Origin: an uncultured Flavobacteriales bacterium
GTDB lineage: Bacteria > Bacteroidota > Bacteroidia > Flavobacteriales_D > Sanyastnellaceae
NCBI GenBank assembly: GCA_938074325.1
Contig: CALJFZ010000017.1
Coordinates: 1-64,000, forward strand
DNA: 64,000 bases
Direction: 5' to 3'
In this document: positions 1 through 64,000 of the stretch, in pieces
Position numbering within the stretch: position 1 is the stretch's first letter
Layout of the letters: each line of letters starts with the position of its first letter
Notes under the pieces: generated by a model
What the model saw: only the letters and a program-made list of their open reading frames with translations
Database searches by the model: none
Told to the model about the DNA's origin: nothing
Position numbers and translations under genes: made by a program

Positions 1-875
1 TTACGCGGCAGTTCGAACGGGCAGTAGTTGGTGAGTTTCTTCTTACGAATCTCGACGAGCGCTTCATCTATGCTCGCTTGGACAGCTTGTTCGGTAGGTG
101 CACCGACCCAATTGACTTGGACCGTAAACATGTATTCGCGCTGGGCCAGTTCGCGCGCACCCCAGGCGGAAAGTTTGAGTATACCCGGTCCACTCATGCC
201 CCAATGGGTGATGAGGATGGGGCCTTGCTCAGTGAGCTTTGTTCCTTGGATGCGGGCGATTGCATTCGGGACTACAACTCCCATCAGCTCGATGATGGGC
301 TCATTGGGCATGTTGAACGTGAAGAGGGAAGGCACAGGTTCTGCGATTTCATGGCCGAGCATTCGCAACCAATCAAAGCCTTTGCTGGTGGGGCTGCCGC
401 CGGTGGCTACGATGACGCTATCGAACGACTCGTCGTTGACTAGCCAATGGCCCTCCATGCGTTCCAGTTTTTTGACGGGACACTGCATACGGACCTCCAC
501 TCCGGTGCACTCTGCTTCCCGCGTTAGGCAATCGATGATCGTCTGTGAATCGTTGGAAACGGGGAACATTCGGTTGTCCGCTTCCGTGTGCAACTGAACG
601 CCGCGCTCATTGAACCAGGAAACCGTGTCTGCGGCTTGAAATTGATTGAACGTTCGCTTCAATTGCTTACCGCCTCGCGGGTAATGCTTCGCCAGCCCGC
701 TCGGTGAGAACGTTGCATTGGTCACGTTGCACCGGCCGCCTCCGCTTACCTTGACCTTGGATAGGACCTTATTCGATTTTTCGAACAGTATAACCCGGCT
801 ATCCGCGTGGTGGTTCCGCGCTGACAGTGCAGCGAAATACCCCGCTGCACCTCCACCGATGACTGCAACCCGCAA
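1..875 (-). CDS. HI0933/BaiN-family FAD-dependent flavoprotein (3' end cut by window edge)
   Basis: Reading the minus strand from a TTG at 875 gives LRVAVIGGGAAGYFAALSAR, a Rossmann FAD-binding GxGxxG-type start. It is followed by the hallmark SNKVLSKVKVSGGGRCNVTN, which closely matches the K-[IV]-x-[IV]-SGGGRCN-[VL]-TN motif of the HI0933/BaiN (aminoacetone-oxidase-like) family. Further on there is VIVATGGSPTSKGFDWLRMLGH, also typical. The frame is open to base 1, so about 290 residues are visible and the C-terminus is missing. An in-frame TAA, which is the stop of the upstream transporter gene, lies two codons before the TTG, so TTG is the only credible start and the two genes are probably translationally coupled. 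The exact substrate of this family is not established in Bacteroidota. Confidence 0.85.
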   Translation of the reverse strand, partial: MRVAVIGGGAAGYFAALSARNHHADSRVILFEKSNKVLSKVKVSGGGRCNVTNATFSPSGLAKHYPRGGKQLKRTFNQFQAADTVSWFNERGVQLHTEADNRMFPVSNDSQTIIDCLTREAECTGVEVRMQCPVKKLERMEGHWLVNDESFDSVIVATGGSPTSKGFDWLRMLGHEIAEPVPSLFTFNMPNEPIIELMGVVVPNAIARIQGTKLTEQGPILITHWGMSGPGILKLSAWGARELAQREYMFTVQVNWVGAPTEQAVQASIDEALVEIRKKKLTNYCPFELPR

Positions 876-878
876 ACC

Positions 879-1292
879 TTAATGCGGAAGCTTTGGGCGG
901 AGTGCTGCATAGACCAACACGCCCAATATACCGGTGACGATGGATACGATGAAAACCGTTGTTCCGCTTCCTATGAGGGCGTACATGGGGCCAGGGCACG
1001 CGCCGGTCATGGCCCAGCCGAGGCCGAAAATGGTGCCGCCGATGTAGGCTGACTTGTAGTTCGGTGCCTTGTCTTTCAGTTCGATGACATTGCCTTCGAT
1101 GCTTTTAACGCCCATTTTGCGGATGATCCAAACGCTCAGCGCGCCGACGGCCACTGCAGAACCGATGATTCCGTACATGTGGAAAGATTGGAAGGCGAAC
1201 ATTTCTTGAATTCGGAACCAAGAGAGGACTTCGGCTTTCATGAAAATGATGCCGAGCAACGTACCAAGGATGAGTGCGATGAAATTTCTCAT
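879..1292 (-). CDS. YeeE/YedE-type (DUF6691-like) half-transporter, second subunit
   Basis: This is a small integral membrane protein of about 137 residues with four hydrophobic segments. It carries the signature GLGWAMTGACPGPMYALIG near residue 85, a conserved Cys motif of the YeeE/YedE (PmpB/DUF6691) sulfur-compound transporter family. The ORF extends upstream to 1349, but the extension is hydrophilic and overlaps the preceding gene, so MRNFIALILGTLLG at 1292 is the better start. It lies 10 bases after the stop of its partner half (1303-1872) and four bases before the TTG start of the flavoprotein, so the three look like one transcript. The family imports thiosulfate or related sulfur species; the substrate here is inferred. 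Confidence 0.82.
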   Translation of the reverse strand: MRNFIALILGTLLGIIFMKAEVLSWFRIQEMFAFQSFHMYGIIGSAVAVGALSVWIIRKMGVKSIEGNVIELKDKAPNYKSAYIGGTIFGLGWAMTGACPGPMYALIGSGTTVFIVSIVTGILGVLVYAALRPKLPH

Positions 1293-1302
1293 GGTCTTCG
1301 AA

Positions 1303-1872
1303 TTATGCGAAAATGAGGGGGAGGAGTACCCAAGACATGATGAGTCCACCGGTGAAAAAGCCGAGGACGGCGACGAATGAAGGGAATTGGAAGTGGCTCA
1401 ATCCCATGATGGCGTGACCGGAGGTACACCCGCCAGCGTAGCGCGTACCGAATCCAACCAAGAATCCACCGCCCACCACAAACAGAATGGTTTGCCAATT
1501 GCCCATGGCTGCCCAGCTGAATAGTTCAATGGGGTGTTGTCCGGTAAAATCGGTGAGGCCAAACGCTTTCAGTCGCGCGATGGCAGATTCGCTCAGGGCG
1601 ATGGGGGCATCTGACGCTAAAAATTGACTAGCGAGAAAACTGCCGATCAAAACGCCTACTACAAACACCAAGTTCCACGATTCCTGTTTCCAATTGTACT
1701 TCAAGAATTCGAAGTTGTTTGGAACGACAGCGGCGCACATGTGTCGAAATGAAGAACTGATTCCAAACGTCCGGTTGAGAAGGATCAAGTGCAAAGGCAC
1801 CATGAGGCCGATAATGGGCCCGGCAACATACCAAGGCCAGGGTTGGCTTATCCAGTTGATGAATTCTATCAT
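1303..1872 (-). CDS. YeeE/YedE family transporter, first subunit
   Basis: An integral membrane protein of 189 residues with about five hydrophobic segments. The motif FGTRYAGGCTSGHAIMGLS (about residues 132-150) is the conserved glycine-cysteine signature of YeeE/YedE (PmpA-like) transporters, in which the Cys is thought to contact the sulfur substrate. The upstream extension to 1959 runs through a transcription terminator and has no family similarity, so MIEFINWISQPWPWY at 1872 is chosen. Half-size YeeE pairs are common in Bacteroidota and often accompany sulfur or persulfide enzymes. Here they are followed by an FAD protein rather than a rhodanese or persulfide dioxygenase. Confidence 0.85.
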   Translation of the reverse strand: MIEFINWISQPWPWYVAGPIIGLMVPLHLILLNRTFGISSSFRHMCAAVVPNNFEFLKYNWKQESWNLVFVVGVLIGSFLASQFLASDAPIALSESAIARLKAFGLTDFTGQHPIELFSWAAMGNWQTILFVVGGGFLVGFGTRYAGGCTSGHAIMGLSHFQFPSFVAVLGFFTGGLIMSWVLLPLIFA

Positions 1873-1920
1873 AGTGCGAAAATAGCAGGAACTTCGCAGA
1901 GAATTGATGATGATGGGCAC

Positions 1921-1952
1921 ACAAAAAAGGCCCCGGTTTCCCAGGGCCTTTC
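1921..1952 (-). terminator. Rho-independent terminator of the HYR-repeat protein gene
   Basis: On the minus strand an 11-bp stem (AAAGGCCCTGG with CCGGGGCCTTT, one G-U pair) closes a GAAA tetraloop and runs into six T residues. It begins 20 bases after the stop codon of the 1972-7236 gene. It separates that gene from the downstream YeeE/YedE transcript on the same strand. Confidence 0.88.
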
Positions 1953-1971
1953 TTATCACATCATCTTGATG

Positions 1972-4900
1972 TTATTCCAAGTTGAGTACGCTATAGTACT
2001 GAACGAATGTGGCGAGGTTTCCACAGGCATCAGAACTGATCCACGTGCGAACCACAACCCCTCCGCATTCGCATACGTCCGTGCATCCGGATGCTGGAGA
2101 ATAGAATTCATTGAAGATGACAAGGGTCTCACCGTCGCAATTGTCTACAGCTTCCAGAACCGGTGGCTCTGGAATGTCGTCACACGAAGTCACCGTTACT
2201 TGTGCCGGTGGCAGTTCTCCCACCCATTCAGGCGCTGTGCTGTCGAGCACGGTCAAATCTTGGGTGGCTTGAATGCTGTTGCCGCATTCGTCAGTCGCTG
2301 TCCACGTTCGGTGCAACACGTATCTGTTTGGACACGGTCCGGGTTCAAAGACTTCTTCGAACGTGATTTCAACTTCCGAATCGCAGTTATCCGACGCCGT
2401 TACCAACGATGGGTCTGGGATAGCATCGCATTCTACATAGGCCACGGCCGGGATTTCGACATCCCATTCTGGCAGGCTTTCATCCACGATACTGATGGTT
2501 TGAGTCGCAGACCGAACATTTCCGCTGCAATCGGTTGCCGTCCAAGTTCGAACCACTTGGTATTCAACGGAGCAGCCGGTTTCTTCTCCGACTGTTTCTT
2601 CGCTGAACACGACCTCAATGACGTCATCGCAGTTATCCGCTGCGGTAATCACCGGCGCGTCCTCCAGTTCTCCGCATCCAATGGTTACATCAGCAGGAAT
2701 GGCTTCATTCCAATCGGGTGCAATGGTGTCCTGAACAATGATGGTGAAAAGATGAATCGCCTCGTTTCCGCAGCCGTCTGATGCGGTCAAAGTAACGAGG
2801 TGTTCATAATTGCCGCACGCATCTTCACTGATGACTTCACGGGATTCGATTACCTCGACGTCGCTGCACACATCAACTGCGACCGCTTGGAACGGCAGTT
2901 CCTCACATTGTGAGTTTTGATCAATCGGCAGGGAGGTGAATTGAGGTCCTGTGGTATCTACAATGGTGAACGTGGCTGTTGTCACCGTGATGTTTCCACA
3001 CGCATCCGAGGCTATGAAGTCGACCGTCGCAAAACCAGTGTTTCCACAAAGTGGCTCCAACAATGAGAAGTTATTGGACCACGAGACTGCGCTGCAGGTG
3101 TCCGTTGCCGCAGCACCTCCTTGGCTCGTCAACCATTGGTTGAGCGCTTCGTTGTTGCCGTTTCCATCGCACTCGACGGTTAAATCCACTGCCTCTGCTG
3201 TAATGGTTGGAGCGGTGGTGTCTTCAATGGTCACCGAAGCATCAATGGTTGTTGCGTTACCGCATTCGTCGGTGGCTGTGAACGTCACGACCGTAGATCC
3301 TGTGGCTCCACACTCACTGGTGAGTCCTTCGAAATTGTGGCTCCATGAAGCGTCAGAGCAAATGTCCGTTGCCTCTCCACCTCCAAATACGGCAAGCCAA
3401 TCCGCAATGGCGTCTTGATTGCCGTCTCCATCGCATTCCAATACGATCGACTCAGGTGCAGTGACAATTTCTGGGCCTGAGGTATCCTCGATCGTGAAGG
3501 TGGCTGTGGTGGAGGTGGCGTTTCCACAGGCATCTGTAGCCGTGAATGTGACCGCTGTAGCTCCAGTTGCACCGCATCCTTCACCCACAGCTTCGAAGTC
3601 GTTGGCCCAGTCAATATCGCTGCAAGCGTCGAGGGCTGTTGCCGATCCATTGGCAGCGAGCCAATCGTTCAGTTCCGTTAGGTTGCCCAGACCGTCGCAC
3701 TCCACAACTAGATCCTGCGCGTCCTCCATGCTCGGAGCGGCAGTATCGAGAATGGTGAATGTCGCCGTGGTGCTGGTGCTGTTGCCGCATTCATCGGTAG
3801 CCGTGAAGGTTACCGTTGCAGCACCCGTTGCCCCGCATTCATCAGACAAGGCCGTGAAGTCATTCGTCCATTCAATGGTTGAGCATGGATCTTGTGCATC
3901 GGCACCACCATTGCTTGCGAGCCAATCTTCGAGTTCGGTCATGTTCCCAAGACCGTCGCATTCGACCGTCGCATCTGCTGAAGCGAGGAGGAGGTCAGGA
4001 GCGGTGGTATCAACAAAGTCAATCACCGCAGAAGTGGAGGTGCTGTTGCCGCAATCATCCGTGGCGGTGAATGTTACGGTCACTGCGCCGCCAGCACACG
4101 TTGCATTCAGGACATTAAAGTCGTTCGACCACGTGACATCGCTGCAATTGTCGCTTGCTTGTGCTCCGCCGTTGGCGTTCAACCAATCGTTCAATACTGC
4201 TTGGTCTGCATCCCCTGTGCACTCGGCAATCAGATCGGAAGCCTCTGCATCAAGGGCAGGGGCTTGCAAGTCAAGAACTTCCACAAATTGTTGGTATTCC
4301 GATGAATTCCCACAGTCGTCAGTAGCCGTCCATGTTCGCGTGAAACTGTACGAGCCAACGCACTGTGCCACCAAGTCGGTATCTACATACTCGAGGCTCC
4401 AACCGCTGCATTCGTCAGTAACTTCTGGTATGCCGAGTGCGGTGGCTGTGGTGTCAGCACTGCAAGTGTCATCAGATTCCAATGAAATAAATTCCTCAGG
4501 CAAAGCAGAGAAGGTAGGAGCTACGTCGTCGGTGACTACAACCTCCTGCATGTGTTCAACGGTATTGCCCGAACAATCAGTCGCCACCCAATTGCGGGTG
4601 AACGTCGTGACGCATGCAGATGACAGCGTGTCTTCGCTGTATGCGACGACAATGTCATCGCAGTTGTCTACAGCAGTCAGAACTGCCGCTGCAGGAATGC
4701 CATCGGAGCAGTTGAGCTGCACGTCTTCCGGCAAGGCTTCAACAAAACTCGGTGCTTCCGTGTCGGACACAGCAATTGTGAATGAGTGCTCTGTTGCATT
4801 GCCACAGGCATCGGTCGCAATGAGTGTTACCAAGTGCTCGTAGTTCCCACACGAGTCTTCGCTCAGGATTTCTAGGGTTTCTGTAACGGTAACTGAGCCG

Positions 4901-7236
4901 CAGTTATCCGTTGCCTCTGTGTTGTAAGGGATTTCCTCACATTGATTCAGCTGATCCAAAGGCAAATCGACAAAGGCAGGCGCTGTGGTATCCTGTACTT
5001 CGATGACTTGCACATGTGCGGTCGAGTTGCCGCTGCAGTCTTCACTGGTCCAAGTGCGGGTAAGCGTATATGCTTGAGGACATTCTCCAATGGCGACTTC
5101 TTCAGTGTAGGCGACTTCGACGGAAGCATCGCAGATGTCAATCACCGTCAAGATGGCTGCGGCGGGGACTGCATCGCACTCGACGACGAGGTCGGTGGGC
5201 AGTTCCTCAACGAAGAGCGGTGCTTCTGTATCCATTACCACGATGGAGAATTGTTGAGCGGTACTGTTGCCGCATTCATCCGTTGCTGTGATGGTTACGA
5301 GGTGCTCGTAGTTTCCACATGAATCCTCGCTCAAGATTTCCCTTGTTTCGTTGATTTCAACGGCACCGCAATTGTCCTCTGCCTCTACGGCATATGCCTC
5401 CTCTTCGCATTGGTTCAACTGGTCTGCTGGGAACAAGGTGAAGATGGGGGCTTGTGTGTCTTGTACCGAGATGGTCTGAACGTGCTGGGCTACGTTGCCT
5501 GCACAATCGCTGGCCGTCCATGATCGCACAAGCGTATACGATTGTGGGCAATCGCCGAATTCCAATGCTTCCTCGAATGCGACATCGACGGCGCCATCGC
5601 AATTGTCCAATGCCGTAAGTGTATCCGCTGCCGGAATGGCATCGCATTCCACCAACAGATCCGTGGGCAATGCTTCAACAAACACTGGAGCCACAGAATC
5701 CGTGACCGTGATGGTTTGTGTGAAACTGATGCTGTTTCCTGTGCAATCAGAAGCCGACCACGTGCGTGTCAGGACTGTCTCGCTGAGGCAATCCGCTGTT
5801 GAAGCGGCTTCTTCAAACAGCACGTCCATGGGACCGTCGCAGGCATCTGTCGCCTCGAAGATCCATGGAGTGGGAACGTTTTCACACGAAACGGCCAATT
5901 GCTCTTCAGGGAATTCGAGGTTCGTCCACACCGGTGCCTCGGTGTCAAAGACCGAAATCATGAATGTGGTATCCGCAAAATTCCCGCATGAATCTGTAGC
6001 CGTAAGTGTTACGAGATGCTCGTAATTTCCGCAAGAATCTGCGTACAACGTATCGCGTGTTTCGAATACTGCGACATCGTTGCAATTGTCGAATGCCTCG
6101 AACGTGTAGGGTTGTTCCTCACATTGGTTAGCCTGGTCTTCAGGCACCAGCGTGAAAAATGGCAATTCATCATCGATTACGGTGATGACTTGTTGATGGG
6201 TTTGCTCATTGCCGGAGCAGTCTTGCATGAACCAGGTCCGCAAAACGTCATAGCTGCCTGCACATTCACCGTCCACCACGGTTTCGTTGTAAAAGACGGG
6301 TGTGGCCCCTTCGCAGTTGTCAAAACCTTCTGTTATTGCTACCTCGGGCCATTCCTCGGTGCATGAAAGGGTCGTGTCACTTGGGAATTCGCCAAGAAAC
6401 AGGTAGGGCTCGTCAGTATCTTGAACGGTAATCGAAAATTGGATGCTGTTCGCATTCCCGCAGCTATCGGTCGCGGTAACCGTGACGAGATGGCCATAGT
6501 TTCCACAGTCATCGGAATACAACGTGTCGCGTGTCTCCGTGACCGTGATGGCATCGTTTTCCATGCACGCATCGCTGTACTCATAGCTGTAAGGCTGTTC
6601 CTCGCACTCGTTGTTTTGGTCACCGGGAATCAGCGAGAAAGTAGGGGGTGTGAAGTCCAGCTGAACCCCGTCAATAGCGCATCCGCAACACAGGCCGTCT
6701 TCATCTGGATATACGCAGTCATCGGTTGGCAGTTCCAACAGCACATTGTTGCAAGGGACGGGATTGTAATTGCAAGCCGTTTCATCGTAACAACCTTCGG
6801 GAAAGATGCAGGAGCCGTCATCGGAAGTCGCTTCTGGGTAGTAATTGCAGGCACCGGGGTCGGTGCATCCATAAATGATGGAGTCATCGCAATACGTATC
6901 GAATACACCGAGAAGGTCGATCAAGTCGGACACGTTGATGTAGTTGTCGCCGTTGAGGTCACCGGGGCAGCAAAACTCAAGGCAGCTTCCATCATCGACC
7001 GTTGCCTCGGGATTGTACCCAGTTGCCCAAGGATAGGTGCAACCAAAAACCGTGTCCATAACTGCTTGGTAGGCCAAGTCGAAAGAAATGACATCCAGTG
7101 GCTGTATGCTCGGGCGGTGGTTAACAACAGGTGTTGTGTGAACAGGGCCGGTCTCGGTTGCGCGAGACGGGCTTGAAAACAAGGCGATGAGGAAAAAGAA
7201 GCTCATTCCCATCACAGCGGCTGTTCGGGTATTCAT
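1972..7236 (-). CDS. Giant secreted HYR/Ig-like repeat protein
   Basis: A protein of about 1754 residues with a signal peptide (MNTRTAAVMGMSFFFLIALF, cleaved near SRATE). Next comes a cysteine-rich head with GCTDPGACNYYPEATSDDGSC-like repeats and a dockerin-like calcium loop (GDLNGDNYINVSDLIDLLG). The rest is about 19 tandem HYR-type immunoglobulin-like repeats, each starting like DTxAPxF and containing paired Cys around DNCD and DxCGN. Five consecutive repeats (roughly 12.5-15.5 kDa each) are a longer subtype with ECDGxGNxxxLxDWL. No T9SS sorting domain is visible at the C-terminus, which ends inside a repeat just before a strong terminator. Start: the ATG at 7236 rather than the TTG at 7245. 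Likely role is adhesion or extracellular scaffold; this is inference. Confidence 0.8.
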   Translation of the reverse strand: MNTRTAAVMGMSFFFLIALFSSPSRATETGPVHTTPVVNHRPSIQPLDVISFDLAYQAVMDTVFGCTYPWATGYNPEATVDDGSCLEFCCPGDLNGDNYINVSDLIDLLGVFDTYCDDSIIYGCTDPGACNYYPEATSDDGSCIFPEGCYDETACNYNPVPCNNVLLELPTDDCVYPDEDGLCCGCAIDGVQLDFTPPTFSLIPGDQNNECEEQPYSYEYSDACMENDAITVTETRDTLYSDDCGNYGHLVTVTATDSCGNANSIQFSITVQDTDEPYLFLGEFPSDTTLSCTEEWPEVAITEGFDNCEGATPVFYNETVVDGECAGSYDVLRTWFMQDCSGNEQTHQQVITVIDDELPFFTLVPEDQANQCEEQPYTFEAFDNCNDVAVFETRDTLYADSCGNYEHLVTLTATDSCGNFADTTFMISVFDTEAPVWTNLEFPEEQLAVSCENVPTPWIFEATDACDGPMDVLFEEAASTADCLSETVLTRTWSASDCTGNSISFTQTITVTDSVAPVFVEALPTDLLVECDAIPAADTLTALDNCDGAVDVAFEEALEFGDCPQSYTLVRSWTASDCAGNVAQHVQTISVQDTQAPIFTLFPADQLNQCEEEAYAVEAEDNCGAVEINETREILSEDSCGNYEHLVTITATDECGNSTAQQFSIVVMDTEAPLFVEELPTDLVVECDAVPAAAILTVIDICDASVEVAYTEEVAIGECPQAYTLTRTWTSEDCSGNSTAHVQVIEVQDTTAPAFVDLPLDQLNQCEEIPYNTEATDNCGSVTVTETLEILSEDSCGNYEHLVTLIATDACGNATEHSFTIAVSDTEAPSFVEALPEDVQLNCSDGIPAAAVLTAVDNCDDIVVAYSEDTLSSACVTTFTRNWVATDCSGNTVEHMQEVVVTDDVAPTFSALPEEFISLESDDTCSADTTATALGIPEVTDECSGWSLEYVDTDLVAQCVGSYSFTRTWTATDDCGNSSEYQQFVEVLDLQAPALDAEASDLIAECTGDADQAVLNDWLNANGGAQASDNCSDVTWSNDFNVLNATCAGGAVTVTFTATDDCGNSTSTSAVIDFVDTTAPDLLLASADATVECDGLGNMTELEDWLASNGGADAQDPCSTIEWTNDFTALSDECGATGAATVTFTATDECGNSTSTTATFTILDTAAPSMEDAQDLVVECDGLGNLTELNDWLAANGSATALDACSDIDWANDFEAVGEGCGATGATAVTFTATDACGNATSTTATFTIEDTSGPEIVTAPESIVLECDGDGNQDAIADWLAVFGGGEATDICSDASWSHNFEGLTSECGATGSTVVTFTATDECGNATTIDASVTIEDTTAPTITAEAVDLTVECDGNGNNEALNQWLTSQGGAAATDTCSAVSWSNNFSLLEPLCGNTGFATVDFIASDACGNITVTTATFTIVDTTGPQFTSLPIDQNSQCEELPFQAVAVDVCSDVEVIESREVISEDACGNYEHLVTLTASDGCGNEAIHLFTIIVQDTIAPDWNEAIPADVTIGCGELEDAPVITAADNCDDVIEVVFSEETVGEETGCSVEYQVVRTWTATDCSGNVRSATQTISIVDESLPEWDVEIPAVAYVECDAIPDPSLVTASDNCDSEVEITFEEVFEPGPCPNRYVLHRTWTATDECGNSIQATQDLTVLDSTAPEWVGELPPAQVTVTSCDDIPEPPVLEAVDNCDGETLVIFNEFYSPASGCTDVCECGGVVVRTWISSDACGNLATFVQYYSVLNLE

Positions 7237-7272
7237 TGGTGACAATTTGGGTATGGAAATATACTAAAAACA

Positions 7273-7296
7273 TCGACTAGATTACTTGTTAGTCGA
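7273..7296. repeat. Inverted repeat in the divergent promoter region
   Basis: TCGACTA (7273-7279) and TAGTCGA (7290-7296) form a 7-bp perfect inverted repeat separated by 10 bases. It sits about 40 bases upstream of the HYR-protein start, in the 220-base gap between two divergent giant secreted-protein genes. The spacing would suit a dimeric regulator, but no regulator gene is nearby. Confidence 0.4.
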
Positions 7297-7390
7297 CAAA
7301 ATGAAGTGTTTTATACTGATTTTGATGCGTTTGAATGGATCCCACAGCAGGCAATCCTAGGGCAACCGAGGCAACGCTTGGGACTTGTTG

Positions 7391-7424
7391 TTGGTTAATC
7401 TGTTGTGAAATCAACTTAATTTTG
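7391..7424 (+). promoter_or_regulatory. Candidate Bacteroidota promoter for the anchor-L T9SS protein
   Basis: TAATTTTG at 7417-7424 is an exact match to the Bacteroidota -7 consensus TAnnTTTG. A TTGG at 7391-7394 lies 22 bases upstream, near the usual distance of the -33 TTTG box. Transcription would start about 7431, giving a leader of some 25 bases before the ATG at 7457. Confidence 0.5.
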
Positions 7425-7456
7425 ACTTCAATCCATGTGCCCATCCTCCCTTCACC

Positions 7457-10400
7457 ATGACGCTTAAATCTTCACGGATTTTTCAAGGAAAATGGCTTTT
7501 GGCGCTCGTAGGGGTGTTGCCGATGTCGGTCGCAGTTGCGCAATTGACCATTTCTTCGGGCAGTGTCCAGCCCGAAGATCACATCAACGGGGATTTGAAC
7601 ATGGCGGGCTACAGCGTCTCCAACGTTCAGTTTTCAGGAGACGGATTGCAGATGGGCGGATTCACTGGAGGCGGGATGTTGGGCATTGAAAGTGGACTGG
7701 TCTTGAGCACCCATGATGTTCGTTTCCCAGACCCTTCTTTTGATATAACGGACAATTACACGGTTCCGTTCAATGGTCCTTATTCTGTTGGCACTGCCCC
7801 GCCAGCTCTGCAGCAGGCCGTCGTGGACTGGTTGGACATCATTGATCCGGTAACGCCAGGCGCCAATGCCAATGATGACGTCTATGATTTTACCTCGTTG
7901 TCATTCGATATGGTGGCCATGGGGGATTCGCTCCTGTTTGATTTGGTTTTCGCTTCCGATGAATACCAATTCTACCTCGGAGGGTGGCCAACGAATCGAA
8001 ACGACCTCTTCGCCTTATTCATCAGTGGCCCTGGATTGAGTGGTTCTTACGCCAGCCCACCGGGTTTTCCGGACGCCATCAATGCAGCCGTCGTACCGGG
8101 CACAGGGGCACCCATAACCCCGAATACAGTAGACCCCGTGATGAATTTTACGGGACTCTTTCCTGAAGAATTTGCCTCCATTGCAGGCTATTCGGTGCCC
8201 ATGGCTTTGGAAATTCCAGTTGTATGCGGTGCGACGTACCATGTTCAGCTTGTCCTAGCGGATCAAGTGGATCATACGGGCGGGTCGTATGTTTTTTTGC
8301 GATGCGATGGGCAGAGCGATGAGGCCGTCTTGCTTGACTGGGAGGTGCTTGGATTCCAACAAGAAACCGAAGTGTTGTACGAAGGGTGTGGAGTCGGAGA
8401 GATGACGTTTACCCGGCCGGAAGCTTCCGCAGCCTCAGAGGCATTGGATATTTCTGTGAGCTATGCGGGAACAGCGACAGTGGGAGTTGATTGTTCGGTA
8501 TTGCCAACTGCTCTGGAATTCAATCCTGGGGAGACTGAGGTGGTTTGGTCGGGCATCGAAGCCTACGCGGATATGGTGTCCGAGGGAGTCGAATCGTTGG
8601 TCATCAATTTGGACAATCCCGCGGCATGCGAAGGGAGCGGCGGGGTCAATACCTATGCGGTTTCCATCGCTGACGAGCCGCCAGCCATTGAGGTGGACAT
8701 GACGGAGACGCGCGTGTGCCCCGGTGGCAGTGCCGTGGTTGTTCCCTCGATTTCAGGCGGATATGGCAACTACCAATTGCAGTGGTGCGATGGATCAATG
8801 TTGGACTCATTGGTCATTAATAACATCGATGATTACCTCGGTTGTCAACTTACGGTGGGGGATACCTGTGGGTTAGCGCTATCCACTTGGCCGTTGGAGG
8901 TTGAAGTGGTTCAGATGCCCGGACTTTTTGCTGGGGTCGACACCATTGTATGTTCCGAGACATTTGAGCTGCAAGGTGCCATTCTGGACTTACCCGAGCC
9001 CCAATGCAGTTCGGATGCAGGCGCCAACAGTTATTGTTACGGAAACAGTGCCTATGACGTGATTACGTACTGCCCCGACTTTCCGGGAGACGGAACGTTC
9101 ATGAACCTGACCTTCTTACAGGGTTCTGTGGATGTCAATGATGAGTTCTGGATCTATGATGGTGAGAACATCACGGATATGCCGCTCGCTGGGCCCATCA
9201 GTGGGGATTTATCAGGTTTGGTGTTTGAGGCCCAAAACAACTCGGGATGCCTCACAATCTTGGTTGATTCGAACAGTGGAAACAGCTGCCAATCGGGCAC
9301 GCAGACTCCTTGGTTATACTCTGTTGGCTGCAATGCGACCTCCGGCTATGACGTCGCTTGGTCGCCTGCCGAAGCCGTCGCGGATTCGAGTGACCTAAAC
9401 GCACAATTCACAGTGGGCAACGGTGAAAATCTAGCCCTCACTCTGACCTTGCACGAAGCTCCGAATTGCGAGGTGACGGAATCAGTCGCCATTGCGCCGA
9501 GTTTCTCATGGGAGGTCACGCCCAATAATCCAACCTGTTTTGACCCGGACGGCTCCATGCATGTGGCGTTGATTCCCATCGCAGGGGACGGACCTTGGGA
9601 CATCGAACTTTACGAGAGTGGTGACCTCATGGAGAGCGTGTTGACGCCCTTGACTGCATGGTCGTTCGATGGCCTCGGCGCCGGAGATTATGAGGTCGTC
9701 GTATCGAATGAGCACTGCACCTATTCCGAAAATTTGATCCTCGTCGCTCAGCCTGAAGCAACCATCAGCCTCCCAGACGACACACTCATTTGCATCGGAG
9801 GGACGGCGGATCTCGTGGCTTTATCATCGATACCGGAGTTGGATTTAGAGTGGACGTGGAGCAATGCCGTTACCGATTCACTGCAACAGGTGTCACCCGT
9901 TGAAACGACCGTTTACAGCGTTTTTGCCTCGCTCATTCCGGGGTGCAACACGGACTTACAGGAAATCACGGTAACGGTCGCAGACTCATTGTCCTTTGAG
10001 TTCACTCCTTCAAGCACTTTGTGCCTCGGAGACAGCCTCGAGCTTACCGCGACGTTGATCAGTGGCGGGCTCGCTCCGTACGCTTGGAATTGGAGTTCGA
10101 ATGCGTTCACCGTGGATTACAGCCAAGGCACTACCTCCCAGTGGCTTGCCCCAACCTTGACCACCACCTATTGCTTGGAGCTTTCAGATGCATGCGAATC
10201 ACCCGCTGTGGAGGCGTGTTCGGAGGTTTTCGTGCCCGACGACCTGGATCCAATGTTCACATCGAGTGTCATTAGCGGGTGTTTTCCGCTCGCCGTGGAC
10301 TTTGAAGGCGTTGAAGAGGATGTGGATCAAATTGCCAATGCGCTTTGGCAGTTTGGTGACGGATTGACCTCGTCACAGGTCGACTCGGCACTGCATAATT

Positions 10401-11035
10401 ACAGTGAGATTGGTTGGTACAGCGTCAGTTATGCGATTGAAAGCATCTACGGCTGCACGTTTGAATATGTCGTGGACAGTTTGATTCGTGTAAACCCTTG
10501 GCCAATTGCGGAGTTTGCTGCGGACCCGTGGGAACAGACCTTGCCGGGGAATCGCGTTGAATTCACCAATTACAGCCTTGGAGCGGTGAGCTATCATTGG
10601 GATTTCGCAGGACTCGAGGTCAGCACAGAGTTCGAACCTGAATTCTACTTCCCCGAACAGGGCGGTGAATACCCGGTCGAACTGGTCGCGACAAACGAGT
10701 GGGGATGCGCGGACAGCACGGCATACTACATCTGGCTCATCGACTCTTTTGCTCTTTTCGTTCCCAACGCGTTCTCCCCCGATAACGATGGCCAAAACGA
10801 CGCATGGGCCATCACTGGACAAGATGTGGACGTGGACCATTTTCATGTTCGGGTGTGGAATCGGTGGGGGCAATTGGTCTACGAAAGCCAAGACATGGAT
10901 GAGGTTTGGTTGGGTGAGTTCCAGCAAGGAGATTATTACGGTCAGATCGAGACGTATTTCTATGAAATCGAGGCGAAAAGCCAGAGCACCGCTGCCGATC
11001 ACAAGGTGCAAGGGCACGTTACCGTTGTGCGCTGA
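7457..11035 (+). CDS. Choice-of-anchor-L / gliding-motility (T9SS type B) surface protein
   Basis: A 1192-residue secreted protein. A signal peptide ends near VAVAQ (residue 29). Residues about 30-290 resemble the choice-of-anchor L domain (LNMAGYSVSNVQFSGDG, SGLVLSTHDV, FVFASDEYQFYLGG-like region). A Calx-beta-like segment follows, then Ig-like repeats, a CUB-like module near 520-640 (YDVITYCPDFPGDG, FWIYDGENI) and a PKD module near 950-1030 (WQFGDGLTSSQ). The end, from FVPNAFSPDNDGQNDAW through VRVWNRWGQLVY, is the gliding-motility-associated C-terminal domain that directs T9SS type B export. Likely exported by T9SS as a cell-surface or released adhesin; no enzyme motif was seen. Confidence 0.88.
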   Translation: MTLKSSRIFQGKWLLALVGVLPMSVAVAQLTISSGSVQPEDHINGDLNMAGYSVSNVQFSGDGLQMGGFTGGGMLGIESGLVLSTHDVRFPDPSFDITDNYTVPFNGPYSVGTAPPALQQAVVDWLDIIDPVTPGANANDDVYDFTSLSFDMVAMGDSLLFDLVFASDEYQFYLGGWPTNRNDLFALFISGPGLSGSYASPPGFPDAINAAVVPGTGAPITPNTVDPVMNFTGLFPEEFASIAGYSVPMALEIPVVCGATYHVQLVLADQVDHTGGSYVFLRCDGQSDEAVLLDWEVLGFQQETEVLYEGCGVGEMTFTRPEASAASEALDISVSYAGTATVGVDCSVLPTALEFNPGETEVVWSGIEAYADMVSEGVESLVINLDNPAACEGSGGVNTYAVSIADEPPAIEVDMTETRVCPGGSAVVVPSISGGYGNYQLQWCDGSMLDSLVINNIDDYLGCQLTVGDTCGLALSTWPLEVEVVQMPGLFAGVDTIVCSETFELQGAILDLPEPQCSSDAGANSYCYGNSAYDVITYCPDFPGDGTFMNLTFLQGSVDVNDEFWIYDGENITDMPLAGPISGDLSGLVFEAQNNSGCLTILVDSNSGNSCQSGTQTPWLYSVGCNATSGYDVAWSPAEAVADSSDLNAQFTVGNGENLALTLTLHEAPNCEVTESVAIAPSFSWEVTPNNPTCFDPDGSMHVALIPIAGDGPWDIELYESGDLMESVLTPLTAWSFDGLGAGDYEVVVSNEHCTYSENLILVAQPEATISLPDDTLICIGGTADLVALSSIPELDLEWTWSNAVTDSLQQVSPVETTVYSVFASLIPGCNTDLQEITVTVADSLSFEFTPSSTLCLGDSLELTATLISGGLAPYAWNWSSNAFTVDYSQGTTSQWLAPTLTTTYCLELSDACESPAVEACSEVFVPDDLDPMFTSSVISGCFPLAVDFEGVEEDVDQIANALWQFGDGLTSSQVDSALHNYSEIGWYSVSYAIESIYGCTFEYVVDSLIRVNPWPIAEFAADPWEQTLPGNRVEFTNYSLGAVSYHWDFAGLEVSTEFEPEFYFPEQGGEYPVELVATNEWGCADSTAYYIWLIDSFALFVPNAFSPDNDGQNDAWAITGQDVDVDHFHVRVWNRWGQLVYESQDMDEVWLGEFQQGDYYGQIETYFYEIEAKSQSTAADHKVQGHVTVVR

Positions 11036-11116
11036 GTTTATTCTCGGTTTTCAACCGCTTATACCTTCTGAGGGTAATTAGAAGAACTTTGGTGCAAGAG
11101 GTTGGTTATCAATCGT

Positions 11117-12673
11117 ATGACACTACAACCTTCTACCCAGGTCATTGACCACACGCACTTCCTCATTGACGGCCAAATGAAAAACTGGTCGGGTGCCAAG
11201 GCGCAGGTTTGGAGCCCAATCACCGACGAGAACGGTGAACGCGTTTTGTTGGGTTCGACACCGGATTTGCCAAGCGAAGAAGGGATGACTGCACTCGAGG
11301 CGGCGAAAAAAGCGTATGACCACGGTCGTGGATCTTGGCCCACAGCACCTGCTGCAGACCGGATCGCAGCTATGGAAAAATTCATACGACTCATCGAGCC
11401 CAAGCGCGAAGAGGTGGTGAATTTGTTGATGTGGGAGGTCTGCAAGAAGCGATCTGACGCGGAAAAAGAGTTCGACCGAACTGTCGTTTACCTGCGAGAA
11501 ACCATCGAGGAGTACAAGAACCTGCACCGAGAAGGAAGCCACATCATGTCCGTCAATGGAACACTTGCGCAGATCCGGCGTGGGCCCATTGGTGTCGTTC
11601 TGTGTTTAGGTCCATTCAATTACCCGTTGAATGAGACGTTTTGTGTTTTGTTGCCAGCGCTTCTGATGGGAAACACATGCGTCTTCAAACCAGCGAAATA
11701 CGGCGTTTTGCTTATCACACCTTTGTTGGAAGCGTTTGCTCAGAGCTTCCCCCCGGGCGTAGTGAATGTTATTTTCGGTCGAGGACGAACCTTGGCCTCG
11801 CCCATCATGCAAACGGGCAAGGTGGATGTGCTGGCGTTGATTGGCAACAGCAAGTCCAGCAATGCACTTATCAGTCAGCATCCGAAGCCGAACCGTGTTC
11901 GTCAGGTGTTGGGATTGGAAGCGAAAAATCCCGCCATCATCTTCCCTGACGCGGACATCGATTTGGCGGTGAAGGAGTGTGTGAAAGGAGCGTGGAGCTT
12001 CAACGGTCAAAGATGCACTGCTCTGAAAGTGGTGTATGTCCACAAGGACATCCGAGACGCTTTCCTCGAAGCGTTTGCGGCTGCAACAGATGCCCTTAAG
12101 TGGGGCTCACCATTTGAGAATGCGGACATCACGCCGCTGCCGGAGGCGGGTAAGGTAGGGTACATGCAGGGGTACGTGGACGAGGCGGTAGCTGCCGGTG
12201 CACGTGTCGTGAATCCCCGCGGCGGAGAGGTTGAAGGCAACATGTTCTTTCCGGCGATTTTGCATCCCGTGTCGCGTGACACGGCAGTATTCAAAGAGGA
12301 ACAATTTGGACCTGTCTGTCCTGTGCTCGATTTCGAAGATTTCGAGGAAGTGCTGACCGATATCGCGGAGAGCGATTACGGCCAACAGGTGAGCATATTT
12401 ACCCAAGACGCAGAAGTGGCCGGGATGTGCATCGATCACATGGTCAATCAGGTCTGCCGTGTCAACATCAATGCGTCTTGCCAAAGAGGACCGGATGCTT
12501 TGCCCTTCACAGGTCGTAAGGATAGCGCAGTAGCCACATTGAGCGTCAAGGCGGCATTGCGATCCTTCTCCATCCGCACGCTTGTTGCATGCTCAGAAGA
12601 TCAGAAAGGCTTGGTAGAGGATGTCATCGCGGGCGGCCATTCGTCGTTCTCGTCCATGAACTACTTGCTGTAA
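11117..12673 (+). CDS. gapN: NADP-dependent glyceraldehyde-3-phosphate dehydrogenase (GapN-like ALDH)
   Basis: An aldehyde dehydrogenase of about 518 residues. It shows the Asn oxyanion motif GPFNYPLNETF (near residue 165), the general-base region VLGLEAKNPAIIFPDADI (Glu near 260) and the nucleophile motif SFNGQRCTALK (Cys near 297). The FNYPLNE and GQRCTALK versions are typical of the non-phosphorylating GapN subfamily, which oxidises glyceraldehyde-3-phosphate directly to 3-phosphoglycerate with NADP and so yields NADPH without ATP. The ATG at 11117 is preferred to the TTG at 11102. It stands alone between two secreted-protein genes. A general ALDH role cannot be excluded without substrate-site comparison. 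Confidence 0.8.
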   Translation: MTLQPSTQVIDHTHFLIDGQMKNWSGAKAQVWSPITDENGERVLLGSTPDLPSEEGMTALEAAKKAYDHGRGSWPTAPAADRIAAMEKFIRLIEPKREEVVNLLMWEVCKKRSDAEKEFDRTVVYLRETIEEYKNLHREGSHIMSVNGTLAQIRRGPIGVVLCLGPFNYPLNETFCVLLPALLMGNTCVFKPAKYGVLLITPLLEAFAQSFPPGVVNVIFGRGRTLASPIMQTGKVDVLALIGNSKSSNALISQHPKPNRVRQVLGLEAKNPAIIFPDADIDLAVKECVKGAWSFNGQRCTALKVVYVHKDIRDAFLEAFAAATDALKWGSPFENADITPLPEAGKVGYMQGYVDEAVAAGARVVNPRGGEVEGNMFFPAILHPVSRDTAVFKEEQFGPVCPVLDFEDFEEVLTDIAESDYGQQVSIFTQDAEVAGMCIDHMVNQVCRVNINASCQRGPDALPFTGRKDSAVATLSVKAALRSFSIRTLVACSEDQKGLVEDVIAGGHSSFSSMNYLL

Positions 12674-12788
12674 CCTTCAGCGGGCAGACTTGCGTCGTTG
12701 TCTCGGCTCGGCGCATCCGTCTTTTTCGACCGTAGGCAACCGTTTTATGGTACAAGGCGTTACTTTCGAGACATAAAACCGTCTTGAA

Positions 12789-13994
12789 ATGAAAGCAGCC
12801 TTTACATTTTTCTTCGCAGCCCTTCTGAGCGTCGCAACGTCCCAAGTCTCCTTGGACGCGACTGTGTTTCTCTCCGATGAGTCTGGCAATGCATCCGTTG
12901 GTGTTCCTGTTGCCTTCTCGGTGCAAGTGTCCGGCGGTGTTTTTACAGCAGATGCTACGACCAACGAAGCAGGTGAAGCCGTCGCCTCATTGGAATTGCC
13001 CAACGGAACCATGCAAGGCATGTTGACCGCATCGTACATGAATTGCGATTCGGTGGAAGTGACCATGAATGGTTCGTTTGCAGCAAACGCATTGGGCGGG
13101 TTGAGCCCGGTGTACTTGACGGGCATTTACTGCGGAAGCGGTACCGGAGGGGAAGACTGCGATATGGCATTGGACGGGGGGCTGACCGTGCTCGGTTCAT
13201 GGATGTTCATGGTGTCGGGAGCTCCTGAAGATGCGGTTTTCGATTGGAGCATTGACGGGGCCACAATGAACAATACGAACGCATCGGAATTCGGGTGGCA
13301 GTTCGACGGGGAATCCGTCTGGACGGTGTGTGTCTATGTGACCTCCGGTTCCTGTGATCCATGGACGGACTGTTATGTGGTAGACACGACCAATCCGACT
13401 GGTGGAGGTGAATGTGAATTGACTTTCGAAGTGGTTCAATCGCTTGACGAGGCGGGAAATGAAATTCCGGGGTCTCTGGATGTGATTGTTCCTGAATTGG
13501 AGGGGCAGCCCACTTATTTCTGGGACTTTGGGGACGAAGGCATGAGCACGGAGGCTTCTCCTACCCACACCTACGAAGGCAATGGGCCTTATCTGCTTTG
13601 CTTAACCGCTACTTGGGGATTGAATACAATTTGTACCGCTACGTACTGTGATTCTGTTTCCGTGGACGACGACGGGTTCATCAATTTTCAAGATGGCTTT
13701 ACAATCCACATCAACCCGCAGGGTGGTGCAAATTCCATTGCTGAAGCAGAGAAAGAGGCAAGCATGGCGTTTTACCCCAACCCGGTTATCGCCGGGGATG
13801 TGGTCCGATGGGATGCGATGGTGGGCGCGACGCGATGGTTGACAGTATTCACGAGCACTGGACGTATTCAAGATTCCTTTGAGGTGGTCGGACAACCTAC
13901 ACTCACAACTTCTGGATGGGCCACTGGGGTATACTTCGTACGAATGGTGGATACCACAGGTGCCGTGCGCACTGGCCGCCTTGTTGTGCGATGA
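12789..13994 (+). CDS. Secreted PKD protein with T9SS type A sorting domain
   Basis: 401 residues. A signal peptide (MKAAFTFFFAALLSVATSQ) is followed by an Ig-like segment of the invasin/Big type at about 20-100 (GVPVAFSVQVSGG, TNEAGEAVASL). A central module holds paired Cys, then a PKD domain near 225-295 (TYFWDFGDEGMSTEASPTHTY). The last 75 residues (MAFYPNPVIAGDVVRWD, TGRIQDSFEV, WATGVYFVRMVD, GRLVVR) form the Por-type secretion domain. Exported by T9SS to the surface; the ligand is unknown. It overlaps the next gene by ATGA, so the two are probably coupled. Confidence 0.83.
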   Translation: MKAAFTFFFAALLSVATSQVSLDATVFLSDESGNASVGVPVAFSVQVSGGVFTADATTNEAGEAVASLELPNGTMQGMLTASYMNCDSVEVTMNGSFAANALGGLSPVYLTGIYCGSGTGGEDCDMALDGGLTVLGSWMFMVSGAPEDAVFDWSIDGATMNNTNASEFGWQFDGESVWTVCVYVTSGSCDPWTDCYVVDTTNPTGGGECELTFEVVQSLDEAGNEIPGSLDVIVPELEGQPTYFWDFGDEGMSTEASPTHTYEGNGPYLLCLTATWGLNTICTATYCDSVSVDDDGFINFQDGFTIHINPQGGANSIAEAEKEASMAFYPNPVIAGDVVRWDAMVGATRWLTVFTSTGRIQDSFEVVGQPTLTTSGWATGVYFVRMVDTTGAVRTGRLVVR

Positions 13995-14572
13995 GTTCGC
14001 TCCGCTTCCTTCTTTTTTGGGGACTTGACGCTGCATTCCTGCTCAGCGCCACCTGTGGTTGGAGTCAGGGCACGGGGCGAGACCTTGATGTCACGAACTG
14101 TGCAGCACACGAGGCTTTGATGGCTCCACACCGGAATCCGGATGCCATCCCGCCCGGGTTTGAAATCCGAATTCAAGTGGGGGAATCAGAAGGCAAGGTG
14201 CGGCTGATATCTGATGTCAAGATGCCCTATGGCGGCTACATCATTTCGCCTACATGTTCGCTGGGCTACAAGGGCAAGTTTCAGGTGAACTGGTCGGATA
14301 CCGCCCGGGTTCAAAATCGGTCGTGGTCCGAGGAGCCTCTTTCTGAGTTGGGGCTTGAGCCCTTTGACGCCAAAATGATCCCCATGCTGTTGCGGGATAC
14401 CCGTGTGGAAACTTACCTGGATGTGGAGGCAGGGGTTCAATCGCTCGAAGGCGAGTTGTTCATGGTACTGGAACCGCAATGCGTCGCGTACCGCTTGCCT
14501 TTTCACGCGACCCGCGATGAGCAGGGCTGGGGAGTTTTGCAGGGCCGATTGGCCTCAGTATTTCCCGAGTGA
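13991..14572 (+). CDS. Secreted protein of unknown function
   Basis: 193 residues beginning with a hydrophobic signal sequence (LRFLLFWGLDAAFLLSATCGWSQ). The mature part has scattered Cys residues (VTNCAAHEAL, SPTCSLGYKG, EPQCVAYRL) and no domain I can name. Its ATG overlaps the stop of the upstream T9SS protein (ATGA), which argues for co-expression and fixes the start. The longer reading from 13916 lies inside that gene and is rejected. It converges with the GH16 gene, with 9 bases between the stops. Confidence 0.7.
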   Translation: MSSLRFLLFWGLDAAFLLSATCGWSQGTGRDLDVTNCAAHEALMAPHRNPDAIPPGFEIRIQVGESEGKVRLISDVKMPYGGYIISPTCSLGYKGKFQVNWSDTARVQNRSWSEEPLSELGLEPFDAKMIPMLLRDTRVETYLDVEAGVQSLEGELFMVLEPQCVAYRLPFHATRDEQGWGVLQGRLASVFPE

Positions 14573-14581
14573 TCAAGCGCC

Positions 14582-16111
14582 TTACTGGAACACGCGCACG
14601 CAGTCGACCACCATTTGCTGCGGGAACTGAGTCGAAGCGTCCGGATAGCCCGGCCAATTTCCTCCAACCGCTACATTCATGATGAAAAAGAACGGGGCGT
14701 TGAAGGGGTAGGGTTGGCCGTTCATTTGGGTGTTGTTGATGGAGTAATAGGGTTGGTCGTCCATCAACCAGGTAATCTGGTTTTCTTCCCAAATCACAGA
14801 AAACAAGTGGAAGGCATCGCTGAATTTCTCTCCATTTGGCAGCGTAATACTCGCTCCATCATACTGGTGAACATTCCAATTGCTCCCCCAATGCGCCGTT
14901 CCGTGCACCGTTGAGGGCTGGTGGCCAATCAATTCCATGATGTCGATTTCCCCACAAGCGGGCCAGCCGACGCTAGTGAAATTTTCACCGAGCATCCAGA
15001 GTGCGGGCCAAATGCCTTGGCCCTCGGGAAGCTTTGCGCGGATGTCCATGCGGCCGTGTTGGAAGGATTGGAGACCCTGGGATTTCAGGCGTGCGGACGT
15101 ATACGCCGATCCTTCTTGCCGTGCTGTGATGGTCAAAAACCCGTCAGCCACTGAGCTGTTTGCGGAGCTGTTGGTGTAATTCTGCCACTCGTTATTGCCC
15201 CACCCGTTGTTTCCCAAATCGTATGTCCAATTGTCTAGGTTGATGCTGGTTCCGTCGAACTCATCCGACCACACCAAGGTCATTCCTTCGTAGCCCTCAG
15301 CCGCTGGATAGCCTTCGCCCGAATCGTCGTTGTTTCCTGTGCCATCTTCGACCCGCGTGAAGACGTAAGTGAAGTACAGACCGGCAGCGTTGCAATTGTT
15401 GTCATCGCCTTGCACGTGCAATTCCAAGCTCGTTTCCGAAAGGGACACAATGTCGTATACCAAGCCTCCGTCGTTGGTGCCAACGAAGGGGCATGAGCAA
15501 GCGTCGGCATCGGGCAATAGCGCAAAGGCCGGTTCGCCTGAAGTCCCGCCTTCAGGGAGGAATTCCATGGACACCCCAGTGCAGTCATAAGCCTGTTCAC
15601 TGTAATCACTGAATGCGTCAATGATGGTTCCGTCGTAATCCATGCTGATGGTCCCGTCTGCGTGGAACGTGTACAGATCATCGTATTGCGCGTCTTGTAG
15701 GCCAAATGCAAAGCTGCTGAACCACTCATTGCTGTAGGGAGTAGGGCCGACTTGAATAGCGCCGGCTGCAGTGGAAAACTGCCAAGTGCCAATCAACAAT
15801 TCCGGGATCAGGCCTTCGCCGCCACATACGCCGAAGGCGTCTTCATAGAGGCAGGGTTCAGTGGGATTTGCGTCAAAGTTGCAGGCGTCCAAATCTTCGC
15901 AGAGATCGCTCGTATCCCATATGCCGTCTTGATCGGCGTCTGTTGCCCCAAAGATGCCAAGGATGGCGAGAACATCGGTGATTCCGATAGCGTAGTCCTG
16001 TTCGTAATCAGGATTCCAACCGCACGATTCCTGGGCAATGAGGCCCAATGATGTGGACTGGACAGTGAAAACCATAGCAAGCAAACAAGCAGAAATCGAA
16101 GGAATACGCAT
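14582..16111 (-). CDS. GH16 endo-beta-1,3-glucanase (laminarinase type) with N-terminal accessory domain
   Basis: 509 residues with a signal peptide (MRIPSISACLLAMVFTVQST). A dockerin-like/thrombospondin-3-like acidic calcium region follows at about 25-90 (DYAIGITDVLAILGIFGATDADQDG). Residues about 105-250 form an accessory domain starting LIGTWQFSTAAGAIQVGPTPYS. The GH16 catalytic domain occupies about 270-509, with the active-site segment GWPACGEIDIMELIGH (nucleophile Glu, Asp, acid/base Glu) and a substrate-cleft WPALWMLG. No T9SS domain is present at the end. The accessory domain is matched by the separate lipoprotein at 55470-56336, and the catalytic domain is a close paralogue of the GH16 at 56339-57526. 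Predicted to cut laminarin-like beta-glucan outside the cytoplasm. Confidence 0.9.
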   Translation of the reverse strand: MRIPSISACLLAMVFTVQSTSLGLIAQESCGWNPDYEQDYAIGITDVLAILGIFGATDADQDGIWDTSDLCEDLDACNFDANPTEPCLYEDAFGVCGGEGLIPELLIGTWQFSTAAGAIQVGPTPYSNEWFSSFAFGLQDAQYDDLYTFHADGTISMDYDGTIIDAFSDYSEQAYDCTGVSMEFLPEGGTSGEPAFALLPDADACSCPFVGTNDGGLVYDIVSLSETSLELHVQGDDNNCNAAGLYFTYVFTRVEDGTGNNDDSGEGYPAAEGYEGMTLVWSDEFDGTSINLDNWTYDLGNNGWGNNEWQNYTNSSANSSVADGFLTITARQEGSAYTSARLKSQGLQSFQHGRMDIRAKLPEGQGIWPALWMLGENFTSVGWPACGEIDIMELIGHQPSTVHGTAHWGSNWNVHQYDGASITLPNGEKFSDAFHLFSVIWEENQITWLMDDQPYYSINNTQMNGQPYPFNAPFFFIMNVAVGGNWPGYPDASTQFPQQMVVDCVRVFQ

Positions 16112-16146
16112 ACGAGGAAGGTACGCTATTTTGTGCGGGAAAGCCA

Positions 16147-16154
16147 CAAACTTA
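16147..16154 (-). promoter_or_regulatory. Candidate -7 box for the GH16 gene
   Basis: The minus strand reads TAAGTTTG here, an exact TAnnTTTG match, 36 bases upstream of the GH16 start in the 53-base divergent gap. It would give a leader of about 30 bases. No clear -33 TTTG was seen at the expected distance. Confidence 0.45.
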
Positions 16155-16164
16155 AATTCAACCC

Positions 16165-17199
16165 ATGCAGTACTTCCCGACTTTTTTGTTCGCTTTGGTG
16201 ACCTTTCTTTTTGCCAATGGATGTTCAACTTCTGGAGTAACGGAGCAACTTGCTCCACGTTCGTGGGCGCTGGCCATTCACGGAGGTGCGGGGCATTTTG
16301 GTGAGGAAGACCTCAGTGCGGGACAGCAAGCAGCTTACACGGAATCCCTAACTGCGGCGGTTGAAATTGGAGAGCGCATTCTGATCGAAGGGGGGACAAG
16401 CCTCGATGCCGTTGAGGCGGTCATACGGTTTTTGGAAGACGATTCGTTATTCAATGCGGGCCGAGGTGCAGTCTTCACAGCCGAGGGCGTTCAAGAGTTG
16501 GATGCTTCCATTGCGGACGGTGCCACCCGGAACTGCGGGGCGGTCACGGGAATCAGAGGGTTCAAGCACCCCATTTCGGTGGCGCGTTCGGTGATGGATT
16601 CCAGTGAGCATGTGTTTTTCAGTGGCCACGGAGCGGGTGTTTTTGCCAGTGCTTTGGGCCACGATACGGCGGACGGTGATTGGTTCAGAACCGAGAAGGC
16701 TTACCAACGGTACCTGCGCGCTAAGCGCAGAGCGGAAGAAACGGATGTCCTAGCTGACAAGCGAGGAACCGTCGGTTGCGTTGCGCTTGACCAGGCGGGA
16801 AATCTAGCGGCCGGCACATCGACTGGAGGGATGACGTATAAACAGCACGGACGCATTGGAGACAGTCCCGTTATCGGCGCTGGAACATGGGCTGACAACC
16901 GCAGCTGTGCGGTTTCGGCCACCGGGTGGGGCGAGTACTTTATCCGCACTGGGGTCGCGCAAGACGTACATGCCCGCATGATCTATGGAGACGAGTCCTT
17001 GGGAGAGGCGTGCCGTGGGGCCATTTTCGATGAGATGGGGGCCTTGGGCGGGGATGGCGGAATCGTTGCCCTCGACAGAAACGGCAAGATTGCCTTGGTA
17101 TGCAACAGTGCTGGGATGTTTCGGGCGTGGGCCACGCCAACTGATTCCGGGGTTGCCATGTTCGGCGCCACGCAAGAAGGAACGGTCGAAGTGTATTAA
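16165..17199 (+). CDS. Isoaspartyl peptidase / L-asparaginase (Ntn-hydrolase), lipoprotein
   Basis: 344 residues. The N-terminus carries a lipoprotein signal peptide ending LFANGC (Cys20). The rest matches plant-type asparaginase/isoaspartyl peptidase: AIHGGAGHF near residue 38, LEDDSLFNAGRGAVF near 90-104, and the autoprocessing site at residues 201-204, G-T-V-G, where Thr202 becomes the new N-terminal nucleophile. Then come STGGMTYKQHGRIGDSPVIGAGTWADN and GDGGIVALD. It hydrolyses beta-aspartyl dipeptides or asparagine; the lipobox places it in the periplasm or on the outer membrane. Length is normal for the precursor. Its stop overlaps the convergent membrane-protein gene by four bases. Confidence 0.9.
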   Translation: MQYFPTFLFALVTFLFANGCSTSGVTEQLAPRSWALAIHGGAGHFGEEDLSAGQQAAYTESLTAAVEIGERILIEGGTSLDAVEAVIRFLEDDSLFNAGRGAVFTAEGVQELDASIADGATRNCGAVTGIRGFKHPISVARSVMDSSEHVFFSGHGAGVFASALGHDTADGDWFRTEKAYQRYLRAKRRAEETDVLADKRGTVGCVALDQAGNLAAGTSTGGMTYKQHGRIGDSPVIGAGTWADNRSCAVSATGWGEYFIRTGVAQDVHARMIYGDESLGEACRGAIFDEMGALGGDGGIVALDRNGKIALVCNSAGMFRAWATPTDSGVAMFGATQEGTVEVY

Positions 17200-18056
17200 C
17201 CTGCCGTCAATTCTTCAGGGCCGTCGCTGGTCAATCCGCGGTGCATGACGAGCACCAACAACGCAAGCAGTGCACTCGTCGATTCATAGGCTAAAGCGTG
17301 CCAAGGTTCGATGACCAAAGCCCTGCGCAGGAGAATAGTGCCGACAATGAATCCACAGTTTCGGAAGACCAATCCAAAGTCCGACAAGTAGCGGAACGAA
17401 ATCACCAACAGCAATACATCCACCAAAATCAGCGCGGTGAAGAAGTCGTTGTAGAAGAAGTCGTTTGGGTCATGCAGCGCCCAATTCGAGTCCGTGTACA
17501 ACTCCAGCCCCCAAGTGAACAGGGACCAGCCGCTGAGGAAAATCAGGTATGCAAATAAGAATCCGGCGAGGATCTTTTTGAATTCGATGAACCGCTGCAG
17601 TTCCAATTCCTCAATCCGCGCGATTCGGCGGGGCAAGACCCGGTAAAATGGCACCAAGATCCCGGCTACAATAATCGCTCCCAACAAATGCGGAAAAAAA
17701 TCGGCTTCCCAAGGCCATTTCGTTGTGAAATCAACGTCCTTAAAAACCGATCGAATTTCAATCAAGGCGACGATTTCCATTTGCTTTCCCATGGACCTGG
17801 CAAAAGAAGTCGGTAGGTAGTGGATCAAGAGGTACACCTCGGCGACCAAGATGGCTGAGAACGGCGTGTAAAGGGTTTGAAGGGGGTGGCTGAAATACGC
17901 TTCAGGCCAATTGAACTCAAAGATGAGGTTGGCACTGTAGAGCGCGAGGTGCAACAAGAACATGCCCAATGCAAACCAAACCAGCCCGCGTTCCACCCGG
18001 TCGCGCGTGCTTTCCGAGAGCACCATGTTCGCGCTGTCAATCAAAAATGCTCTCAT
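17196..18056 (-). CDS. Uncharacterised polytopic membrane protein
   Basis: 286 residues with about six hydrophobic segments: WFALGMFLLHLALYSANLI; YTPFSAILVAEVYLLIHYL; the LLGAIIVAGILVPFY region; a segment around FLFAYLIFLSGWSLF; FFTALILVDVLLLVIS; and a C-terminal ALLALLVLVMH. Several membrane-embedded His residues occur, but not in the paired spacing of a b cytochrome. I do not recognise the family. Its start is only 11 bases from that of the divergent redox operon, which suggests shared control; a link in function is inference. Confidence 0.72.
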   Translation of the reverse strand: MRAFLIDSANMVLSESTRDRVERGLVWFALGMFLLHLALYSANLIFEFNWPEAYFSHPLQTLYTPFSAILVAEVYLLIHYLPTSFARSMGKQMEIVALIEIRSVFKDVDFTTKWPWEADFFPHLLGAIIVAGILVPFYRVLPRRIARIEELELQRFIEFKKILAGFLFAYLIFLSGWSLFTWGLELYTDSNWALHDPNDFFYNDFFTALILVDVLLLVISFRYLSDFGLVFRNCGFIVGTILLRRALVIEPWHALAYESTSALLALLVLVMHRGLTSDGPEELTAG

Positions 18057-18067
18057 TTTAAGTCGTT

Positions 18068-19735
18068 ATGAATCAATCTGATAACAGGTTAAGTCGCTCG
18101 ATGTTCGGAGCATTTTGTCCGTACCTATTTTTGTCCTCCATGTGGCGCAAAGGGGAGATTCGAAAAACCAGGCAATTGACGCCGCAGTCCGCGGAGCTTG
18201 CCCTCGTTTTGAAGGGCGGCATGCCGGATGCAGACCCGGGTCAGTTCGTGGTCATCGAAACCGAAATTCAAGGCGTCTCCGTACGTGCGTCATTTTCGCT
18301 GCTTTCCATTGTCCAAGACGAATGGCGTCTCGCTGTGAAGCAGGCAAGGGTGGGGGGCGTGAGCGAATGGCTCTGCGACCTACAGGCGCCAGCTGACGTC
18401 CGCGTCGCAGGGCCCTTTGGCGATTTTGCTCTGTTGCCGGGATTCGATCACCATGCATTCATCGCCGGTGGGAGTGGAATCACCCCCATTTATTGCATGG
18501 TGAATGCGCTCATTCAAGCAGGTGAGGTTCCTACGCTGTATTTCTGCAACTCCGCCCCGGAGGAAGCCATGTACCTATCGGAGGTTCGGGAGTGGGCTCG
18601 GCATGGACGCATCAAGTTGGTTGAGGTTTTTGGACAGGGGTTGGTAAGCCGCATGGAGCGGGATGACTTTCGCAACTCAGCAGTTTACGTGTGTGGCCCA
18701 CAGGCCATGACGGCTGCTGCTTTGGCTCAATTGGAACAATGGGGTGTCAGCGAAGGCGCCATTGCGACGGAAACCTATAAACGCGATCTATCCAACGGAG
18801 AGGCGTCCAATGTGCGATGGAAAGGGCGTTTTAGAAGGGAAAAAGAAGTCGCCGTGGCGGCAGATGAGAGCTTGTTGCAGGCCTTACGGCGCTCGGGAAC
18901 GACCATTGACGCGGCTTGCTTGGTGGGTGCTTGCCGCACATGTGAGGTGGTCGTGGCATCGGGTCGAGTTGTTTGCAATGGTCGGGTCTTTGAAGCGGGT
19001 GAAGTAGTTCCAGCATGCGCAGCACGCCCGTTGCCGGATAACCCAGTGGTTCTGCGCCCATCCAAGGGGCTTTCGCGCGCCCAGTGGTTGATCGCCGCGG
19101 TGTTGATTGGGCTGGTATTCATGGGCATGTGGAATGTGCCGCCGGGATTGGGGTTTTCTTCGATGGGGTCCATGAACACAGGTCACAGCAGCTTAAGCTG
19201 TGAATCATGCCACCGTCCTGCGGAGGGCACGCTGCGACAGCAACTGGGTTACAATGCCAAAACAGCCTTGGGCGTGCACGATCACGATTGGGCAGCGGTG
19301 GGCTACGCCAAGGTGGATAACCAAACTTGTCAATCCTGCCACGAACGTCCCAACGACCGGCATCCTGTCTCTCGATTCAAGGAATTGCGTTTTGCAGCCC
19401 AACGGGAAGCACTGGGTGTTCACCAGTGCGTGAATTGCCATGGAGAACATGCGGGCAAGCGTGTGGCGAAGGTGGAGATGGACTTTTGTCAGCATTGCCA
19501 CGCGTCGATGGAAGTGAAAGACGACCCGTTGGATGTTCCCCATTCGGACCTGGTGTCCAACGAAAATTGGGCCTCGTGTTTGACCTGTCACGACTTTCAT
19601 GGGAACCACATGCATTCCGTCCCGTCACGCATGGCCGACAGGTTGCGCGAGTCTGAAATCCTCGGTTACTTTGACGGCGAAACAGATCCGTATGGACAAG
19701 AAAAGCGTTACCGCGCCACCAATGAGAAACCATAA
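18068..19735 (+). CDS. FNR-like flavin reductase / 2Fe-2S ferredoxin / membrane helix / pentahaem cytochrome c fusion
   Basis: 555 residues in one chain. Residues about 27-125 are an FNR-type FAD domain (RASFSLLS at 73-80). Residues about 128-235 are the NAD(P)-binding lobe (FIAGGSGITPIYCMV; YVCGPQAMT). Residues about 250-325 are a plant-type ferredoxin domain with Cys284, Cys289, Cys292 and Cys317 (C-x4-C-x2-C...C). A single membrane helix lies at about 338-355 (AQWLIAAVLIGLVFMGMW). The C-terminal part has five c-type haem motifs: CESCH 378, CQSCH 421, CVNCH 454, CQHCH 474 and CLTCH 504. The expected topology puts flavin and Fe-S in the cytosol and haems in the periplasm. First gene of a four-gene operon; stop and next ATG are one base apart. 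Start could instead be the ATG at 18140. Confidence 0.88.
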   Translation: MNQSDNRLSRSMFGAFCPYLFLSSMWRKGEIRKTRQLTPQSAELALVLKGGMPDADPGQFVVIETEIQGVSVRASFSLLSIVQDEWRLAVKQARVGGVSEWLCDLQAPADVRVAGPFGDFALLPGFDHHAFIAGGSGITPIYCMVNALIQAGEVPTLYFCNSAPEEAMYLSEVREWARHGRIKLVEVFGQGLVSRMERDDFRNSAVYVCGPQAMTAAALAQLEQWGVSEGAIATETYKRDLSNGEASNVRWKGRFRREKEVAVAADESLLQALRRSGTTIDAACLVGACRTCEVVVASGRVVCNGRVFEAGEVVPACAARPLPDNPVVLRPSKGLSRAQWLIAAVLIGLVFMGMWNVPPGLGFSSMGSMNTGHSSLSCESCHRPAEGTLRQQLGYNAKTALGVHDHDWAAVGYAKVDNQTCQSCHERPNDRHPVSRFKELRFAAQREALGVHQCVNCHGEHAGKRVAKVEMDFCQHCHASMEVKDDPLDVPHSDLVSNENWASCLTCHDFHGNHMHSVPSRMADRLRESEILGYFDGETDPYGQEKRYRATNEKP

Positions 19736-19736
19736 A

Positions 19737-20930
19737 ATGAACAGGCAGATTGCTTATGCCCTTGCCTTCACCTCAGTAGTGAGCAGTTCGGCTCTCTGGT
19801 CGCAATCGGATTCGAATGCGTCTGACGAGATTTTGCTGCAGGTCCGACCAAGGAGCGAATGGCGCGATGGCTACCAGCGGCTTCGCCAACCGGGAGAAGC
19901 AGGTGCCTTGCTTTCGATGCAACGAACGCGCGTGACGTGGCGCCACCATGCCGAGAAATGGGAGGTGAAGCTCGGATTTCAGGATGTGCGTACGTTTGGT
20001 GACCTCACAGGGTACTCAGGGTATGGGGCCATGGCCGCTGCTGAATCGTGGGCTGCATGGAAACCCAACGAGCGAACGCGCATCACAGCAGGGCGTCAGC
20101 AAATTGCATTTGACAACGAACGCATCGTCGGGGCGGTGAATTGGTCCCAGCCCGGGCGGTTCCACGATGGAATTCGTTGGGACCAGCGCACCAATTTGGG
20201 GAACACCACTGCAGCACTGGCATGGGACGCACCCGGCGGCTTGACGCGCATCATGGCGCACCATGTTTACACCACCGAGTTGCATCGAGTATCCCTCGTG
20301 TATTTCAATCAATTGAATTCGCAGCAACCGGACGAATCGGTAGCAACTTCGGGATTCACTTGGACAGGAGAGAAACGCGATTCCCCTTTTTCATGGGTGC
20401 TTGAAGGCTACATGCAGGCACAAAAGGCGGAATTGCCAACATCCTACATGGGGGTGCTGGAGCTGCACGCAAAAAGTGACCAAATCGGCAAGGCCCTCAT
20501 CGCACTGGACTGGCTTGAGGGCGACGCGCGTGGCAGGGCATTTGCACCGTTCTTGGGAACCAACCACCGGCATTATGGCTGGATGGACCAATTCTACGTC
20601 GGTATTCCAGCCAACGGCATGACCGACGCACGCGTGCATTGGTCCAAACCTTTTAAGCGCACCGAGTGGAATGCCCGATGGGACGTGCGGTACCACCGAT
20701 TCTATTCGGCCGAGTTCGATGCGCATTATGCGGATGAAATCGATGCTGTGGTGGTCTTCACGCCCAAGAAGTGGGTGAAGGCATCATTTGGTTGGTCTGT
20801 TATGCGGGGCACGGAGGCCATGTACGAGTCTCAAAACAGGAAGTCCACCGGGAATGGTCTTCAAAATTGGGGATGGGTGGAGTTGAATTTTTCACCGACC
20901 GTAGCATTGAATCAAATCCGTATGCAATGA
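19737..20930 (+). CDS. Alginate-export-family-like outer-membrane beta-barrel
   Basis: 397 residues with a signal peptide (MNRQIAYALAFTSVVSSSALWSQ). It continues with a long series of alternating amphipathic strands rich in Trp and Tyr, in the style of the AlgE/alginate-export barrel family: LLQVRPRSEWRDGYQRL, AAWKPNERTRITAGRQQIAFDN, and the closing strand GWVELNFSPTVALNQIRMQ. Such barrels act as porins. The gene begins one base after the pentahaem fusion's stop and its stop overlaps the next start (ATGA), so it is tightly embedded in the redox operon. The role, solute pore or partner for periplasmic haem proteins, is not evident from sequence. The longer upstream reading from 19599 is rejected because it lies in the previous gene. 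Confidence 0.75.
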   Translation: MNRQIAYALAFTSVVSSSALWSQSDSNASDEILLQVRPRSEWRDGYQRLRQPGEAGALLSMQRTRVTWRHHAEKWEVKLGFQDVRTFGDLTGYSGYGAMAAAESWAAWKPNERTRITAGRQQIAFDNERIVGAVNWSQPGRFHDGIRWDQRTNLGNTTAALAWDAPGGLTRIMAHHVYTTELHRVSLVYFNQLNSQQPDESVATSGFTWTGEKRDSPFSWVLEGYMQAQKAELPTSYMGVLELHAKSDQIGKALIALDWLEGDARGRAFAPFLGTNHRHYGWMDQFYVGIPANGMTDARVHWSKPFKRTEWNARWDVRYHRFYSAEFDAHYADEIDAVVVFTPKKWVKASFGWSVMRGTEAMYESQNRKSTGNGLQNWGWVELNFSPTVALNQIRMQ

Positions 20931-21748
20931 GGCCACTGCGCTTTTGGGTATCGGTGATTTTGGTTTTCTGCATGGCTTTGGGCTACCTCTTTTTCAGCGC
21001 CCCTGAGCCTTTAGCGGCAGTAGACGCCGCCGACAACTCATTCTCAACAGAGGAGGCCATGGCGTTGTTGGCTTACGAAAACGATGTGACGCGAACGCTC
21101 TACACCAAAGCCATCGTAGGAGCTGGGAAGGCACAGGGATGGATGTTTTCAGAAGATTGGGCGGACCCGGATGTCGTCGCAGGTCCATTGCCTGCTCTGT
21201 TTTTACGTGGCATTGCGGAGGAGCTGAATTCTGGCGAAGTGCCCCTCGGATTGTACCTCGGTTCCGACTTTCCAATCGAATCTTCCAATCAATTCCAAGG
21301 GCGTCAGGCGGAAATATTTACCGAGATGCGGGAGCGCTTGGAACCCGCATATTTTTTCGATCAAGTCACACACGAAACCATCGGTATGTTCCCAGATTTC
21401 GCGTCGGCACCGGCGTGTGTTACCTGCCACAATGAACACGAGCGAACGTCAAAAACGGACTGGGAATTAGGTGATTTGATGGGGGCCACCACGTGGTCAT
21501 TCCCCGGGGATTCAGTAACGACCGATGAGGTGGTTTCCATGCTCCAGGCGTACCGACAAGGCGTAGCCAATGTGTGGAGCAGGTATCTGCTGGAAATCGA
21601 GGACATGGATGCTTCAATGCGCCCTGAAATTGGCAGTTCTTGGCCGAGCCAAGGTGCCTACATTCCTTCTGGTCGAGCCTTTCAAGATAGCGTGGCCGAG
21701 TTGGCTTCCCCTCATTTGTTGGCCGCAATTTTGGAGGCACATGAATGA
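20927..21748 (+). CDS. Tll0287-like (DUF3365) monohaem c-type protein, membrane-anchored
   Basis: 273 residues. An N-terminal membrane anchor (FWVSVILVFCMALGYLFFS) is followed by a periplasmic domain resembling the Tll0287-like/DUF3365 haem fold. One c-type haem motif, CVTCH, is at 164-168 in the context FASAPACVTCHNEH, preceded by a helical region ending EPAYFFDQVTHE. Third gene of the redox operon: the start overlaps the barrel gene by ATGA and its stop overlaps the next gene by eight bases. It would relay electrons or sense redox state or ligand in the periplasm. DUF3365 domains also serve as sensor inputs, but there is no kinase or cyclase domain here. Confidence 0.75.
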   Translation: MRPLRFWVSVILVFCMALGYLFFSAPEPLAAVDAADNSFSTEEAMALLAYENDVTRTLYTKAIVGAGKAQGWMFSEDWADPDVVAGPLPALFLRGIAEELNSGEVPLGLYLGSDFPIESSNQFQGRQAEIFTEMRERLEPAYFFDQVTHETIGMFPDFASAPACVTCHNEHERTSKTDWELGDLMGATTWSFPGDSVTTDEVVSMLQAYRQGVANVWSRYLLEIEDMDASMRPEIGSSWPSQGAYIPSGRAFQDSVAELASPHLLAAILEAHE

Positions 21749-22205
21749 TCTAAAGCTCCAACTGCGAGCGGTGTATGCGTGTTTTTGCGCCTTGCTTGTT
21801 TCAACGGTTCTGAGCCAGCTGGGTATGGTGGAATGGCATTGGCAGGATTCGCCTGTGTTTCGCAATTGGACCGGAGCATTGTTGTTCGCTTCTTTGCTGG
21901 GGCAGTGGTGTTTGTCTATTGGCCGCGTTGTTTACCAACGTCAAGGGGCGCGCTGGGATGCTTGGGTAGAGGTGCACCAGGCCTTGGCTTGGGCGGTGCC
22001 TTTTCTTGCCTTGCTTCATTCGCTGGAGCTGGGCTACGGATTGTTAGGGGCTTTGCCATTGGTGTTGTTTGCAGCGGCCATTTTCGGTTTGTGGATTTCG
22101 CTTCGCAAGAATGGCCGCCGTTGGCTTCCTTATCACTTGATTTTTTCTGCGTTGACACTTGCAGGCAGTGTGGTTCACTTGCTGCGCGTTGTTTTTTACC
22201 GCTGA
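21741..22205 (+). CDS. Small membrane protein with di-haem b-cytochrome-like His spacing
   Basis: 154 residues with about five hydrophobic helices. Two helices each contain a His pair spaced 14 residues apart: His79/His93 in the helix starting HQALAWAVPFLALLH and His132/His146 in the helix starting HLIFSALTLAGSVVH. This geometry (H-x13-H in two facing helices) is that of di-haem b cytochromes such as ferric-reductase and cytochrome b561-type proteins. No flavin or NAD domain is attached; the FNR-type reductase is encoded three genes upstream in the same operon. The start overlaps the preceding gene by eight bases. Predicted to move electrons across the inner membrane; haem binding is inferred from spacing only. 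Confidence 0.65.
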   Translation: MNDLKLQLRAVYACFCALLVSTVLSQLGMVEWHWQDSPVFRNWTGALLFASLLGQWCLSIGRVVYQRQGARWDAWVEVHQALAWAVPFLALLHSLELGYGLLGALPLVLFAAAIFGLWISLRKNGRRWLPYHLIFSALTLAGSVVHLLRVVFYR

Positions 22206-22262
22206 GGCCTCTTTTCTTGAATATTATCAATTGATGGAAGTTTCCATTCGTAGTTTTACCGC

Positions 22263-22598
22263 GTGAAAAATCAACCTGTATCTCGAGGAATAACAGCGGT
22301 CACGCTCATGTGCCTGTCTTTTGCTTGCTGGGTGGTTTTTCCTGCATTCAATGCCTTCGATTGCAGTGATGACGCTTCGATCATTTTAGCCTTGGACTTG
22401 GAAGAAGACCGAGGAGAGGAAAACAATCAAGGCGAGGAGGAGAGTGCTGATGATGAGGTGAAAAAAGACTCTCCCACTAACGAGAGGCACCGCAGTCCTT
22501 TTGCCGTTTGCAAACGCGCAGCATGGGCAGTTGGTCAATCTATCTGGGAAGTGCCCGATGGCAATGGCGTTTTTGAGCCGCCGGAAGTGAAGGCCTGA
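22263..22598 (+). CDS. Small acidic exported protein, function unknown
   Basis: 111 residues from a GTG start. A hydrophobic N-terminal stretch (ITAVTLMCLSFACWVVFPAF) is followed by a very acidic low-complexity segment (LEEDRGEENNQGEEESADDE), then a short Cys- and Trp-containing tail. No family recognised. It sits 61 bases ahead of the SulP transporter on the same strand and may be co-transcribed with it. The alternative ATG at 22308 would cut the signal sequence, so GTG is preferred. Confidence 0.5.
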   Translation: MKNQPVSRGITAVTLMCLSFACWVVFPAFNAFDCSDDASIILALDLEEDRGEENNQGEEESADDEVKKDSPTNERHRSPFAVCKRAAWAVGQSIWEVPDGNGVFEPPEVKA

Positions 22599-22610
22599 CA
22601 TTCGTCAATT

Positions 22611-22625
22611 CGGTCGTTTCGACCG
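22611..22625. repeat. Short perfect hairpin upstream of the SulP gene
   Basis: CGGTCG and CGACCG flank a TTT loop, giving a six-pair stem 35 bases before the SulP start. No T-run follows immediately, so it is not a convincing terminator; it may be an operator or leader hairpin. Confidence 0.3.
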
Positions 22626-22659
22626 TTCATTCACTTTCATTCGACTCAAACTCATTTTT

Positions 22660-23937
22660 ATGTTTAAGCATATTGCAAAGGACGCACCTGCGTCTTTGGT
22701 TGTTTTTTTGGTGGCGTTGCCACTTTGCCTGGGCATCGCCCTCGCCTCCGGAGCTGAACCCATTGCGGGGCTGATTGCTGGCATCATCGGGGGGCTCATT
22801 GTTGCCCCAATTTCAGGAAGCCATGTCGGGGTTTCCGGTCCTGCCGCTGGCTTGGCGGTCATCGTTTACGACGGCATTCAAGAAGTCGGATTCGAAGCTT
22901 TTTTGTTGGCGGTGGTCATCGGGGGCCTTGCCCAACTCGTGCTCGGAATTGTACGCGCAGGAGTTGTAGGCAAGTACTTCCCTGCCAGTGTCATTCAAGG
23001 GATGCTTGCTGCCATCGGTATCATCATTTTCATCAAGCAAATTCCCCACGGTTTGGGCTACGCCGGAGCAGAGGGGACGGTTAAGGCGGATAAGGTCTTC
23101 GACGTGCTCCTATTACTGGGCGATAACATCAGCTTTGCCTCCATGACGGCTGCGCTTGTTACCTCCGTTTGCTTGGGCATTTTGCTGCTGTGGGAAACGG
23201 ACTTCATGAAGGCGAAAAGCTTCACAAAAGTGCTGTCAGGCTCGCTTGTCGCCGTTTTGGCAGGCGTGATCGTACACTTCGTGACGCGCAGCGGTGGAAG
23301 TGCGCTCACAGCCAAGCAATTGGTAGCGGTTCCCACTAGCCACGCTGCAAACGGAATCGATCCCTCGGCTTGGGGGTCGCTGTTGACGTTCCCGGACTTT
23401 TCTGCCATCGGGGACAGTGCAATTTGGATTCTCGCTGTAACCATCGCGGTGGTGGCAAGTCTTGAGACTTTGCTGTGCGTGGAGGCCACGGATAAACTCG
23501 ACCCTGCCCAGCGCATTACGCCGACCAACCGTGAATTGCTCGCGCAAGGCGTCGGCAACACCGTGAGTGGATTGATCGGTGGCTTGCCCATTACCCAGGT
23601 TATTGTGCGTTCATCGGCGAACATCCAAACGGGGAACGAAACGAAAATGAGTGCAATCCTCCACGGAGCGTGGTTGCTTGTGTTTTTTCTTTTGGCGCCT
23701 ACGTTGCTGACCTTCATTCCGTTGGGAAGTCTGGCTGCGGTGCTGTTTGTGGTGGGGTACAAGTTGGCCAAACCCGCTACTTTCCAGCGCATCTACCGCA
23801 GCGGAATGAAGCACTTCATCCCGTTTGTGGTCACGATCCTGGCGATCGTGTTCATCGATTTGCTGAAAGGATTGGGAATCGGACTGGTAGTGGCATTGCT
23901 TTGCAATCGCTTCATGGCAGACTCGGAGCAGTCATAA
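22660..23937 (+). CDS. SulP family anion transporter (bicarbonate/sulfate type), without STAS domain
   Basis: 425 residues with about eleven to twelve hydrophobic segments. The N-terminal SulP signature is clear: DAPASLVVFLVALPLCLGIALASGA, then ISGSHVGVSGPAAGLAVIV near residue 52 and YFPASVIQGMLAAIGIIIF. Near the middle, ETLLCVEATDKLDPAQRITPTNREL is the conserved inter-helix region. The protein ends straight after the last helix, so the cytoplasmic STAS domain found in many SulP members is absent. Family members carry sulfate, bicarbonate or other anions by Na+ or H+ symport; substrate is not decidable here. No carbonic anhydrase gene is in the neighbourhood. Confidence 0.9.
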   Translation: MFKHIAKDAPASLVVFLVALPLCLGIALASGAEPIAGLIAGIIGGLIVAPISGSHVGVSGPAAGLAVIVYDGIQEVGFEAFLLAVVIGGLAQLVLGIVRAGVVGKYFPASVIQGMLAAIGIIIFIKQIPHGLGYAGAEGTVKADKVFDVLLLLGDNISFASMTAALVTSVCLGILLLWETDFMKAKSFTKVLSGSLVAVLAGVIVHFVTRSGGSALTAKQLVAVPTSHAANGIDPSAWGSLLTFPDFSAIGDSAIWILAVTIAVVASLETLLCVEATDKLDPAQRITPTNRELLAQGVGNTVSGLIGGLPITQVIVRSSANIQTGNETKMSAILHGAWLLVFFLLAPTLLTFIPLGSLAAVLFVVGYKLAKPATFQRIYRSGMKHFIPFVVTILAIVFIDLLKGLGIGLVVALLCNRFMADSEQS

Positions 23938-23978
23938 CGACGTGTTGAGTTTTGTCTGAAATGGAGGAAATTCAAGGC

Positions 23979-24221
23979 ATGTTCCGACAGGATTCTAATC
24001 ACATTACAAGGACAGTTGCACGTGTTGCAGCTGTCCTTTTTTTGGCATTCACCTTTAGTGGATGCAACAAGCCGCATGAGTGCACGCCGGATTTGATTGA
24101 TGACTGCTTTTACATCATGGTATACGACCCGGTTTGTGGTTGCGATGGCAATACCTACAGCAATTCAGGTGAAGCGGCCTGTCATAGCATCTATGAATAC
24201 ACTGAGGGTGCGTGCAATTGA
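23979..24221 (+). CDS. Kazal-type protease-inhibitor-domain lipoprotein
   Basis: About 80 residues. A lipoprotein signal peptide ends with a Cys in the context FLAFTFSGCNK. The mature part is a single Kazal module: YDPVCGCDGNTYSNSGEAAC with flanking Cys residues (CTPDLIDDC before; GACN at the end). Kazal modules inhibit serine proteases by binding in the active site. The ATG at 23979 follows a GGAGG 11 bases upstream; in-frame starts at 23961 (ATG) and 23952 (TTG) are alternatives. It overlaps neither neighbour and could be a small protective surface lipoprotein. Confidence 0.78.
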   Translation: MFRQDSNHITRTVARVAAVLFLAFTFSGCNKPHECTPDLIDDCFYIMVYDPVCGCDGNTYSNSGEAACHSIYEYTEGACN

Positions 24222-24259
24222 TGCAGCCCACTTGGTGTATCTTCCCTAAAAATTGGTCC

Positions 24260-24781
24260 ATGCCTTTCACCAATTCCTCGGTTTCCATCGACTCGCTGCC
24301 CACGCTCGAGGCGGCAGATTTTGAAGGCCTGCCTTCGCGTTATCGAACGTACCGCTGGATGGTCTATGGATGTGTGTTGCTCATGGCAGGAGTGGGGCTA
24401 GGGGCGCTGGTGTGGTTTGAACTGGAGGCAGTATCTACCCTGCGGTGGGGTGTGTGGTTCGCCATTGCCTTGGTTGGAGTGTTCGAAGCGACTTGGGCCT
24501 TAGAGGAATGGAAGGGGTTCCCATTGCGCGGTGTGTTGGTTCGAGAACATGACCTGAGTTACCGCTCCGGATTTTTGCGGCAAGAGGTCATCACGGTGCC
24601 GTTCAACAGGATTCAGCACAGCGAGATTTCTCAAGGTCCGCTTGCTAGGGTGTTCAATATCTGCACCTTGAAACTTTACACAGCGGGAAGTTCTGGCGCA
24701 AACTTGCGGGTCTCGGGCATGGACGTGGAGCGCGCGCAACGATTGAGGCAACGACTGGATGAACGAGTCAGAAGGGCATAA
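24260..24781 (+). CDS. Bacterial PH-domain (bPH2, YdbS-like) membrane protein
   Basis: 173 residues. Two membrane helices near residues 34-80 (YGCVLLMAGVGLGALVWF; WGVWFAIALVGVFEATWAL) are followed by one bPH2 domain: GVLVREHDLSYRSGFLRQEVITVPFNRIQHSEISQGPLAR in outline, then LKLYTAGSSG. This is the YdbS half of the YdbS/YdbT pair. The next gene, the YdbT half, starts 23 bases inside its end, so the two are coupled. The chosen ATG gives a compact N-terminus; GTG at 24212 and ATG at 24221 are alternatives. Confidence 0.82.
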   Translation: MPFTNSSVSIDSLPTLEAADFEGLPSRYRTYRWMVYGCVLLMAGVGLGALVWFELEAVSTLRWGVWFAIALVGVFEATWALEEWKGFPLRGVLVREHDLSYRSGFLRQEVITVPFNRIQHSEISQGPLARVFNICTLKLYTAGSSGANLRVSGMDVERAQRLRQRLDERVRRA

Positions 24782-26258
24782 CGAACAGCTGGAGGAAGAG
24801 GCCCCACCTCGCAGGCAGCACCTTGCCGGCGTGATCCATTATTTCTTGCGGTATACGTGGGTGTTTTTGCGCAGTTTTTGGCCTGCACTCGCCGGTTTAG
24901 CGGTCAATGATTCATTCTGGAAATACAGCCATTGGGCGGCGATTGGATTCTTGATTTTGGTGGGGGTCGTGGCCTTGTTACAGCACCTTCGGTTCACGTT
25001 TCAGGTGGGCGAGGATGTGCTGGTGATCCGCAAGGGTGTACTCCAAAGGGAACGCATTGCCATCGCATTTGATCGCATTCAGATGGTGCACGTGGAACAG
25101 GCGTGGTGGCAGCAAATTCTCGGCGTGGCCGGGCTTCGGATTGATACGGCAGGGAGCAGTGGAACGGAAGTCGAAATTGCTGCTGTCAAGTTGAAAGAAG
25201 CTCACGTTCTGAAAGGTGTTCTGAGTGCACGACCGGCGTCCGGTCGTTCTGAGGAGGACACTGGACAGGAAATCCCGACAGCAAATGCGCCAGGCCGGGC
25301 CATCATTTCCCTCTCCTTACCTCGGCTGTTTAAAATTGGTTTGACCCAGAATCATTTGCGGAATGCCTTGATTGCTTTCGGTTCGGTAGCTGCTTTCGCA
25401 GAACCGCTTCAAGGGGTGCTCACGCAATGGTTTTCCGGGGTGCCCGACTACGCATGGTGGGCACTGAAGTTCGTTTGGGTGCTTCTGATTCCGTTGCTTG
25501 CTATAGGAGTGGTCATGGTGGGCATTCTGATTTCATTGATTGGGGCGGTTATCCGGTACTATAACCTCGAAGTGCAGGCCGTTAATGAGGGACTGAAATT
25601 GTCCGGAGGATTGCTCAAAAAGTTTGAGTTCCAGGTCCCCATTCACAAAGTGCAAATGTTGGAAGGTGCCAGCGGGGTTTTGCAGCGCTTCATTGGCTTT
25701 GAGACGTACAAAATTCATCAGGCCCGCGCCCAGGCAGAAGTCGGCCAGTCAGGGATGACCATGGCGATTCCAGGATTGGAAAGGGACCATGCCGACCAAC
25801 TCAATGGGGTGTTGTTTCCCCCTTTTGGAAAAGTTGAGACCATTCTCCGCCCGCACAAACTGATGTTGGTTCGGATGGTCGTTGTGCGTTCGCTCATCCT
25901 GATTCCGGTGATGGTATGGGGCACTGCCCTCCTTAAGGTAGGCGTCACACTCTGGGTTGCTTGGCGCATTCTTGTTGCGGTTAAGCAGTTCGATCGTCTG
26001 CGATTGGAGGTGAATTCGACCCAAGTGAAGTTGCACCAAGGCTGGATTCGCCAACGGAACATGCGAGTAGAATTGCGAAAGTTGCAACGCGTTGTGCTTG
26101 TGGAAAATTGGCTCCTGCGCAAGCGGTCGTTGGTTCACATTCGGTTGCATACAGCTGCAGGGCCTGTGATGATGCGCTACATCCCGAAAGAGCGCGGACA
26201 GGCGCTTCGGGACGCGGCGCTTTATGAAGTGGAAAGCCGCAGCGAGCCTTGGATGTAA
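24759..26258 (+). CDS. Multi-bPH2-domain membrane protein (YdbT-like)
   Basis: 499 residues with several hydrophobic helix pairs (near 30-75, 205-270 and 370-400). Three bPH2-like modules each contain a version of the same pattern: VIRKGVLQRERIAIAFDRIQMVHVEQ with DTAGSSGTE (about 90-155); LKLSGGLLKKFEFQVPIHKVQMLE (about 280-340); and VKLHQGWIRQRNMRVELRKLQRVVL (about 425-485). The family partner is YdbS, encoded immediately upstream and overlapping. In Bacillus the pair is linked to resistance to membrane-active compounds; that role is only suggestive here. Its stop abuts the stop of the convergent gene. Confidence 0.85.
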   Translation: MNESEGHNEQLEEEAPPRRQHLAGVIHYFLRYTWVFLRSFWPALAGLAVNDSFWKYSHWAAIGFLILVGVVALLQHLRFTFQVGEDVLVIRKGVLQRERIAIAFDRIQMVHVEQAWWQQILGVAGLRIDTAGSSGTEVEIAAVKLKEAHVLKGVLSARPASGRSEEDTGQEIPTANAPGRAIISLSLPRLFKIGLTQNHLRNALIAFGSVAAFAEPLQGVLTQWFSGVPDYAWWALKFVWVLLIPLLAIGVVMVGILISLIGAVIRYYNLEVQAVNEGLKLSGGLLKKFEFQVPIHKVQMLEGASGVLQRFIGFETYKIHQARAQAEVGQSGMTMAIPGLERDHADQLNGVLFPPFGKVETILRPHKLMLVRMVVVRSLILIPVMVWGTALLKVGVTLWVAWRILVAVKQFDRLRLEVNSTQVKLHQGWIRQRNMRVELRKLQRVVLVENWLLRKRSLVHIRLHTAAGPVMMRYIPKERGQALRDAALYEVESRSEPWM

Positions 26259-27437
26259 TCAATGGTTGAGGACAAGGCGAGTTGCCTCAATCATGGCGTT
26301 GGAGGCGCCTTTATAATCTCGTGGGAAGGGAAATGCCTCCGCTTGCTCGAGCGCTTCTTTGCTCTCAGTCTTTTTTCCGCGCACAGCAAGTAGCCATGAA
26401 GTGGCCAACTCAATTTGCTTTTTTACTGACTCTTCCATCCAGTGATTGGGTCGAACTGAACGCAGTCTGTGGCGTTGAAGGATGTCTTCCAGCATATCCG
26501 TTTCACCAAACTGGATTAGCAAGGGTAGAATGGCTTTGAAGTAGAATAATTCTTCGTTTGGAAGAGGACTAAAGTGATCCGAGGCGTTTGTTGTCGTCTT
26601 TCCTTTCAGCAAGAAGTGGAGTGCGTCAATTCGTCCTTGTAGAATGGAGAAATAGGGAGCTTCTCGTTGGGGGATTTCGTCCAAGTGGGCTTCGGCGAGA
26701 TCTTGGTCTCCGGATTGCAATGCTTCGGTAGCAAGTAAGCTGTGGCCAAATGCCTGATGCTCATCGTCTTGCGATAACTCCAGCATAGCGCGAATGTGTC
26801 GACCAAAGCCGCCATCCATATCATCCAACGGCACAAAAAAGGATAGGACGGAATCGAGGTAATTCGTTTCGGTCATCAGGCGTTCGATGAATTGTTCGTC
26901 TTCGACTTCATAAAATTTGGGCGCCACGTAGTGGGCAAAGACGTAGGAGATAGGCCAATACTGGAGGTTCTTGGTTTCGAGTCGGTCGATTGTTTGAAAC
27001 AAGCGAATGACGCGGTCCTGATCCCCTTGTTCCAATCGGATGATGATCATGTGTCCTGCCATCATCACCGCTTCCATGGACACATCCCGTTCCATAAGGC
27101 GCGTGATGTAGTACTCATCGATGTCGACATTTTCCACCTGCAATCGGACCAGGAGTTCGACCAGGTCTTCCTCGTTCTTCAGGCGATCAATCAGCTCCTC
27201 AATCGTTCCATAGCCGGCATATTGAGCGAGGATATCCAATGTGGATTTTCGGAATTGACCGTCAAAAGACACCAATCCGAAGAATCGTCGGAGTGTGTGA
27301 CTGGCCATTTTGCGGCCCGTTTTCTCCGTGATGTGATTGGCGAGTTGGATGCAGTCCCGCTGGCTGGTCACAGGTGAACCCCACGCATTGGTGATCGCCT
27401 TTCTAAAATTGTGGAGTACAGCTTGGGTGATATACAC
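26259..27437 (-). CDS. Helical protein with Bacteroidota-type N-terminal HTH-like domain, function unknown
   Basis: 392 residues from a GTG start. The first 85 residues (RKMASHTLRRFFGLVSFDG, QFRKSTLDILAQYAGY) resemble an N-terminal module seen in various Bacteroidota proteins, possibly DNA- or partner-binding. The rest is all-helical with TPR-like spacing (QGDQDRVIRLFQTIDRLE; ALQSGDQDLAEAHLDEI; the final helices end EALEQAEAFPFPRDYKG). No signal peptide, no catalytic motif. Likely a cytosolic helical scaffold or regulator. It stands downstream of a terminator. Confidence 0.6.
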   Translation of the reverse strand: MYITQAVLHNFRKAITNAWGSPVTSQRDCIQLANHITEKTGRKMASHTLRRFFGLVSFDGQFRKSTLDILAQYAGYGTIEELIDRLKNEEDLVELLVRLQVENVDIDEYYITRLMERDVSMEAVMMAGHMIIIRLEQGDQDRVIRLFQTIDRLETKNLQYWPISYVFAHYVAPKFYEVEDEQFIERLMTETNYLDSVLSFFVPLDDMDGGFGRHIRAMLELSQDDEHQAFGHSLLATEALQSGDQDLAEAHLDEIPQREAPYFSILQGRIDALHFLLKGKTTTNASDHFSPLPNEELFYFKAILPLLIQFGETDMLEDILQRHRLRSVRPNHWMEESVKKQIELATSWLLAVRGKKTESKEALEQAEAFPFPRDYKGASNAMIEATRLVLNH

Positions 27438-27464
27438 GGCGCAAGTGTAATGATTGGGAGGGAA

Positions 27465-27500
27465 TGAAAACGGCTACAAAGCCGTGACTTTGTAGCCGTT
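27465..27500 (-). terminator. Rho-independent terminator
   Basis: A perfect 13-bp stem (AACGGCTACAAAG at 27469-27481 and its complement at 27488-27500) closes a six-base loop. On the minus strand it is followed by a short T run. It lies 32 bases after the stop of the small secreted-protein gene and ends the amt to 27533 transcript. Confidence 0.8.
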
Positions 27501-27532
27501 GGGGAATGCTTTATAACTGTTGTTTTCGAGGA

Positions 27533-27895
27533 TTACTCGCGGCGGGGCTGCAAGGCAAATCGAAGGGCTACTTTGTACAGATCTTGCGCCTGCTCATTGG
27601 TGACGCCGTAAGAGCCCGTCCAGCGCTCCAGCCACGCTTCCGACATGGGGACTGGTGCTCCTTCTGCCTGAAACGTTTCAATGGTGCGCAGAAAGTCCAT
27701 CAACAATTCAGGAGATGGTTGAGCGTCATCTTGTGTGACCGTTGCAATCATGGATTGCACTTGATCGAAGTGGATGCCTTTGGATTCATAAGCCAATCGT
27801 AATTCGCTCTTGGATTCGGCCGTGTTGGTTTGTGCAAGTGCTTGTGTGCCGCCGATCACGAACAAGCCAATGAATAAGGGGATGAGTCGGTTCAT
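27533..27895 (-). CDS. Small exported protein, function unknown
   Basis: 120 residues with a signal peptide (MNRLIPLFIGLFVIGGTQALAQ). The mature part is helical and soluble (AYESKGIHFDQVQSMIATV; WLERWTGSYGVTNEQAQDLYKVALRFAL). No family is recognised. It starts eight bases after the stop of the glycine-rich T9SS protein, so it belongs to that transcript. A strong terminator follows. Confidence 0.65.
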   Translation of the reverse strand: MNRLIPLFIGLFVIGGTQALAQTNTAESKSELRLAYESKGIHFDQVQSMIATVTQDDAQPSPELLMDFLRTIETFQAEGAPVPMSEAWLERWTGSYGVTNEQAQDLYKVALRFALQPRRE

Positions 27896-27903
27896 GGGAT
27901 GAA

Positions 27904-30759
27904 TTATTGTCGGAAGAGGGAAATGGTTCCGCTGCAAAACGGTTGCAATTCGGGCGTGTCGCTGCAGGGGTATTCAAGGATTTCCATGGTGTAGTAGTAA
28001 ACACCTTCCGGCAGTTCGTTGCCGGCTTCATCCTTTCCTGCAAATGCAGAAGTGAGGGGAGTCATGGTGTACACCAATTGGCCCCATCGATTGAAAATGT
28101 CCACGTTGTAGTTCAAGCATGCGGAAACCGCGGAAGGAATGATGAACGTATCGTTGAAGTCATCTCCGTTGGGTGTAAAGACATTGGGCACAAAGAATCC
28201 TTCGAGGTTGAGTGCGTTTTGCAGGTAAACGTCCTGCACTGTGGAATACGTGCAGCCGTATTCATCTGTAACAGCGAGCCCCATTTCAAATGTTCCCGTT
28301 TCATCGAAGTAGTACGTTGGATTCGAAAAGATTGCGACCAATTCGTTCTCCAAGAACCACTCATATCCGTAGGCCTCGTTCGGGTCGTTGACCAGACTGA
28401 TGAGTTCCAATTCATTGCAAATCATTTGGAAGTCGAAGGAGGGTTCAATCGGCGTAGCCAAAACGTATTCAACCAATTCGACGTTGGTGCAACCATTTCC
28501 GTCAGTGATCGAATAGCTCACTTCATAATTTCCGGGTGTGGCGCCGCTGTGTTGTAAGGTGGTACCGCTTAGCAGGTCTCCTGATAGGTCGCCTCCTGCG
28601 GGCGAAGGGGTGAGCTCGATGTTGCCATCGTACAAGCAATAACTGTCCTCTGCACCGCTCGAAACGGCGGGAAGTGGGTTGACAGTCAGTTGGACGGTGA
28701 TGGTGCTATCGCATCCAGCGGAAGTGGTCAGGACCGATGTATAGGGCCCCGCTGCGGTGATGGCGGTCCCATCGGGCATGTTGTATGATTCACCGTCGCA
28801 AATGGCTGCCGCGTAGGAGATGTCGTAGGCAGGGTTCAAGGTCAAATCAATGGTCACGCTGCTGTCGCACCCCAAGGTGGTCTGCAAATCAAAGTTGAAA
28901 ACACCCGAGGAGGTGGGAAGAGTCCCGTCCGGGAAGAGGTAGGAGCCGTCGTCGCATTCGCTGAGGCTCACTGCCATGTCGTAATTGGGTTGGTAAATGA
29001 CATTGGAAGTAACCGTGCTGTCGCAGCCATTGGTTTCGGAGGAAAGCACAACAGTGTAAATACCTTCTTCGGTTACGACGGTGCCGTCCCCCAGGGTAAC
29101 AGGTTCTCCCTCGCACAAGGCCAAGGTATTCTCCGTTTCGAAGGGTTGCAGCATGGAGACGACCGTGGTGATGACGCTGTCGCATTGTGCCAATGTAGTC
29201 TCAAGTACCACCGGAAAGGTTCCGGGCTCATCTATGATCGTGCCGTCGGGCAAGGTGAACGTTTCCCCTGCGCAGAGCTGCACGGGCATTTGAAAATCGT
29301 ACGTGGACTGTTCGAAGAGGTTGACCGTTACGATGCTGTCGCAGCCTTCCACGGAAACGTATTCTGCGATGTAGGTTCCTTCTTCATTCACTTCGGATCC
29401 ATCGGGTAGGCTGTAGCTGCCGCCCTCGCAGTAGTACTCCGTGCTCTCGACTTCTAACTGATAGGCCACGGTCACCGTCGCTTCCGAGCTACAGCCCGAA
29501 TTCGTCCCAACAACGGTGTACACGGTTGTTTCTGTGGGGTTGGCTGTTTGGAATGGGCCAAATCCGTTGCCTACCAAGCTTTCGTTTGGCGTCCACTGCA
29601 ACTGGAATGCGCCGGTCGCGGAAAGCGATACAGGCTCGTTGCAAGTCGTCACGTATACCGGGTCAACCGTGAGGGTAGGATAGGGGATGACCGTGACAGT
29701 CACGTCAACGGTATCGATGCACTCCTCATTTGACGCTACCACGCTGTAAATCGTGGTTTCCAGCGGATTGACGAGTACGTTAGGGCCATCAATAACCGTG
29801 AGGCCATCGGCTTCAAACCAATCGTAATTGTCTGCTCCCGATAATGTGAGAAACAGGGAGTCTCCCTCGCAGAATTGGGGTGCTGTGGGTTCGACGATCA
29901 TGCCCACGCCGCCGATGGGCGTAATCACAATGGAGCCGTTTCCAGACACGTTTCCGCCTGTGCATGTGAAGCCTGCAGGTGTCAAACTGGAGCCTCCGCC
30001 GCCACCGCCGCCGCCGAGCGTGCCAGCGGCAAAGCAATCCGAACCGCCACCGCCACCGCCGAGGGTGCCGGATGCAAAGCAATCCGAACCGCCACCTCCA
30101 CCGCCGTAGTAGCCGCCACCGCCGCCACCGCCCGGCCCGACATTGTAACAAGGGTCTGTAGCGCCTGCACCTCCATTGCCCAATCCTCCGCTGCTTCCAT
30201 TGTTACCCGATCCAATCCAAGGAGGTCCTCCGGGACCGCCAGAGTTTTGAGTAGCTCCGCTTCCGCCTTGACCAAAGGGGCTGTCTCCATCGCCACCGGA
30301 GTTACAGCCTGCATCGCCTGCGTCCGCGTCTGTATTTCCGCCGCCCATACCGCCTCCGCCGGCCGCCACTGCGACCCGATCTGCCAATGCAGAGCCTCCA
30401 ATGCGGATGTCAGATGCACCGCCGCCTCCGCAACCTGCGTTCGCGCCGCCAGCTGCACCTCCGCCACCTCCGCCGTTGAAGCCCGCTCCAGGGCAGGCCC
30501 CTTCGCCACCCACGCGAATTTCCAGAACCTGGCCTTCTACCACGTCTAAAATCCCGGTGACCGTGGAGCCATTTCCGCCATTGGGTCCTCCGCCGGCAGC
30601 ACCTTCCAGTGCTATTTCCAGCTGTGATACACAGCTCGGCACCACGTAAAGTTCTACCTCACCGGTATACTCGAATTCAATGGGGGTCTGCGCGACAGCA
30701 ATGGCTGAACACATGGTTCCGAATGCCAAAAGGACAAGGCGTACAGGTTGCAGGTTCAT
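27904..30759 (-). CDS. Glycine-rich / Ig-like T9SS type B surface protein
   Basis: 951 residues. A signal peptide (LQPVRLVLLAFGTMCSAIAVAQ) is followed by a glycine-rich domain at about 35-285, with conserved Cys and GGGG blocks and ending GNGSIVITPIGG, like the ALK-type glycine-rich fold. It contains two near-identical 15-residue units (GGGGGGSDCFASGTL and a copy). Then come two Ig-like domains and a series of repeats of about 65 residues with C-x-G-x-x-x-x-LPDGT and GCDSTVT. The end (FVPNVFTPNGDDFNDTF; VDIFNRWGQLVY) is the type B gliding-motility sorting domain. Likely adhesive surface protein exported by T9SS. It follows amt by 46 bases on the same strand. Confidence 0.86.
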   Translation of the reverse strand: MNLQPVRLVLLAFGTMCSAIAVAQTPIEFEYTGEVELYVVPSCVSQLEIALEGAAGGGPNGGNGSTVTGILDVVEGQVLEIRVGGEGACPGAGFNGGGGGGAAGGANAGCGGGGASDIRIGGSALADRVAVAAGGGGMGGGNTDADAGDAGCNSGGDGDSPFGQGGSGATQNSGGPGGPPWIGSGNNGSSGGLGNGGAGATDPCYNVGPGGGGGGGYYGGGGGGSDCFASGTLGGGGGGSDCFAAGTLGGGGGGGGSSLTPAGFTCTGGNVSGNGSIVITPIGGVGMIVEPTAPQFCEGDSLFLTLSGADNYDWFEADGLTVIDGPNVLVNPLETTIYSVVASNEECIDTVDVTVTVIPYPTLTVDPVYVTTCNEPVSLSATGAFQLQWTPNESLVGNGFGPFQTANPTETTVYTVVGTNSGCSSEATVTVAYQLEVESTEYYCEGGSYSLPDGSEVNEEGTYIAEYVSVEGCDSIVTVNLFEQSTYDFQMPVQLCAGETFTLPDGTIIDEPGTFPVVLETTLAQCDSVITTVVSMLQPFETENTLALCEGEPVTLGDGTVVTEEGIYTVVLSSETNGCDSTVTSNVIYQPNYDMAVSLSECDDGSYLFPDGTLPTSSGVFNFDLQTTLGCDSSVTIDLTLNPAYDISYAAAICDGESYNMPDGTAITAAGPYTSVLTTSAGCDSTITVQLTVNPLPAVSSGAEDSYCLYDGNIELTPSPAGGDLSGDLLSGTTLQHSGATPGNYEVSYSITDGNGCTNVELVEYVLATPIEPSFDFQMICNELELISLVNDPNEAYGYEWFLENELVAIFSNPTYYFDETGTFEMGLAVTDEYGCTYSTVQDVYLQNALNLEGFFVPNVFTPNGDDFNDTFIIPSAVSACLNYNVDIFNRWGQLVYTMTPLTSAFAGKDEAGNELPEGVYYYTMEILEYPCSDTPELQPFCSGTISLFRQ
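30016..30105. repeat. 45-bp tandem duplication in the glycine-rich domain
   Basis: The segment containing aaagcaatccgaaccgcc occurs at 30031 and again at 30076, a 45-base period with only a few differences. It encodes a 15-residue Gly-rich unit on the minus strand. This looks like recent slippage or unequal recombination. Confidence 0.7.
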
Positions 30760-30805
30760 TTTCAACGGTTTGACCGGAAGATAGGTTGAATTTTGCAATC
30801 ATTCG

Positions 30806-32095
30806 TCATGGAAGCATGCGCTCCCCGTGTTGCGAATGGTCAAGTCCTCGCTGCTCTTGGTCGGTGCGGACGCGCAGCGGAATGATGCGATTGACCACAG
30901 CGTAAAGTCCGAAACTCGCCCCCAGCACACCAACTGCGACAGCCACAAGGGAAATGATGTGGCGAACAAATACCGTGGTTTCCCCGTAGATGAGCCCTAC
31001 TTCATCGGCAAAAACACCCGTGAGAACCATGCCCACCAGGCCGCCAACCCCGTGACTTGCGAAGACGTCCAAGGTGTCATCGATTTCAAACCTCGATTGC
31101 CACCGGATTGCCCAGTTGCTCACCAGAGCGGCAATGAACCCGATGAAGATGCTGTGCGAAATGGAAACAAATCCAGCTGCAGGTGTGATGGCAACCAAGC
31201 CCACAATGGCACCAATGCACGCCCCCAATGCGGACATTTTCCGGTTCTGGAAACGGTCGTAGAAGACCCAGGTGATCATGGCAGTGGCACTAGCAAGATT
31301 TGTATTGGCAAACGCTTTAACCGCATCTGCATTCGCTCCGAGTGCGGAGCCCGCATTGAACCCGAACCAACCAAACCACAACAGGCCGGTACCAAGAATA
31401 ACGAACGGTATGTTGGCCGGTTGGTCGTCCAATTCTTTTCGTTTGCCCAAAAACAGGGCGCCCGCGAGCGCGGCAAAACCGGCTGACATGTGGACCACAG
31501 TGCCCCCTGCAAAATCCAAAACGCCCCAGTTGCGCAATAATCCGTCCGGATGCCAAGTCATGTGAGCCAATGGGGGGTAAATGATGAGGCTAAAAAGAAC
31601 CATGAACAAGATGTAAGCGCGAAAACGAATTCTGCCGGCAAAGCTCCCGGTGATCAAGGCCGGCGTGATGATGGCAAATTTCAGTTGGAACAAGGCAAAA
31701 AGCAGGAAAGGAATGGTCCCTGCAAAATCCTGATTGGGCGCTAATCCGACATCCCTGAAGGCGAAGTAAGTCCTCGGATCCCCGATGACGCCACCAATGG
31801 ATGTGCCGAAACACAGGCTGAAACCGACGACGACCCACATTACGCTGATCACGCCGAGCGCAACGAAGCTCTGGAGCATGGTGGAAATCACGTTTTTGCG
31901 ATTGACCATGCCTCCATAAAAAAAGGCGAGCCCCGGGGTCATAAGCAGTACGAATGCACTTGCGACCACCATCCAGGCGATGTCGCCAGAATCATACGAG
32001 TTAGAAAGGGTGTCAGGGCTGCCGTAATCTGCCCCAACAAGGAGTGTGGCCACTACCAATAGCGATAGCAGCAGAAAATTCCATTTTCTGTTCAT
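30806..32095 (-). CDS. amt: Ammonium transporter
   Basis: 429 residues with a cleavable-looking N-terminal segment and about eleven membrane helices. Family motifs are clear: DIAWMVVASAFVLLMTPGLAFFYGGMVNRKN in outline, DFAGGTVVHMSAGFAALAGA, LLWFGWFGFNAGSA, and the second pore His in DVFASHGVGGLVGM. The protein carries ammonium (as NH3 plus H+ or NH4+) across the inner membrane. No PII (glnK) gene is adjacent, unlike the classic arrangement. The ATG at 32095 is chosen because the longer reading to 32203 covers the promoter region. Confidence 0.95.
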   Translation of the reverse strand: MNRKWNFLLLSLLVVATLLVGADYGSPDTLSNSYDSGDIAWMVVASAFVLLMTPGLAFFYGGMVNRKNVISTMLQSFVALGVISVMWVVVGFSLCFGTSIGGVIGDPRTYFAFRDVGLAPNQDFAGTIPFLLFALFQLKFAIITPALITGSFAGRIRFRAYILFMVLFSLIIYPPLAHMTWHPDGLLRNWGVLDFAGGTVVHMSAGFAALAGALFLGKRKELDDQPANIPFVILGTGLLWFGWFGFNAGSALGANADAVKAFANTNLASATAMITWVFYDRFQNRKMSALGACIGAIVGLVAITPAAGFVSISHSIFIGFIAALVSNWAIRWQSRFEIDDTLDVFASHGVGGLVGMVLTGVFADEVGLIYGETTVFVRHIISLVAVAVGVLGASFGLYAVVNRIIPLRVRTDQEQRGLDHSQHGERMLP

Positions 32096-32139
32096 TTTGA
32101 AGAAAAAAACCGATAAAAGTGCGGGAAATTGCCGTGGCT

Positions 32140-32170
32140 CGAAACTACTGTCAAGCAGTGACTTATGAAA
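32140..32170 (-). promoter_or_regulatory. Candidate promoter for amt
   Basis: The minus strand carries TAGTTTCG (32147-32140), one mismatch from TAnnTTTG. Nineteen bases upstream is TTTC, one mismatch from the -33 TTTG. The predicted start lies about 38 bases ahead of the amt ATG. Both boxes are degenerate, so this is tentative. Confidence 0.3.
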
Positions 32171-32301
32171 ATCGGAAGGCCATCCTGAACGCAGAATGAA
32201 CATCTTGGGGCGAGAGCGGAGGAATTTGCGGTACCGATGATGGGACTTACTTCCGCGGAGAAGTGTAACGTTTTGCGCTGAATTCCCGTATTCATGAGCA
32301 T

Positions 32302-35300
32302 ATGGTACGATTTGTCTCCATTCGAATGATGCTGACGGCCGCCTGCGCGTTTGTTGCTTCCTGGACTGTCCTCGCAGAAGCTTACGGACAGGATTGCCTG
32401 GAACCTTGTGAATGCCATCCGTTGTCGGATGGTTTGGTCATCAGTGTAGAAGCCGATGGCGAATGTGCGCCCTTGAGCGTGGACTTGGTTTCAAACCTGG
32501 CTTCAGACCTGTGGGTTGACCATGCGTTTGAATGGGAAATCAACGGAGGCGAATTTGAGTGGACAAACGGAGCGGATGAAGGGTCTCCCGACCCCACTAT
32601 CGTTTTGCAAGAATCGGGAATTTACCAGTTTGCCTTAATCGCGACGGATACTGCTGGAGTCGGGTGTTCAGCAACGTCGAACACCGTAACATTTGTGGTT
32701 GCTGGCGCTCCTCAGGTCATGATCTCGGATGCGCCCGACCTGTGCGCCTGGGAGGAGGGTGTGGTTGAAGTCTTGGTGAATCCGGGCAACACAGCCTTGA
32801 CCTCATTTGCTTGGGGAGCCGGTGGCGCATGGGATACATTGGCTTTCCCAGCACCGTTGGTGCAAGTTTTTGAAACAGCGGGAGCCAACGAAGTGATTGC
32901 AGCAGCATCCAATGCCTGTGGCGCGGACCTCGACACTGCCTACGTACAGGTATTCCCCACACCGGCGCTCGAAGTGCATTCCGAATACAATTGGTATTGC
33001 ATGGGGTCCTATGCTGATTTTACTGCCTCCGGCGATGGAGAGTTTGTTTGGAATGCCAACTCCGAGGTGCTGAGTGGCGGTCAACCCGGCGATTCCACAG
33101 TGCGGTTAGCAGTGGGCTCCCAGGTGGTTGGGTCGGTGTTTACGACCATCGACCACGGCTCTGTTCAGTGCACAAGCAGCGCCGGTTTTACAGCATATGG
33201 TTTCTTCGTGCCGTCGGTAACGATTGGGGCCGATGAGGTAGCATGCGTTGGAGACGAGGTCGAGTTGGATGCGAATATTTTCAGTTTCGGCTGGGACACA
33301 TCGGTGGAGTGGATTTTAAATGGCGCTGCAGTGGATACAGTGCACGCGCCGACCGCTTCACAAAGCACGACTTCATCGTTCAGTTGGGAAGGTGAAACAA
33401 CACCCGGGGTATATGAATTTCAGGCTGCCGTCACATTCGATCCGTACCCTGCTTGGTTGCCGGATTACGGTTGTGCCGATACGACCAGCCATGTCGTTGC
33501 AGTTACAGCTTTGCCTGAAGTGAGCTCAGTCCCAATTTGGGAAGTATGCAATCAGTCATTCTCTGAGCCTTTACCGGAAGCGAATCCGATTGGAGGCGAA
33601 TGGCAGGGCCCAAACGGTCCCGTTCAATTGGCAGTCGATCCGCTTGATTACGGATTGGGTCAACACGAATTCACGTATGCTTTCACGGATGCAAACGGTT
33701 GCCAATCGACGGATACCACGCTGCTTGTTGTGGAGGAGCCCATCCAAGCTATGGCCGGATTGGATTCCACGTTTTGTGAAAGCAATGCCATTGTAACGGT
33801 TCCCAGTTCCCAATCAGGAGGATGGTGGTCCGGACCAGGCGTGCTGTTTCCCGAGTCGGGAGTTGTTGATCTTGCCCAATTGGTGGTGGGGCAAAATTCC
33901 CTCATGTACATGTTGGGCGAAGGCTCGTGCGCGACTTCCGATGAAGTCATTTGGGAAGTCATGGAATCTCCTATGGCCTTCCTCTCGTCAGAAGGAAGCC
34001 TTTTCTGTGATGGGGATACCGTGTGGCTGGACGTATTGGCCGGAGGAGGAACACTGGCAGAAGGCAGTGCTTACAACTTCAATTGGACAGAACAAGTGGT
34101 TTTCACGAGCACGGGAGTTCCGTACTACGTTGCCGATGTGAATGAGCCTTTGGAAACCATTGGCTTAATTGTGACAGACGATGAAGGGTGTGCAGACGAG
34201 GCGGTCACATTCGTAAATGCCATGCCGTTGCCCGAAGTGGTTATTCCAGCGTTGGGCGTAGAATGTGACTCGGACTTCTCAGTCGAATTGCCTCAGCCAA
34301 GCGCCTCCATGGGAACATGGTCGGGGCAAGGGATTGCCCATCCGGACGGTGTATTTAATCCTGCCGTCGCAGGCATCGGGATCACCGAACTCACATTTAC
34401 TGCCACCAGCATTTTAGGGTGTGAAAACTCGGATATGGCTTTGATTGAAGTCATCGCGGCACCCACTGTGGATGCAGGAAATGGGATTTCCGTTTGCGCG
34501 GGTGCGCCGGCTGTGGCTTTGGAAGGTTTTTCTCCATTGGATGGCTGGTGGGAAGGCCCCTTGACAGCGTCAAATGACAGTGTCATCTTTGACCCCGGGA
34601 CCGCGGTAGCAGGGAACTATGAGGCGATTTACCACATCGGAGAAGGCTCTTGTCATGTCTCCGACGCGCTGGAAATCGAAGTCCTCTCACTACCCGTTTT
34701 ACAGCCGGTTTTGGAGGCGGCGATTTGCGAAGGTGATACCGCTCTGGTCCATGTTGATGTCGTCAATGCGGATGACTTCAGCGGGTACTCAGTGATGTGG
34801 AGTGGAGCCAATTTGATCACCGAATTGGACGCGTGGTCCGTGGCGTCTGGTCCATGGGCGGCGGGCGATGCTCCTGAAGCCTCGGTCACGGTAACGACAG
34901 AATCTGGTTGCAGCGCCTCGGCAGTCGCCAGTTGGTCGGTCAATGCCCTGCCGGAAATCACGCTCCCCGAAGGGTGGTCTGTTTGCGCAAATGTAGATAT
35001 GGCGTTGCTCCCGGATGCTTCGCCCTCAGGTGGTGCTTGGACAGGAGCAGGGGTCGAGGGTGAATCGTTCATGCCTGCGGAGGCATTGGGTAATTCTGAA
35101 CTTGAGTACACCATTGAAGATGCCAATGGATGCACAAACAGTGCGATCCTGGCAGCGGAAATTGTCCTGCCCATCGAAATTGATTTAGGCCCGAAACTGC
35201 ATGAATGCGAGGGGACAGGCGCAGCATGGTTGCCGACCCCCGAGGCACTCAGTGGAAATTGGGCGGGGCCCGGTCTCCTTGATGCGGCCTCAGGTGAAGT

Positions 35301-37686
35301 GGATTTAAACGAATTGTTGCCCGGCGCATACGTTTACGCCTTTACCCATGCCGGGGAGGTGTGCACGTCGACCGCGGATGCGGAGATGGAAGTGCATCCC
35401 AAACCGACCGTACAGGTTACATCCGAGCCGGTTGCGTGCGTTGATTCCCTCATGACCATGTCTGCGACCACAGATGCAGGCACTGAGCCTTTTGCTTTTG
35501 CCTGGAACATTGGTGGTCAAACGTGGGAAACGGAGGTCCCGTCCTACACGACCGCTTGGTCGCAGTCGGGAGTTGAGGACGTTGCATTGGAGACGACGGA
35601 TGCGTGGGGGTGTGCGACCACCATTTCATGGACGACCGAAATCCAATCGCCTGTAAGCGTTGCAATGACGGCTGCCATGGCCATTTGCAATCAAGCGATA
35701 CCGGTGGATCTCATGCAGTCTGTTCAACCTGCGGTGGAGGGAGCTTCTCAATTTTATGGCCTCAATTTGGCTTCCGCTGCTGTGAGCACGGCGGGGCTCG
35801 TAAACCCCGAAATGTTGCCCACTGGTGAACACGAAATTGTGTACCTCTTTCAACCCAATGAAGGATGCGTATTTCAGGATACCCTCACCTTGGAAGTAGG
35901 TGTTGCAGCTGACATCACAGCAGGTTCAGATCTATCTGTTTGCTTTGATTACGGGGTCGTAGAATTGCCTGCAGAAAACGGGACGCTTCCTGTATGGTGG
36001 GCAGCCGAAACGGAACAGACCATTGCCGCAATTGTTGACGCAAATTCCGGTACGGTAGACGTCAGCCTCCTGCCAGTAGGTGTGCATACATTTTCCATCT
36101 CAACAGGCGAAGGAACATGCGCTGCTTCGGATACCCTTGACTTGGAAGTGCTAGAATTGCCTCAAGTGGATTTGCCTGCTCTTGACGCTGCATGTGCAAA
36201 TGGTGCCCCTGTGATGTTACCAGACCCGTGGCCGAACGGAGGAGCCTGGCAAGGTACGGGGGTGACGGACATGGCATTTAATCCTGAGCTTTCGGGTGTT
36301 GGTGAGTTTGTTTTGACCTACGAATTTGTAGATGTCTCAACCGCCTGTGCCAATGACATGACTGTCGGAATCACCGTTCACGACGCTGTGGATTTGTCGT
36401 TGACCCCCAGCGCATTGGAAGGGTGCAGTCCATTTGACGTGAGCGTCATGGTCGAGGATTGGGATGGTTCTGAAATCACATGGTCGGTGGGTGATTCCGT
36501 TTTCACCGAAGCTTCCGCGCTGGCGTCGTTGATCCTGCAAGCACCCGGCATGTATGAAATCACTGCCGAAGCAGTGGATGCCAACGGATGCGAGCGGCAG
36601 GCCTCGCATACCCTTGAGGTAATCCCCGCCCCGGAGGTGGATTGGGCGCTCGAAATCAACGAGTGGTGCGGTGTGCCTGCGGTGATTCCCGTGGGATTGG
36701 ATGCCGGAGCGGCAGAGGTCCAATGGCACGTAAACGGTTCGTTGGTAGCCATCGGTCAAACGGCAGAACTGGAATTTGAAGAAGCGGGCTGGTATGCATT
36801 GGAAGCCGTTGTGACCAACGAATTCGGATGCGTGAAATCCCTCGCAGATTCCCTCGAGGCATTGCCATTGCCTTCTGCGACATTGAATGCAGACCCCATG
36901 TTGGGTTGCAGCCCACTTGAAGTGACATTGGATTTCGAACACGACGCTGAAGAGGCCCATTTGATGTTGAGTTCAGCTGCCGCAGAATGGCTGCTGAGCA
37001 CCTCTGATTCTGTGTTGGTCTTGGACGAAGCGGGAGGGTACCAATTGGCCCTGCATGTCGTTGACGCTCGAGGGTGTGAAAACACCATCGAGCTCGCAGA
37101 CAGCATCCAAGTGCTCCAAAGTCCCATTGTGGACTTTGAGCCATCGCCTTACGCAGGTACGTGGGACAATCCGGATCCGTTGAACAGCTCTTGGTCTTTC
37201 GAGAACCTTTCGGATGATGGGCAAGCGCTCTGGGATTTCGGCGACGGGGGGATGTCGACCAACTGGAACGGCAGCCACACGTACGAAGCTCCCGGAACGT
37301 ATGAGGTGCACGTAATGGTCGTCAACGAGTTCGGCTGCTCTGGAGAAGCCGCGATGGAAGTGGAAGTCGAGGAAAACCTGCAGGTCTTCGTACCCAACGC
37401 ATTTACCCCGCCCACGAATGGCTATTCGGATGGTGTGAACGACGGGTGGCGTCCCGAAATCTCCGCTCCTGAATTGGTGGACCGCTATTGGTTACGTGTT
37501 TTTAACCGCTACGGCCAGCTCGTCTGGGAATCCCACGATCCGGAGGAATACTGGATCGGCCAAGCGGGACAGCAAAGCGACCATTTCGGGATGAACGATG
37601 CTTACACGTGGGTCTTGCGCGTGGATTCCCGGGCGCAACGTCCTGCTCAGCGGGAGTGGCGCGGCCACGTGACCCTCATTCGATGA
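32302..37686 (+). CDS. Giant Ig/PKD repeat protein with T9SS type B sorting domain
   Basis: 1794 residues. A signal peptide (TAACAFVASWTVLAEAYG) is followed by a Cys-rich start (CLEPCECHP), PKD-like modules, and then many Ig-like repeats of about 75 residues. These repeats share C-x-n-LPxAxPxGGxWxGxGV, FxPxxxGxxxxTY and GC. Near 1700 a PKD module (ALWDFGDGGMSTNWNGSHTY) precedes the type B sorting domain (FVPNAFTPPTNGYSDGVNDGW, WLRVFNRYGQLVWES). Exported by T9SS; an adhesin or gliding-related surface filament is the usual guess. Its stop overlaps the convergent cupredoxin gene by 11 bases. The repeats have diverged enough that DNA-level tandem identity is low. Confidence 0.85.
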   Translation: MVRFVSIRMMLTAACAFVASWTVLAEAYGQDCLEPCECHPLSDGLVISVEADGECAPLSVDLVSNLASDLWVDHAFEWEINGGEFEWTNGADEGSPDPTIVLQESGIYQFALIATDTAGVGCSATSNTVTFVVAGAPQVMISDAPDLCAWEEGVVEVLVNPGNTALTSFAWGAGGAWDTLAFPAPLVQVFETAGANEVIAAASNACGADLDTAYVQVFPTPALEVHSEYNWYCMGSYADFTASGDGEFVWNANSEVLSGGQPGDSTVRLAVGSQVVGSVFTTIDHGSVQCTSSAGFTAYGFFVPSVTIGADEVACVGDEVELDANIFSFGWDTSVEWILNGAAVDTVHAPTASQSTTSSFSWEGETTPGVYEFQAAVTFDPYPAWLPDYGCADTTSHVVAVTALPEVSSVPIWEVCNQSFSEPLPEANPIGGEWQGPNGPVQLAVDPLDYGLGQHEFTYAFTDANGCQSTDTTLLVVEEPIQAMAGLDSTFCESNAIVTVPSSQSGGWWSGPGVLFPESGVVDLAQLVVGQNSLMYMLGEGSCATSDEVIWEVMESPMAFLSSEGSLFCDGDTVWLDVLAGGGTLAEGSAYNFNWTEQVVFTSTGVPYYVADVNEPLETIGLIVTDDEGCADEAVTFVNAMPLPEVVIPALGVECDSDFSVELPQPSASMGTWSGQGIAHPDGVFNPAVAGIGITELTFTATSILGCENSDMALIEVIAAPTVDAGNGISVCAGAPAVALEGFSPLDGWWEGPLTASNDSVIFDPGTAVAGNYEAIYHIGEGSCHVSDALEIEVLSLPVLQPVLEAAICEGDTALVHVDVVNADDFSGYSVMWSGANLITELDAWSVASGPWAAGDAPEASVTVTTESGCSASAVASWSVNALPEITLPEGWSVCANVDMALLPDASPSGGAWTGAGVEGESFMPAEALGNSELEYTIEDANGCTNSAILAAEIVLPIEIDLGPKLHECEGTGAAWLPTPEALSGNWAGPGLLDAASGEVDLNELLPGAYVYAFTHAGEVCTSTADAEMEVHPKPTVQVTSEPVACVDSLMTMSATTDAGTEPFAFAWNIGGQTWETEVPSYTTAWSQSGVEDVALETTDAWGCATTISWTTEIQSPVSVAMTAAMAICNQAIPVDLMQSVQPAVEGASQFYGLNLASAAVSTAGLVNPEMLPTGEHEIVYLFQPNEGCVFQDTLTLEVGVAADITAGSDLSVCFDYGVVELPAENGTLPVWWAAETEQTIAAIVDANSGTVDVSLLPVGVHTFSISTGEGTCAASDTLDLEVLELPQVDLPALDAACANGAPVMLPDPWPNGGAWQGTGVTDMAFNPELSGVGEFVLTYEFVDVSTACANDMTVGITVHDAVDLSLTPSALEGCSPFDVSVMVEDWDGSEITWSVGDSVFTEASALASLILQAPGMYEITAEAVDANGCERQASHTLEVIPAPEVDWALEINEWCGVPAVIPVGLDAGAAEVQWHVNGSLVAIGQTAELEFEEAGWYALEAVVTNEFGCVKSLADSLEALPLPSATLNADPMLGCSPLEVTLDFEHDAEEAHLMLSSAAAEWLLSTSDSVLVLDEAGGYQLALHVVDARGCENTIELADSIQVLQSPIVDFEPSPYAGTWDNPDPLNSSWSFENLSDDGQALWDFGDGGMSTNWNGSHTYEAPGTYEVHVMVVNEFGCSGEAAMEVEVEENLQVFVPNAFTPPTNGYSDGVNDGWRPEISAPELVDRYWLRVFNRYGQLVWESHDPEEYWIGQAGQQSDHFGMNDAYTWVLRVDSRAQRPAQREWRGHVTLIR

Positions 37687-38836
37687 CAACGAACCGTACA
37701 CTGCGGCCACCGTCAATTCGGGCGACGTAGGTACCTACAGGCCAGCCGGCTACATCCAGGACGCCCCTTGCGAAGCGAAGGTCCGCGACGGGTACGCCAT
37801 ATGCATTCCATACCTCTATTCGCCGTGCATCATCCCACGTGATGTGCTCTCGCGTTGGATTCGGGTAGCCCGTTACTCCAATAAATTGAGGTTCCACAAC
37901 CTTCAGAGCAGCATCCCGGATGTGGATGTTCTCCACGGATTCGAGGGTTTCATCAACCATGCTCCAAAATTCACAGGGAAGCGATCCGTCCCAACCGGGC
38001 TCGGGATCGATCAATACAGTGAAGCGTTCTCCGGGATAAATTTCCAATGCATCTGGCTCGAAAGGGGTTGGGAGAGGACGTCCGTCGCTCATGTAACACG
38101 TAGCATTCAATTCCGGCGAGAATTGGCACACCACGCGGCTATAGGCCATGGATCCTAATCGAAATGCAAGCGGCTGGCCCGGTTCAAAGTGCACGATGCG
38201 CTCGGGGGCTTCGAGCTGGCTACCCGACTCACCGTTGATCATGAACACGTCTGGACGGATATCGTGGAAAGGGTAGGAGCCCACTGGATCTAAGTTGGTG
38301 GCGATTTCCAAGTCGCTGAAGAGCAAGGGGACATCCTCAGCGTAGGCAGGTCCGCCTGCGAACAAGGTGAAGTCCGGACGGGTGACCAAGACCATGCCGT
38401 ACATCCCCATCGTTAGGTGCAAGGTCGTTGTAACATGGCAGTGGTAGAGGAATGTGCCGGGGTAATCGGCGTCGAAGGAATACGTGGCATCGTCCCCAGT
38501 CGTCACCAAAAAGCTCGTTCCGGGGACGCCGTCATTCGCTTGGTCGACATCCAGCCCATGCAGGTGGATCGTGTGGCTCTCAGGACTCGGATTTGTGAAA
38601 TTCAATTGCACCGACTCACCTTCGGTATAAGTGAGCAGTGGTGCAGGAAGGGTAATGAATCCATCGGCAACCCAGCCATATCCCCAAATTGGCACCGGTG
38701 TGCCATCCGGGAGAAACGTATACCCCTCCATCCCAGAAAACAACTCCGGAGGCTGCTGTTGGGCGTAAAGAGAGGGCGCAAGCCAGACCATGCTGATGAG
38801 CACCACCGTGCGAAGAATGTGCTGGACGGTGCTCAT
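37676..38836 (-). CDS. Two-domain multicopper oxidase with T9SS type A sorting domain
   Basis: 386 residues. A signal peptide (HILRTVVLISMVWLAPSLYAQ) is followed by cupredoxin domains. Copper ligand motifs: HTIHLHGLDVDQ near residue 88, and FLYHCHVTTTLHLTMGMYG near 130. The second combines the trinuclear His residues with the type 1 Cys, His and Met. A second cupredoxin-like domain follows, containing IYPGERFTVLIDPEPGW. The last 70 residues (VTGYPNPTREHITWDDARR, PVGTYVARIDG, VRFVVIE) are a Por-type sorting domain. It overlaps the upstream cupredoxin gene by ATGA. Likely an extracellular copper oxidase; substrate unknown. Confidence 0.85.
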   Translation of the reverse strand: MSTVQHILRTVVLISMVWLAPSLYAQQQPPELFSGMEGYTFLPDGTPVPIWGYGWVADGFITLPAPLLTYTEGESVQLNFTNPSPESHTIHLHGLDVDQANDGVPGTSFLVTTGDDATYSFDADYPGTFLYHCHVTTTLHLTMGMYGMVLVTRPDFTLFAGGPAYAEDVPLLFSDLEIATNLDPVGSYPFHDIRPDVFMINGESGSQLEAPERIVHFEPGQPLAFRLGSMAYSRVVCQFSPELNATCYMSDGRPLPTPFEPDALEIYPGERFTVLIDPEPGWDGSLPCEFWSMVDETLESVENIHIRDAALKVVEPQFIGVTGYPNPTREHITWDDARRIEVWNAYGVPVADLRFARGVLDVAGWPVGTYVARIDGGRSVRFVVIE

Positions 38837-39708
38837 GGGTCGACAATGATTTGCGTGAGCATGCCACCCGGGTAAAAACCCGCGTTGGTAACGGCGATGA
38901 GGTTGTGGTCGTGCACCGGATAAATACCGGCCTGATTGGCCACCAGTTGCACCGTCATGCCTTCTCCTTTTTTCACGGGGACGGTGTCCTTTGACCAGCC
39001 GATTCGGGCGGGTTGAAGGTTGCTTGTGAGCACCTCCACATGGAAACCGTGGAAGTGCAGTACGTGGTCCATTTGTCCGTGGTTTGCTACCGCAATCCAA
39101 CAGGTGTCACCCAAAGCCACGCTGACAAGGGCATTGGGGTCTTCGAGGGTCGTGGGATACGTTTGCTCGTTGATGGAGAAGTAATTCGGAACATACGCCG
39201 CAGTTGGGTCAGGCTCCATACCACTGCTCCAGGAAGCCATTTGCTGAGTTTCCCAATCGCACAAATTCCAATGAAACAAGGCAGAGTTTCCATCCGACTG
39301 GAGCCCCACTTGCAACATGCTCTGCGCGCCCAACCCGTTGCCCTCGCCGTCGATCAATCCGAGGCGGTAGGTTCCCATGGGAAGAGCGGGCAAGTCGACC
39401 ACCGCGGTATCTCCTGGTTCAATGGTGGTGCCTTCGGTTTCGCCCATGAGCAGCGCCCAAACATGGCTCGTGGTGTCTGCATTGATAATCACGAGACTCG
39501 AAGCAGTGCCAGCTTCGCGCTCAAGGACAGCGTTTTGCTCGGACCAATCAGCCGAAGCGTTCAGCCTAAGCACTTCAGGTGCTTCGGGGAGTTGACCCCA
39601 CGTTCCGCGCATGATGAACAGAGAGTCCTGCCCGAACGTGAGCACCGTGGCGGACATAAAACCCACCAGTCCTATGCATTTCACAAAATTGCGAGCGCTC
39701 CTTGACAT
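38833..39708 (-). CDS. Cupredoxin / multicopper-oxidase-like secreted protein
   Basis: 291 residues with a signal peptide (CIGLVGFMSATVLTFG). An N-terminal beta domain is followed by an MCO domain with HVLHFHGFHVEV near 215 and GIYPVHDHNLIAVTNAGFYPGGM near 263. The HxxHxHG ligand set is intact, but the last motif reads H-D-H instead of H-C-H, so the type 1 copper Cys is missing. It has no T9SS domain of its own. Translationally coupled (ATGA) to the second MCO gene, which has the intact H-C-H motif, so a heteromeric copper enzyme is possible. Confidence 0.78.
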   Translation of the reverse strand: MSRSARNFVKCIGLVGFMSATVLTFGQDSLFIMRGTWGQLPEAPEVLRLNASADWSEQNAVLEREAGTASSLVIINADTTSHVWALLMGETEGTTIEPGDTAVVDLPALPMGTYRLGLIDGEGNGLGAQSMLQVGLQSDGNSALFHWNLCDWETQQMASWSSGMEPDPTAAYVPNYFSINEQTYPTTLEDPNALVSVALGDTCWIAVANHGQMDHVLHFHGFHVEVLTSNLQPARIGWSKDTVPVKKGEGMTVQLVANQAGIYPVHDHNLIAVTNAGFYPGGMLTQIIVDP

Positions 39709-39712
39709 GTTG

Positions 39713-39742
39713 CTAAAATAAACTCCAAAGCGGAGCCACAAA
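39713..39742 (-). promoter_or_regulatory. Candidate promoter of the cupredoxin pair
   Basis: On the minus strand TTTG (39742-39739) is followed after 18 bases by TATTTTAG (39720-39713), one mismatch from TAnnTTTG. The spacing is ideal, but the predicted start falls on the ATG at 39708, implying a leaderless message. Tentative. Confidence 0.3.
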
Positions 39743-39775
39743 TTCTCGGGTGTCTCAAAAGAGACCATCGAGGGC

Positions 39776-40036
39776 TTAATCGTCGGATTCTTCTCCTTCT
39801 ACATCAATGCCGAAATCATCGTCTGTTGCTTCTTCGAGCATTTCAATCATTTCGCTGTCGATGCGGAACAAGTAGATGGTGTCTTCCGTCTTAATTTCCA
39901 AGCATCGAATGTACTTGCCATCCGGCAACGATAGCGTGCGAACATCTTCATCGCCAAAGCCGTCGGGGTACTCCGCCGTGATCAAGGCAATGTGCGCCTC
40001 CGTGATGTTTGTGTAGTTCTTGATGATGCGCTTCAT
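39776..40036 (-). CDS. Small conserved-looking acidic cytosolic protein, function unknown
   Basis: 86 residues, no signal peptide, strongly acidic C-terminus (EEATDDDFGIDVEGEESDD). The core (NITEAHIALITAEYPDGFGDEDVRTL; EDTIYLFRIDSE) looks like a compact alpha/beta fold, but I cannot name it. It begins three bases after the stop of the deoxyhypusine-synthase-like gene and is the last gene of the polyamine operon, so a role there is inferred from position. Confidence 0.7.
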   Translation of the reverse strand: MKRIIKNYTNITEAHIALITAEYPDGFGDEDVRTLSLPDGKYIRCLEIKTEDTIYLFRIDSEMIEMLEEATDDDFGIDVEGEESDD

Positions 40037-40039
40037 GGC

Positions 40040-41020
40040 CTACCAATTCAAAATCCAAGCGAAAACGATCGGAGCCACGATCGTGGCGTCGCTTTCAATG
40101 ATGAACTTGGGCGTCTTCTCGCCCAGTTTGCCCCAGGTGATTTTCTCGTTCGGTACTGCACCGGAGTACGATCCATAGCTCGTTGTGCTGTCAGAAATCT
40201 GGCAGAAATAGCCCCAAAGCGGGACACTTTCACGGCCTAGGTCTTGGTGCAACATCGGAACGACGCAAATCGGGAAATCCCCGGCGATGCCACCACCTAT
40301 TTGGAAAAAGCCGATGGTCGTTCCGTCCGCCGTGACGTCGGTATACCAATCGGCCAACCACATCATGTACTCGATGCCACTTTTAACGGTGCTCGGTTGT
40401 ACCTCACCGATCAAGCAGTGGGCGGCGAAGATGTTGCCCAACGTGCTGTCTTCCCAGCCAGGGACGACGATGGGGATGTTTTTCTCAGCTGCGGCCAACA
40501 TCCAGCTATCCTTGGGGTCGATTTCGTAGTACTGTTCGAGAACACCCGATGTGAGTGCTTGGTAGAAAAATTCATGCGGGAAATGACGCTTGCCCGCTGA
40601 CTCAGCGGCTTGCCACAACGCGACCATGTGGTGCTCCAATCGCCGGAAGGCCTCCTCCTCCGGAATGCAGGTATCCGTTACACGGTTCAGCCCGCGGTCC
40701 AACAGCGCTTGCTCGTCGGCAGCCGTGAGGTCCCGGTAGTGGGGGACGCGCTCATAGTGGGAGTGTGCGACCAGGTTCATGACATCTTCCTCCAAGTTCG
40801 CGCCGGTGCAACTGATGATCGCCACTTTGTCTTGGCGAATCATTTCGGCAAGGCTTCGACCCAATTCTGCGGTGCTCATCGCACCGGCGAGCGTAACCAT
40901 CATTTTGCCGCCTGCCGCCAAGTGGGCTTCGTATCCTTTGGCAGCGTCCTCGAGTGCCGCGGCGTTGAAATGTTTGAAGTGGCGCGCGACAAAATCACGC
41001 ATGTGTGGAGTTTGGCTCAT
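40040..41020 (-). CDS. Deoxyhypusine synthase family protein, lacking the usual catalytic lysine
   Basis: 326 residues with the DHS fold signature: AGAMSTAELGRSLAEMI, ISCTGANLEEDVMNLV near 70-86, IPIVVPGWEDSTLGN and ITWGKLGEKT near the C-terminus. In eukaryotic DHS the catalytic Lys follows a GGG loop (GGGVVKHHI); here the loop reads GGGIAGDFPI, so that Lys is absent. Bacteria lack eIF5A, and bacterial DHS-like enzymes are tied to polyamine chemistry. Position supports this: the start overlaps the agmatinase stop by ATGA. The actual reaction (aminobutyl transfer or another NAD-dependent polyamine step) is uncertain. Confidence 0.85.
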   Translation of the reverse strand: MSQTPHMRDFVARHFKHFNAAALEDAAKGYEAHLAAGGKMMVTLAGAMSTAELGRSLAEMIRQDKVAIISCTGANLEEDVMNLVAHSHYERVPHYRDLTAADEQALLDRGLNRVTDTCIPEEEAFRRLEHHMVALWQAAESAGKRHFPHEFFYQALTSGVLEQYYEIDPKDSWMLAAAEKNIPIVVPGWEDSTLGNIFAAHCLIGEVQPSTVKSGIEYMMWLADWYTDVTADGTTIGFFQIGGGIAGDFPICVVPMLHQDLGRESVPLWGYFCQISDSTTSYGSYSGAVPNEKITWGKLGEKTPKFIIESDATIVAPIVFAWILNW

Positions 41021-41916
41021 GATTGAGTCGCTTGATAGGGTGTGGGGTTGAGGGAATAGGTGAGCATTTTGTACAGCAGTTTGGCTGCCAAAAAATCACT
41101 GGGTTTACTGCCCGCATGGGCCGCCAATTCGACGATGTCGAAGCCTACGACATTAAATTTTTCGGCTGCTTTGCGAATCAAACGGGTGATTTGAAACCAG
41201 TCGAGTCCGCCCGGTTCAGGGGTTCCTGTGTCAGGCAGGTAGCCGGGGTCAAAGGCGTCGAGGTCTACCGTAATGTACACGGGACGCTTCGGTTGGCCTA
41301 AGGCCTCGAGGGCTTCTGCTTGCCAAGCGTCATCGTTTCGATGTCGGCAGTCATCGCCAGTGAAGAGACAGCCTTTCTGGATGTAAGGCAATTCGGAAGC
41401 GTCCATGCTCCGTATCCCCACTTGCACAAGGGTGCAATGTTGAGACGCCCAATGCATGGCGCAAGCGTGATTGCACGCTGAACCCAAGTACGATGGGCGC
41501 AAGTCGGCGTGGGCATCGATGTGGAGCACGGCCAGGTTGGGGTTGGCCTCAGCACAGGCTTGAATGGCGCCTATACTCACGCTGTGTTCGCCGCCCAAAA
41601 CCACGGGGGTTTTCCCGTCCGAGAGCACGTGTGTGGTCAATGTTTTAACGGCAGCGGTCATGGATTCAGGGGAGGCGGACTCCTTTACGGAAGGAGCAAT
41701 GAATACCCCTTCGCGGTAGACTTCTGTCCCGGTTTCTATGTCGTACAACTCCATGTTTTCGGTGGCATGAAGGAGCGCTTCAGGCCCCGCATCGGCTCCT
41801 TTTCCCCAGGTGGATGTTCCGTCATAAGGAACGGGAATGAGGACGGCCTTTGCGCGTTCATATGCAGCATTCGGGGTGTCGACCCCGGCGTATGGGCTCA
41901 ATGGTGATGGTTTCAT
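41017..41916 (-). CDS. speB: Agmatinase (arginase family)
   Basis: 299 residues of the ureohydrolase fold. The binuclear manganese motifs are all present: GGEHS near 109, HIDAHADLR near 133 and VDLDAFDP near 220. PVPYDGTSTWGKGADAGP near the N-terminus and GFDIVELAAH near the C-terminus are typical of agmatinase-like members. It converts agmatine to putrescine and urea, the step following the arginine decarboxylase encoded immediately upstream (ATGA overlap). It overlaps the DHS-like gene downstream as well. Arginase activity is less likely given the decarboxylase neighbour. Confidence 0.92.
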   Translation of the reverse strand: MKPSPLSPYAGVDTPNAAYERAKAVLIPVPYDGTSTWGKGADAGPEALLHATENMELYDIETGTEVYREGVFIAPSVKESASPESMTAAVKTLTTHVLSDGKTPVVLGGEHSVSIGAIQACAEANPNLAVLHIDAHADLRPSYLGSACNHACAMHWASQHCTLVQVGIRSMDASELPYIQKGCLFTGDDCRHRNDDAWQAEALEALGQPKRPVYITVDLDAFDPGYLPDTGTPEPGGLDWFQITRLIRKAAEKFNVVGFDIVELAAHAGSKPSDFLAAKLLYKMLTYSLNPTPYQATQS

Positions 41917-43361
41917 TTTCGATTGGATTGAACGAAAGCGGGAGCTGTTTGCTCTTGAGATGAGGATGTTGCATAGCCGAGGAGCCCCAATACTTGTTCC
42001 GAAGTTTGCTCAGTCGAGAACACTTCGTAAGTCAATTCATCATCGGCGTCGCGGTTGATGAGGACATGCTGCAATCCGGGGATGAGGCAATGGTGTACAC
42101 CGCCATGACCGCCAATGTTGTCTTGGTATGCGCCCGTGTTGAAGAAGCCGAGGTACAGCGGTTGATCGCGTTTGTACTGGGGCAAATAAATGGCGTTCAG
42201 GTGCTGCTCGGAATTGTAGTAATCGTCGCTGTCGCACGTCAAACCTCCCAAGAAGACTCGCTCATACGGATCGAGCCATCGGTTCAATGGCAACATCAAG
42301 AACCGCTTGTTGATCGCCCACGAATCGGGCAAGGTGGTCATGAACGAAGAGTCGATGAGGTTCCATTTCTCCCGGTCGTTCTGGCGCTTTTGGTGAATGA
42401 CCTTGAAGACGGTGGCGCCTGCCTCGGCGACGGTGAACGAGCCGAATTCGGTGTAGATATCCGGTGCAGGAACATCGGCTTCCTTGCAGGCCAGTTGCAC
42501 TTGTTCCAAAATCGCCTCGATCATGTAGGCGTAGTCGTAGTCGAACGCCAGCGAGTTCTTGGTTGGCAGGCCGCCGCCGATGTTCAGCGCGGTCAACGTG
42601 GGACAGACCTTCCGCAGCTCTGTGTATACGCGCATGGCTTTGCGGAGTTCATTCCAATAGTAGGCCGTGTCGCGGATGCCGGTGTTGCAGAAGAAGTGCA
42701 ACATGGACAGATTGACCAAGTCATTGGGTTCAATCGCTTCCTGGTAAAACCCTTTAATGCGGTGGTAGCCGATGCCGAGGCGCGAAGTATAAAAGGCAAA
42801 TTTGGGCTCTTCTTCCGTCGCGATCCGAATGCCAACGTCAATCGGCCGATCGAGCCGGGGAGCTAGTCGCTTGAATTCATCCTCGTTATCGATGACCGGC
42901 AGCAACCCGCTGAACCCATTCTCCCGTAGCGCAATGATGCGTTCGATATAGGCGTCCGTTTTGAATCCGTTACAGATGATGCGGTCGCCCTTTTCGAGGT
43001 GGCCAGTGGCATGCAGCGATTTAACAATGTCCAGATCAAAAGCGCTGGATGTCTCAATGTGAGCGCCGTGCTTCAATACCTCTTCGGTGACGTGGCGAAA
43101 ATGTGAGCTCTTGGTGACGTAGCAATAGTGGTACGCTCCAGGGTAGTTGAGCTTTTTCATGGCATCGCGGAACCAGCCATGAGCAAGGCGGATGTTCTCG
43201 CCGATTTTGGGGAGGTAGGTGATGCGAAGGGGGGAGCCGAATCGTTCCACCACATCCATCATGGGAATCCCGTGGAAACGCAATGCGTCGTTTTCGATCT
43301 CGAACTCGGGTTGTGGCCAATCGAACGTTTGGTCCACCAAATCAAAATATTGCAGTTTCAT
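41913..43361 (-). CDS. PLP-dependent arginine decarboxylase (alanine-racemase-fold type)
   Basis: 482 residues. The N-terminal PLP barrel includes the lysine segment YHYCYVTKSSHFRHV (K near 88), ETSSAFDLDIVKSLH, HFFCNTGIRDT and the glycine-rich phosphate loop NIGGGLPTKN. The C-terminal half has the fold-III Cys in LTCDSDDYYN. This compact form is common as arginine decarboxylase in Bacteroidota. First gene of a four-gene operon with agmatinase and the DHS-like protein, which strongly supports arginine to agmatine to putrescine. The ATG at 43361 is preferred to the longer reading to 43427, whose extension is unrelated. Ornithine/lysine decarboxylase is the main alternative. Confidence 0.85.
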   Translation of the reverse strand: MKLQYFDLVDQTFDWPQPEFEIENDALRFHGIPMMDVVERFGSPLRITYLPKIGENIRLAHGWFRDAMKKLNYPGAYHYCYVTKSSHFRHVTEEVLKHGAHIETSSAFDLDIVKSLHATGHLEKGDRIICNGFKTDAYIERIIALRENGFSGLLPVIDNEDEFKRLAPRLDRPIDVGIRIATEEEPKFAFYTSRLGIGYHRIKGFYQEAIEPNDLVNLSMLHFFCNTGIRDTAYYWNELRKAMRVYTELRKVCPTLTALNIGGGLPTKNSLAFDYDYAYMIEAILEQVQLACKEADVPAPDIYTEFGSFTVAEAGATVFKVIHQKRQNDREKWNLIDSSFMTTLPDSWAINKRFLMLPLNRWLDPYERVFLGGLTCDSDDYYNSEQHLNAIYLPQYKRDQPLYLGFFNTGAYQDNIGGHGGVHHCLIPGLQHVLINRDADDELTYEVFSTEQTSEQVLGLLGYATSSSQEQTAPAFVQSNRK

Positions 43362-43622
43362 TGCAAGAATCTGAGGGGTAAAACATTGAAAAAGGCTGCG
43401 AGTGCCCGACGCTACCAACGCAGGCAAGTCTTTTCAATGACCGATCAGATTCGGAAAGCAAATGCACATCCACGGCGCTTCGAAACGATGCGCTGGCGCT
43501 CTGCTTTCCATTGAGCAAGAGTGGGTTGGATGTGTGCGTTTGACAAAACAATCAAATTTGCTGGAGCAATATTAGTTGGATTTTCAACTTTTCGATTCAA
43601 CTTTTTTCAAAATTTGTCGGGG

Positions 43623-44069
43623 ATGAAAAAGAAAGCTTGGCTGGAAATGATGGACGCCGGTGTTCGGGACGCGTTGAACCGCCTGCAGGCGGACATGACG
43701 GCGCTGCAGGAAAGCCGGCAAGCGGATACCAAAAGTTCCGCTGGGGATAAGCATGAAACAGCTCGTGCCATGGTGGACCAGGAGCTGCACCAATTGAGTC
43801 AGCAACGGGAAAAGGCGCTGCGCAACCAATCGGAGTTGCAGCAATTATCCGATGCGCCGTGCGAAGTTGCAACGCGCGGTGCTGCGGTCGAAACTGATCG
43901 CAGCATCTATTTCATCTCCATTTCATTTGGCAAACTGCCTGCGGAGGATGTGAAGCCTGTCTATGCCCTTTCGCCGGTGTCCCCAGCAGCTCAAGCCATG
44001 CTCGGCAAGCGAGCAGGAGAGGTGTTTGAAATCAACGGCATGAGACACACCATCCTGAAGGTCTACTGA
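43623..44069 (+). CDS. GreA/GreB C-terminal-domain-like protein
   Basis: 148 residues. The first 75 form a highly charged coiled coil (KKAWLEMMDAGVRDALNRL; ALRNQSELQQL). The C-terminal half ends with VYALSPVSPAAQAMLGKRAGEVFEI, which resembles the GreA/GreB C-terminal (FKBP-like) motif SPLGxALLGKxxGD. The arrangement suggests a protein that contacts RNA polymerase in the manner of Gre or Rnk factors. The ATG at 43623 is chosen since the upstream extension to 43521 lies in the divergent promoter gap. Its stop overlaps the convergent beta-mannosidase gene by seven bases. Confidence 0.72.
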   Translation: MKKKAWLEMMDAGVRDALNRLQADMTALQESRQADTKSSAGDKHETARAMVDQELHQLSQQREKALRNQSELQQLSDAPCEVATRGAAVETDRSIYFISISFGKLPAEDVKPVYALSPVSPAAQAMLGKRAGEVFEINGMRHTILKVY

Positions 44070-46621
44070 TACTCGGCAAAATGCTCCACGCTGAGCGCGT
44101 CAGGGGCCAAATTTTGAGAACCGGTGGTTCTGAACCGAAGGGTTTTGGGTTCGTTCGGGAAGAGCATGAACCCGTTTTCTTCGAATTGAACGCCTTCTAG
44201 TTGAAGCCGCACTCCTAGTACTACCTGATCGCATGTCAACACCAAGGAATTGCCTTCCCAAACGGTTTTAATGGTGGCGTCGGGCCAGTCTACTTCGGCG
44301 GGCTTGGCGTGCAGGTGCGTACCTGCGTCCAGATTAATTCCTGAGCCATCAATCCACACCCAGCGCAAGATGCCTTTTGGCGTGTTGAAGGCTTCGCCAA
44401 GTTCCAGGACTTCGTGGGAGAAGGCGGGTAGATCAACTTCAAAACTTTCGACATGCAATGTGTCACCCTGGAAATTGAGTAATGCTACTTGAAGGACGGT
44501 GGATTCCAAGATCTCTGCTGCATCGTTGAAGACAACCAATGATTCTAGGGCGCGCCCGTGAGCCCGTTGAACGCACCGGGGTTTGTTGGCTTGCTGGACG
44601 GCATGGTGCGCCAGTTTCCAACGTCCGAAATAATCTAACGTGGACCACGAGACGGTCGGCCAGACGTCACTCAGCTGCCAATACAAGGAGCCTGCGTACC
44701 GACCCTCGCTGGTTCGATGCCGTTCCAGTGCTTCACGCAATCCCAGCGCCTGCGTCAGTTGGGAAAGGTAGATCCAGCGTTGAAGAGCGGTGTGGCTTTC
44801 GTCGGACGCAGCGGGGTCGGCGGTATAGCGTTTCGCATAAATCCGCATCATGCCCCAGCCGTCCAATCCGGGCTCCAGCCATTCCATCTTGGATCGTTGC
44901 CGGAACTGCAAGGCCTCGTCCTCAAAATGTCGGATGCCCGCGGACGCGAGGGTGCTGGAGTCGGGCAAACTCTGCAGTCCGTATTCGCTGGCAAAACGTC
45001 CCGCATGGCTGGAGAAATAGTCAAAGTCGAGGGTGTCAAACCACACGCGCCATGCGTGCTCGTCGCCAGAAGTCCAGTCTGCATCGCCCTGGGATTGCGT
45101 GGGAAGCAGGGCCAACGGGTCCTCAGAAGGGGAGGAGGGCCAGTAAGTGGTATTGGATTCTCTCGAAACGACAGCGGGTAGCGCCTCGTGGAATACGGAT
45201 GCGTAGGCTCGCTCGGTCGCCACAGAATCTTCTCCGTGCAAGTTGAACGCGTCAGGCCAACCCCAATTTTCCCATGCATGCTTCGATTCGTTGTTTCCGC
45301 ACCACAAGGCGAGTGAAGGGCGGTGGCGCAGGCGTTTGACTTGATGAATGGCTTCTTCAGTCACATTCTCGAGAAACGCACGATCACCGGGTACCATGGC
45401 GCACGCAAACATGAAATCCTGCCAGACCAACAGCCCGGCGGAGTCGCAGAAGTCATAAAATTGCTCGCTGGGGTAGGAGGCTCCGCCCCAGACGCGCACC
45501 ATGTTCATGTTGGCATCCACGGCACTTTGCAGGACAGAACGTTCGCGTTCGCTGCTACGTGCCGTGAAAAAATCCGCAGGAATGGTGTTGGCGCCTCGCG
45601 CTTGAACCGGTTGGCCATTGACCGTGCATTGAAACGATTGTCCCCAACGATCAGGTGTTCGAATCCATTCGATGGTGCGCAACCCAATCTTCCATTCTAC
45701 GGCCTGATATTCCGAGGATGATGGCATCCACCTCAAAAGGTACAAGGGTTGGCCGCCCATGCCAATTGGCCACCACAATTCCGGCACTTCAATGTCGAAA
45801 CGACCACCTTCCGGCAGGGGGGTAGGCGATGAAGTGTGACCACCGGGTGCAATCAATGACCAGGTGCCGTCCGGCCAGCTCCCCGGAGGTGCAAAGGTCA
45901 CCGCTGCCGCTCCGTCGGAGGTCAAGGTGGACTCAATTCGGACGTCGCTAGCGTTGGGTTGATTTCGAGGAAGGATGGTTACAGTTCCAGAGATTCCACC
46001 GGACACCAATCGCGGCCCCCAGTCCCATCCGAAGTGGTAGAAAGGCTTTCGGGTCACGCTGCTGGTCTGTTTCCCGATGGGCTTCATTTCATTGCTCACT
46101 GGAACGAGCCGTGGGTGTTGGTCCAGGCGGTCCTGCCCACGTTTGACGGCCGAGTGTAGGGTCACTTCGATGTCCCATGCGGTGGGGTGCGCAGGTAAGT
46201 TGATTTCGTAAGCGCGGTGAGCGTTGTCGCTTTCGAGAAGAAGGGAGTCATTCACCACCACGCTTGCATACGTGTCCAAGCCCTCGAAACGGATCTTCGA
46301 CTCCCTGGAGTATCCAGCTGTCAATGCCCGTGTCCTGTAGACCCAACTTTGCTCTTCTACCCATTGGAGGGTAGTCTCATTGGTGCCATGATACGGTTCG
46401 GTTATGGAACCATTGGCCAAAAGATCCGTCAAGGCGTCCCCTGGAACGTCAGCGGAGATCCAGTTGTCGGTTAGAGGGTTGTACAATTCCCATTGCAGCG
46501 CCTGAACCGGTTTGGGCTCCGAGATTTGGCAGCCTGGTAGACTGCAGAGGACTGCACAGGCAAAGAATCCAAGCCATGCAAATGGTCTTAAGCCTAGAGG
46601 GGAGTATTGGATTGAATTCAT
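44063..46621 (-). CDS. GH2 beta-mannosidase-type glycosidase, lipoprotein
   Basis: 852 residues. A lipoprotein signal ends LCSLPGC. The jelly-roll, immunoglobulin-like and TIM-barrel domains of GH2 follow: FHFGWDWGPRLV-like segment (YHFGWDWGPRLVSGG), WWPIGMGGQPLYLL, RGANTIPADFF, the acid/base segment LALWCGNNESKHAW, and the nucleophile region FASEYGLQSLP. The WCGNNE and SEYG forms are those of beta-mannosidases rather than beta-galactosidases. It removes terminal beta-mannose in the periplasm or at the surface. Divergent from the GH3 gene by about 110 bases, so probably co-regulated with the glucan locus. Confidence 0.9.
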   Translation of the reverse strand: MNSIQYSPLGLRPFAWLGFFACAVLCSLPGCQISEPKPVQALQWELYNPLTDNWISADVPGDALTDLLANGSITEPYHGTNETTLQWVEEQSWVYRTRALTAGYSRESKIRFEGLDTYASVVVNDSLLLESDNAHRAYEINLPAHPTAWDIEVTLHSAVKRGQDRLDQHPRLVPVSNEMKPIGKQTSSVTRKPFYHFGWDWGPRLVSGGISGTVTILPRNQPNASDVRIESTLTSDGAAAVTFAPPGSWPDGTWSLIAPGGHTSSPTPLPEGGRFDIEVPELWWPIGMGGQPLYLLRWMPSSSEYQAVEWKIGLRTIEWIRTPDRWGQSFQCTVNGQPVQARGANTIPADFFTARSSERERSVLQSAVDANMNMVRVWGGASYPSEQFYDFCDSAGLLVWQDFMFACAMVPGDRAFLENVTEEAIHQVKRLRHRPSLALWCGNNESKHAWENWGWPDAFNLHGEDSVATERAYASVFHEALPAVVSRESNTTYWPSSPSEDPLALLPTQSQGDADWTSGDEHAWRVWFDTLDFDYFSSHAGRFASEYGLQSLPDSSTLASAGIRHFEDEALQFRQRSKMEWLEPGLDGWGMMRIYAKRYTADPAASDESHTALQRWIYLSQLTQALGLREALERHRTSEGRYAGSLYWQLSDVWPTVSWSTLDYFGRWKLAHHAVQQANKPRCVQRAHGRALESLVVFNDAAEILESTVLQVALLNFQGDTLHVESFEVDLPAFSHEVLELGEAFNTPKGILRWVWIDGSGINLDAGTHLHAKPAEVDWPDATIKTVWEGNSLVLTCDQVVLGVRLQLEGVQFEENGFMLFPNEPKTLRFRTTGSQNLAPDALSVEHFAEYQ

Positions 46622-46705
46622 GAAGTCGCAGGTCAAGATAGCGCAAGGTCCACCGAGGTGAAAAAAAATGAATTCCGCCCCCCTAATGATGTCATTTTAT
46701 TCGTG

Positions 46706-46713
46706 TAACTTGC
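46706..46713 (+). promoter_or_regulatory. Candidate -7 box upstream of the GH3 gene
   Basis: TAACTTGC resembles TAnnTTTG with two mismatches and lies 18 bases before the ATG at 46731. If real, translation must begin at 46731, not at the upstream ATG at 46668. Tentative. Confidence 0.25.
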
Positions 46714-46730
46714 ACACCTCAGCCCGCGCA

Positions 46731-49058
46731 ATGATCCGGCTATTCCCCCTCCTTGGAAACGCGCACACCCCTGTGAAATTTTTCGTTCGCTTACTTTATT
46801 GCCTTGGTTTTGCTGCCTTTTTGCTGCAAATCCAAGCATGTAGTGGTGCGCAGGAAGCGGCTCGCGATGAGCAAAGCGTTTTTGTTGACTCGCTATTAGC
46901 GGAGATGAGCCTCGAGGCAAAAGTGGGAGAGATGACCCAACTGACCCTGGGCACCATTCTGCCAAAAGAAGGCAAGCGCATCATTGAGCCTCAACACCTC
47001 GATTCGGCTCTTGCGGAAGAGGCCTTGGTTGAATACGAGGTCGGAAGCATCCTGAACTGCGGGGACCACGCACATTCGCCTGAAAAGTGGCATGAATTCA
47101 TCGAGGGCATCCAGTCATACGCATCCAAAAAAGGCTCCCGAGTTCCCGTTTTGTACGGTGTGGATGCAATCCACGGACCTACCTACACTTCCGGCGGCGT
47201 TTTGGGGCCTCAACAAATTGGACTAGCAGCGACCTGGAACGAGTCGCTCGTCCGGAAAAATGCAGCGGCCACGGCGAGACAAGTAGCAGCATGTGGCATT
47301 CCATGGAATTTCTCACCGGTACTTGACTTGGGGCGGGACCCGCGGTGGCCGCGCTTTTGGGAGACGTTTGGAGAAGATCCCTTGTTGGCATCCCGATTGG
47401 GGGTGGCCATGGTCGAAGGATATCAAAATGGCGATGTCAAATTTGCCGCCACACTCAAGCACTTTTTCGGATACGGATTCACGCTGTCAGGCAAGGACCG
47501 CACGCCGGCTTGGATTCCCGAGCGCGAACTCCGGGAGTACTTCTTGCCTTCTTTCAAGGCAGCCATCGACGCCGGTGCGATGTCCATTATGGTGAACAGT
47601 GGAGAGATCAATGGCATTCCCGTCCATGCAAATCGCTACTTGTTGACGGATCTGCTGCGCGAGGAGTTGGGCTTTCAGGGCGTTGTCGTCTCTGACTGGG
47701 CAGACGTGGCTTACCTCTACACGCGCCACATGGTGGCAGCAGACTACAAGGAGGCGACCCGGTTGGCCATTGAGGCAGGCGTCGACATGGGCATGGTTCC
47801 GGATGATTTTGAATTCACCCAGTCCTTGCTGGAATTGGTGGAGGAAGGAACTATTTCTGAGGATCGCATCGACCTATCAGTTCGACGTATCTTGAACATG
47901 AAGTGGGAGCTTGGACTGTTCGAGACCGGCGGCATTCCTTTGCCTCTTGATAGTTTTCCTTCCAAGGAACAATTTGAAGGGCCTGCGGCGCGCGCTGCAT
48001 TGGAGTCCATCACGTTGCTGAAAAACGAGGGCCAGCATGCCGTTTACCCCGACCAGCCGCTGCTGCCCATCGGCGGGACAGGTAAAATCCTTGTGACCGG
48101 CCCCACGGCGCACAGCCTCAATGCCCTGAATGGAGGGTGGACGGGAACATGGCAAGGGACAGACGCGCGTTTTAATACGCCCGAAAGGCCTCACCTCGTT
48201 GAAGCGATGGACGACCAGTTCGGGGCTGAGCGCATCGTGGATGTTCCCTTGTCCATGGACTTTACGGAAAGTGATATCCAAAACGTCATCCGCAGCATTC
48301 GTCAGAAACGACCCGATTGCGTGGTTCTCGCGTTGGGGGAGATGCCGTATACAGAATTTGTGGGCAACTTGGAAGACCTGAGTCTGTTTGAAAACCAAAA
48401 GGCACTGGTGCGCAGCGTACACGCTTTGGGCGTGCCCATTGTTGGTGTATTCATTGAAGGCCGGCCGCGCACCTTTGCAGATATCGAGCCGATGATGGAT
48501 GCCATTGTTATGGCCTACCTGCCCGGAGACTACGGAGGTCAGGCCATCGCCCAGGTGTTGGATGGGTCATACAATCCAAGTGGACGCCTACCATTTACGT
48601 GGCCTAGGTACCCATCGTCGCACATGACGTACGACTACAAATACGCAGAGCGAGCCAACCCCGGTTCTTCAACTGGAGGGTTTAATCCACAGTACCCCTT
48701 CGGCCATGGCCTGAGCTATTCTGAGGTGGAGTACAGTGATCTTCGATTGGACCAAGCCTCATACTCTGAGGGTGATACCATCACGGGAAGCGTGGCCATC
48801 ACCAACACGGGAGACCGAACCGTCAATGAATTGGTCCTTGTTTATGGACAAGACCACGTGGCTTCGATTACGCCGAGCGTTCGTCGACTTCGGGATTTTG
48901 ACCGCGTGTTTGTTGGACGCGGTGAGACGGTCACCTATGACCTAAAAGTGCCAGTCAGTGCCCTGTCTTTCGTACACACGGACCTCGTGAGCCGGGTGGA
49001 GCGAGGGGTCTTTACCTTACACGTTGGAAGGCTAGGCGTTGACTTTGAAATTGAATGA
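46731..49058 (+). CDS. GH3 beta-glucosidase, probable lipoprotein
   Basis: 775 residues. The signal region (FVRLLYCLGFAAFLLQIQAC) ends in a probable lipobox Cys. The GH3 N-terminal barrel shows MSLEAKVGEMTQLTLG, PVLYGVDAIHGPTYTSGG, GRDPRWPRFWETFGEDP, KHFFGYG and the nucleophile in GVVVSDWADVAYL. The second domain and fibronectin-III-like C-terminus follow (FGHGLSYSEVEYSDLRL; VELGR-like ending). It removes glucose from beta-glucan oligomers. An ATG at 46668 extends the frame by 21 residues without helping the signal peptide. It begins a plus-strand run of seven genes through 57526. Confidence 0.9.
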   Translation: MIRLFPLLGNAHTPVKFFVRLLYCLGFAAFLLQIQACSGAQEAARDEQSVFVDSLLAEMSLEAKVGEMTQLTLGTILPKEGKRIIEPQHLDSALAEEALVEYEVGSILNCGDHAHSPEKWHEFIEGIQSYASKKGSRVPVLYGVDAIHGPTYTSGGVLGPQQIGLAATWNESLVRKNAAATARQVAACGIPWNFSPVLDLGRDPRWPRFWETFGEDPLLASRLGVAMVEGYQNGDVKFAATLKHFFGYGFTLSGKDRTPAWIPERELREYFLPSFKAAIDAGAMSIMVNSGEINGIPVHANRYLLTDLLREELGFQGVVVSDWADVAYLYTRHMVAADYKEATRLAIEAGVDMGMVPDDFEFTQSLLELVEEGTISEDRIDLSVRRILNMKWELGLFETGGIPLPLDSFPSKEQFEGPAARAALESITLLKNEGQHAVYPDQPLLPIGGTGKILVTGPTAHSLNALNGGWTGTWQGTDARFNTPERPHLVEAMDDQFGAERIVDVPLSMDFTESDIQNVIRSIRQKRPDCVVLALGEMPYTEFVGNLEDLSLFENQKALVRSVHALGVPIVGVFIEGRPRTFADIEPMMDAIVMAYLPGDYGGQAIAQVLDGSYNPSGRLPFTWPRYPSSHMTYDYKYAERANPGSSTGGFNPQYPFGHGLSYSEVEYSDLRLDQASYSEGDTITGSVAITNTGDRTVNELVLVYGQDHVASITPSVRRLRDFDRVFVGRGETVTYDLKVPVSALSFVHTDLVSRVERGVFTLHVGRLGVDFEIE

Positions 49059-49081
49059 AAACAAACCTTTAAACCTTTACT

Positions 49082-50824
49082 ATGAAAAACCTTTACGCAT
49101 GCATGATTGCAATGGTTGTTGCGGCCACCTCGTGGGCGCAGTCATCCGTTGTGACATTCAACCTCAACATGGAAAACGAGACTGTTTCTGAAGGAGGTGT
49201 TTACCTCGGCGGTGGCGTCATCGGTGGTCCGACGGAACACCAACTGACTGATCCGGACGGAGACGGAGTATACAGTGTTGACGTGGTCATCGAAAACGGC
49301 ACCACAGGCAACTACATTTTCTTGAACGGAAACTGCCCGGACTGGAGCTGCAAGGAGAACTTGCAGGGCCTGCCTTGCTCTGATCCTGCCAACTGGAATG
49401 ACCGCATCTTGCCTGAAATTAACGGAGATATGACCATTAGCACGTGCTACGGTCAGTGCTCTGAGGATGGCTCTTGCCAAGCGCCACCTCCGGCTTCTGC
49501 TGTGACATTCCGCGTAGACATGTCTGAGTACACCGGCGACTACGGCGTAGTCAACTTGAACGGTAGCTTCAACGGCTGGTGTGGCGGTTGTGCTGAAATG
49601 ACCGACGAGGACGCCGACGGTGTTTACGAACTCGCGGTTGAACTCGACAACGAGATGTCATACGAGTACAAGTTCACCTTGGACGGGTGGAGCACACAAG
49701 AAGAATTTACCGAAGGCGATCCTTGCACCAGCACCATCGACGGGTACACCAACCGTGCGCTGACTACCGGAACGGAGGCCACAGTATTGGACGTGGTCTG
49801 CTATAACTCCTGCTCGGCCTGTGAAGGCTCGGGCGGCGGCGGTGGCGGCGGAAACGATAGCCTGTTCACCCTGACGTTCAATGTTAATATGGAAATGGAA
49901 GATGTAGATCCATCTGGTGTGTACCTCGCTGGAGGTGCAAACTTCGGTGTTCCCGGCGATAACCAAATGACAGACGACGACGGCGATGGCGTTTACAGCA
50001 TCACGTTGGAAGTTGAGGCCGGTTTCAGCAGCTTCTACACCTTTACCAACGGCGCTTGCGGCGACTGGTCTTGCAAGGAGAACCTTGCTGGTTTGCCATG
50101 CGGCGACCCCAACAACTACAACGACCGCTTCTTGCCAGAAGTTACCGGCGACACGGAAGTGAGCACTTGTTTTGGACAGTGCAGCACGGACGGTTCATGT
50201 GAGGTAATCACAGTGGTGCCGGTTACGTTCAAGGTGGATATGAGCGAGCAATTGGTTGTGAGCGGTGTGACCATCTTCGGTGGTTCAATCAACGGTTGGG
50301 ACAACACAGCGACTCCATTGGCGGATGATGACGGTGACGGCATCTACGAAGTGACAGTGGATTTGTTGCCTGGCGGCCACGAATACAAGTTTGTGAACAG
50401 CGGTGTTGAGGAGATTTTTGACCCCATTGTACACGGTGAGTGCACCGTTACGACTGCAGATTCTGTTTACACCAACCGTTACTTGTTCATCGACGAGGAA
50501 GCATCTGTTGAAACCATTGCATACTGCTTCAACTCTTGCGACGTGTGCACACCGGACAACGTCATGGAATTGGGCGGAATGGACTTCCAATTGGTTCCTT
50601 CCGTTACCAACGACATCGTAGAACTGCGCATGCAGGGTGCCAATAATGCTCCTTGCGAGTTGACCGTTGTTTCGTTCAACGGAGCGTTGATCGAGCGCGT
50701 CACATTGCCTGCCAACACGCCTGTTTGGACGTTGGATATGAGTGCAGAAGCGGCCGGCATGTACTTCGTTCAGTTGAACATGAACGGAGTGGTTGCTACC
50801 GAGAAATTGATCAAAGTCCAATAA
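49082..50824 (+). CDS. Secreted tandem CBM-like protein with T9SS type A domain
   Basis: 580 residues. After a signal peptide (MIAMVVAATSWAQ) there are four beta-sandwich modules in an A-B-A-B order. The A modules (about 22-135 and 265-375) share VTFNLNME, DGDGVYSVDV, NCPDWSCKENLQGLPC and STCYGQCSEDGSC. The B modules (about 140-250 and 380-490) share VTFRVDMSE, GSFNGWCGG, YEYKF and a closing CYNSC. A GSGGGGGGG linker separates the two halves. The pattern resembles CBM20/48-like starch- or glucan-binding folds. The end (FQLVPSVTNDIVELRM; GMYFVQLNMNG) is a Por-type sorting domain. It lies 23 bases after GH3 and 52 bases before SusC, so glycan binding is likely. Confidence 0.78.
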   Translation: MKNLYACMIAMVVAATSWAQSSVVTFNLNMENETVSEGGVYLGGGVIGGPTEHQLTDPDGDGVYSVDVVIENGTTGNYIFLNGNCPDWSCKENLQGLPCSDPANWNDRILPEINGDMTISTCYGQCSEDGSCQAPPPASAVTFRVDMSEYTGDYGVVNLNGSFNGWCGGCAEMTDEDADGVYELAVELDNEMSYEYKFTLDGWSTQEEFTEGDPCTSTIDGYTNRALTTGTEATVLDVVCYNSCSACEGSGGGGGGGNDSLFTLTFNVNMEMEDVDPSGVYLAGGANFGVPGDNQMTDDDGDGVYSITLEVEAGFSSFYTFTNGACGDWSCKENLAGLPCGDPNNYNDRFLPEVTGDTEVSTCFGQCSTDGSCEVITVVPVTFKVDMSEQLVVSGVTIFGGSINGWDNTATPLADDDGDGIYEVTVDLLPGGHEYKFVNSGVEEIFDPIVHGECTVTTADSVYTNRYLFIDEEASVETIAYCFNSCDVCTPDNVMELGGMDFQLVPSVTNDIVELRMQGANNAPCELTVVSFNGALIERVTLPANTPVWTLDMSAEAAGMYFVQLNMNGVVATEKLIKVQ

Positions 50825-50847
50825 TCAAAAGGACACACAACCAAAAA

Positions 50848-50860
50848 CCAGCTTTGCTGG
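50848..50860 (+). other. Intercistronic hairpin before SusC
   Basis: CCAGC and GCTGG flank a TTT loop 16 bases upstream of the susC ATG. It lacks a T-run and is too small for a firm terminator. It may modulate read-through or message decay between the CBM-like and SusC genes. Confidence 0.35.
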
Positions 50861-50876
50861 AAAGAACTGAATTCTG

Positions 50877-53800
50877 ATGAAAAAACTGCTTTTAGCATTT
50901 GGATTCATCGGTGCCATCCTGGCGACCTCCTTCTCTCAGGGAAGGATGGTCTCCGGGACGGTGACCGCCGCAGAAGATGGCCTCGGATTACCCGGGGTCA
51001 CGGTGGTTGAGAAAGGGACGCAAAACGCGACCTTTTCGGACATCGATGGAAAATTCACCTTGCCCATTACGAGTGACCAAGCCACACTCGTATTCTCTTT
51101 CATAGGGTACCGGAGCAAGGAGGTGGCTGTAACTGCTGGTCAATCCGCGAACGTTCAATTGGACGCGGATGTCGCCGGGTTAGAGGAGGTGATTGTCGTT
51201 GGTTACGGTAACCAAAAGCGAAGCAAGATTTCCGGAGCGGTCGGTACAATCGACACGAAAGAAATTACATCGTTGCCCGTGCTTCGCACCGAGCAAGCCC
51301 TACAAGGTCGCGCTGCCGGGGTACAGGTGACACAGAATTCAGGCCAGCCTGGTTCGACCCAGTCCATCCGGATTCGAGGTACAGGCTCATTGAACAACGC
51401 CGAGCCGTTGTACGTCATCGACGGCATCCCCAGCGGTGGCATCGATTACTTGAACCCAGCTGATATCGAGTCCATCTCCATCCTGAAGGATGCTGCGTCT
51501 GCAGCCATCTACGGAGCACGTGGAGGGAACGGGGTGGTCTTGATTACCACAAAAACAGGCAGCAAGGGACAGAAACCACAAATCACATACGAGAGCTACT
51601 ATGGTATCCAAGAACCGTGGAAGTACATGGCCTTGTTGAATGCCGAGGAGTATGCGATTCTGATGAACGAAAGCCGCTCCGCCGCCGGACTCGCGCCGCT
51701 CGAAGCACTCAGTAATCCTACTGCACTTGGAGAAGGATTCGACTGGCAGGATGAAATTTTCCAGCGAGCGCCAATGGCGAACCACTCGTTCAGCTTTACG
51801 AAAGGAACGAAGACTTCGTCCACAGCAGTAGGGGGGAGCTACTTTACACAAGACGGCATCATCGGAGGTGAAAAAGGCCGATTTGAACGCTACACCTTCC
51901 GAATCAACACCCGCCAGGACGGCGGTGAACGCTTCCGCATGGGGCAGAACGTGAACTTTACGCACTTGAACCGTTCCGCGCTTGCAGAAAACAACGAGTT
52001 CGCAACCCCCGTGGGGCGTGCGCTCAACATGGATCCCATCACGACCGCACAGCGTCCTGATGGTTCTTACGCATACAGTGAATTCATCGATTCGGACATT
52101 GCCAACCCGGCGAACCAAATCGCCCTGAATAATGATTTTTGGACCACCAACCGATTTGTCGGTTCCACGTTCGCGGAATTCGATATTCTCTCGAACTTGA
52201 AGTTCCGTTCGACGATGTCGGTCGACTTGTCGTTGGGGTCACAACGCATCTTCTTCCCGTCCTATGACTTGGGCATTGGTCCCAATGATCCCAACCGTCC
52301 GGCGTATGAATTCCGCGAGGTCAACTCGTTGGTATTGGGCGAAAACAAGTGGAGCAATTGGCAGTGGGAGAATACGTTGAACTACGAAAAGGAGTTGAAG
52401 AACGGAGACGATCTTCAAGTCATTGCAGGCTACTCTGCGCTCAATAACCTGAGCACCAGTTTTTACGGCTCCCGTGACAGCTTGGCGTCCAACGACGTCA
52501 TGTTCGCCTACTTGAGCAACAGCATGAACAATTCTGAGCAGGCGCCAACTGCGAATGGAGGCGTTTCAGAATCATCGTTCATTGGACAATTTGTTCGTGT
52601 GAACTACAGCCTCGGTGAGGCGTGGTCATTGGCAGGCACCGTGCGCCGCGACGGTTCTTCTCGTTTCGGGGTCAACAACCGGTACGGTATTTTCCCATCC
52701 TTCTCTGCAGCGTACAACATGACGGAATTGCCATGGGTCGCCGAGAAGGACTGGATTGACTTCCTGAAAGTGCGTGCGAGCTGGGGTCAGAACGGTAACG
52801 CCGATGGCATTGGCAACTTCGACTACACGTCGCTCATCTTCAATGGACTGAACTACACGTTCGGAAGCGACCAGGTACAAGTAAACGGTGCAGGCCCGAT
52901 CAATACATCCAATCCCGACCTCAAGTGGGAGACGGTAGAGCAAACCAACATCGGTGTGGACGCTGACTTGTACAAAGGCAAGTTGAACATCGTTGCAGAC
53001 TACTTCGTGAAGAACACCAACGACATGTTGGCCGTGGTTCCACTCCCCGGTGTGGTAGGTTTCTTGCCTTCCGCCACCAATGTCGCTTCGGCGAAGAATT
53101 CAGGTTTTGAGTTCATGGTCAACCACCGCAACAAGAAGGGCTTGATCGAATACGAATTAGGAGGTAATATCTCATTCATTCGTAACGAGGTAACCGACCT
53201 AGGTGAGGGCGGTCAGCCCATTTCGACCGGTTCGGTATTTGGCATCGGCGATTTGGTTTCTTACACCGAAATTGGAATGCCCATTGCGTATTTCTACGGC
53301 TACGAAACGGCAGGAATCTTCCAAACCGATGAAGATGCTGCGGCCTACGAAGCATTGCCAAACGCACAAGCAGGTGATGTTATTTTCGTGGATCAGAACG
53401 GTGACGGCGTCATCGATGCGGATGACAAGACCATGATCGGAAATCCACATCCGGATTTCACGTATGGTTTCAACGCGTCTGTGAATTACAAGGCGTTTGA
53501 TTTCAGCTTGTTCCTTCAAGGCACGCACGGCAACGACGTTTTGAATGGAGTGTTCCGATACGACTTGAACACCACCAACCTCCCAGTTGCGGCGTTGGAG
53601 CGCTGGACAGGCGAGGGGACAAGCGATTTGTACCCGCGCATTTCGCACAGCGACCCCAACCAGAACAACCGTATCTCAGACCGATTCGTAGAGGACGGAT
53701 CGTTCCTGCGCGTCAAGAACGTGCAGTTGGGATACACCTTGCCCGAGAGTGTCATGCAACGTTTGCAGATTGGTAAGTGTCGTGTATATGTGGCGGCGAG

Positions 53801-53936
53801 TAATTTGTTCACCTTCACTAGCTACTCAGGCCTCGATCCGGAAATCGGAACGCGAGGAACACTGGAGATTGGCATCGACCGAGGTTTCTACCCGGCGGCG
53901 CGAACCTTCATGGCAGGTGTTAACGTCAACTTCTAA
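50877..53936 (+). CDS. susC: SusC/RagA-family TonB-linked outer-membrane transporter
   Basis: 1019 residues. A signal peptide (LLLAFGFIGAILATSFSQG) is followed by the carboxypeptidase-regulatory-like domain (MVSGTVTAAEDGLGLPGVTV; GTQNATFSDIDGKF). The TonB box region and plug come next (LEEVIVVGYGNQKRSKISGA; IRIRGTGSLNNAEPLYVIDG; SILKDAASAAIYGARGGNG), then a long beta barrel ending GFYPAARTFMAGVNVNF. It imports oligosaccharides across the outer membrane with TonB energy, capped by SusD. The susD gene starts 11 bases downstream. Neighbouring GH16 and GH3 genes point to beta-1,3-glucan oligomers as cargo. Confidence 0.96.
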   Translation: MKKLLLAFGFIGAILATSFSQGRMVSGTVTAAEDGLGLPGVTVVEKGTQNATFSDIDGKFTLPITSDQATLVFSFIGYRSKEVAVTAGQSANVQLDADVAGLEEVIVVGYGNQKRSKISGAVGTIDTKEITSLPVLRTEQALQGRAAGVQVTQNSGQPGSTQSIRIRGTGSLNNAEPLYVIDGIPSGGIDYLNPADIESISILKDAASAAIYGARGGNGVVLITTKTGSKGQKPQITYESYYGIQEPWKYMALLNAEEYAILMNESRSAAGLAPLEALSNPTALGEGFDWQDEIFQRAPMANHSFSFTKGTKTSSTAVGGSYFTQDGIIGGEKGRFERYTFRINTRQDGGERFRMGQNVNFTHLNRSALAENNEFATPVGRALNMDPITTAQRPDGSYAYSEFIDSDIANPANQIALNNDFWTTNRFVGSTFAEFDILSNLKFRSTMSVDLSLGSQRIFFPSYDLGIGPNDPNRPAYEFREVNSLVLGENKWSNWQWENTLNYEKELKNGDDLQVIAGYSALNNLSTSFYGSRDSLASNDVMFAYLSNSMNNSEQAPTANGGVSESSFIGQFVRVNYSLGEAWSLAGTVRRDGSSRFGVNNRYGIFPSFSAAYNMTELPWVAEKDWIDFLKVRASWGQNGNADGIGNFDYTSLIFNGLNYTFGSDQVQVNGAGPINTSNPDLKWETVEQTNIGVDADLYKGKLNIVADYFVKNTNDMLAVVPLPGVVGFLPSATNVASAKNSGFEFMVNHRNKKGLIEYELGGNISFIRNEVTDLGEGGQPISTGSVFGIGDLVSYTEIGMPIAYFYGYETAGIFQTDEDAAAYEALPNAQAGDVIFVDQNGDGVIDADDKTMIGNPHPDFTYGFNASVNYKAFDFSLFLQGTHGNDVLNGVFRYDLNTTNLPVAALERWTGEGTSDLYPRISHSDPNQNNRISDRFVEDGSFLRVKNVQLGYTLPESVMQRLQIGKCRVYVAASNLFTFTSYSGLDPEIGTRGTLEIGIDRGFYPAARTFMAGVNVNF

Positions 53937-53947
53937 TTCACACAACC

Positions 53948-55468
53948 ATGAAACAAAAGAAAACACTCTATTTGATTGGATTCCTCGCTGTCTCTTTGGT
54001 AGCGTGTAAGCAGGAATTCTTGGACATCACGCCGCTGGTGGGGTCTACGGAGGCCAATTACTACCTTACGCCTGAAGATGCAGAGGCAGCCACCATCGCT
54101 TGCTACAACAACCTCCAGCAGGAGGTTACCAACATCCAAGGAAGCGCCCAATTGGCGGCGCACTTCCGTTGGTACTTTGGCGACATTTGCTCCGACGATT
54201 CCTTCAAAGGCGGATCGGGCGACGGCGACGAACCGGATTTGTTCTTGTTCGAAAACTTTCAGGGCAATTCGGCTAGCCGCATTCTGCTGGGCGAGTGGCA
54301 GGTTGCCTACCGTGGGATCGCGTATTGCAACTTGGCATTGAACAATGTGCCCAACATTGACATGGACCCCACGGACAAGGCCCGCTATCTCGGAGAGGCA
54401 GCATTCATTCGAGCTTACTGGTACTTCAACTTGGTGACCGTGTTCGGCGATGTGCCGCTCATTTTGAATAACCTCTCTCCAAGTGAATACCAACAAGGAC
54501 GCACGCCACAAGCCGAAGTTTGGGATCAGATCATCGCGGATTTGACCTCGGCTCGAGCTTCGTTGCCCAAGCGAAGCGCCATTTCCGTGTCGGAAATCGG
54601 ACGTGCGACATGGGGAGCGTCAACGGCCTTGCTCGCAAAAGCGCATGCGTACCAAGGCAATTGGCAAGCATGCCACGACCTGTGCATGGAGATTATCTCG
54701 TCACAGGAGTACTTCCTCGACCCGAGCTACGAGAATGTCTTCACCGAAGCCGGTGAAAACGGACCTGGTTCGATTTGGGAGATCCAGTACATGAATGCTT
54801 CAGGTGGAAACTGGGGCAACCAGTTGGAGGGTTCGTTCACTAACGTCTGGCAGCGTGCGCGCGGCCAATTTGGTGGATACGGATTCAATATCCCTGAGCA
54901 GAATTTCGTGGATGAGTTCGAAGACGGCGATCCCCGCTTGAGTGCGACGGTATTCCAAGAAGGCGACCAGATGGGCGACCGAGGTACCTTCACGTTGGAA
55001 TCTACGGGCATGCCACACATTTACTACCCCAAGAAGTACTTCATCAATGCCTCGGATGAGGCGCCATTTGGCGATCCCAACCCGAACGGATACTCTAACG
55101 ACCGCGTCATTCGTTACGCAGACGTGCTGCTCTTCGGAGCGGAGTCGGCGTACCATCTCGGCAACGAAGCCTTGGCGCGTCAGTTGACCAACATCGTCCG
55201 CGCTCGTGCACGCAATAACAACAGTGTCATCCTGCCCAACTTGGACGCGAGCCTCACCGGCCCGGCACTTTTGGATGCCATTTACCATGAGCGGCGCGTA
55301 GAACTTGGAATGGAGGGGCACCGCTTCTTTGACCTCGTTCGCCAAGGTCGTGCTGCGGAGAAGTTGGCCGAATTTGGCTTTACTGCTGGCGTGAACGAAG
55401 TATTCCCCATACCAGAAGTCGAAATCACTTTGAGCGGTGGATTGATCACCCAAAACAACGGATACTGA
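53948..55468 (+). CDS. susD: SusD/RagB-family glycan-binding lipoprotein
   Basis: 506 residues. A lipoprotein signal ends LVACK. The helical SusD fold is shown by FLDITPLVGSTEANYYLTPEDAE, AYRGIAYCNLALNNVPNI, GEAAFIRAYWYFNLVTVFGDVPLI and, near the C-terminus, YHERRVELGMEGHRFFDLVRQGRA. The protein forms the lid over SusC and captures oligosaccharides at the cell surface. Its stop precedes the next lipoprotein ATG by one base, so the set is tightly coupled. Confidence 0.96.
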   Translation: MKQKKTLYLIGFLAVSLVACKQEFLDITPLVGSTEANYYLTPEDAEAATIACYNNLQQEVTNIQGSAQLAAHFRWYFGDICSDDSFKGGSGDGDEPDLFLFENFQGNSASRILLGEWQVAYRGIAYCNLALNNVPNIDMDPTDKARYLGEAAFIRAYWYFNLVTVFGDVPLILNNLSPSEYQQGRTPQAEVWDQIIADLTSARASLPKRSAISVSEIGRATWGASTALLAKAHAYQGNWQACHDLCMEIISSQEYFLDPSYENVFTEAGENGPGSIWEIQYMNASGGNWGNQLEGSFTNVWQRARGQFGGYGFNIPEQNFVDEFEDGDPRLSATVFQEGDQMGDRGTFTLESTGMPHIYYPKKYFINASDEAPFGDPNPNGYSNDRVIRYADVLLFGAESAYHLGNEALARQLTNIVRARARNNNSVILPNLDASLTGPALLDAIYHERRVELGMEGHRFFDLVRQGRAAEKLAEFGFTAGVNEVFPIPEVEITLSGGLITQNNGY

Positions 55469-55469
55469 T

Positions 55470-56336
55470 ATGAAAAAGCATTTTGCATTTGCAGCCGCAG
55501 CGTTGGCCGTGGTGATTTACAGCTTGCAGGGATGCAAGCCTTATGAAGAAGAAGGCATTACGTTGCCGGGAGCGCCTGTGGCTTCCATCTCGTGGTCCTT
55601 CATCGATGCGGTGGATTCCTTGGGACAAGTTGTCGGTGTCGATTCCAATCGTGTGGAGCTCCGCGCTGACGACGTTGAAGGTTCGTTCCTTCAACTTTGG
55701 GATTTTGGCAATGGTCAAACATCGGATAAGCAGCTTGATACAGCCTACTATCCAGTGGAAGGCACGTACGAAGTCTCCTATTCAGTCCATACAGCCGGAG
55801 GCATGGGCTTGGCGACCGATGTCATCAACATCGCACAGACCTTGGAGTTGCCTTGTGAAGGCACGTTGGCCTTACTCACCGGATGCGATAACCAGAAGAC
55901 CTGGAAGCTTTCCAATGAGGCGGGTGCTATTTCTGTTGGTCCGGCCCCGTATTCAACGGAGTGGTACACGTCACCGGCCGATGGTCACACCGAATGGCAG
56001 ACCGACGACCGGTACCAATTCACCGAGGACGGTGTTTACGTGTACAACAACAACGGAAGCACGATGAACCCGTTTGACGGCTACGTTGAAACCGAAATGG
56101 CCATCGACCCCACGACCTACCTCTTGATGGAAGGAGCTGGTACTTCAGGTGAAGACCAGATCAGCCTCGGCTCGTTCTCTGAGACCTTGTGTGGTTTCAT
56201 GGGGGTTTGGGACTCGGGTCCCTTCTACGACATTCTGGAAGTGACGGAAGACCGCTTGGTTCTGCACGGCCCAATTCAAACAGGCGATTGCCAGCTAGGC
56301 GACGGTTGGTTTACCTTAACCTTTGTAGTGGACTGA
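55470..56336 (+). CDS. PKD-domain surface lipoprotein (SusE-position glycan-binding protein)
   Basis: 288 residues. A lipoprotein signal ends YSLQGCK. A PKD domain spans about 40-120 (FLQLWDFGNGQTSDKQ). Residues about 135-288 form a domain starting KTWKLSNEAGAISVGPAPYSTEW, which closely matches the accessory domain fused to the GH16 at 14582-16111 (TWQFSTAAGAIQVGPTPYSNEW). Its place after susD is where SusE/F-type surface glycan-binding proteins are found. Binding of laminarin is inferred. The gene ends two bases before the GH16 start. Confidence 0.82.
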   Translation: MKKHFAFAAAALAVVIYSLQGCKPYEEEGITLPGAPVASISWSFIDAVDSLGQVVGVDSNRVELRADDVEGSFLQLWDFGNGQTSDKQLDTAYYPVEGTYEVSYSVHTAGGMGLATDVINIAQTLELPCEGTLALLTGCDNQKTWKLSNEAGAISVGPAPYSTEWYTSPADGHTEWQTDDRYQFTEDGVYVYNNNGSTMNPFDGYVETEMAIDPTTYLLMEGAGTSGEDQISLGSFSETLCGFMGVWDSGPFYDILEVTEDRLVLHGPIQTGDCQLGDGWFTLTFVVD

Positions 56337-56338
56337 TC

Positions 56339-57526
56339 ATGCGGAACTTCAGTGGATTCTTGGCGTTGGCTTGTGCAGTTGGATTGAGTTCATGCGAAGG
56401 GTGCGGTGATCCCGAACCTCCGGTGAATTCGGAAATTCGATGGGCCAATGACGTCACGGTGTTCGAAACTGCGGATACGGATGAGGTTACGCTCACGATT
56501 ACGTTGGGCCAGGTGAACACCGAGCGTGTTACCGTGGATTATACGACCATCGAAGGCACGGCCACAGAGGGCGACGATTTCATTGCGAATTCGGGAACGG
56601 TCATTTTCGAACCGGGGGAATTCAGTAAGGACATCGCCATTGCCATCGTATCCGATGAGTACCTCGAACCCGATGAGTTCTTTACCGTGGAGTTGAGCAA
56701 TCCGGTCAACGGATACATCAAAATCGGTGCGCCCACCGCCAATGTGGGAATCCGCAACGATGATACGCAGATCTACATTTCCGATGAAGGGTACAACGCC
56801 GCCGATTCGTACGAAGGCATGTCCCTGGTGTGGTCGGACGAGTTCGACGGCGAGATCATTGACTTGGACAATTGGACGTACGATTTGGGCAATGGCAGTG
56901 GAGGATGGGGCAACAATGAGCTTCAGACCTACACGAACAGCTCGAACAACAGCTTCGTCGCCGATGGCAAGTTGTTCATTGTTGCTGAAAAAGTCGGAGA
57001 GAGTGCTTACACGTCTGCACGAATGAAGTCAGTTGATTTGCAGGAATTCCAATACGGTCGCATCGATGTCCGAGCCATCCTTCCAAAGGGACAAGGCATC
57101 TGGCCTGCGATTTGGATGTTGGGAGCCAACTACCCTGAAGTGGGGTGGCCTGCCTGTGGTGAAATCGACATCATGGAATTGCTCGGGCATCTTCCAGGAA
57201 CCATCCACGGTACTGCTCACTGGGGTATTGATTGGCCAAACTGGACACACCAAGGGCTCTCTACCAGCATCTACCCGGAAAACTTCGACGAAGAATTCCA
57301 CGTGTTCTCCATCGACTGGACAGAGGATAACATCGATTTCATCATGGATGACGAGGTGTTCTTCAATATCAATCCCAGCATGATGAATGGACAGCCCTAT
57401 CCGTTCAACAACCCATTCTTCTTCATATTGAATGTTGCAGTGGGAGGAAACTGGCCTGGGAATCCCGACGAGTCGACGACGTTCCCTGTCTTCATGGCAG
57501 TGGACTACGTGCGGGTTTATCAATAA
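56339..57526 (+). CDS. GH16 endo-beta-1,3-glucanase with Calx-beta domain, lipoprotein
   Basis: 395 residues. A lipoprotein signal ends GLSSCEGC. A Calx-beta domain covers about 35-140 (TVDYTTIEGTATEGDDFIA; GEFSKDIAIAIVSDEYLEP). The GH16 catalytic domain runs from about 155 to the end: LVWSDEFDGEIIDLDNWTYD, YGRIDVRAILPKGQGIWPAIW and the active site GWPACGEIDIMELLGH. It is a laminarinase-type enzyme anchored at the surface to release oligomers for SusC/D. Last gene of the operon, followed by a strong terminator. Paralogue of the GH16 at 14.6 kb. Confidence 0.93.
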   Translation: MRNFSGFLALACAVGLSSCEGCGDPEPPVNSEIRWANDVTVFETADTDEVTLTITLGQVNTERVTVDYTTIEGTATEGDDFIANSGTVIFEPGEFSKDIAIAIVSDEYLEPDEFFTVELSNPVNGYIKIGAPTANVGIRNDDTQIYISDEGYNAADSYEGMSLVWSDEFDGEIIDLDNWTYDLGNGSGGWGNNELQTYTNSSNNSFVADGKLFIVAEKVGESAYTSARMKSVDLQEFQYGRIDVRAILPKGQGIWPAIWMLGANYPEVGWPACGEIDIMELLGHLPGTIHGTAHWGIDWPNWTHQGLSTSIYPENFDEEFHVFSIDWTEDNIDFIMDDEVFFNINPSMMNGQPYPFNNPFFFILNVAVGGNWPGNPDESTTFPVFMAVDYVRVYQ

Positions 57527-57544
57527 ACCCATCCACTCGAATAG

Positions 57545-57576
57545 AAAAGGGGAGCTTAGCAGCTCCCCTTTTTATT
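57545..57576. terminator. Bidirectional Rho-independent terminator
   Basis: A perfect 12-bp stem (AAAAGGGGAGCT at 57545-57556 and its complement at 57561-57572) closes the loop TAGC. It carries a T tract on the plus side and the complementary T tract on the minus side. It lies between the convergent GH16 and isocitrate dehydrogenase genes and can end both transcripts. Confidence 0.9.
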
Positions 57577-57595
57577 TGCTTGATGACTGAGTTGC

Positions 57596-59809
<2,214 letters not shown>

Positions 59810-59830
59810 TTAGTGCCAATCTTGTACTCA

Positions 59831-59862
59831 GCGGGAACCGTTTTTCCCGCGAATTAAGCGGG
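59831..59862. repeat. Overlapping GCGGG/CCCGC hairpin-forming repeats upstream of icd
   Basis: GCGGGAA (59831-59837) pairs with TTCCCGC (59844-59850), while CCCGC (59846-59850) can also pair with GCGGG (59858-59862). The two hairpins share one arm and so are mutually exclusive. They lie 25-56 bases upstream of the icd start codon, within its likely promoter or leader. No T-run follows, so neither is a normal terminator. Confidence 0.5.
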
Positions 59863-59875
59863 GACAAAGGTCGCA

Positions 59876-59895
59876 CAGAAATCAACAGAAATCAA
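59876..59895. repeat. Tandem 10-bp direct repeat
   Basis: CAGAAATCAA occurs twice in immediate succession (59876-59885, 59886-59895), overlapping the stop codon of the PNGase F-like gene. Probably a slippage product; a regulatory role in icd expression is possible but unsupported. Confidence 0.45.
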
Positions 59896-61103
59896 CGGGT
59901 CGGCTGGCGTTCGTACGTGAGGTAGGCGGCGACGTTCCAGAAATTCATTTCCGTATCCGAAAAAGGCTGCGCTGTGGGCACATCGATGCTGAGGATTTGT
60001 TTCCCCGGGCTCAAATCCCCTAAGGGTATTTCAACCGGGGGTACATCGCTACCTGGACACCATCCGGAACGCGAGTAATCGCTCGATGCAATGCGTTCGT
60101 CCAGGCTGTCCCCGCGCCAGTATGTTCGCTCCATCCAAACGCCAGAGGTGGGGTTGAACCGTCGAAAGCTCGCGCAATCATCGCGCCAGGGGGTGAAGGT
60201 CAAACACGAGTCCCCGTTCCATGTGATGCGGTGCTCGCACCGGACGAATTCGTCTCCGGTGCCATGCCCACCGTGTCCAGTGGGTGTGTAGTGGAGCACA
60301 GCGTTCTTCGCGGGTTCGTTCAATTCGAATTGGGTCACCAATGCTGAGTCAGCAAAGCCATCAAATGCGCGTTGCTCGCTTCCAAACTTCGACGTATTGA
60401 CCAGGGGAACCGTAACAAACTCAGGTAGCGGTTGGACGGTTTTCGGGTTCGGTTCGAATGAAAATGCAACATCCAGTGCATACCCTTCAGCGGTCCACGT
60501 GTCCACGTACAGCCCCAACGTCATGGAATCAGACAAAGCTTCCCAAAGGTGGCTCAGGTCCGAGACCCAGTGCACGGAATCCTCCCAGCGTGGGATGTAA
60601 ACTGGCTTGTACTCATCTACGCGTTCGGATTGACTGAAATGCCCCACCCCAAAAGGCGTAATGAACCGCAGCAATTCAATCGAGGGCATGTACCCGCTCC
60701 CTCCTTCATCGATTTGGATTCCGGGGTATGCTCCCTTGGTGGAGTCGCGCTCAAAGCCCACGTCAAGCAGATTGGGCTGCTCGCGGGGAATGAAGACGAG
60801 TGCGCCTGATTTGTCCCAGGGGTCGCCTGCAGACCGGAGGGTGATTTCGGCGGTGATGGTTGGGCGCACCTGGTAGGGTGGAACGGCAAACGTCTGTGTC
60901 AGGAAACGACCGTTGTCCCACCGCTTCCAACCGTCGGCTTTTTCGAGGGAATCCCAGTGCATTTTAGGAGCAAAGAACACCGGTGTCTCGTCCATGCAAA
61001 GCAATCGACTAGGCTGTTCGACGAAGGGGGAGGGTGACAGAAATTGGCACGACGCACATACTATCACCAGCCCTGCCGAGAACCATCCATAGAACTTCCC
61101 CAT
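59892..61103 (-). CDS. PNGase F-like peptide-N-glycosidase lipoprotein
   Basis: 403 residues. A lipoprotein signal ends VIVCASC. The C-terminal half carries LHYTPTGHGGHGTGDEFVRCEH, a histidine/glycine/acidic stretch like that of the peptide-N-glycosidase F fold, and near the end YSRSGWCPGSDVPPVEIPL, also typical of that family. The first half includes WKRWDNGRFLTQTFAVPPYQV and RSAGDPWDKSGALVFIPRE. Such enzymes cleave N-glycans from glycoprotein Asn. The assignment is by motif only; the catalytic Asp/Glu set needs alignment. It diverges from the T9SS esterase by 57 bases. Confidence 0.72.
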   Translation of the reverse strand: MGKFYGWFSAGLVIVCASCQFLSPSPFVEQPSRLLCMDETPVFFAPKMHWDSLEKADGWKRWDNGRFLTQTFAVPPYQVRPTITAEITLRSAGDPWDKSGALVFIPREQPNLLDVGFERDSTKGAYPGIQIDEGGSGYMPSIELLRFITPFGVGHFSQSERVDEYKPVYIPRWEDSVHWVSDLSHLWEALSDSMTLGLYVDTWTAEGYALDVAFSFEPNPKTVQPLPEFVTVPLVNTSKFGSEQRAFDGFADSALVTQFELNEPAKNAVLHYTPTGHGGHGTGDEFVRCEHRITWNGDSCLTFTPWRDDCASFRRFNPTSGVWMERTYWRGDSLDERIASSDYSRSGWCPGSDVPPVEIPLGDLSPGKQILSIDVPTAQPFSDTEMNFWNVAAYLTYERQPTR

Positions 61104-61111
61104 GTGTATTG

Positions 61112-61119
61112 TAGTTTTA
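61112..61119 (+). promoter_or_regulatory. Candidate -7 box for the T9SS esterase
   Basis: TAGTTTTA is one mismatch from TAnnTTTG and lies 41 bases before the ATG at 61161, which would give a leader of about 35 bases. No good -33 box was seen. Tentative. Confidence 0.3.
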
Positions 61120-61160
61120 TCGTTAATCAGGCACTTGCCCATTTTCTTTCAATTCCAAAG

Positions 61161-62459
61161 ATGAACAAATTCTCCTCACCCCTCCGGTTCATTCCGGTTC
61201 TCGCCCTCACAGCGGCCCTCGCCATCATGTCTTCAGCCTACGCCCAAGTCGACGAATGCGACGGGACGCGTTACCGCTACACTTCGGCGTTTGATGATTT
61301 TACCGTTTCCTACGACGTAGAATACGGCAGCGCTGTCAACGCGACGGGGTTGGGGCAGTCTTTGGTCGTGGACATTTATGAGCCTGAAGGCGATGTCAAC
61401 GAAAATCGCCCATTGATCATCATGGCACACGGTGGTTTTTTCATTGGCGGGGAAAACGATGCTCCGGATGTGCTCGCTCTGTGCCAGGATCTGACGCGAA
61501 TGGGCTACGTAGTAGGTTCGATCACCTACCGCTTGGGCATCGATAACTTCTTGGATGTGTCCAACGCATTAATTCGTTCCGTTTGGCGCGGATACCACGA
61601 TGGCAAAGCGGCTGTGCGGTATTTCCGCAAGACCGCCGCAGAAGACGGAAACCCCTGGGGAATCGATCCTGACCGGATTTATTTCGGTGGTGTCTCGGCA
61701 GGGGGCTTCATTGGCCTTCACATGGCTTACGTCGATGAGGAGTCAGAAATCCCAACGCAAGTAGACCAAGCCGCTGCTGGAATGGGCGGAGGTTTGGAAG
61801 GGGAGTCTGGGAATCCCGGATATAGCAGTGCCATCAGCGGCGTAATCAACGTTGCCGGTGCATTGAAAACAGCAGATTACCTCTCCGCAGGAGACGAGCC
61901 CCTCATCAGCGTGCACGGGACGGAGGACGGCACGGTTCCTTTCGGTACGGGCATGATTTCACTCAGCGGCATCCCAGTGACCGAAGTAGACGGAAGCTCC
62001 ATCATCCATGCAGCTGCTGATGAATTGGGCATTGAGAATTGCTTTACCATTCTGGAGGGTGCGGACCACGTGGCTCACGTCGCTGATGCCGATGCGTATT
62101 ACGAGACGTTGGGAACCATTTCTGGAGCGCTGTCAAGCATGCTGTGTGAATCGTACGATCCGATGTGCGGCTCTTACGACTACACGGCCGTGGGGGTGGC
62201 CGAATGGCTGCAAGCAAGCGATGGACAATGGCGCACCTTCCCGACAGCGGTATCCGCAGGTCAGTCCCTGCAAGTTCAGTGGTTGACGACCCCGAATGCG
62301 GTTTGGAATTTTGAGGTGTACGACGCTAGCGGTCGCATGGTTAAGACCGGATCAGGCGAGGGCGAATGGTACGCAATCTCTACCCGTGATTTGGCATCTG
62401 GCTTGCACATCTTGCGCATCCCCGGCACCGAGAAGACGTCCCGCTTCTGGATCGATTGA
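61161..62459 (+). CDS. Secreted alpha/beta-hydrolase (carboxylesterase type) with T9SS type A domain
   Basis: 432 residues. A signal peptide (LALTAALAIMSSAYAQ) is followed by an esterase domain. The oxyanion motif is IIMAHGGFFIGGEND near 85, the nucleophile elbow is YFGGVSAGGFIGLHMAY near 168, and acid and His follow in VHGTEDGTVPFG and EGADHVAHV. The last 75 residues (AVSAGQSLQVQWLTTPNAVW, YDASGRMVKTG, LASGLHILRIPG) are a Por-type sorting domain. Probably cleaves ester groups on extracellular polymers. Its stop abuts the convergent Asp-box gene. Confidence 0.85.
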   Translation: MNKFSSPLRFIPVLALTAALAIMSSAYAQVDECDGTRYRYTSAFDDFTVSYDVEYGSAVNATGLGQSLVVDIYEPEGDVNENRPLIIMAHGGFFIGGENDAPDVLALCQDLTRMGYVVGSITYRLGIDNFLDVSNALIRSVWRGYHDGKAAVRYFRKTAAEDGNPWGIDPDRIYFGGVSAGGFIGLHMAYVDEESEIPTQVDQAAAGMGGGLEGESGNPGYSSAISGVINVAGALKTADYLSAGDEPLISVHGTEDGTVPFGTGMISLSGIPVTEVDGSSIIHAAADELGIENCFTILEGADHVAHVADADAYYETLGTISGALSSMLCESYDPMCGSYDYTAVGVAEWLQASDGQWRTFPTAVSAGQSLQVQWLTTPNAVWNFEVYDASGRMVKTGSGEGEWYAISTRDLASGLHILRIPGTEKTSRFWID

Positions 62460-64000
62460 TCAGCGGAGCTTGATCGCCTGTTGTGTGCGGCTGCCGAAGG
62501 TTCCTTCCGTCCGGATCACGTAGCTTCCTGCTGACCATTCCGACGTGTTGATGGTTTGGCTGATCGGTAGCAATCCCATATGCTCGAACACCTGGCGTCC
62601 AGCCATGTCAAAGATGACCACGCTATGGGTGCCTTCAGGCCATGCCACGGAAAGGCTTGCGTTAAACGGGTTGGGAAAGACATTCAGTTCAATTGCCCCT
62701 GTTTCCGTCACTGCATTCGGTTCAATCACCTCCTCCTCGGGCAAGATGGAATCCAGGGGAAAACTCATCATGCTTCGGGCAAATGTGCCTGCAATCAGTC
62801 GATCGGTAATGGTGTCGGCATCGATGTCATAGACAGGGATGGTCGGCAGGTTCCCGACCGGTTCCCAGTTTGCCCCTCGGTTCAACGTCGCAAAGACTCC
62901 TGCATCGGTGGCAACGGTCCAGATGCTGTCGTTGAGTGGCATGATTTGATTCACCGGGTGCTCCGGTAAATCCCCTTGGATGGATTGCCAATCGCCACCA
63001 ATTGCCGCACGGAAGACGAAGGGCGTGTACACCGCATTGCGGTATCCGCTGACGGTACAAAACATGGAGTCGGGATGGTATGGGTCGAATTCAATGTCGG
63101 TGATGAATTGACCAGGTAGCCCAGTCTCCATTGGGTTCCAGGTGGCTCCGTGGTCCTGCGTAATCCATACCCGCCCATCGGTCGTACCCGCGGCTACAAT
63201 GTCTTCACTGAAATGCGATCCTGCCAATGCGCTGACGCAGCGATAGGACAGCCCGGGGTTTTCCGCGTAGGTCAAATCCTCACTTACGGGTTGCCACACA
63301 CTGACCGGGGCATTTTGCATGCGGTAAACACGTTGAGAACCGGTCCACATTTCGTCGGGGTTGGACGGATGATAAATCAACGGTGCATCCCACCACACCC
63401 GATCATCCTCATCAATGCCCGTGGTGAAGTCGTTCCACAAAGGCTCCTCATCTGCTCCCGTTAGGCTGAATCGCCAGTTGCCCCATTGGTAGCCTGCATA
63501 GCGCAAAGCGGGATCAGTGGGGTGAAAAATGGCGGTAAATCCGTCCCCGCCTAGATCGCGGGTCCAGCCGTTCAGGTCTTCGTAGTTGCCTGTGGTGGTG
63601 CCGTTGTCTTGTGCGCCGCCGGTATATGCGCCGGGGTTGTGTGGATTCCATGTAGCGCGGTAAAATTGGGTAACGGGGATGTCCTCGATGTCTTCCCACG
63701 TTTGGCCGTGGTCTTCGGTCTTGTACAATCCTCCGTCCGTGGCCAAAATGCACGTTTGTGACCCCATCCATTGCAGATCGTGTTTATCCGCATGCACCTC
63801 GTACGTCCACCACTCTGGACCCATCAGATTCCACGTGTTACCGCCATTGAGGGAGTTCCAAAGGTTGACACCTAAAATCGTGATGTCGTCGGGATCAAAA
63901 GGATTGATGCGCACCTTGGAGAAATACCAGCCGAAGCCTCCGAGGGCGTTTTCGGGCATGTTTTCTTCAGGGATGACGGCTCCCCAGTTTTCCCCTCCAT
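62460..64000 (-). CDS. VPS10/Asp-box repeat glycosyl-hydrolase-like protein, T9SS type A (5' end beyond window)
   Basis: About 513 residues are visible, and the frame is open to base 64000. Upstream of the first Met at 63959 it reads GGENWGAVIPEEN, itself part of an Asp-box repeat, so the gene starts outside the window. Asp-box motifs recur: NGGNTWNLMG, DHGQTWEDIED, DHGATWNPME, NRGANWEPVG. Together they indicate a beta-propeller of the sortilin/BNR type. The end (ELNVFPNPFNASLSVAW, DMAGRQVFEHM, WSAGSYVIRTEG) is a Por-type T9SS domain. Sialidase activity is not shown by these repeats alone. Confidence 0.85.
   Translation of the reverse strand, partial: GGENWGAVIPEENMPENALGGFGWYFSKVRINPFDPDDITILGVNLWNSLNGGNTWNLMGPEWWTYEVHADKHDLQWMGSQTCILATDGGLYKTEDHGQTWEDIEDIPVTQFYRATWNPHNPGAYTGGAQDNGTTTGNYEDLNGWTRDLGGDGFTAIFHPTDPALRYAGYQWGNWRFSLTGADEEPLWNDFTTGIDEDDRVWWDAPLIYHPSNPDEMWTGSQRVYRMQNAPVSVWQPVSEDLTYAENPGLSYRCVSALAGSHFSEDIVAAGTTDGRVWITQDHGATWNPMETGLPGQFITDIEFDPYHPDSMFCTVSGYRNAVYTPFVFRAAIGGDWQSIQGDLPEHPVNQIMPLNDSIWTVATDAGVFATLNRGANWEPVGNLPTIPVYDIDADTITDRLIAGTFARSMMSFPLDSILPEEEVIEPNAVTETGAIELNVFPNPFNASLSVAWPEGTHSVVIFDMAGRQVFEHMGLLPISQTINTSEWSAGSYVIRTEGTFGSRTQQAIKLR

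Follow-up and report, generated by a model that had tools for sequence, protein, structure and literature searches.

Introduction

In ferric reductases, two pairs of histidines with a spacing of 14 residues hold two stacked b haems. The superfamily, which includes the NADPH oxidases and MsrQ, joins a membrane protein of this kind to a cytosolic NAD(P)H flavoprotein. Electrons cross the outer membrane in a different way in MtrCAB and other porin-cytochrome conduits, which comprise a large barrel together with an inner and an outer decahaem protein. MtrB-type barrels are far larger than 397 residues.

A third described group is the haem-Cache family (sCache_haem, PF11845), to which Tll0287 (PDB 5b82) belongs. 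According to the preprint PMC12889525, its signalling members are NO sensors, a signalling member devoid of the axial Cys binds NO tightly, and a Cys-less family member releases NO slowly. In the same account NO binding by a stand-alone member is weak, whether the axial Cys is present or has been removed (C59A), and redox roles are proposed for the stand-alone members. Finally, the globin and the flavoprotein of the Bradyrhizobium nitrate operon narK-bjgb-flp-nasC are reported (PMC4724949) to protect from NO.

Here we analyse a four-gene cluster (A to D) in a 64-kb window, the whole stretch of DNA examined. Like the ferric reductase superfamily, it pairs a cytosolic NAD(P)H flavoprotein with a membrane protein that has two pairs of His spaced by 14 residues, and in three of the loci described below the two are likewise a single protein. 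The relay differs in having, besides these two, a haem-Cache protein as well as 2Fe-2S and pentahaem domains, and its membrane protein scores below the PF01794 cut-off. MsrP, the periplasmic molybdoenzyme of MsrPQ, is missing among the four genes. As in MtrCAB, a multihaem protein and a barrel share one cluster, but the haems number five, the porin is dispensable and small at 397 residues, and no decahaem gene is present, so that the features of such a conduit are lacking. A globin and an NAD(P)H flavoprotein within a nitrate operon are common to the Bradyrhizobium genes and to Bacteroidota islands that contain the same core; as presented in PMC4724949, that operon is cytosolic only and is without pentahaem, haem-Cache or membrane haem proteins, and the window cluster for its part has no adjoining globin.

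The cluster had been put forward as a candidate for an undescribed system. We found no description of the gene unit in the open-licence full texts searched, and to that extent the claim stands; its parts, however, are members of known families, and in its mode of working the relay is like the ferric reductase or MsrPQ systems while failing to show the features that define membership in them.

Results and discussion

Layout of the gene cluster

All four genes, on the plus strand and with the domains first described, were confirmed in the window (Table 1). They had been described as a tightly coupled operon with spacings of 1 to 8 bases, and measurement agrees: a 1-base gap separates A from B (A stop 19735, B ATG 19737), B and C overlap by 4 bases (B stop 20930, C ATG 20927), and C and D by 8 (C stop 21748, D ATG 21741). 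The start of A at 18068 in the preliminary description proved to be 24 codons early. In an alignment of orthologues the Met at 18140 is present in 8 of 8 and the Trp that follows it (MW...) in 7 of 8, and the orthologue in genome G017 has a stop codon right upstream of its start Met; consequently, A most likely begins at 18140.

The domain assignments were all upheld, those of B and D through their homologues rather than their own Pfam scores. A exceeds the cut-offs for NAD_binding_1 (39.1 bits) and Fer2 (37.4 bits), falls below that for FAD_binding_6 (17.1 bits; cut-off 21.1), and has one hydrophobic segment and five CxxCH motifs. C passes the Tll0287-like family PF11845 with 27.5 bits (cut-off 24.1). 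B and D remain below cut-off, with 18.4 bits for Alginate_exp (cut-off 25.2) and 14.3 bits for Ferric_reduct PF01794 (cut-off 28), respectively. The B homologue in locus L085 passes Alginate_exp with 51.7 bits. For D the support comes from four His that never vary among its homologues (see below); 17 of 36 D homologues match PF01794 only at E<=0.1 (best 6.3e-6).

Table 1. Genes and domains of the cluster, in window coordinates.
Feature	Position	Strand	Description	Basis
Gene A	18140..19735	+	Fused NAD(P)H flavoprotein, 2Fe-2S, one membrane segment, pentahaem; 531 aa	Pfam; start by 8-orthologue alignment; hydropathy; haem motifs
A, NAD_binding_1	18458..18718	+	FAD-binding part N-terminal to it	Pfam, residues 131-217 of P0001
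A, Fer2	18836..19030	+	Plant-type 2Fe-2S domain, CLVGACRTC	Pfam, residues 257-321 of P0001
A, membrane segment	19067..19159	+	Single, hydrophobic; residues 310-340 of A	Hydropathy
A, pentahaem domain	19166..19732	+		CxxCH/His conservation; model pLDDT 90.5
Gene B	19737..20930	+	Alginate_exp-type outer-membrane porin; 397 aa	Homologue is a porin with NrtABCD in other lineages
Gene C	20927..21748	+	Membrane-anchored periplasmic monohaem sCache_haem (Tll0287-like) protein; 273 aa	Pfam; fold 5b82; CVTCH at residues 164-168
Gene D	21741..22205	+	Membrane protein, four invariant His, two haem b predicted; 154 aa	Conservation, PF01794

Conservation of the core and gene fusions

Among 100 genomes of near relatives, 94 match A at E<=0.001, nearly all by the flavin domain only; A is nearly full-length in eight of the 100, the window's own genome included (G000, G005, G015, G017, G018, G029, G048 and G059). 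The order ABCD, which was to be sought in other genomes, is intact in G017, G015, G029, G048 and G018, and its retention in these five relatives argues that the arrangement is beyond chance. It does not extend to all carriers: B is divergent in G005, and the 12-kb contig of G059 yielded no B.

A scan with a profile of the pentahaem domain, using one genome per species, yielded 236 relatives, and the best 80 were taken as loci. To judge from their record titles, these best 80 of 236 belong to Bacteroidota, Pseudomonadota, Nitrospirota, Methylomirabilota, Chloroflexota, Acidobacteriota and Myxococcota. Pentahaem, C and D occur together in every one of the best 80, across the seven phyla. With window C alone as query, C was found beside the pentahaem gene in 80/80 of these best loci of the 236; a profile of D located D within 6 kb of C in 80/80 (weakest E 9.1e-17, 45 of the 80 being outside the profile), and window D alone in 56/80. 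The preliminary description had named a lack of joint conservation as grounds for its own refutation; for A, C and D no such lack was found. The flavoprotein was detected in 63 of the best 80 of 236 loci with the window part as query and in 64 with a profile. In the remaining 16 the stretch retrieved contains no flavoprotein gene, which counts against the explanation that we favour below.

In 23 of the best 80 of 236 loci the flavoprotein and the pentahaem part form one frame. In three others of this set (L069, L090 and L106, from Chloroflexota, Acidobacteriota and Pseudomonadota) the flavoprotein and D form one frame, with Pfam FAD, NAD and BFD-type 2Fe-2S domains, that for 2Fe-2S in L106 being below cut-off. 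The other flavoprotein-bearing loci among the best 80 encode these parts as separate genes. Since the flavoprotein is fused to the pentahaem part and to D in different lineages, we regard these fusions as the best evidence for an electron path. Sequence distances are correlated among C, pentahaem and D (Spearman 0.52-0.64, values reached in 0/500 permutations), which fits joint inheritance but would also follow from plain species history.

In the host phylum, the pentahaem profile matched 30/395 genomes at E<=0.001; besides the window's own genome, all of these matches were weak or partial (best 7.1e-10) and none was counted as a carrier. With C alone as query, 3/395 genomes of the host class were matched, namely the window's own and two with weak matches.

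A likely electron path from NAD(P)H to the periplasm

In the pentahaem alignment (81/81 sequences), five CxxCH motifs and five further His are present in all 81 homologues, and a sixth His in 80/81. This count suffices for His/His ligation of all the haems, and the domain is most simply a wire. The NrfB model matches 5 of the 81 members. No Foldseek or VIA fold match was obtained with the pentahaem (HEM) model, a result that says little for a multihaem protein, and sequence searches of the PDB with profiles of pentahaem, C, D and B brought up no significant hit.

The alignment of D comprises 36 of 81 sequences, and His79, His93, His132 and His146 are invariant in 36/36. By this pattern D is predicted to hold two b haems. 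No molybdoenzyme is conserved with the core outside nitrate islands in the best 80 of 236 loci.

We propose that NAD(P)H would reduce the flavin domain of A on the cytosolic side, that electrons would pass from the flavin to the 2Fe-2S cluster of A, cross the membrane through the two b haems of D, and move on through the periplasmic pentahaem domain to the single haem of C, where they would end. Haem occupancy, the direction of flow and the crossing through D are what we infer here. This path from NAD(P)H through FAD, 2Fe-2S, D and pentahaem to C is, in our judgement, likely, since each part has a cofactor site, the membrane sides fit, and the single helix of A cannot pass electrons; finding the flavoprotein-D fusions made us slightly more confident of it. 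The earlier proposal that these genes could carry electrons from NAD(P)H in the cytosol to the periplasm is supported, and a conserved unit most likely does so, given the domains, the invariant ligands, the conservation of the unit and the fusions.

Gene C, a haem-Cache protein at the likely end of the path

Of 81 C sequences, 78 were aligned; L079 and L081 (incomplete) and L120 (over-long) were left out. Each of the 78 has a PF11845 match and CxxCH. The predicted model of C (pLDDT 94.9) has Tll0287 as its nearest structure (5b82; Z 10.5, 3.6 A over 141 residues), the next row having Z 6.5. Thus C is like Tll0287 in Pfam family, fold and haem motif. It differs in a C-terminal extension, in its tie to pentahaem and membrane haem proteins, and in the axial haem Cys of Tll0287, which at the sequence level has no conserved counterpart in the 78 sequences: their only conserved Cys are those of CxxCH and of a signal-region column, with none elsewhere in the haem domain. 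That a Cys-less family member releases NO slowly (PMC12889525) speaks for NO chemistry at C, but the absence of this Cys is on its own no predictor of such chemistry, since the stand-alone C59A protein still binds NO weakly.

Window C has an N-terminal membrane helix, and column 22 is a Cys in 36/78 homologues, by eye resembling a lipoprotein site. Invariant columns number 33 in the 78 sequences and are spread across the haem domain. Among the invariant residues, Arg56 is also present in a haem-Cache protein of L040 that lies outside the core; as a guess, it may face the haem. C probably binds and reduces a small ligand, which would make it the candidate catalytic subunit.

Nitrogen-oxide genes around the core

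The preliminary description noted that no nitrate or nitrite module lies beside the cluster. This holds for the window, but other lineages have the same core inside nitrate/nitrite islands, and so the reading changes. Many Bacteroidota loci show the order Crp/Fnr regulator, globin, C, D, flavoprotein, pentahaem, NrtABCD and porin. Beside the core, in the best 80 of 236 loci, a globin is found in 36 and NrtA in 25, and 24 of these loci contain a porin.

In the family of Tamlana (G845; 249 genomes), pentahaem is present in 22 genomes and NrtA in 49. NrtA is present in every one of the 22 carriers and in 27 of the 227 non-carriers (Fisher 2.8e-18, which ignores kinship). G982 and G839 have both the core and NrtA, separated by about 446 kb or placed on different contigs, so that the tie between them is more than linkage. 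We compared islands with the core, from 20 of the 22 carriers (G982 and G839, where core and NrtA lie apart, were left out), with islands without it, from the 20 listed first among the 27 non-carriers that have NrtA. A globin is present in 20/20 islands with the core and 1/20 without. Cytosolic NasA, NirB or siroheme Nir occur in 4/20 islands with the core versus 11/20 without (p 0.048), and Nap/Nrf-type periplasmic genes in 11/20 versus 2/20 (p 0.006), both p values ignoring kinship and referring to stretches of about 20 kb; nine of these 11 islands are counted on account of a single membrane gene of NrfD/DsrP type, and NapA is found in two and NrfA in two. The idea that the core replaces a nitrite reductase was rejected, as siroheme Nir, NirB or NrfA adjoin it elsewhere.

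A second neighbourhood was seen in the class of Candidatus Methylomirabilis (G820), where 7 of 95 genomes have the core and 13 a NorB-type oxidase. The NorB/NOD-type oxidase is present in 7/7 carriers versus 6/88 non-carriers (Fisher 1.6e-7, again ignoring kinship). Its gene lies beside the core in six of the seven (G820, G874, G878, G883, G821 and G886); in the last two it is a fragment with a COX1 domain, located where the contig begins. In G875 the two are on different contigs. An H-NOX gene lies close to one Anaerolineae core locus.

Elsewhere, NorB-type oxidases occur in only 6 of 34 named carriers, and several loci (Gammaproteobacteria, Nitrospirota and others) have, by eye, no evident nitrogen-oxide gene adjoining the core. 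In the host family (100 genomes), NirK exceeds its cut-off in 3/100, NosZ in 9/100 and NorB-type (qNOR) in 0/100, with none of them in the eight carriers. NrtA was found in 0/62 host-family genomes, among them six of the eight carriers, with a query that works in the Tamlana family. That these carriers are without NirK, NosZ, NorB-type genes and, where examined, NrtA counts against a role in nitrogen-oxide chemistry.

Gene B, a probable small-anion porin

The B homologue accompanies the nitrate ABC transporter in 40/40 islands, that is, in 20/20 with haem genes and 20/20 without. In the near relative G012, B is the only intact gene: about 60 residues of the end of A remain, D is likewise a short remnant, and C is gone. 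Since B stayed intact while A, C and D decayed, it has a use of its own. B is dispensable to the core, being absent from some loci, and tracks the nitrate transporter even without haem genes; consequently, it is not part of the wire, and we conclude that it is probably a small-anion porin and not an electron conduit. Onward transfer of electrons to the outer membrane, as first proposed, is not supported, on these grounds and for want of an outer-membrane cytochrome in the cluster.

Possible roles of the relay

As a best guess, drawn from the haem-Cache fold and the two nitrogen-oxide neighbourhoods, C removes NO or a near relative. C would bind and reduce a small ligand, most likely nitric oxide or a close nitrogen oxide, B would let small anions through while standing outside the wire, and the whole unit would serve in the periplasm to defend the cell against nitrogen-oxide stress. 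Here we infer catalysis by C as well as its substrate, and the full statement, a relay whose C removes NO or a related nitrogen oxide, is accordingly tentative: it may be right, at something short of an even chance. A porin such as B is superfluous for NO, which also counts against it.

C might instead be a mere carrier, the relay feeding another periplasmic enzyme or the periplasmic cytochrome pool. Redox roles are proposed in PMC12889525 for stand-alone haem-Cache proteins. Neighbours of the core vary widely, with many different genes across phyla, and cytochrome-c assembly genes lie near some core loci, all of which would suit plain electron supply. However, no single terminal enzyme was found conserved beside the core beyond Bacteroidota in the best 80 of 236 loci, and the 33 invariant columns make the haem domain of C more conserved than expected of a carrier. 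We regard this role as somewhat unlikely.

Reduction of nitrite (or nitrate) in the periplasm, by C or by a haem of the pentahaem part acting on an anion admitted by porin B, would account for the B homologue with nitrate transporters and for the core in nitrate islands, and a porin is better suited to an anion than to NO. Against this, nitrite reductases already lie beside the core in some of the best 80 of 236 loci (siroheme Nir in 9, NirB in 4, NrfA in 4), the pentahaem His suffice to ligate all its haems, its profile does not match NrfA significantly (E 0.05 at best in the PDB), and NrtA is absent from the 62 host-family genomes searched. We hold such a reductase to be decidedly improbable.

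That C senses redox state or NO, with the relay resetting or reading its haem, would be in keeping with the NO-sensing signalling members of the family described in PMC12889525 and with the Crp/Fnr genes placed by clustering in 23 of the best 80 of 236 loci; it is very unlikely, as C homologues have no signalling domain in Pfam, no kinase was found conserved beside the core in those best 80 loci, and five extra c haems with a dedicated NAD(P)H path seem excessive for a sensor. Extracellular electron transfer or ferric reduction across the outer membrane, suggested by the likeness of D to ferric reductases, the barrel in the cluster and sub-threshold matches of the pentahaem part to the OmcA/MtrC and DmsE models, is the least credible role and can hardly be right, given a B homologue that goes with nitrate transport in 20/20 islands without haem genes, a barrel far below MtrB-type size at 397 residues, and a cluster without an outer-membrane cytochrome.

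Returning to the removal of NO or a related nitrogen oxide by C, one may ask whether these loci represent an undescribed and widespread class of periplasmic reductases, dependent on NAD(P)H and acting on NO or nitrogen oxides, whose catalytic subunit would be a Cache fold of the sensor type that carries a covalent haem. It would be fed by a ferric-reductase-type membrane wire and a dedicated pentahaem protein. This broader proposal is speculative and, as we see it, unlikely. The relay itself, if it acts as proposed, would give stand-alone haem-Cache proteins a role and cytosolic NAD(P)H electrons a further way into the periplasm, and marine Bacteroidota, Methylomirabilota and others would have a defence against nitrogen oxides that can be put to the test.

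Neighbours and remnants of the haem genes

A copy of the cluster in decay lies in G012, a relative of the host (stretch L038, G012:C1:14000-30000), where the porin gene B is intact, gene C is absent and genes A and D persist as short remnants. In an Anaerolineae genome, a gene for a haem-NO-binding (H-NOX) protein adjoins the core, and at another locus cyclic-nucleotide-binding domains, the flavoprotein and D are fused in one protein of 840 residues.

Other genes of the window

The GH16, GH3 and TonB-dependent receptor genes of the window may serve in beta-glucan use. The multicopper-oxidase-domain protein matches the NirK (nitrite reductase) model below threshold. The divergent membrane protein, which has no match in Pfam, is about 87-88% identical in two relatives.

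Features in the window and at other loci
Feature	Position	Strand
GH16	window 14582-16258	-
Divergent membrane protein	window 17196-18056	-
Multicopper-oxidase-domain protein	window 37676-39100	-
GH3	window 46668-49058	+
TonB-dependent receptor with plug domain	window 50877-53936	+
Peptide-N-glycosidase F-like protein	window 59892-61142	-
Decaying cluster	L038 about 6600-8200	
H-NOX	L069 11614-12198	-
Triple fusion	L090 7362-9884	
Lone globin	L142 8622-9041	

The porin of nitrate islands

A lone globin stands between a regulator and NrtA in one nitrate island that lacks the other core genes. An Alginate_exp-type porin lies alongside the nitrate transporter genes NrtABCD in all 40 nitrate islands (L134-L173), whether or not the haem genes are present. 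This porin may serve as a channel for nitrate or nitrite.
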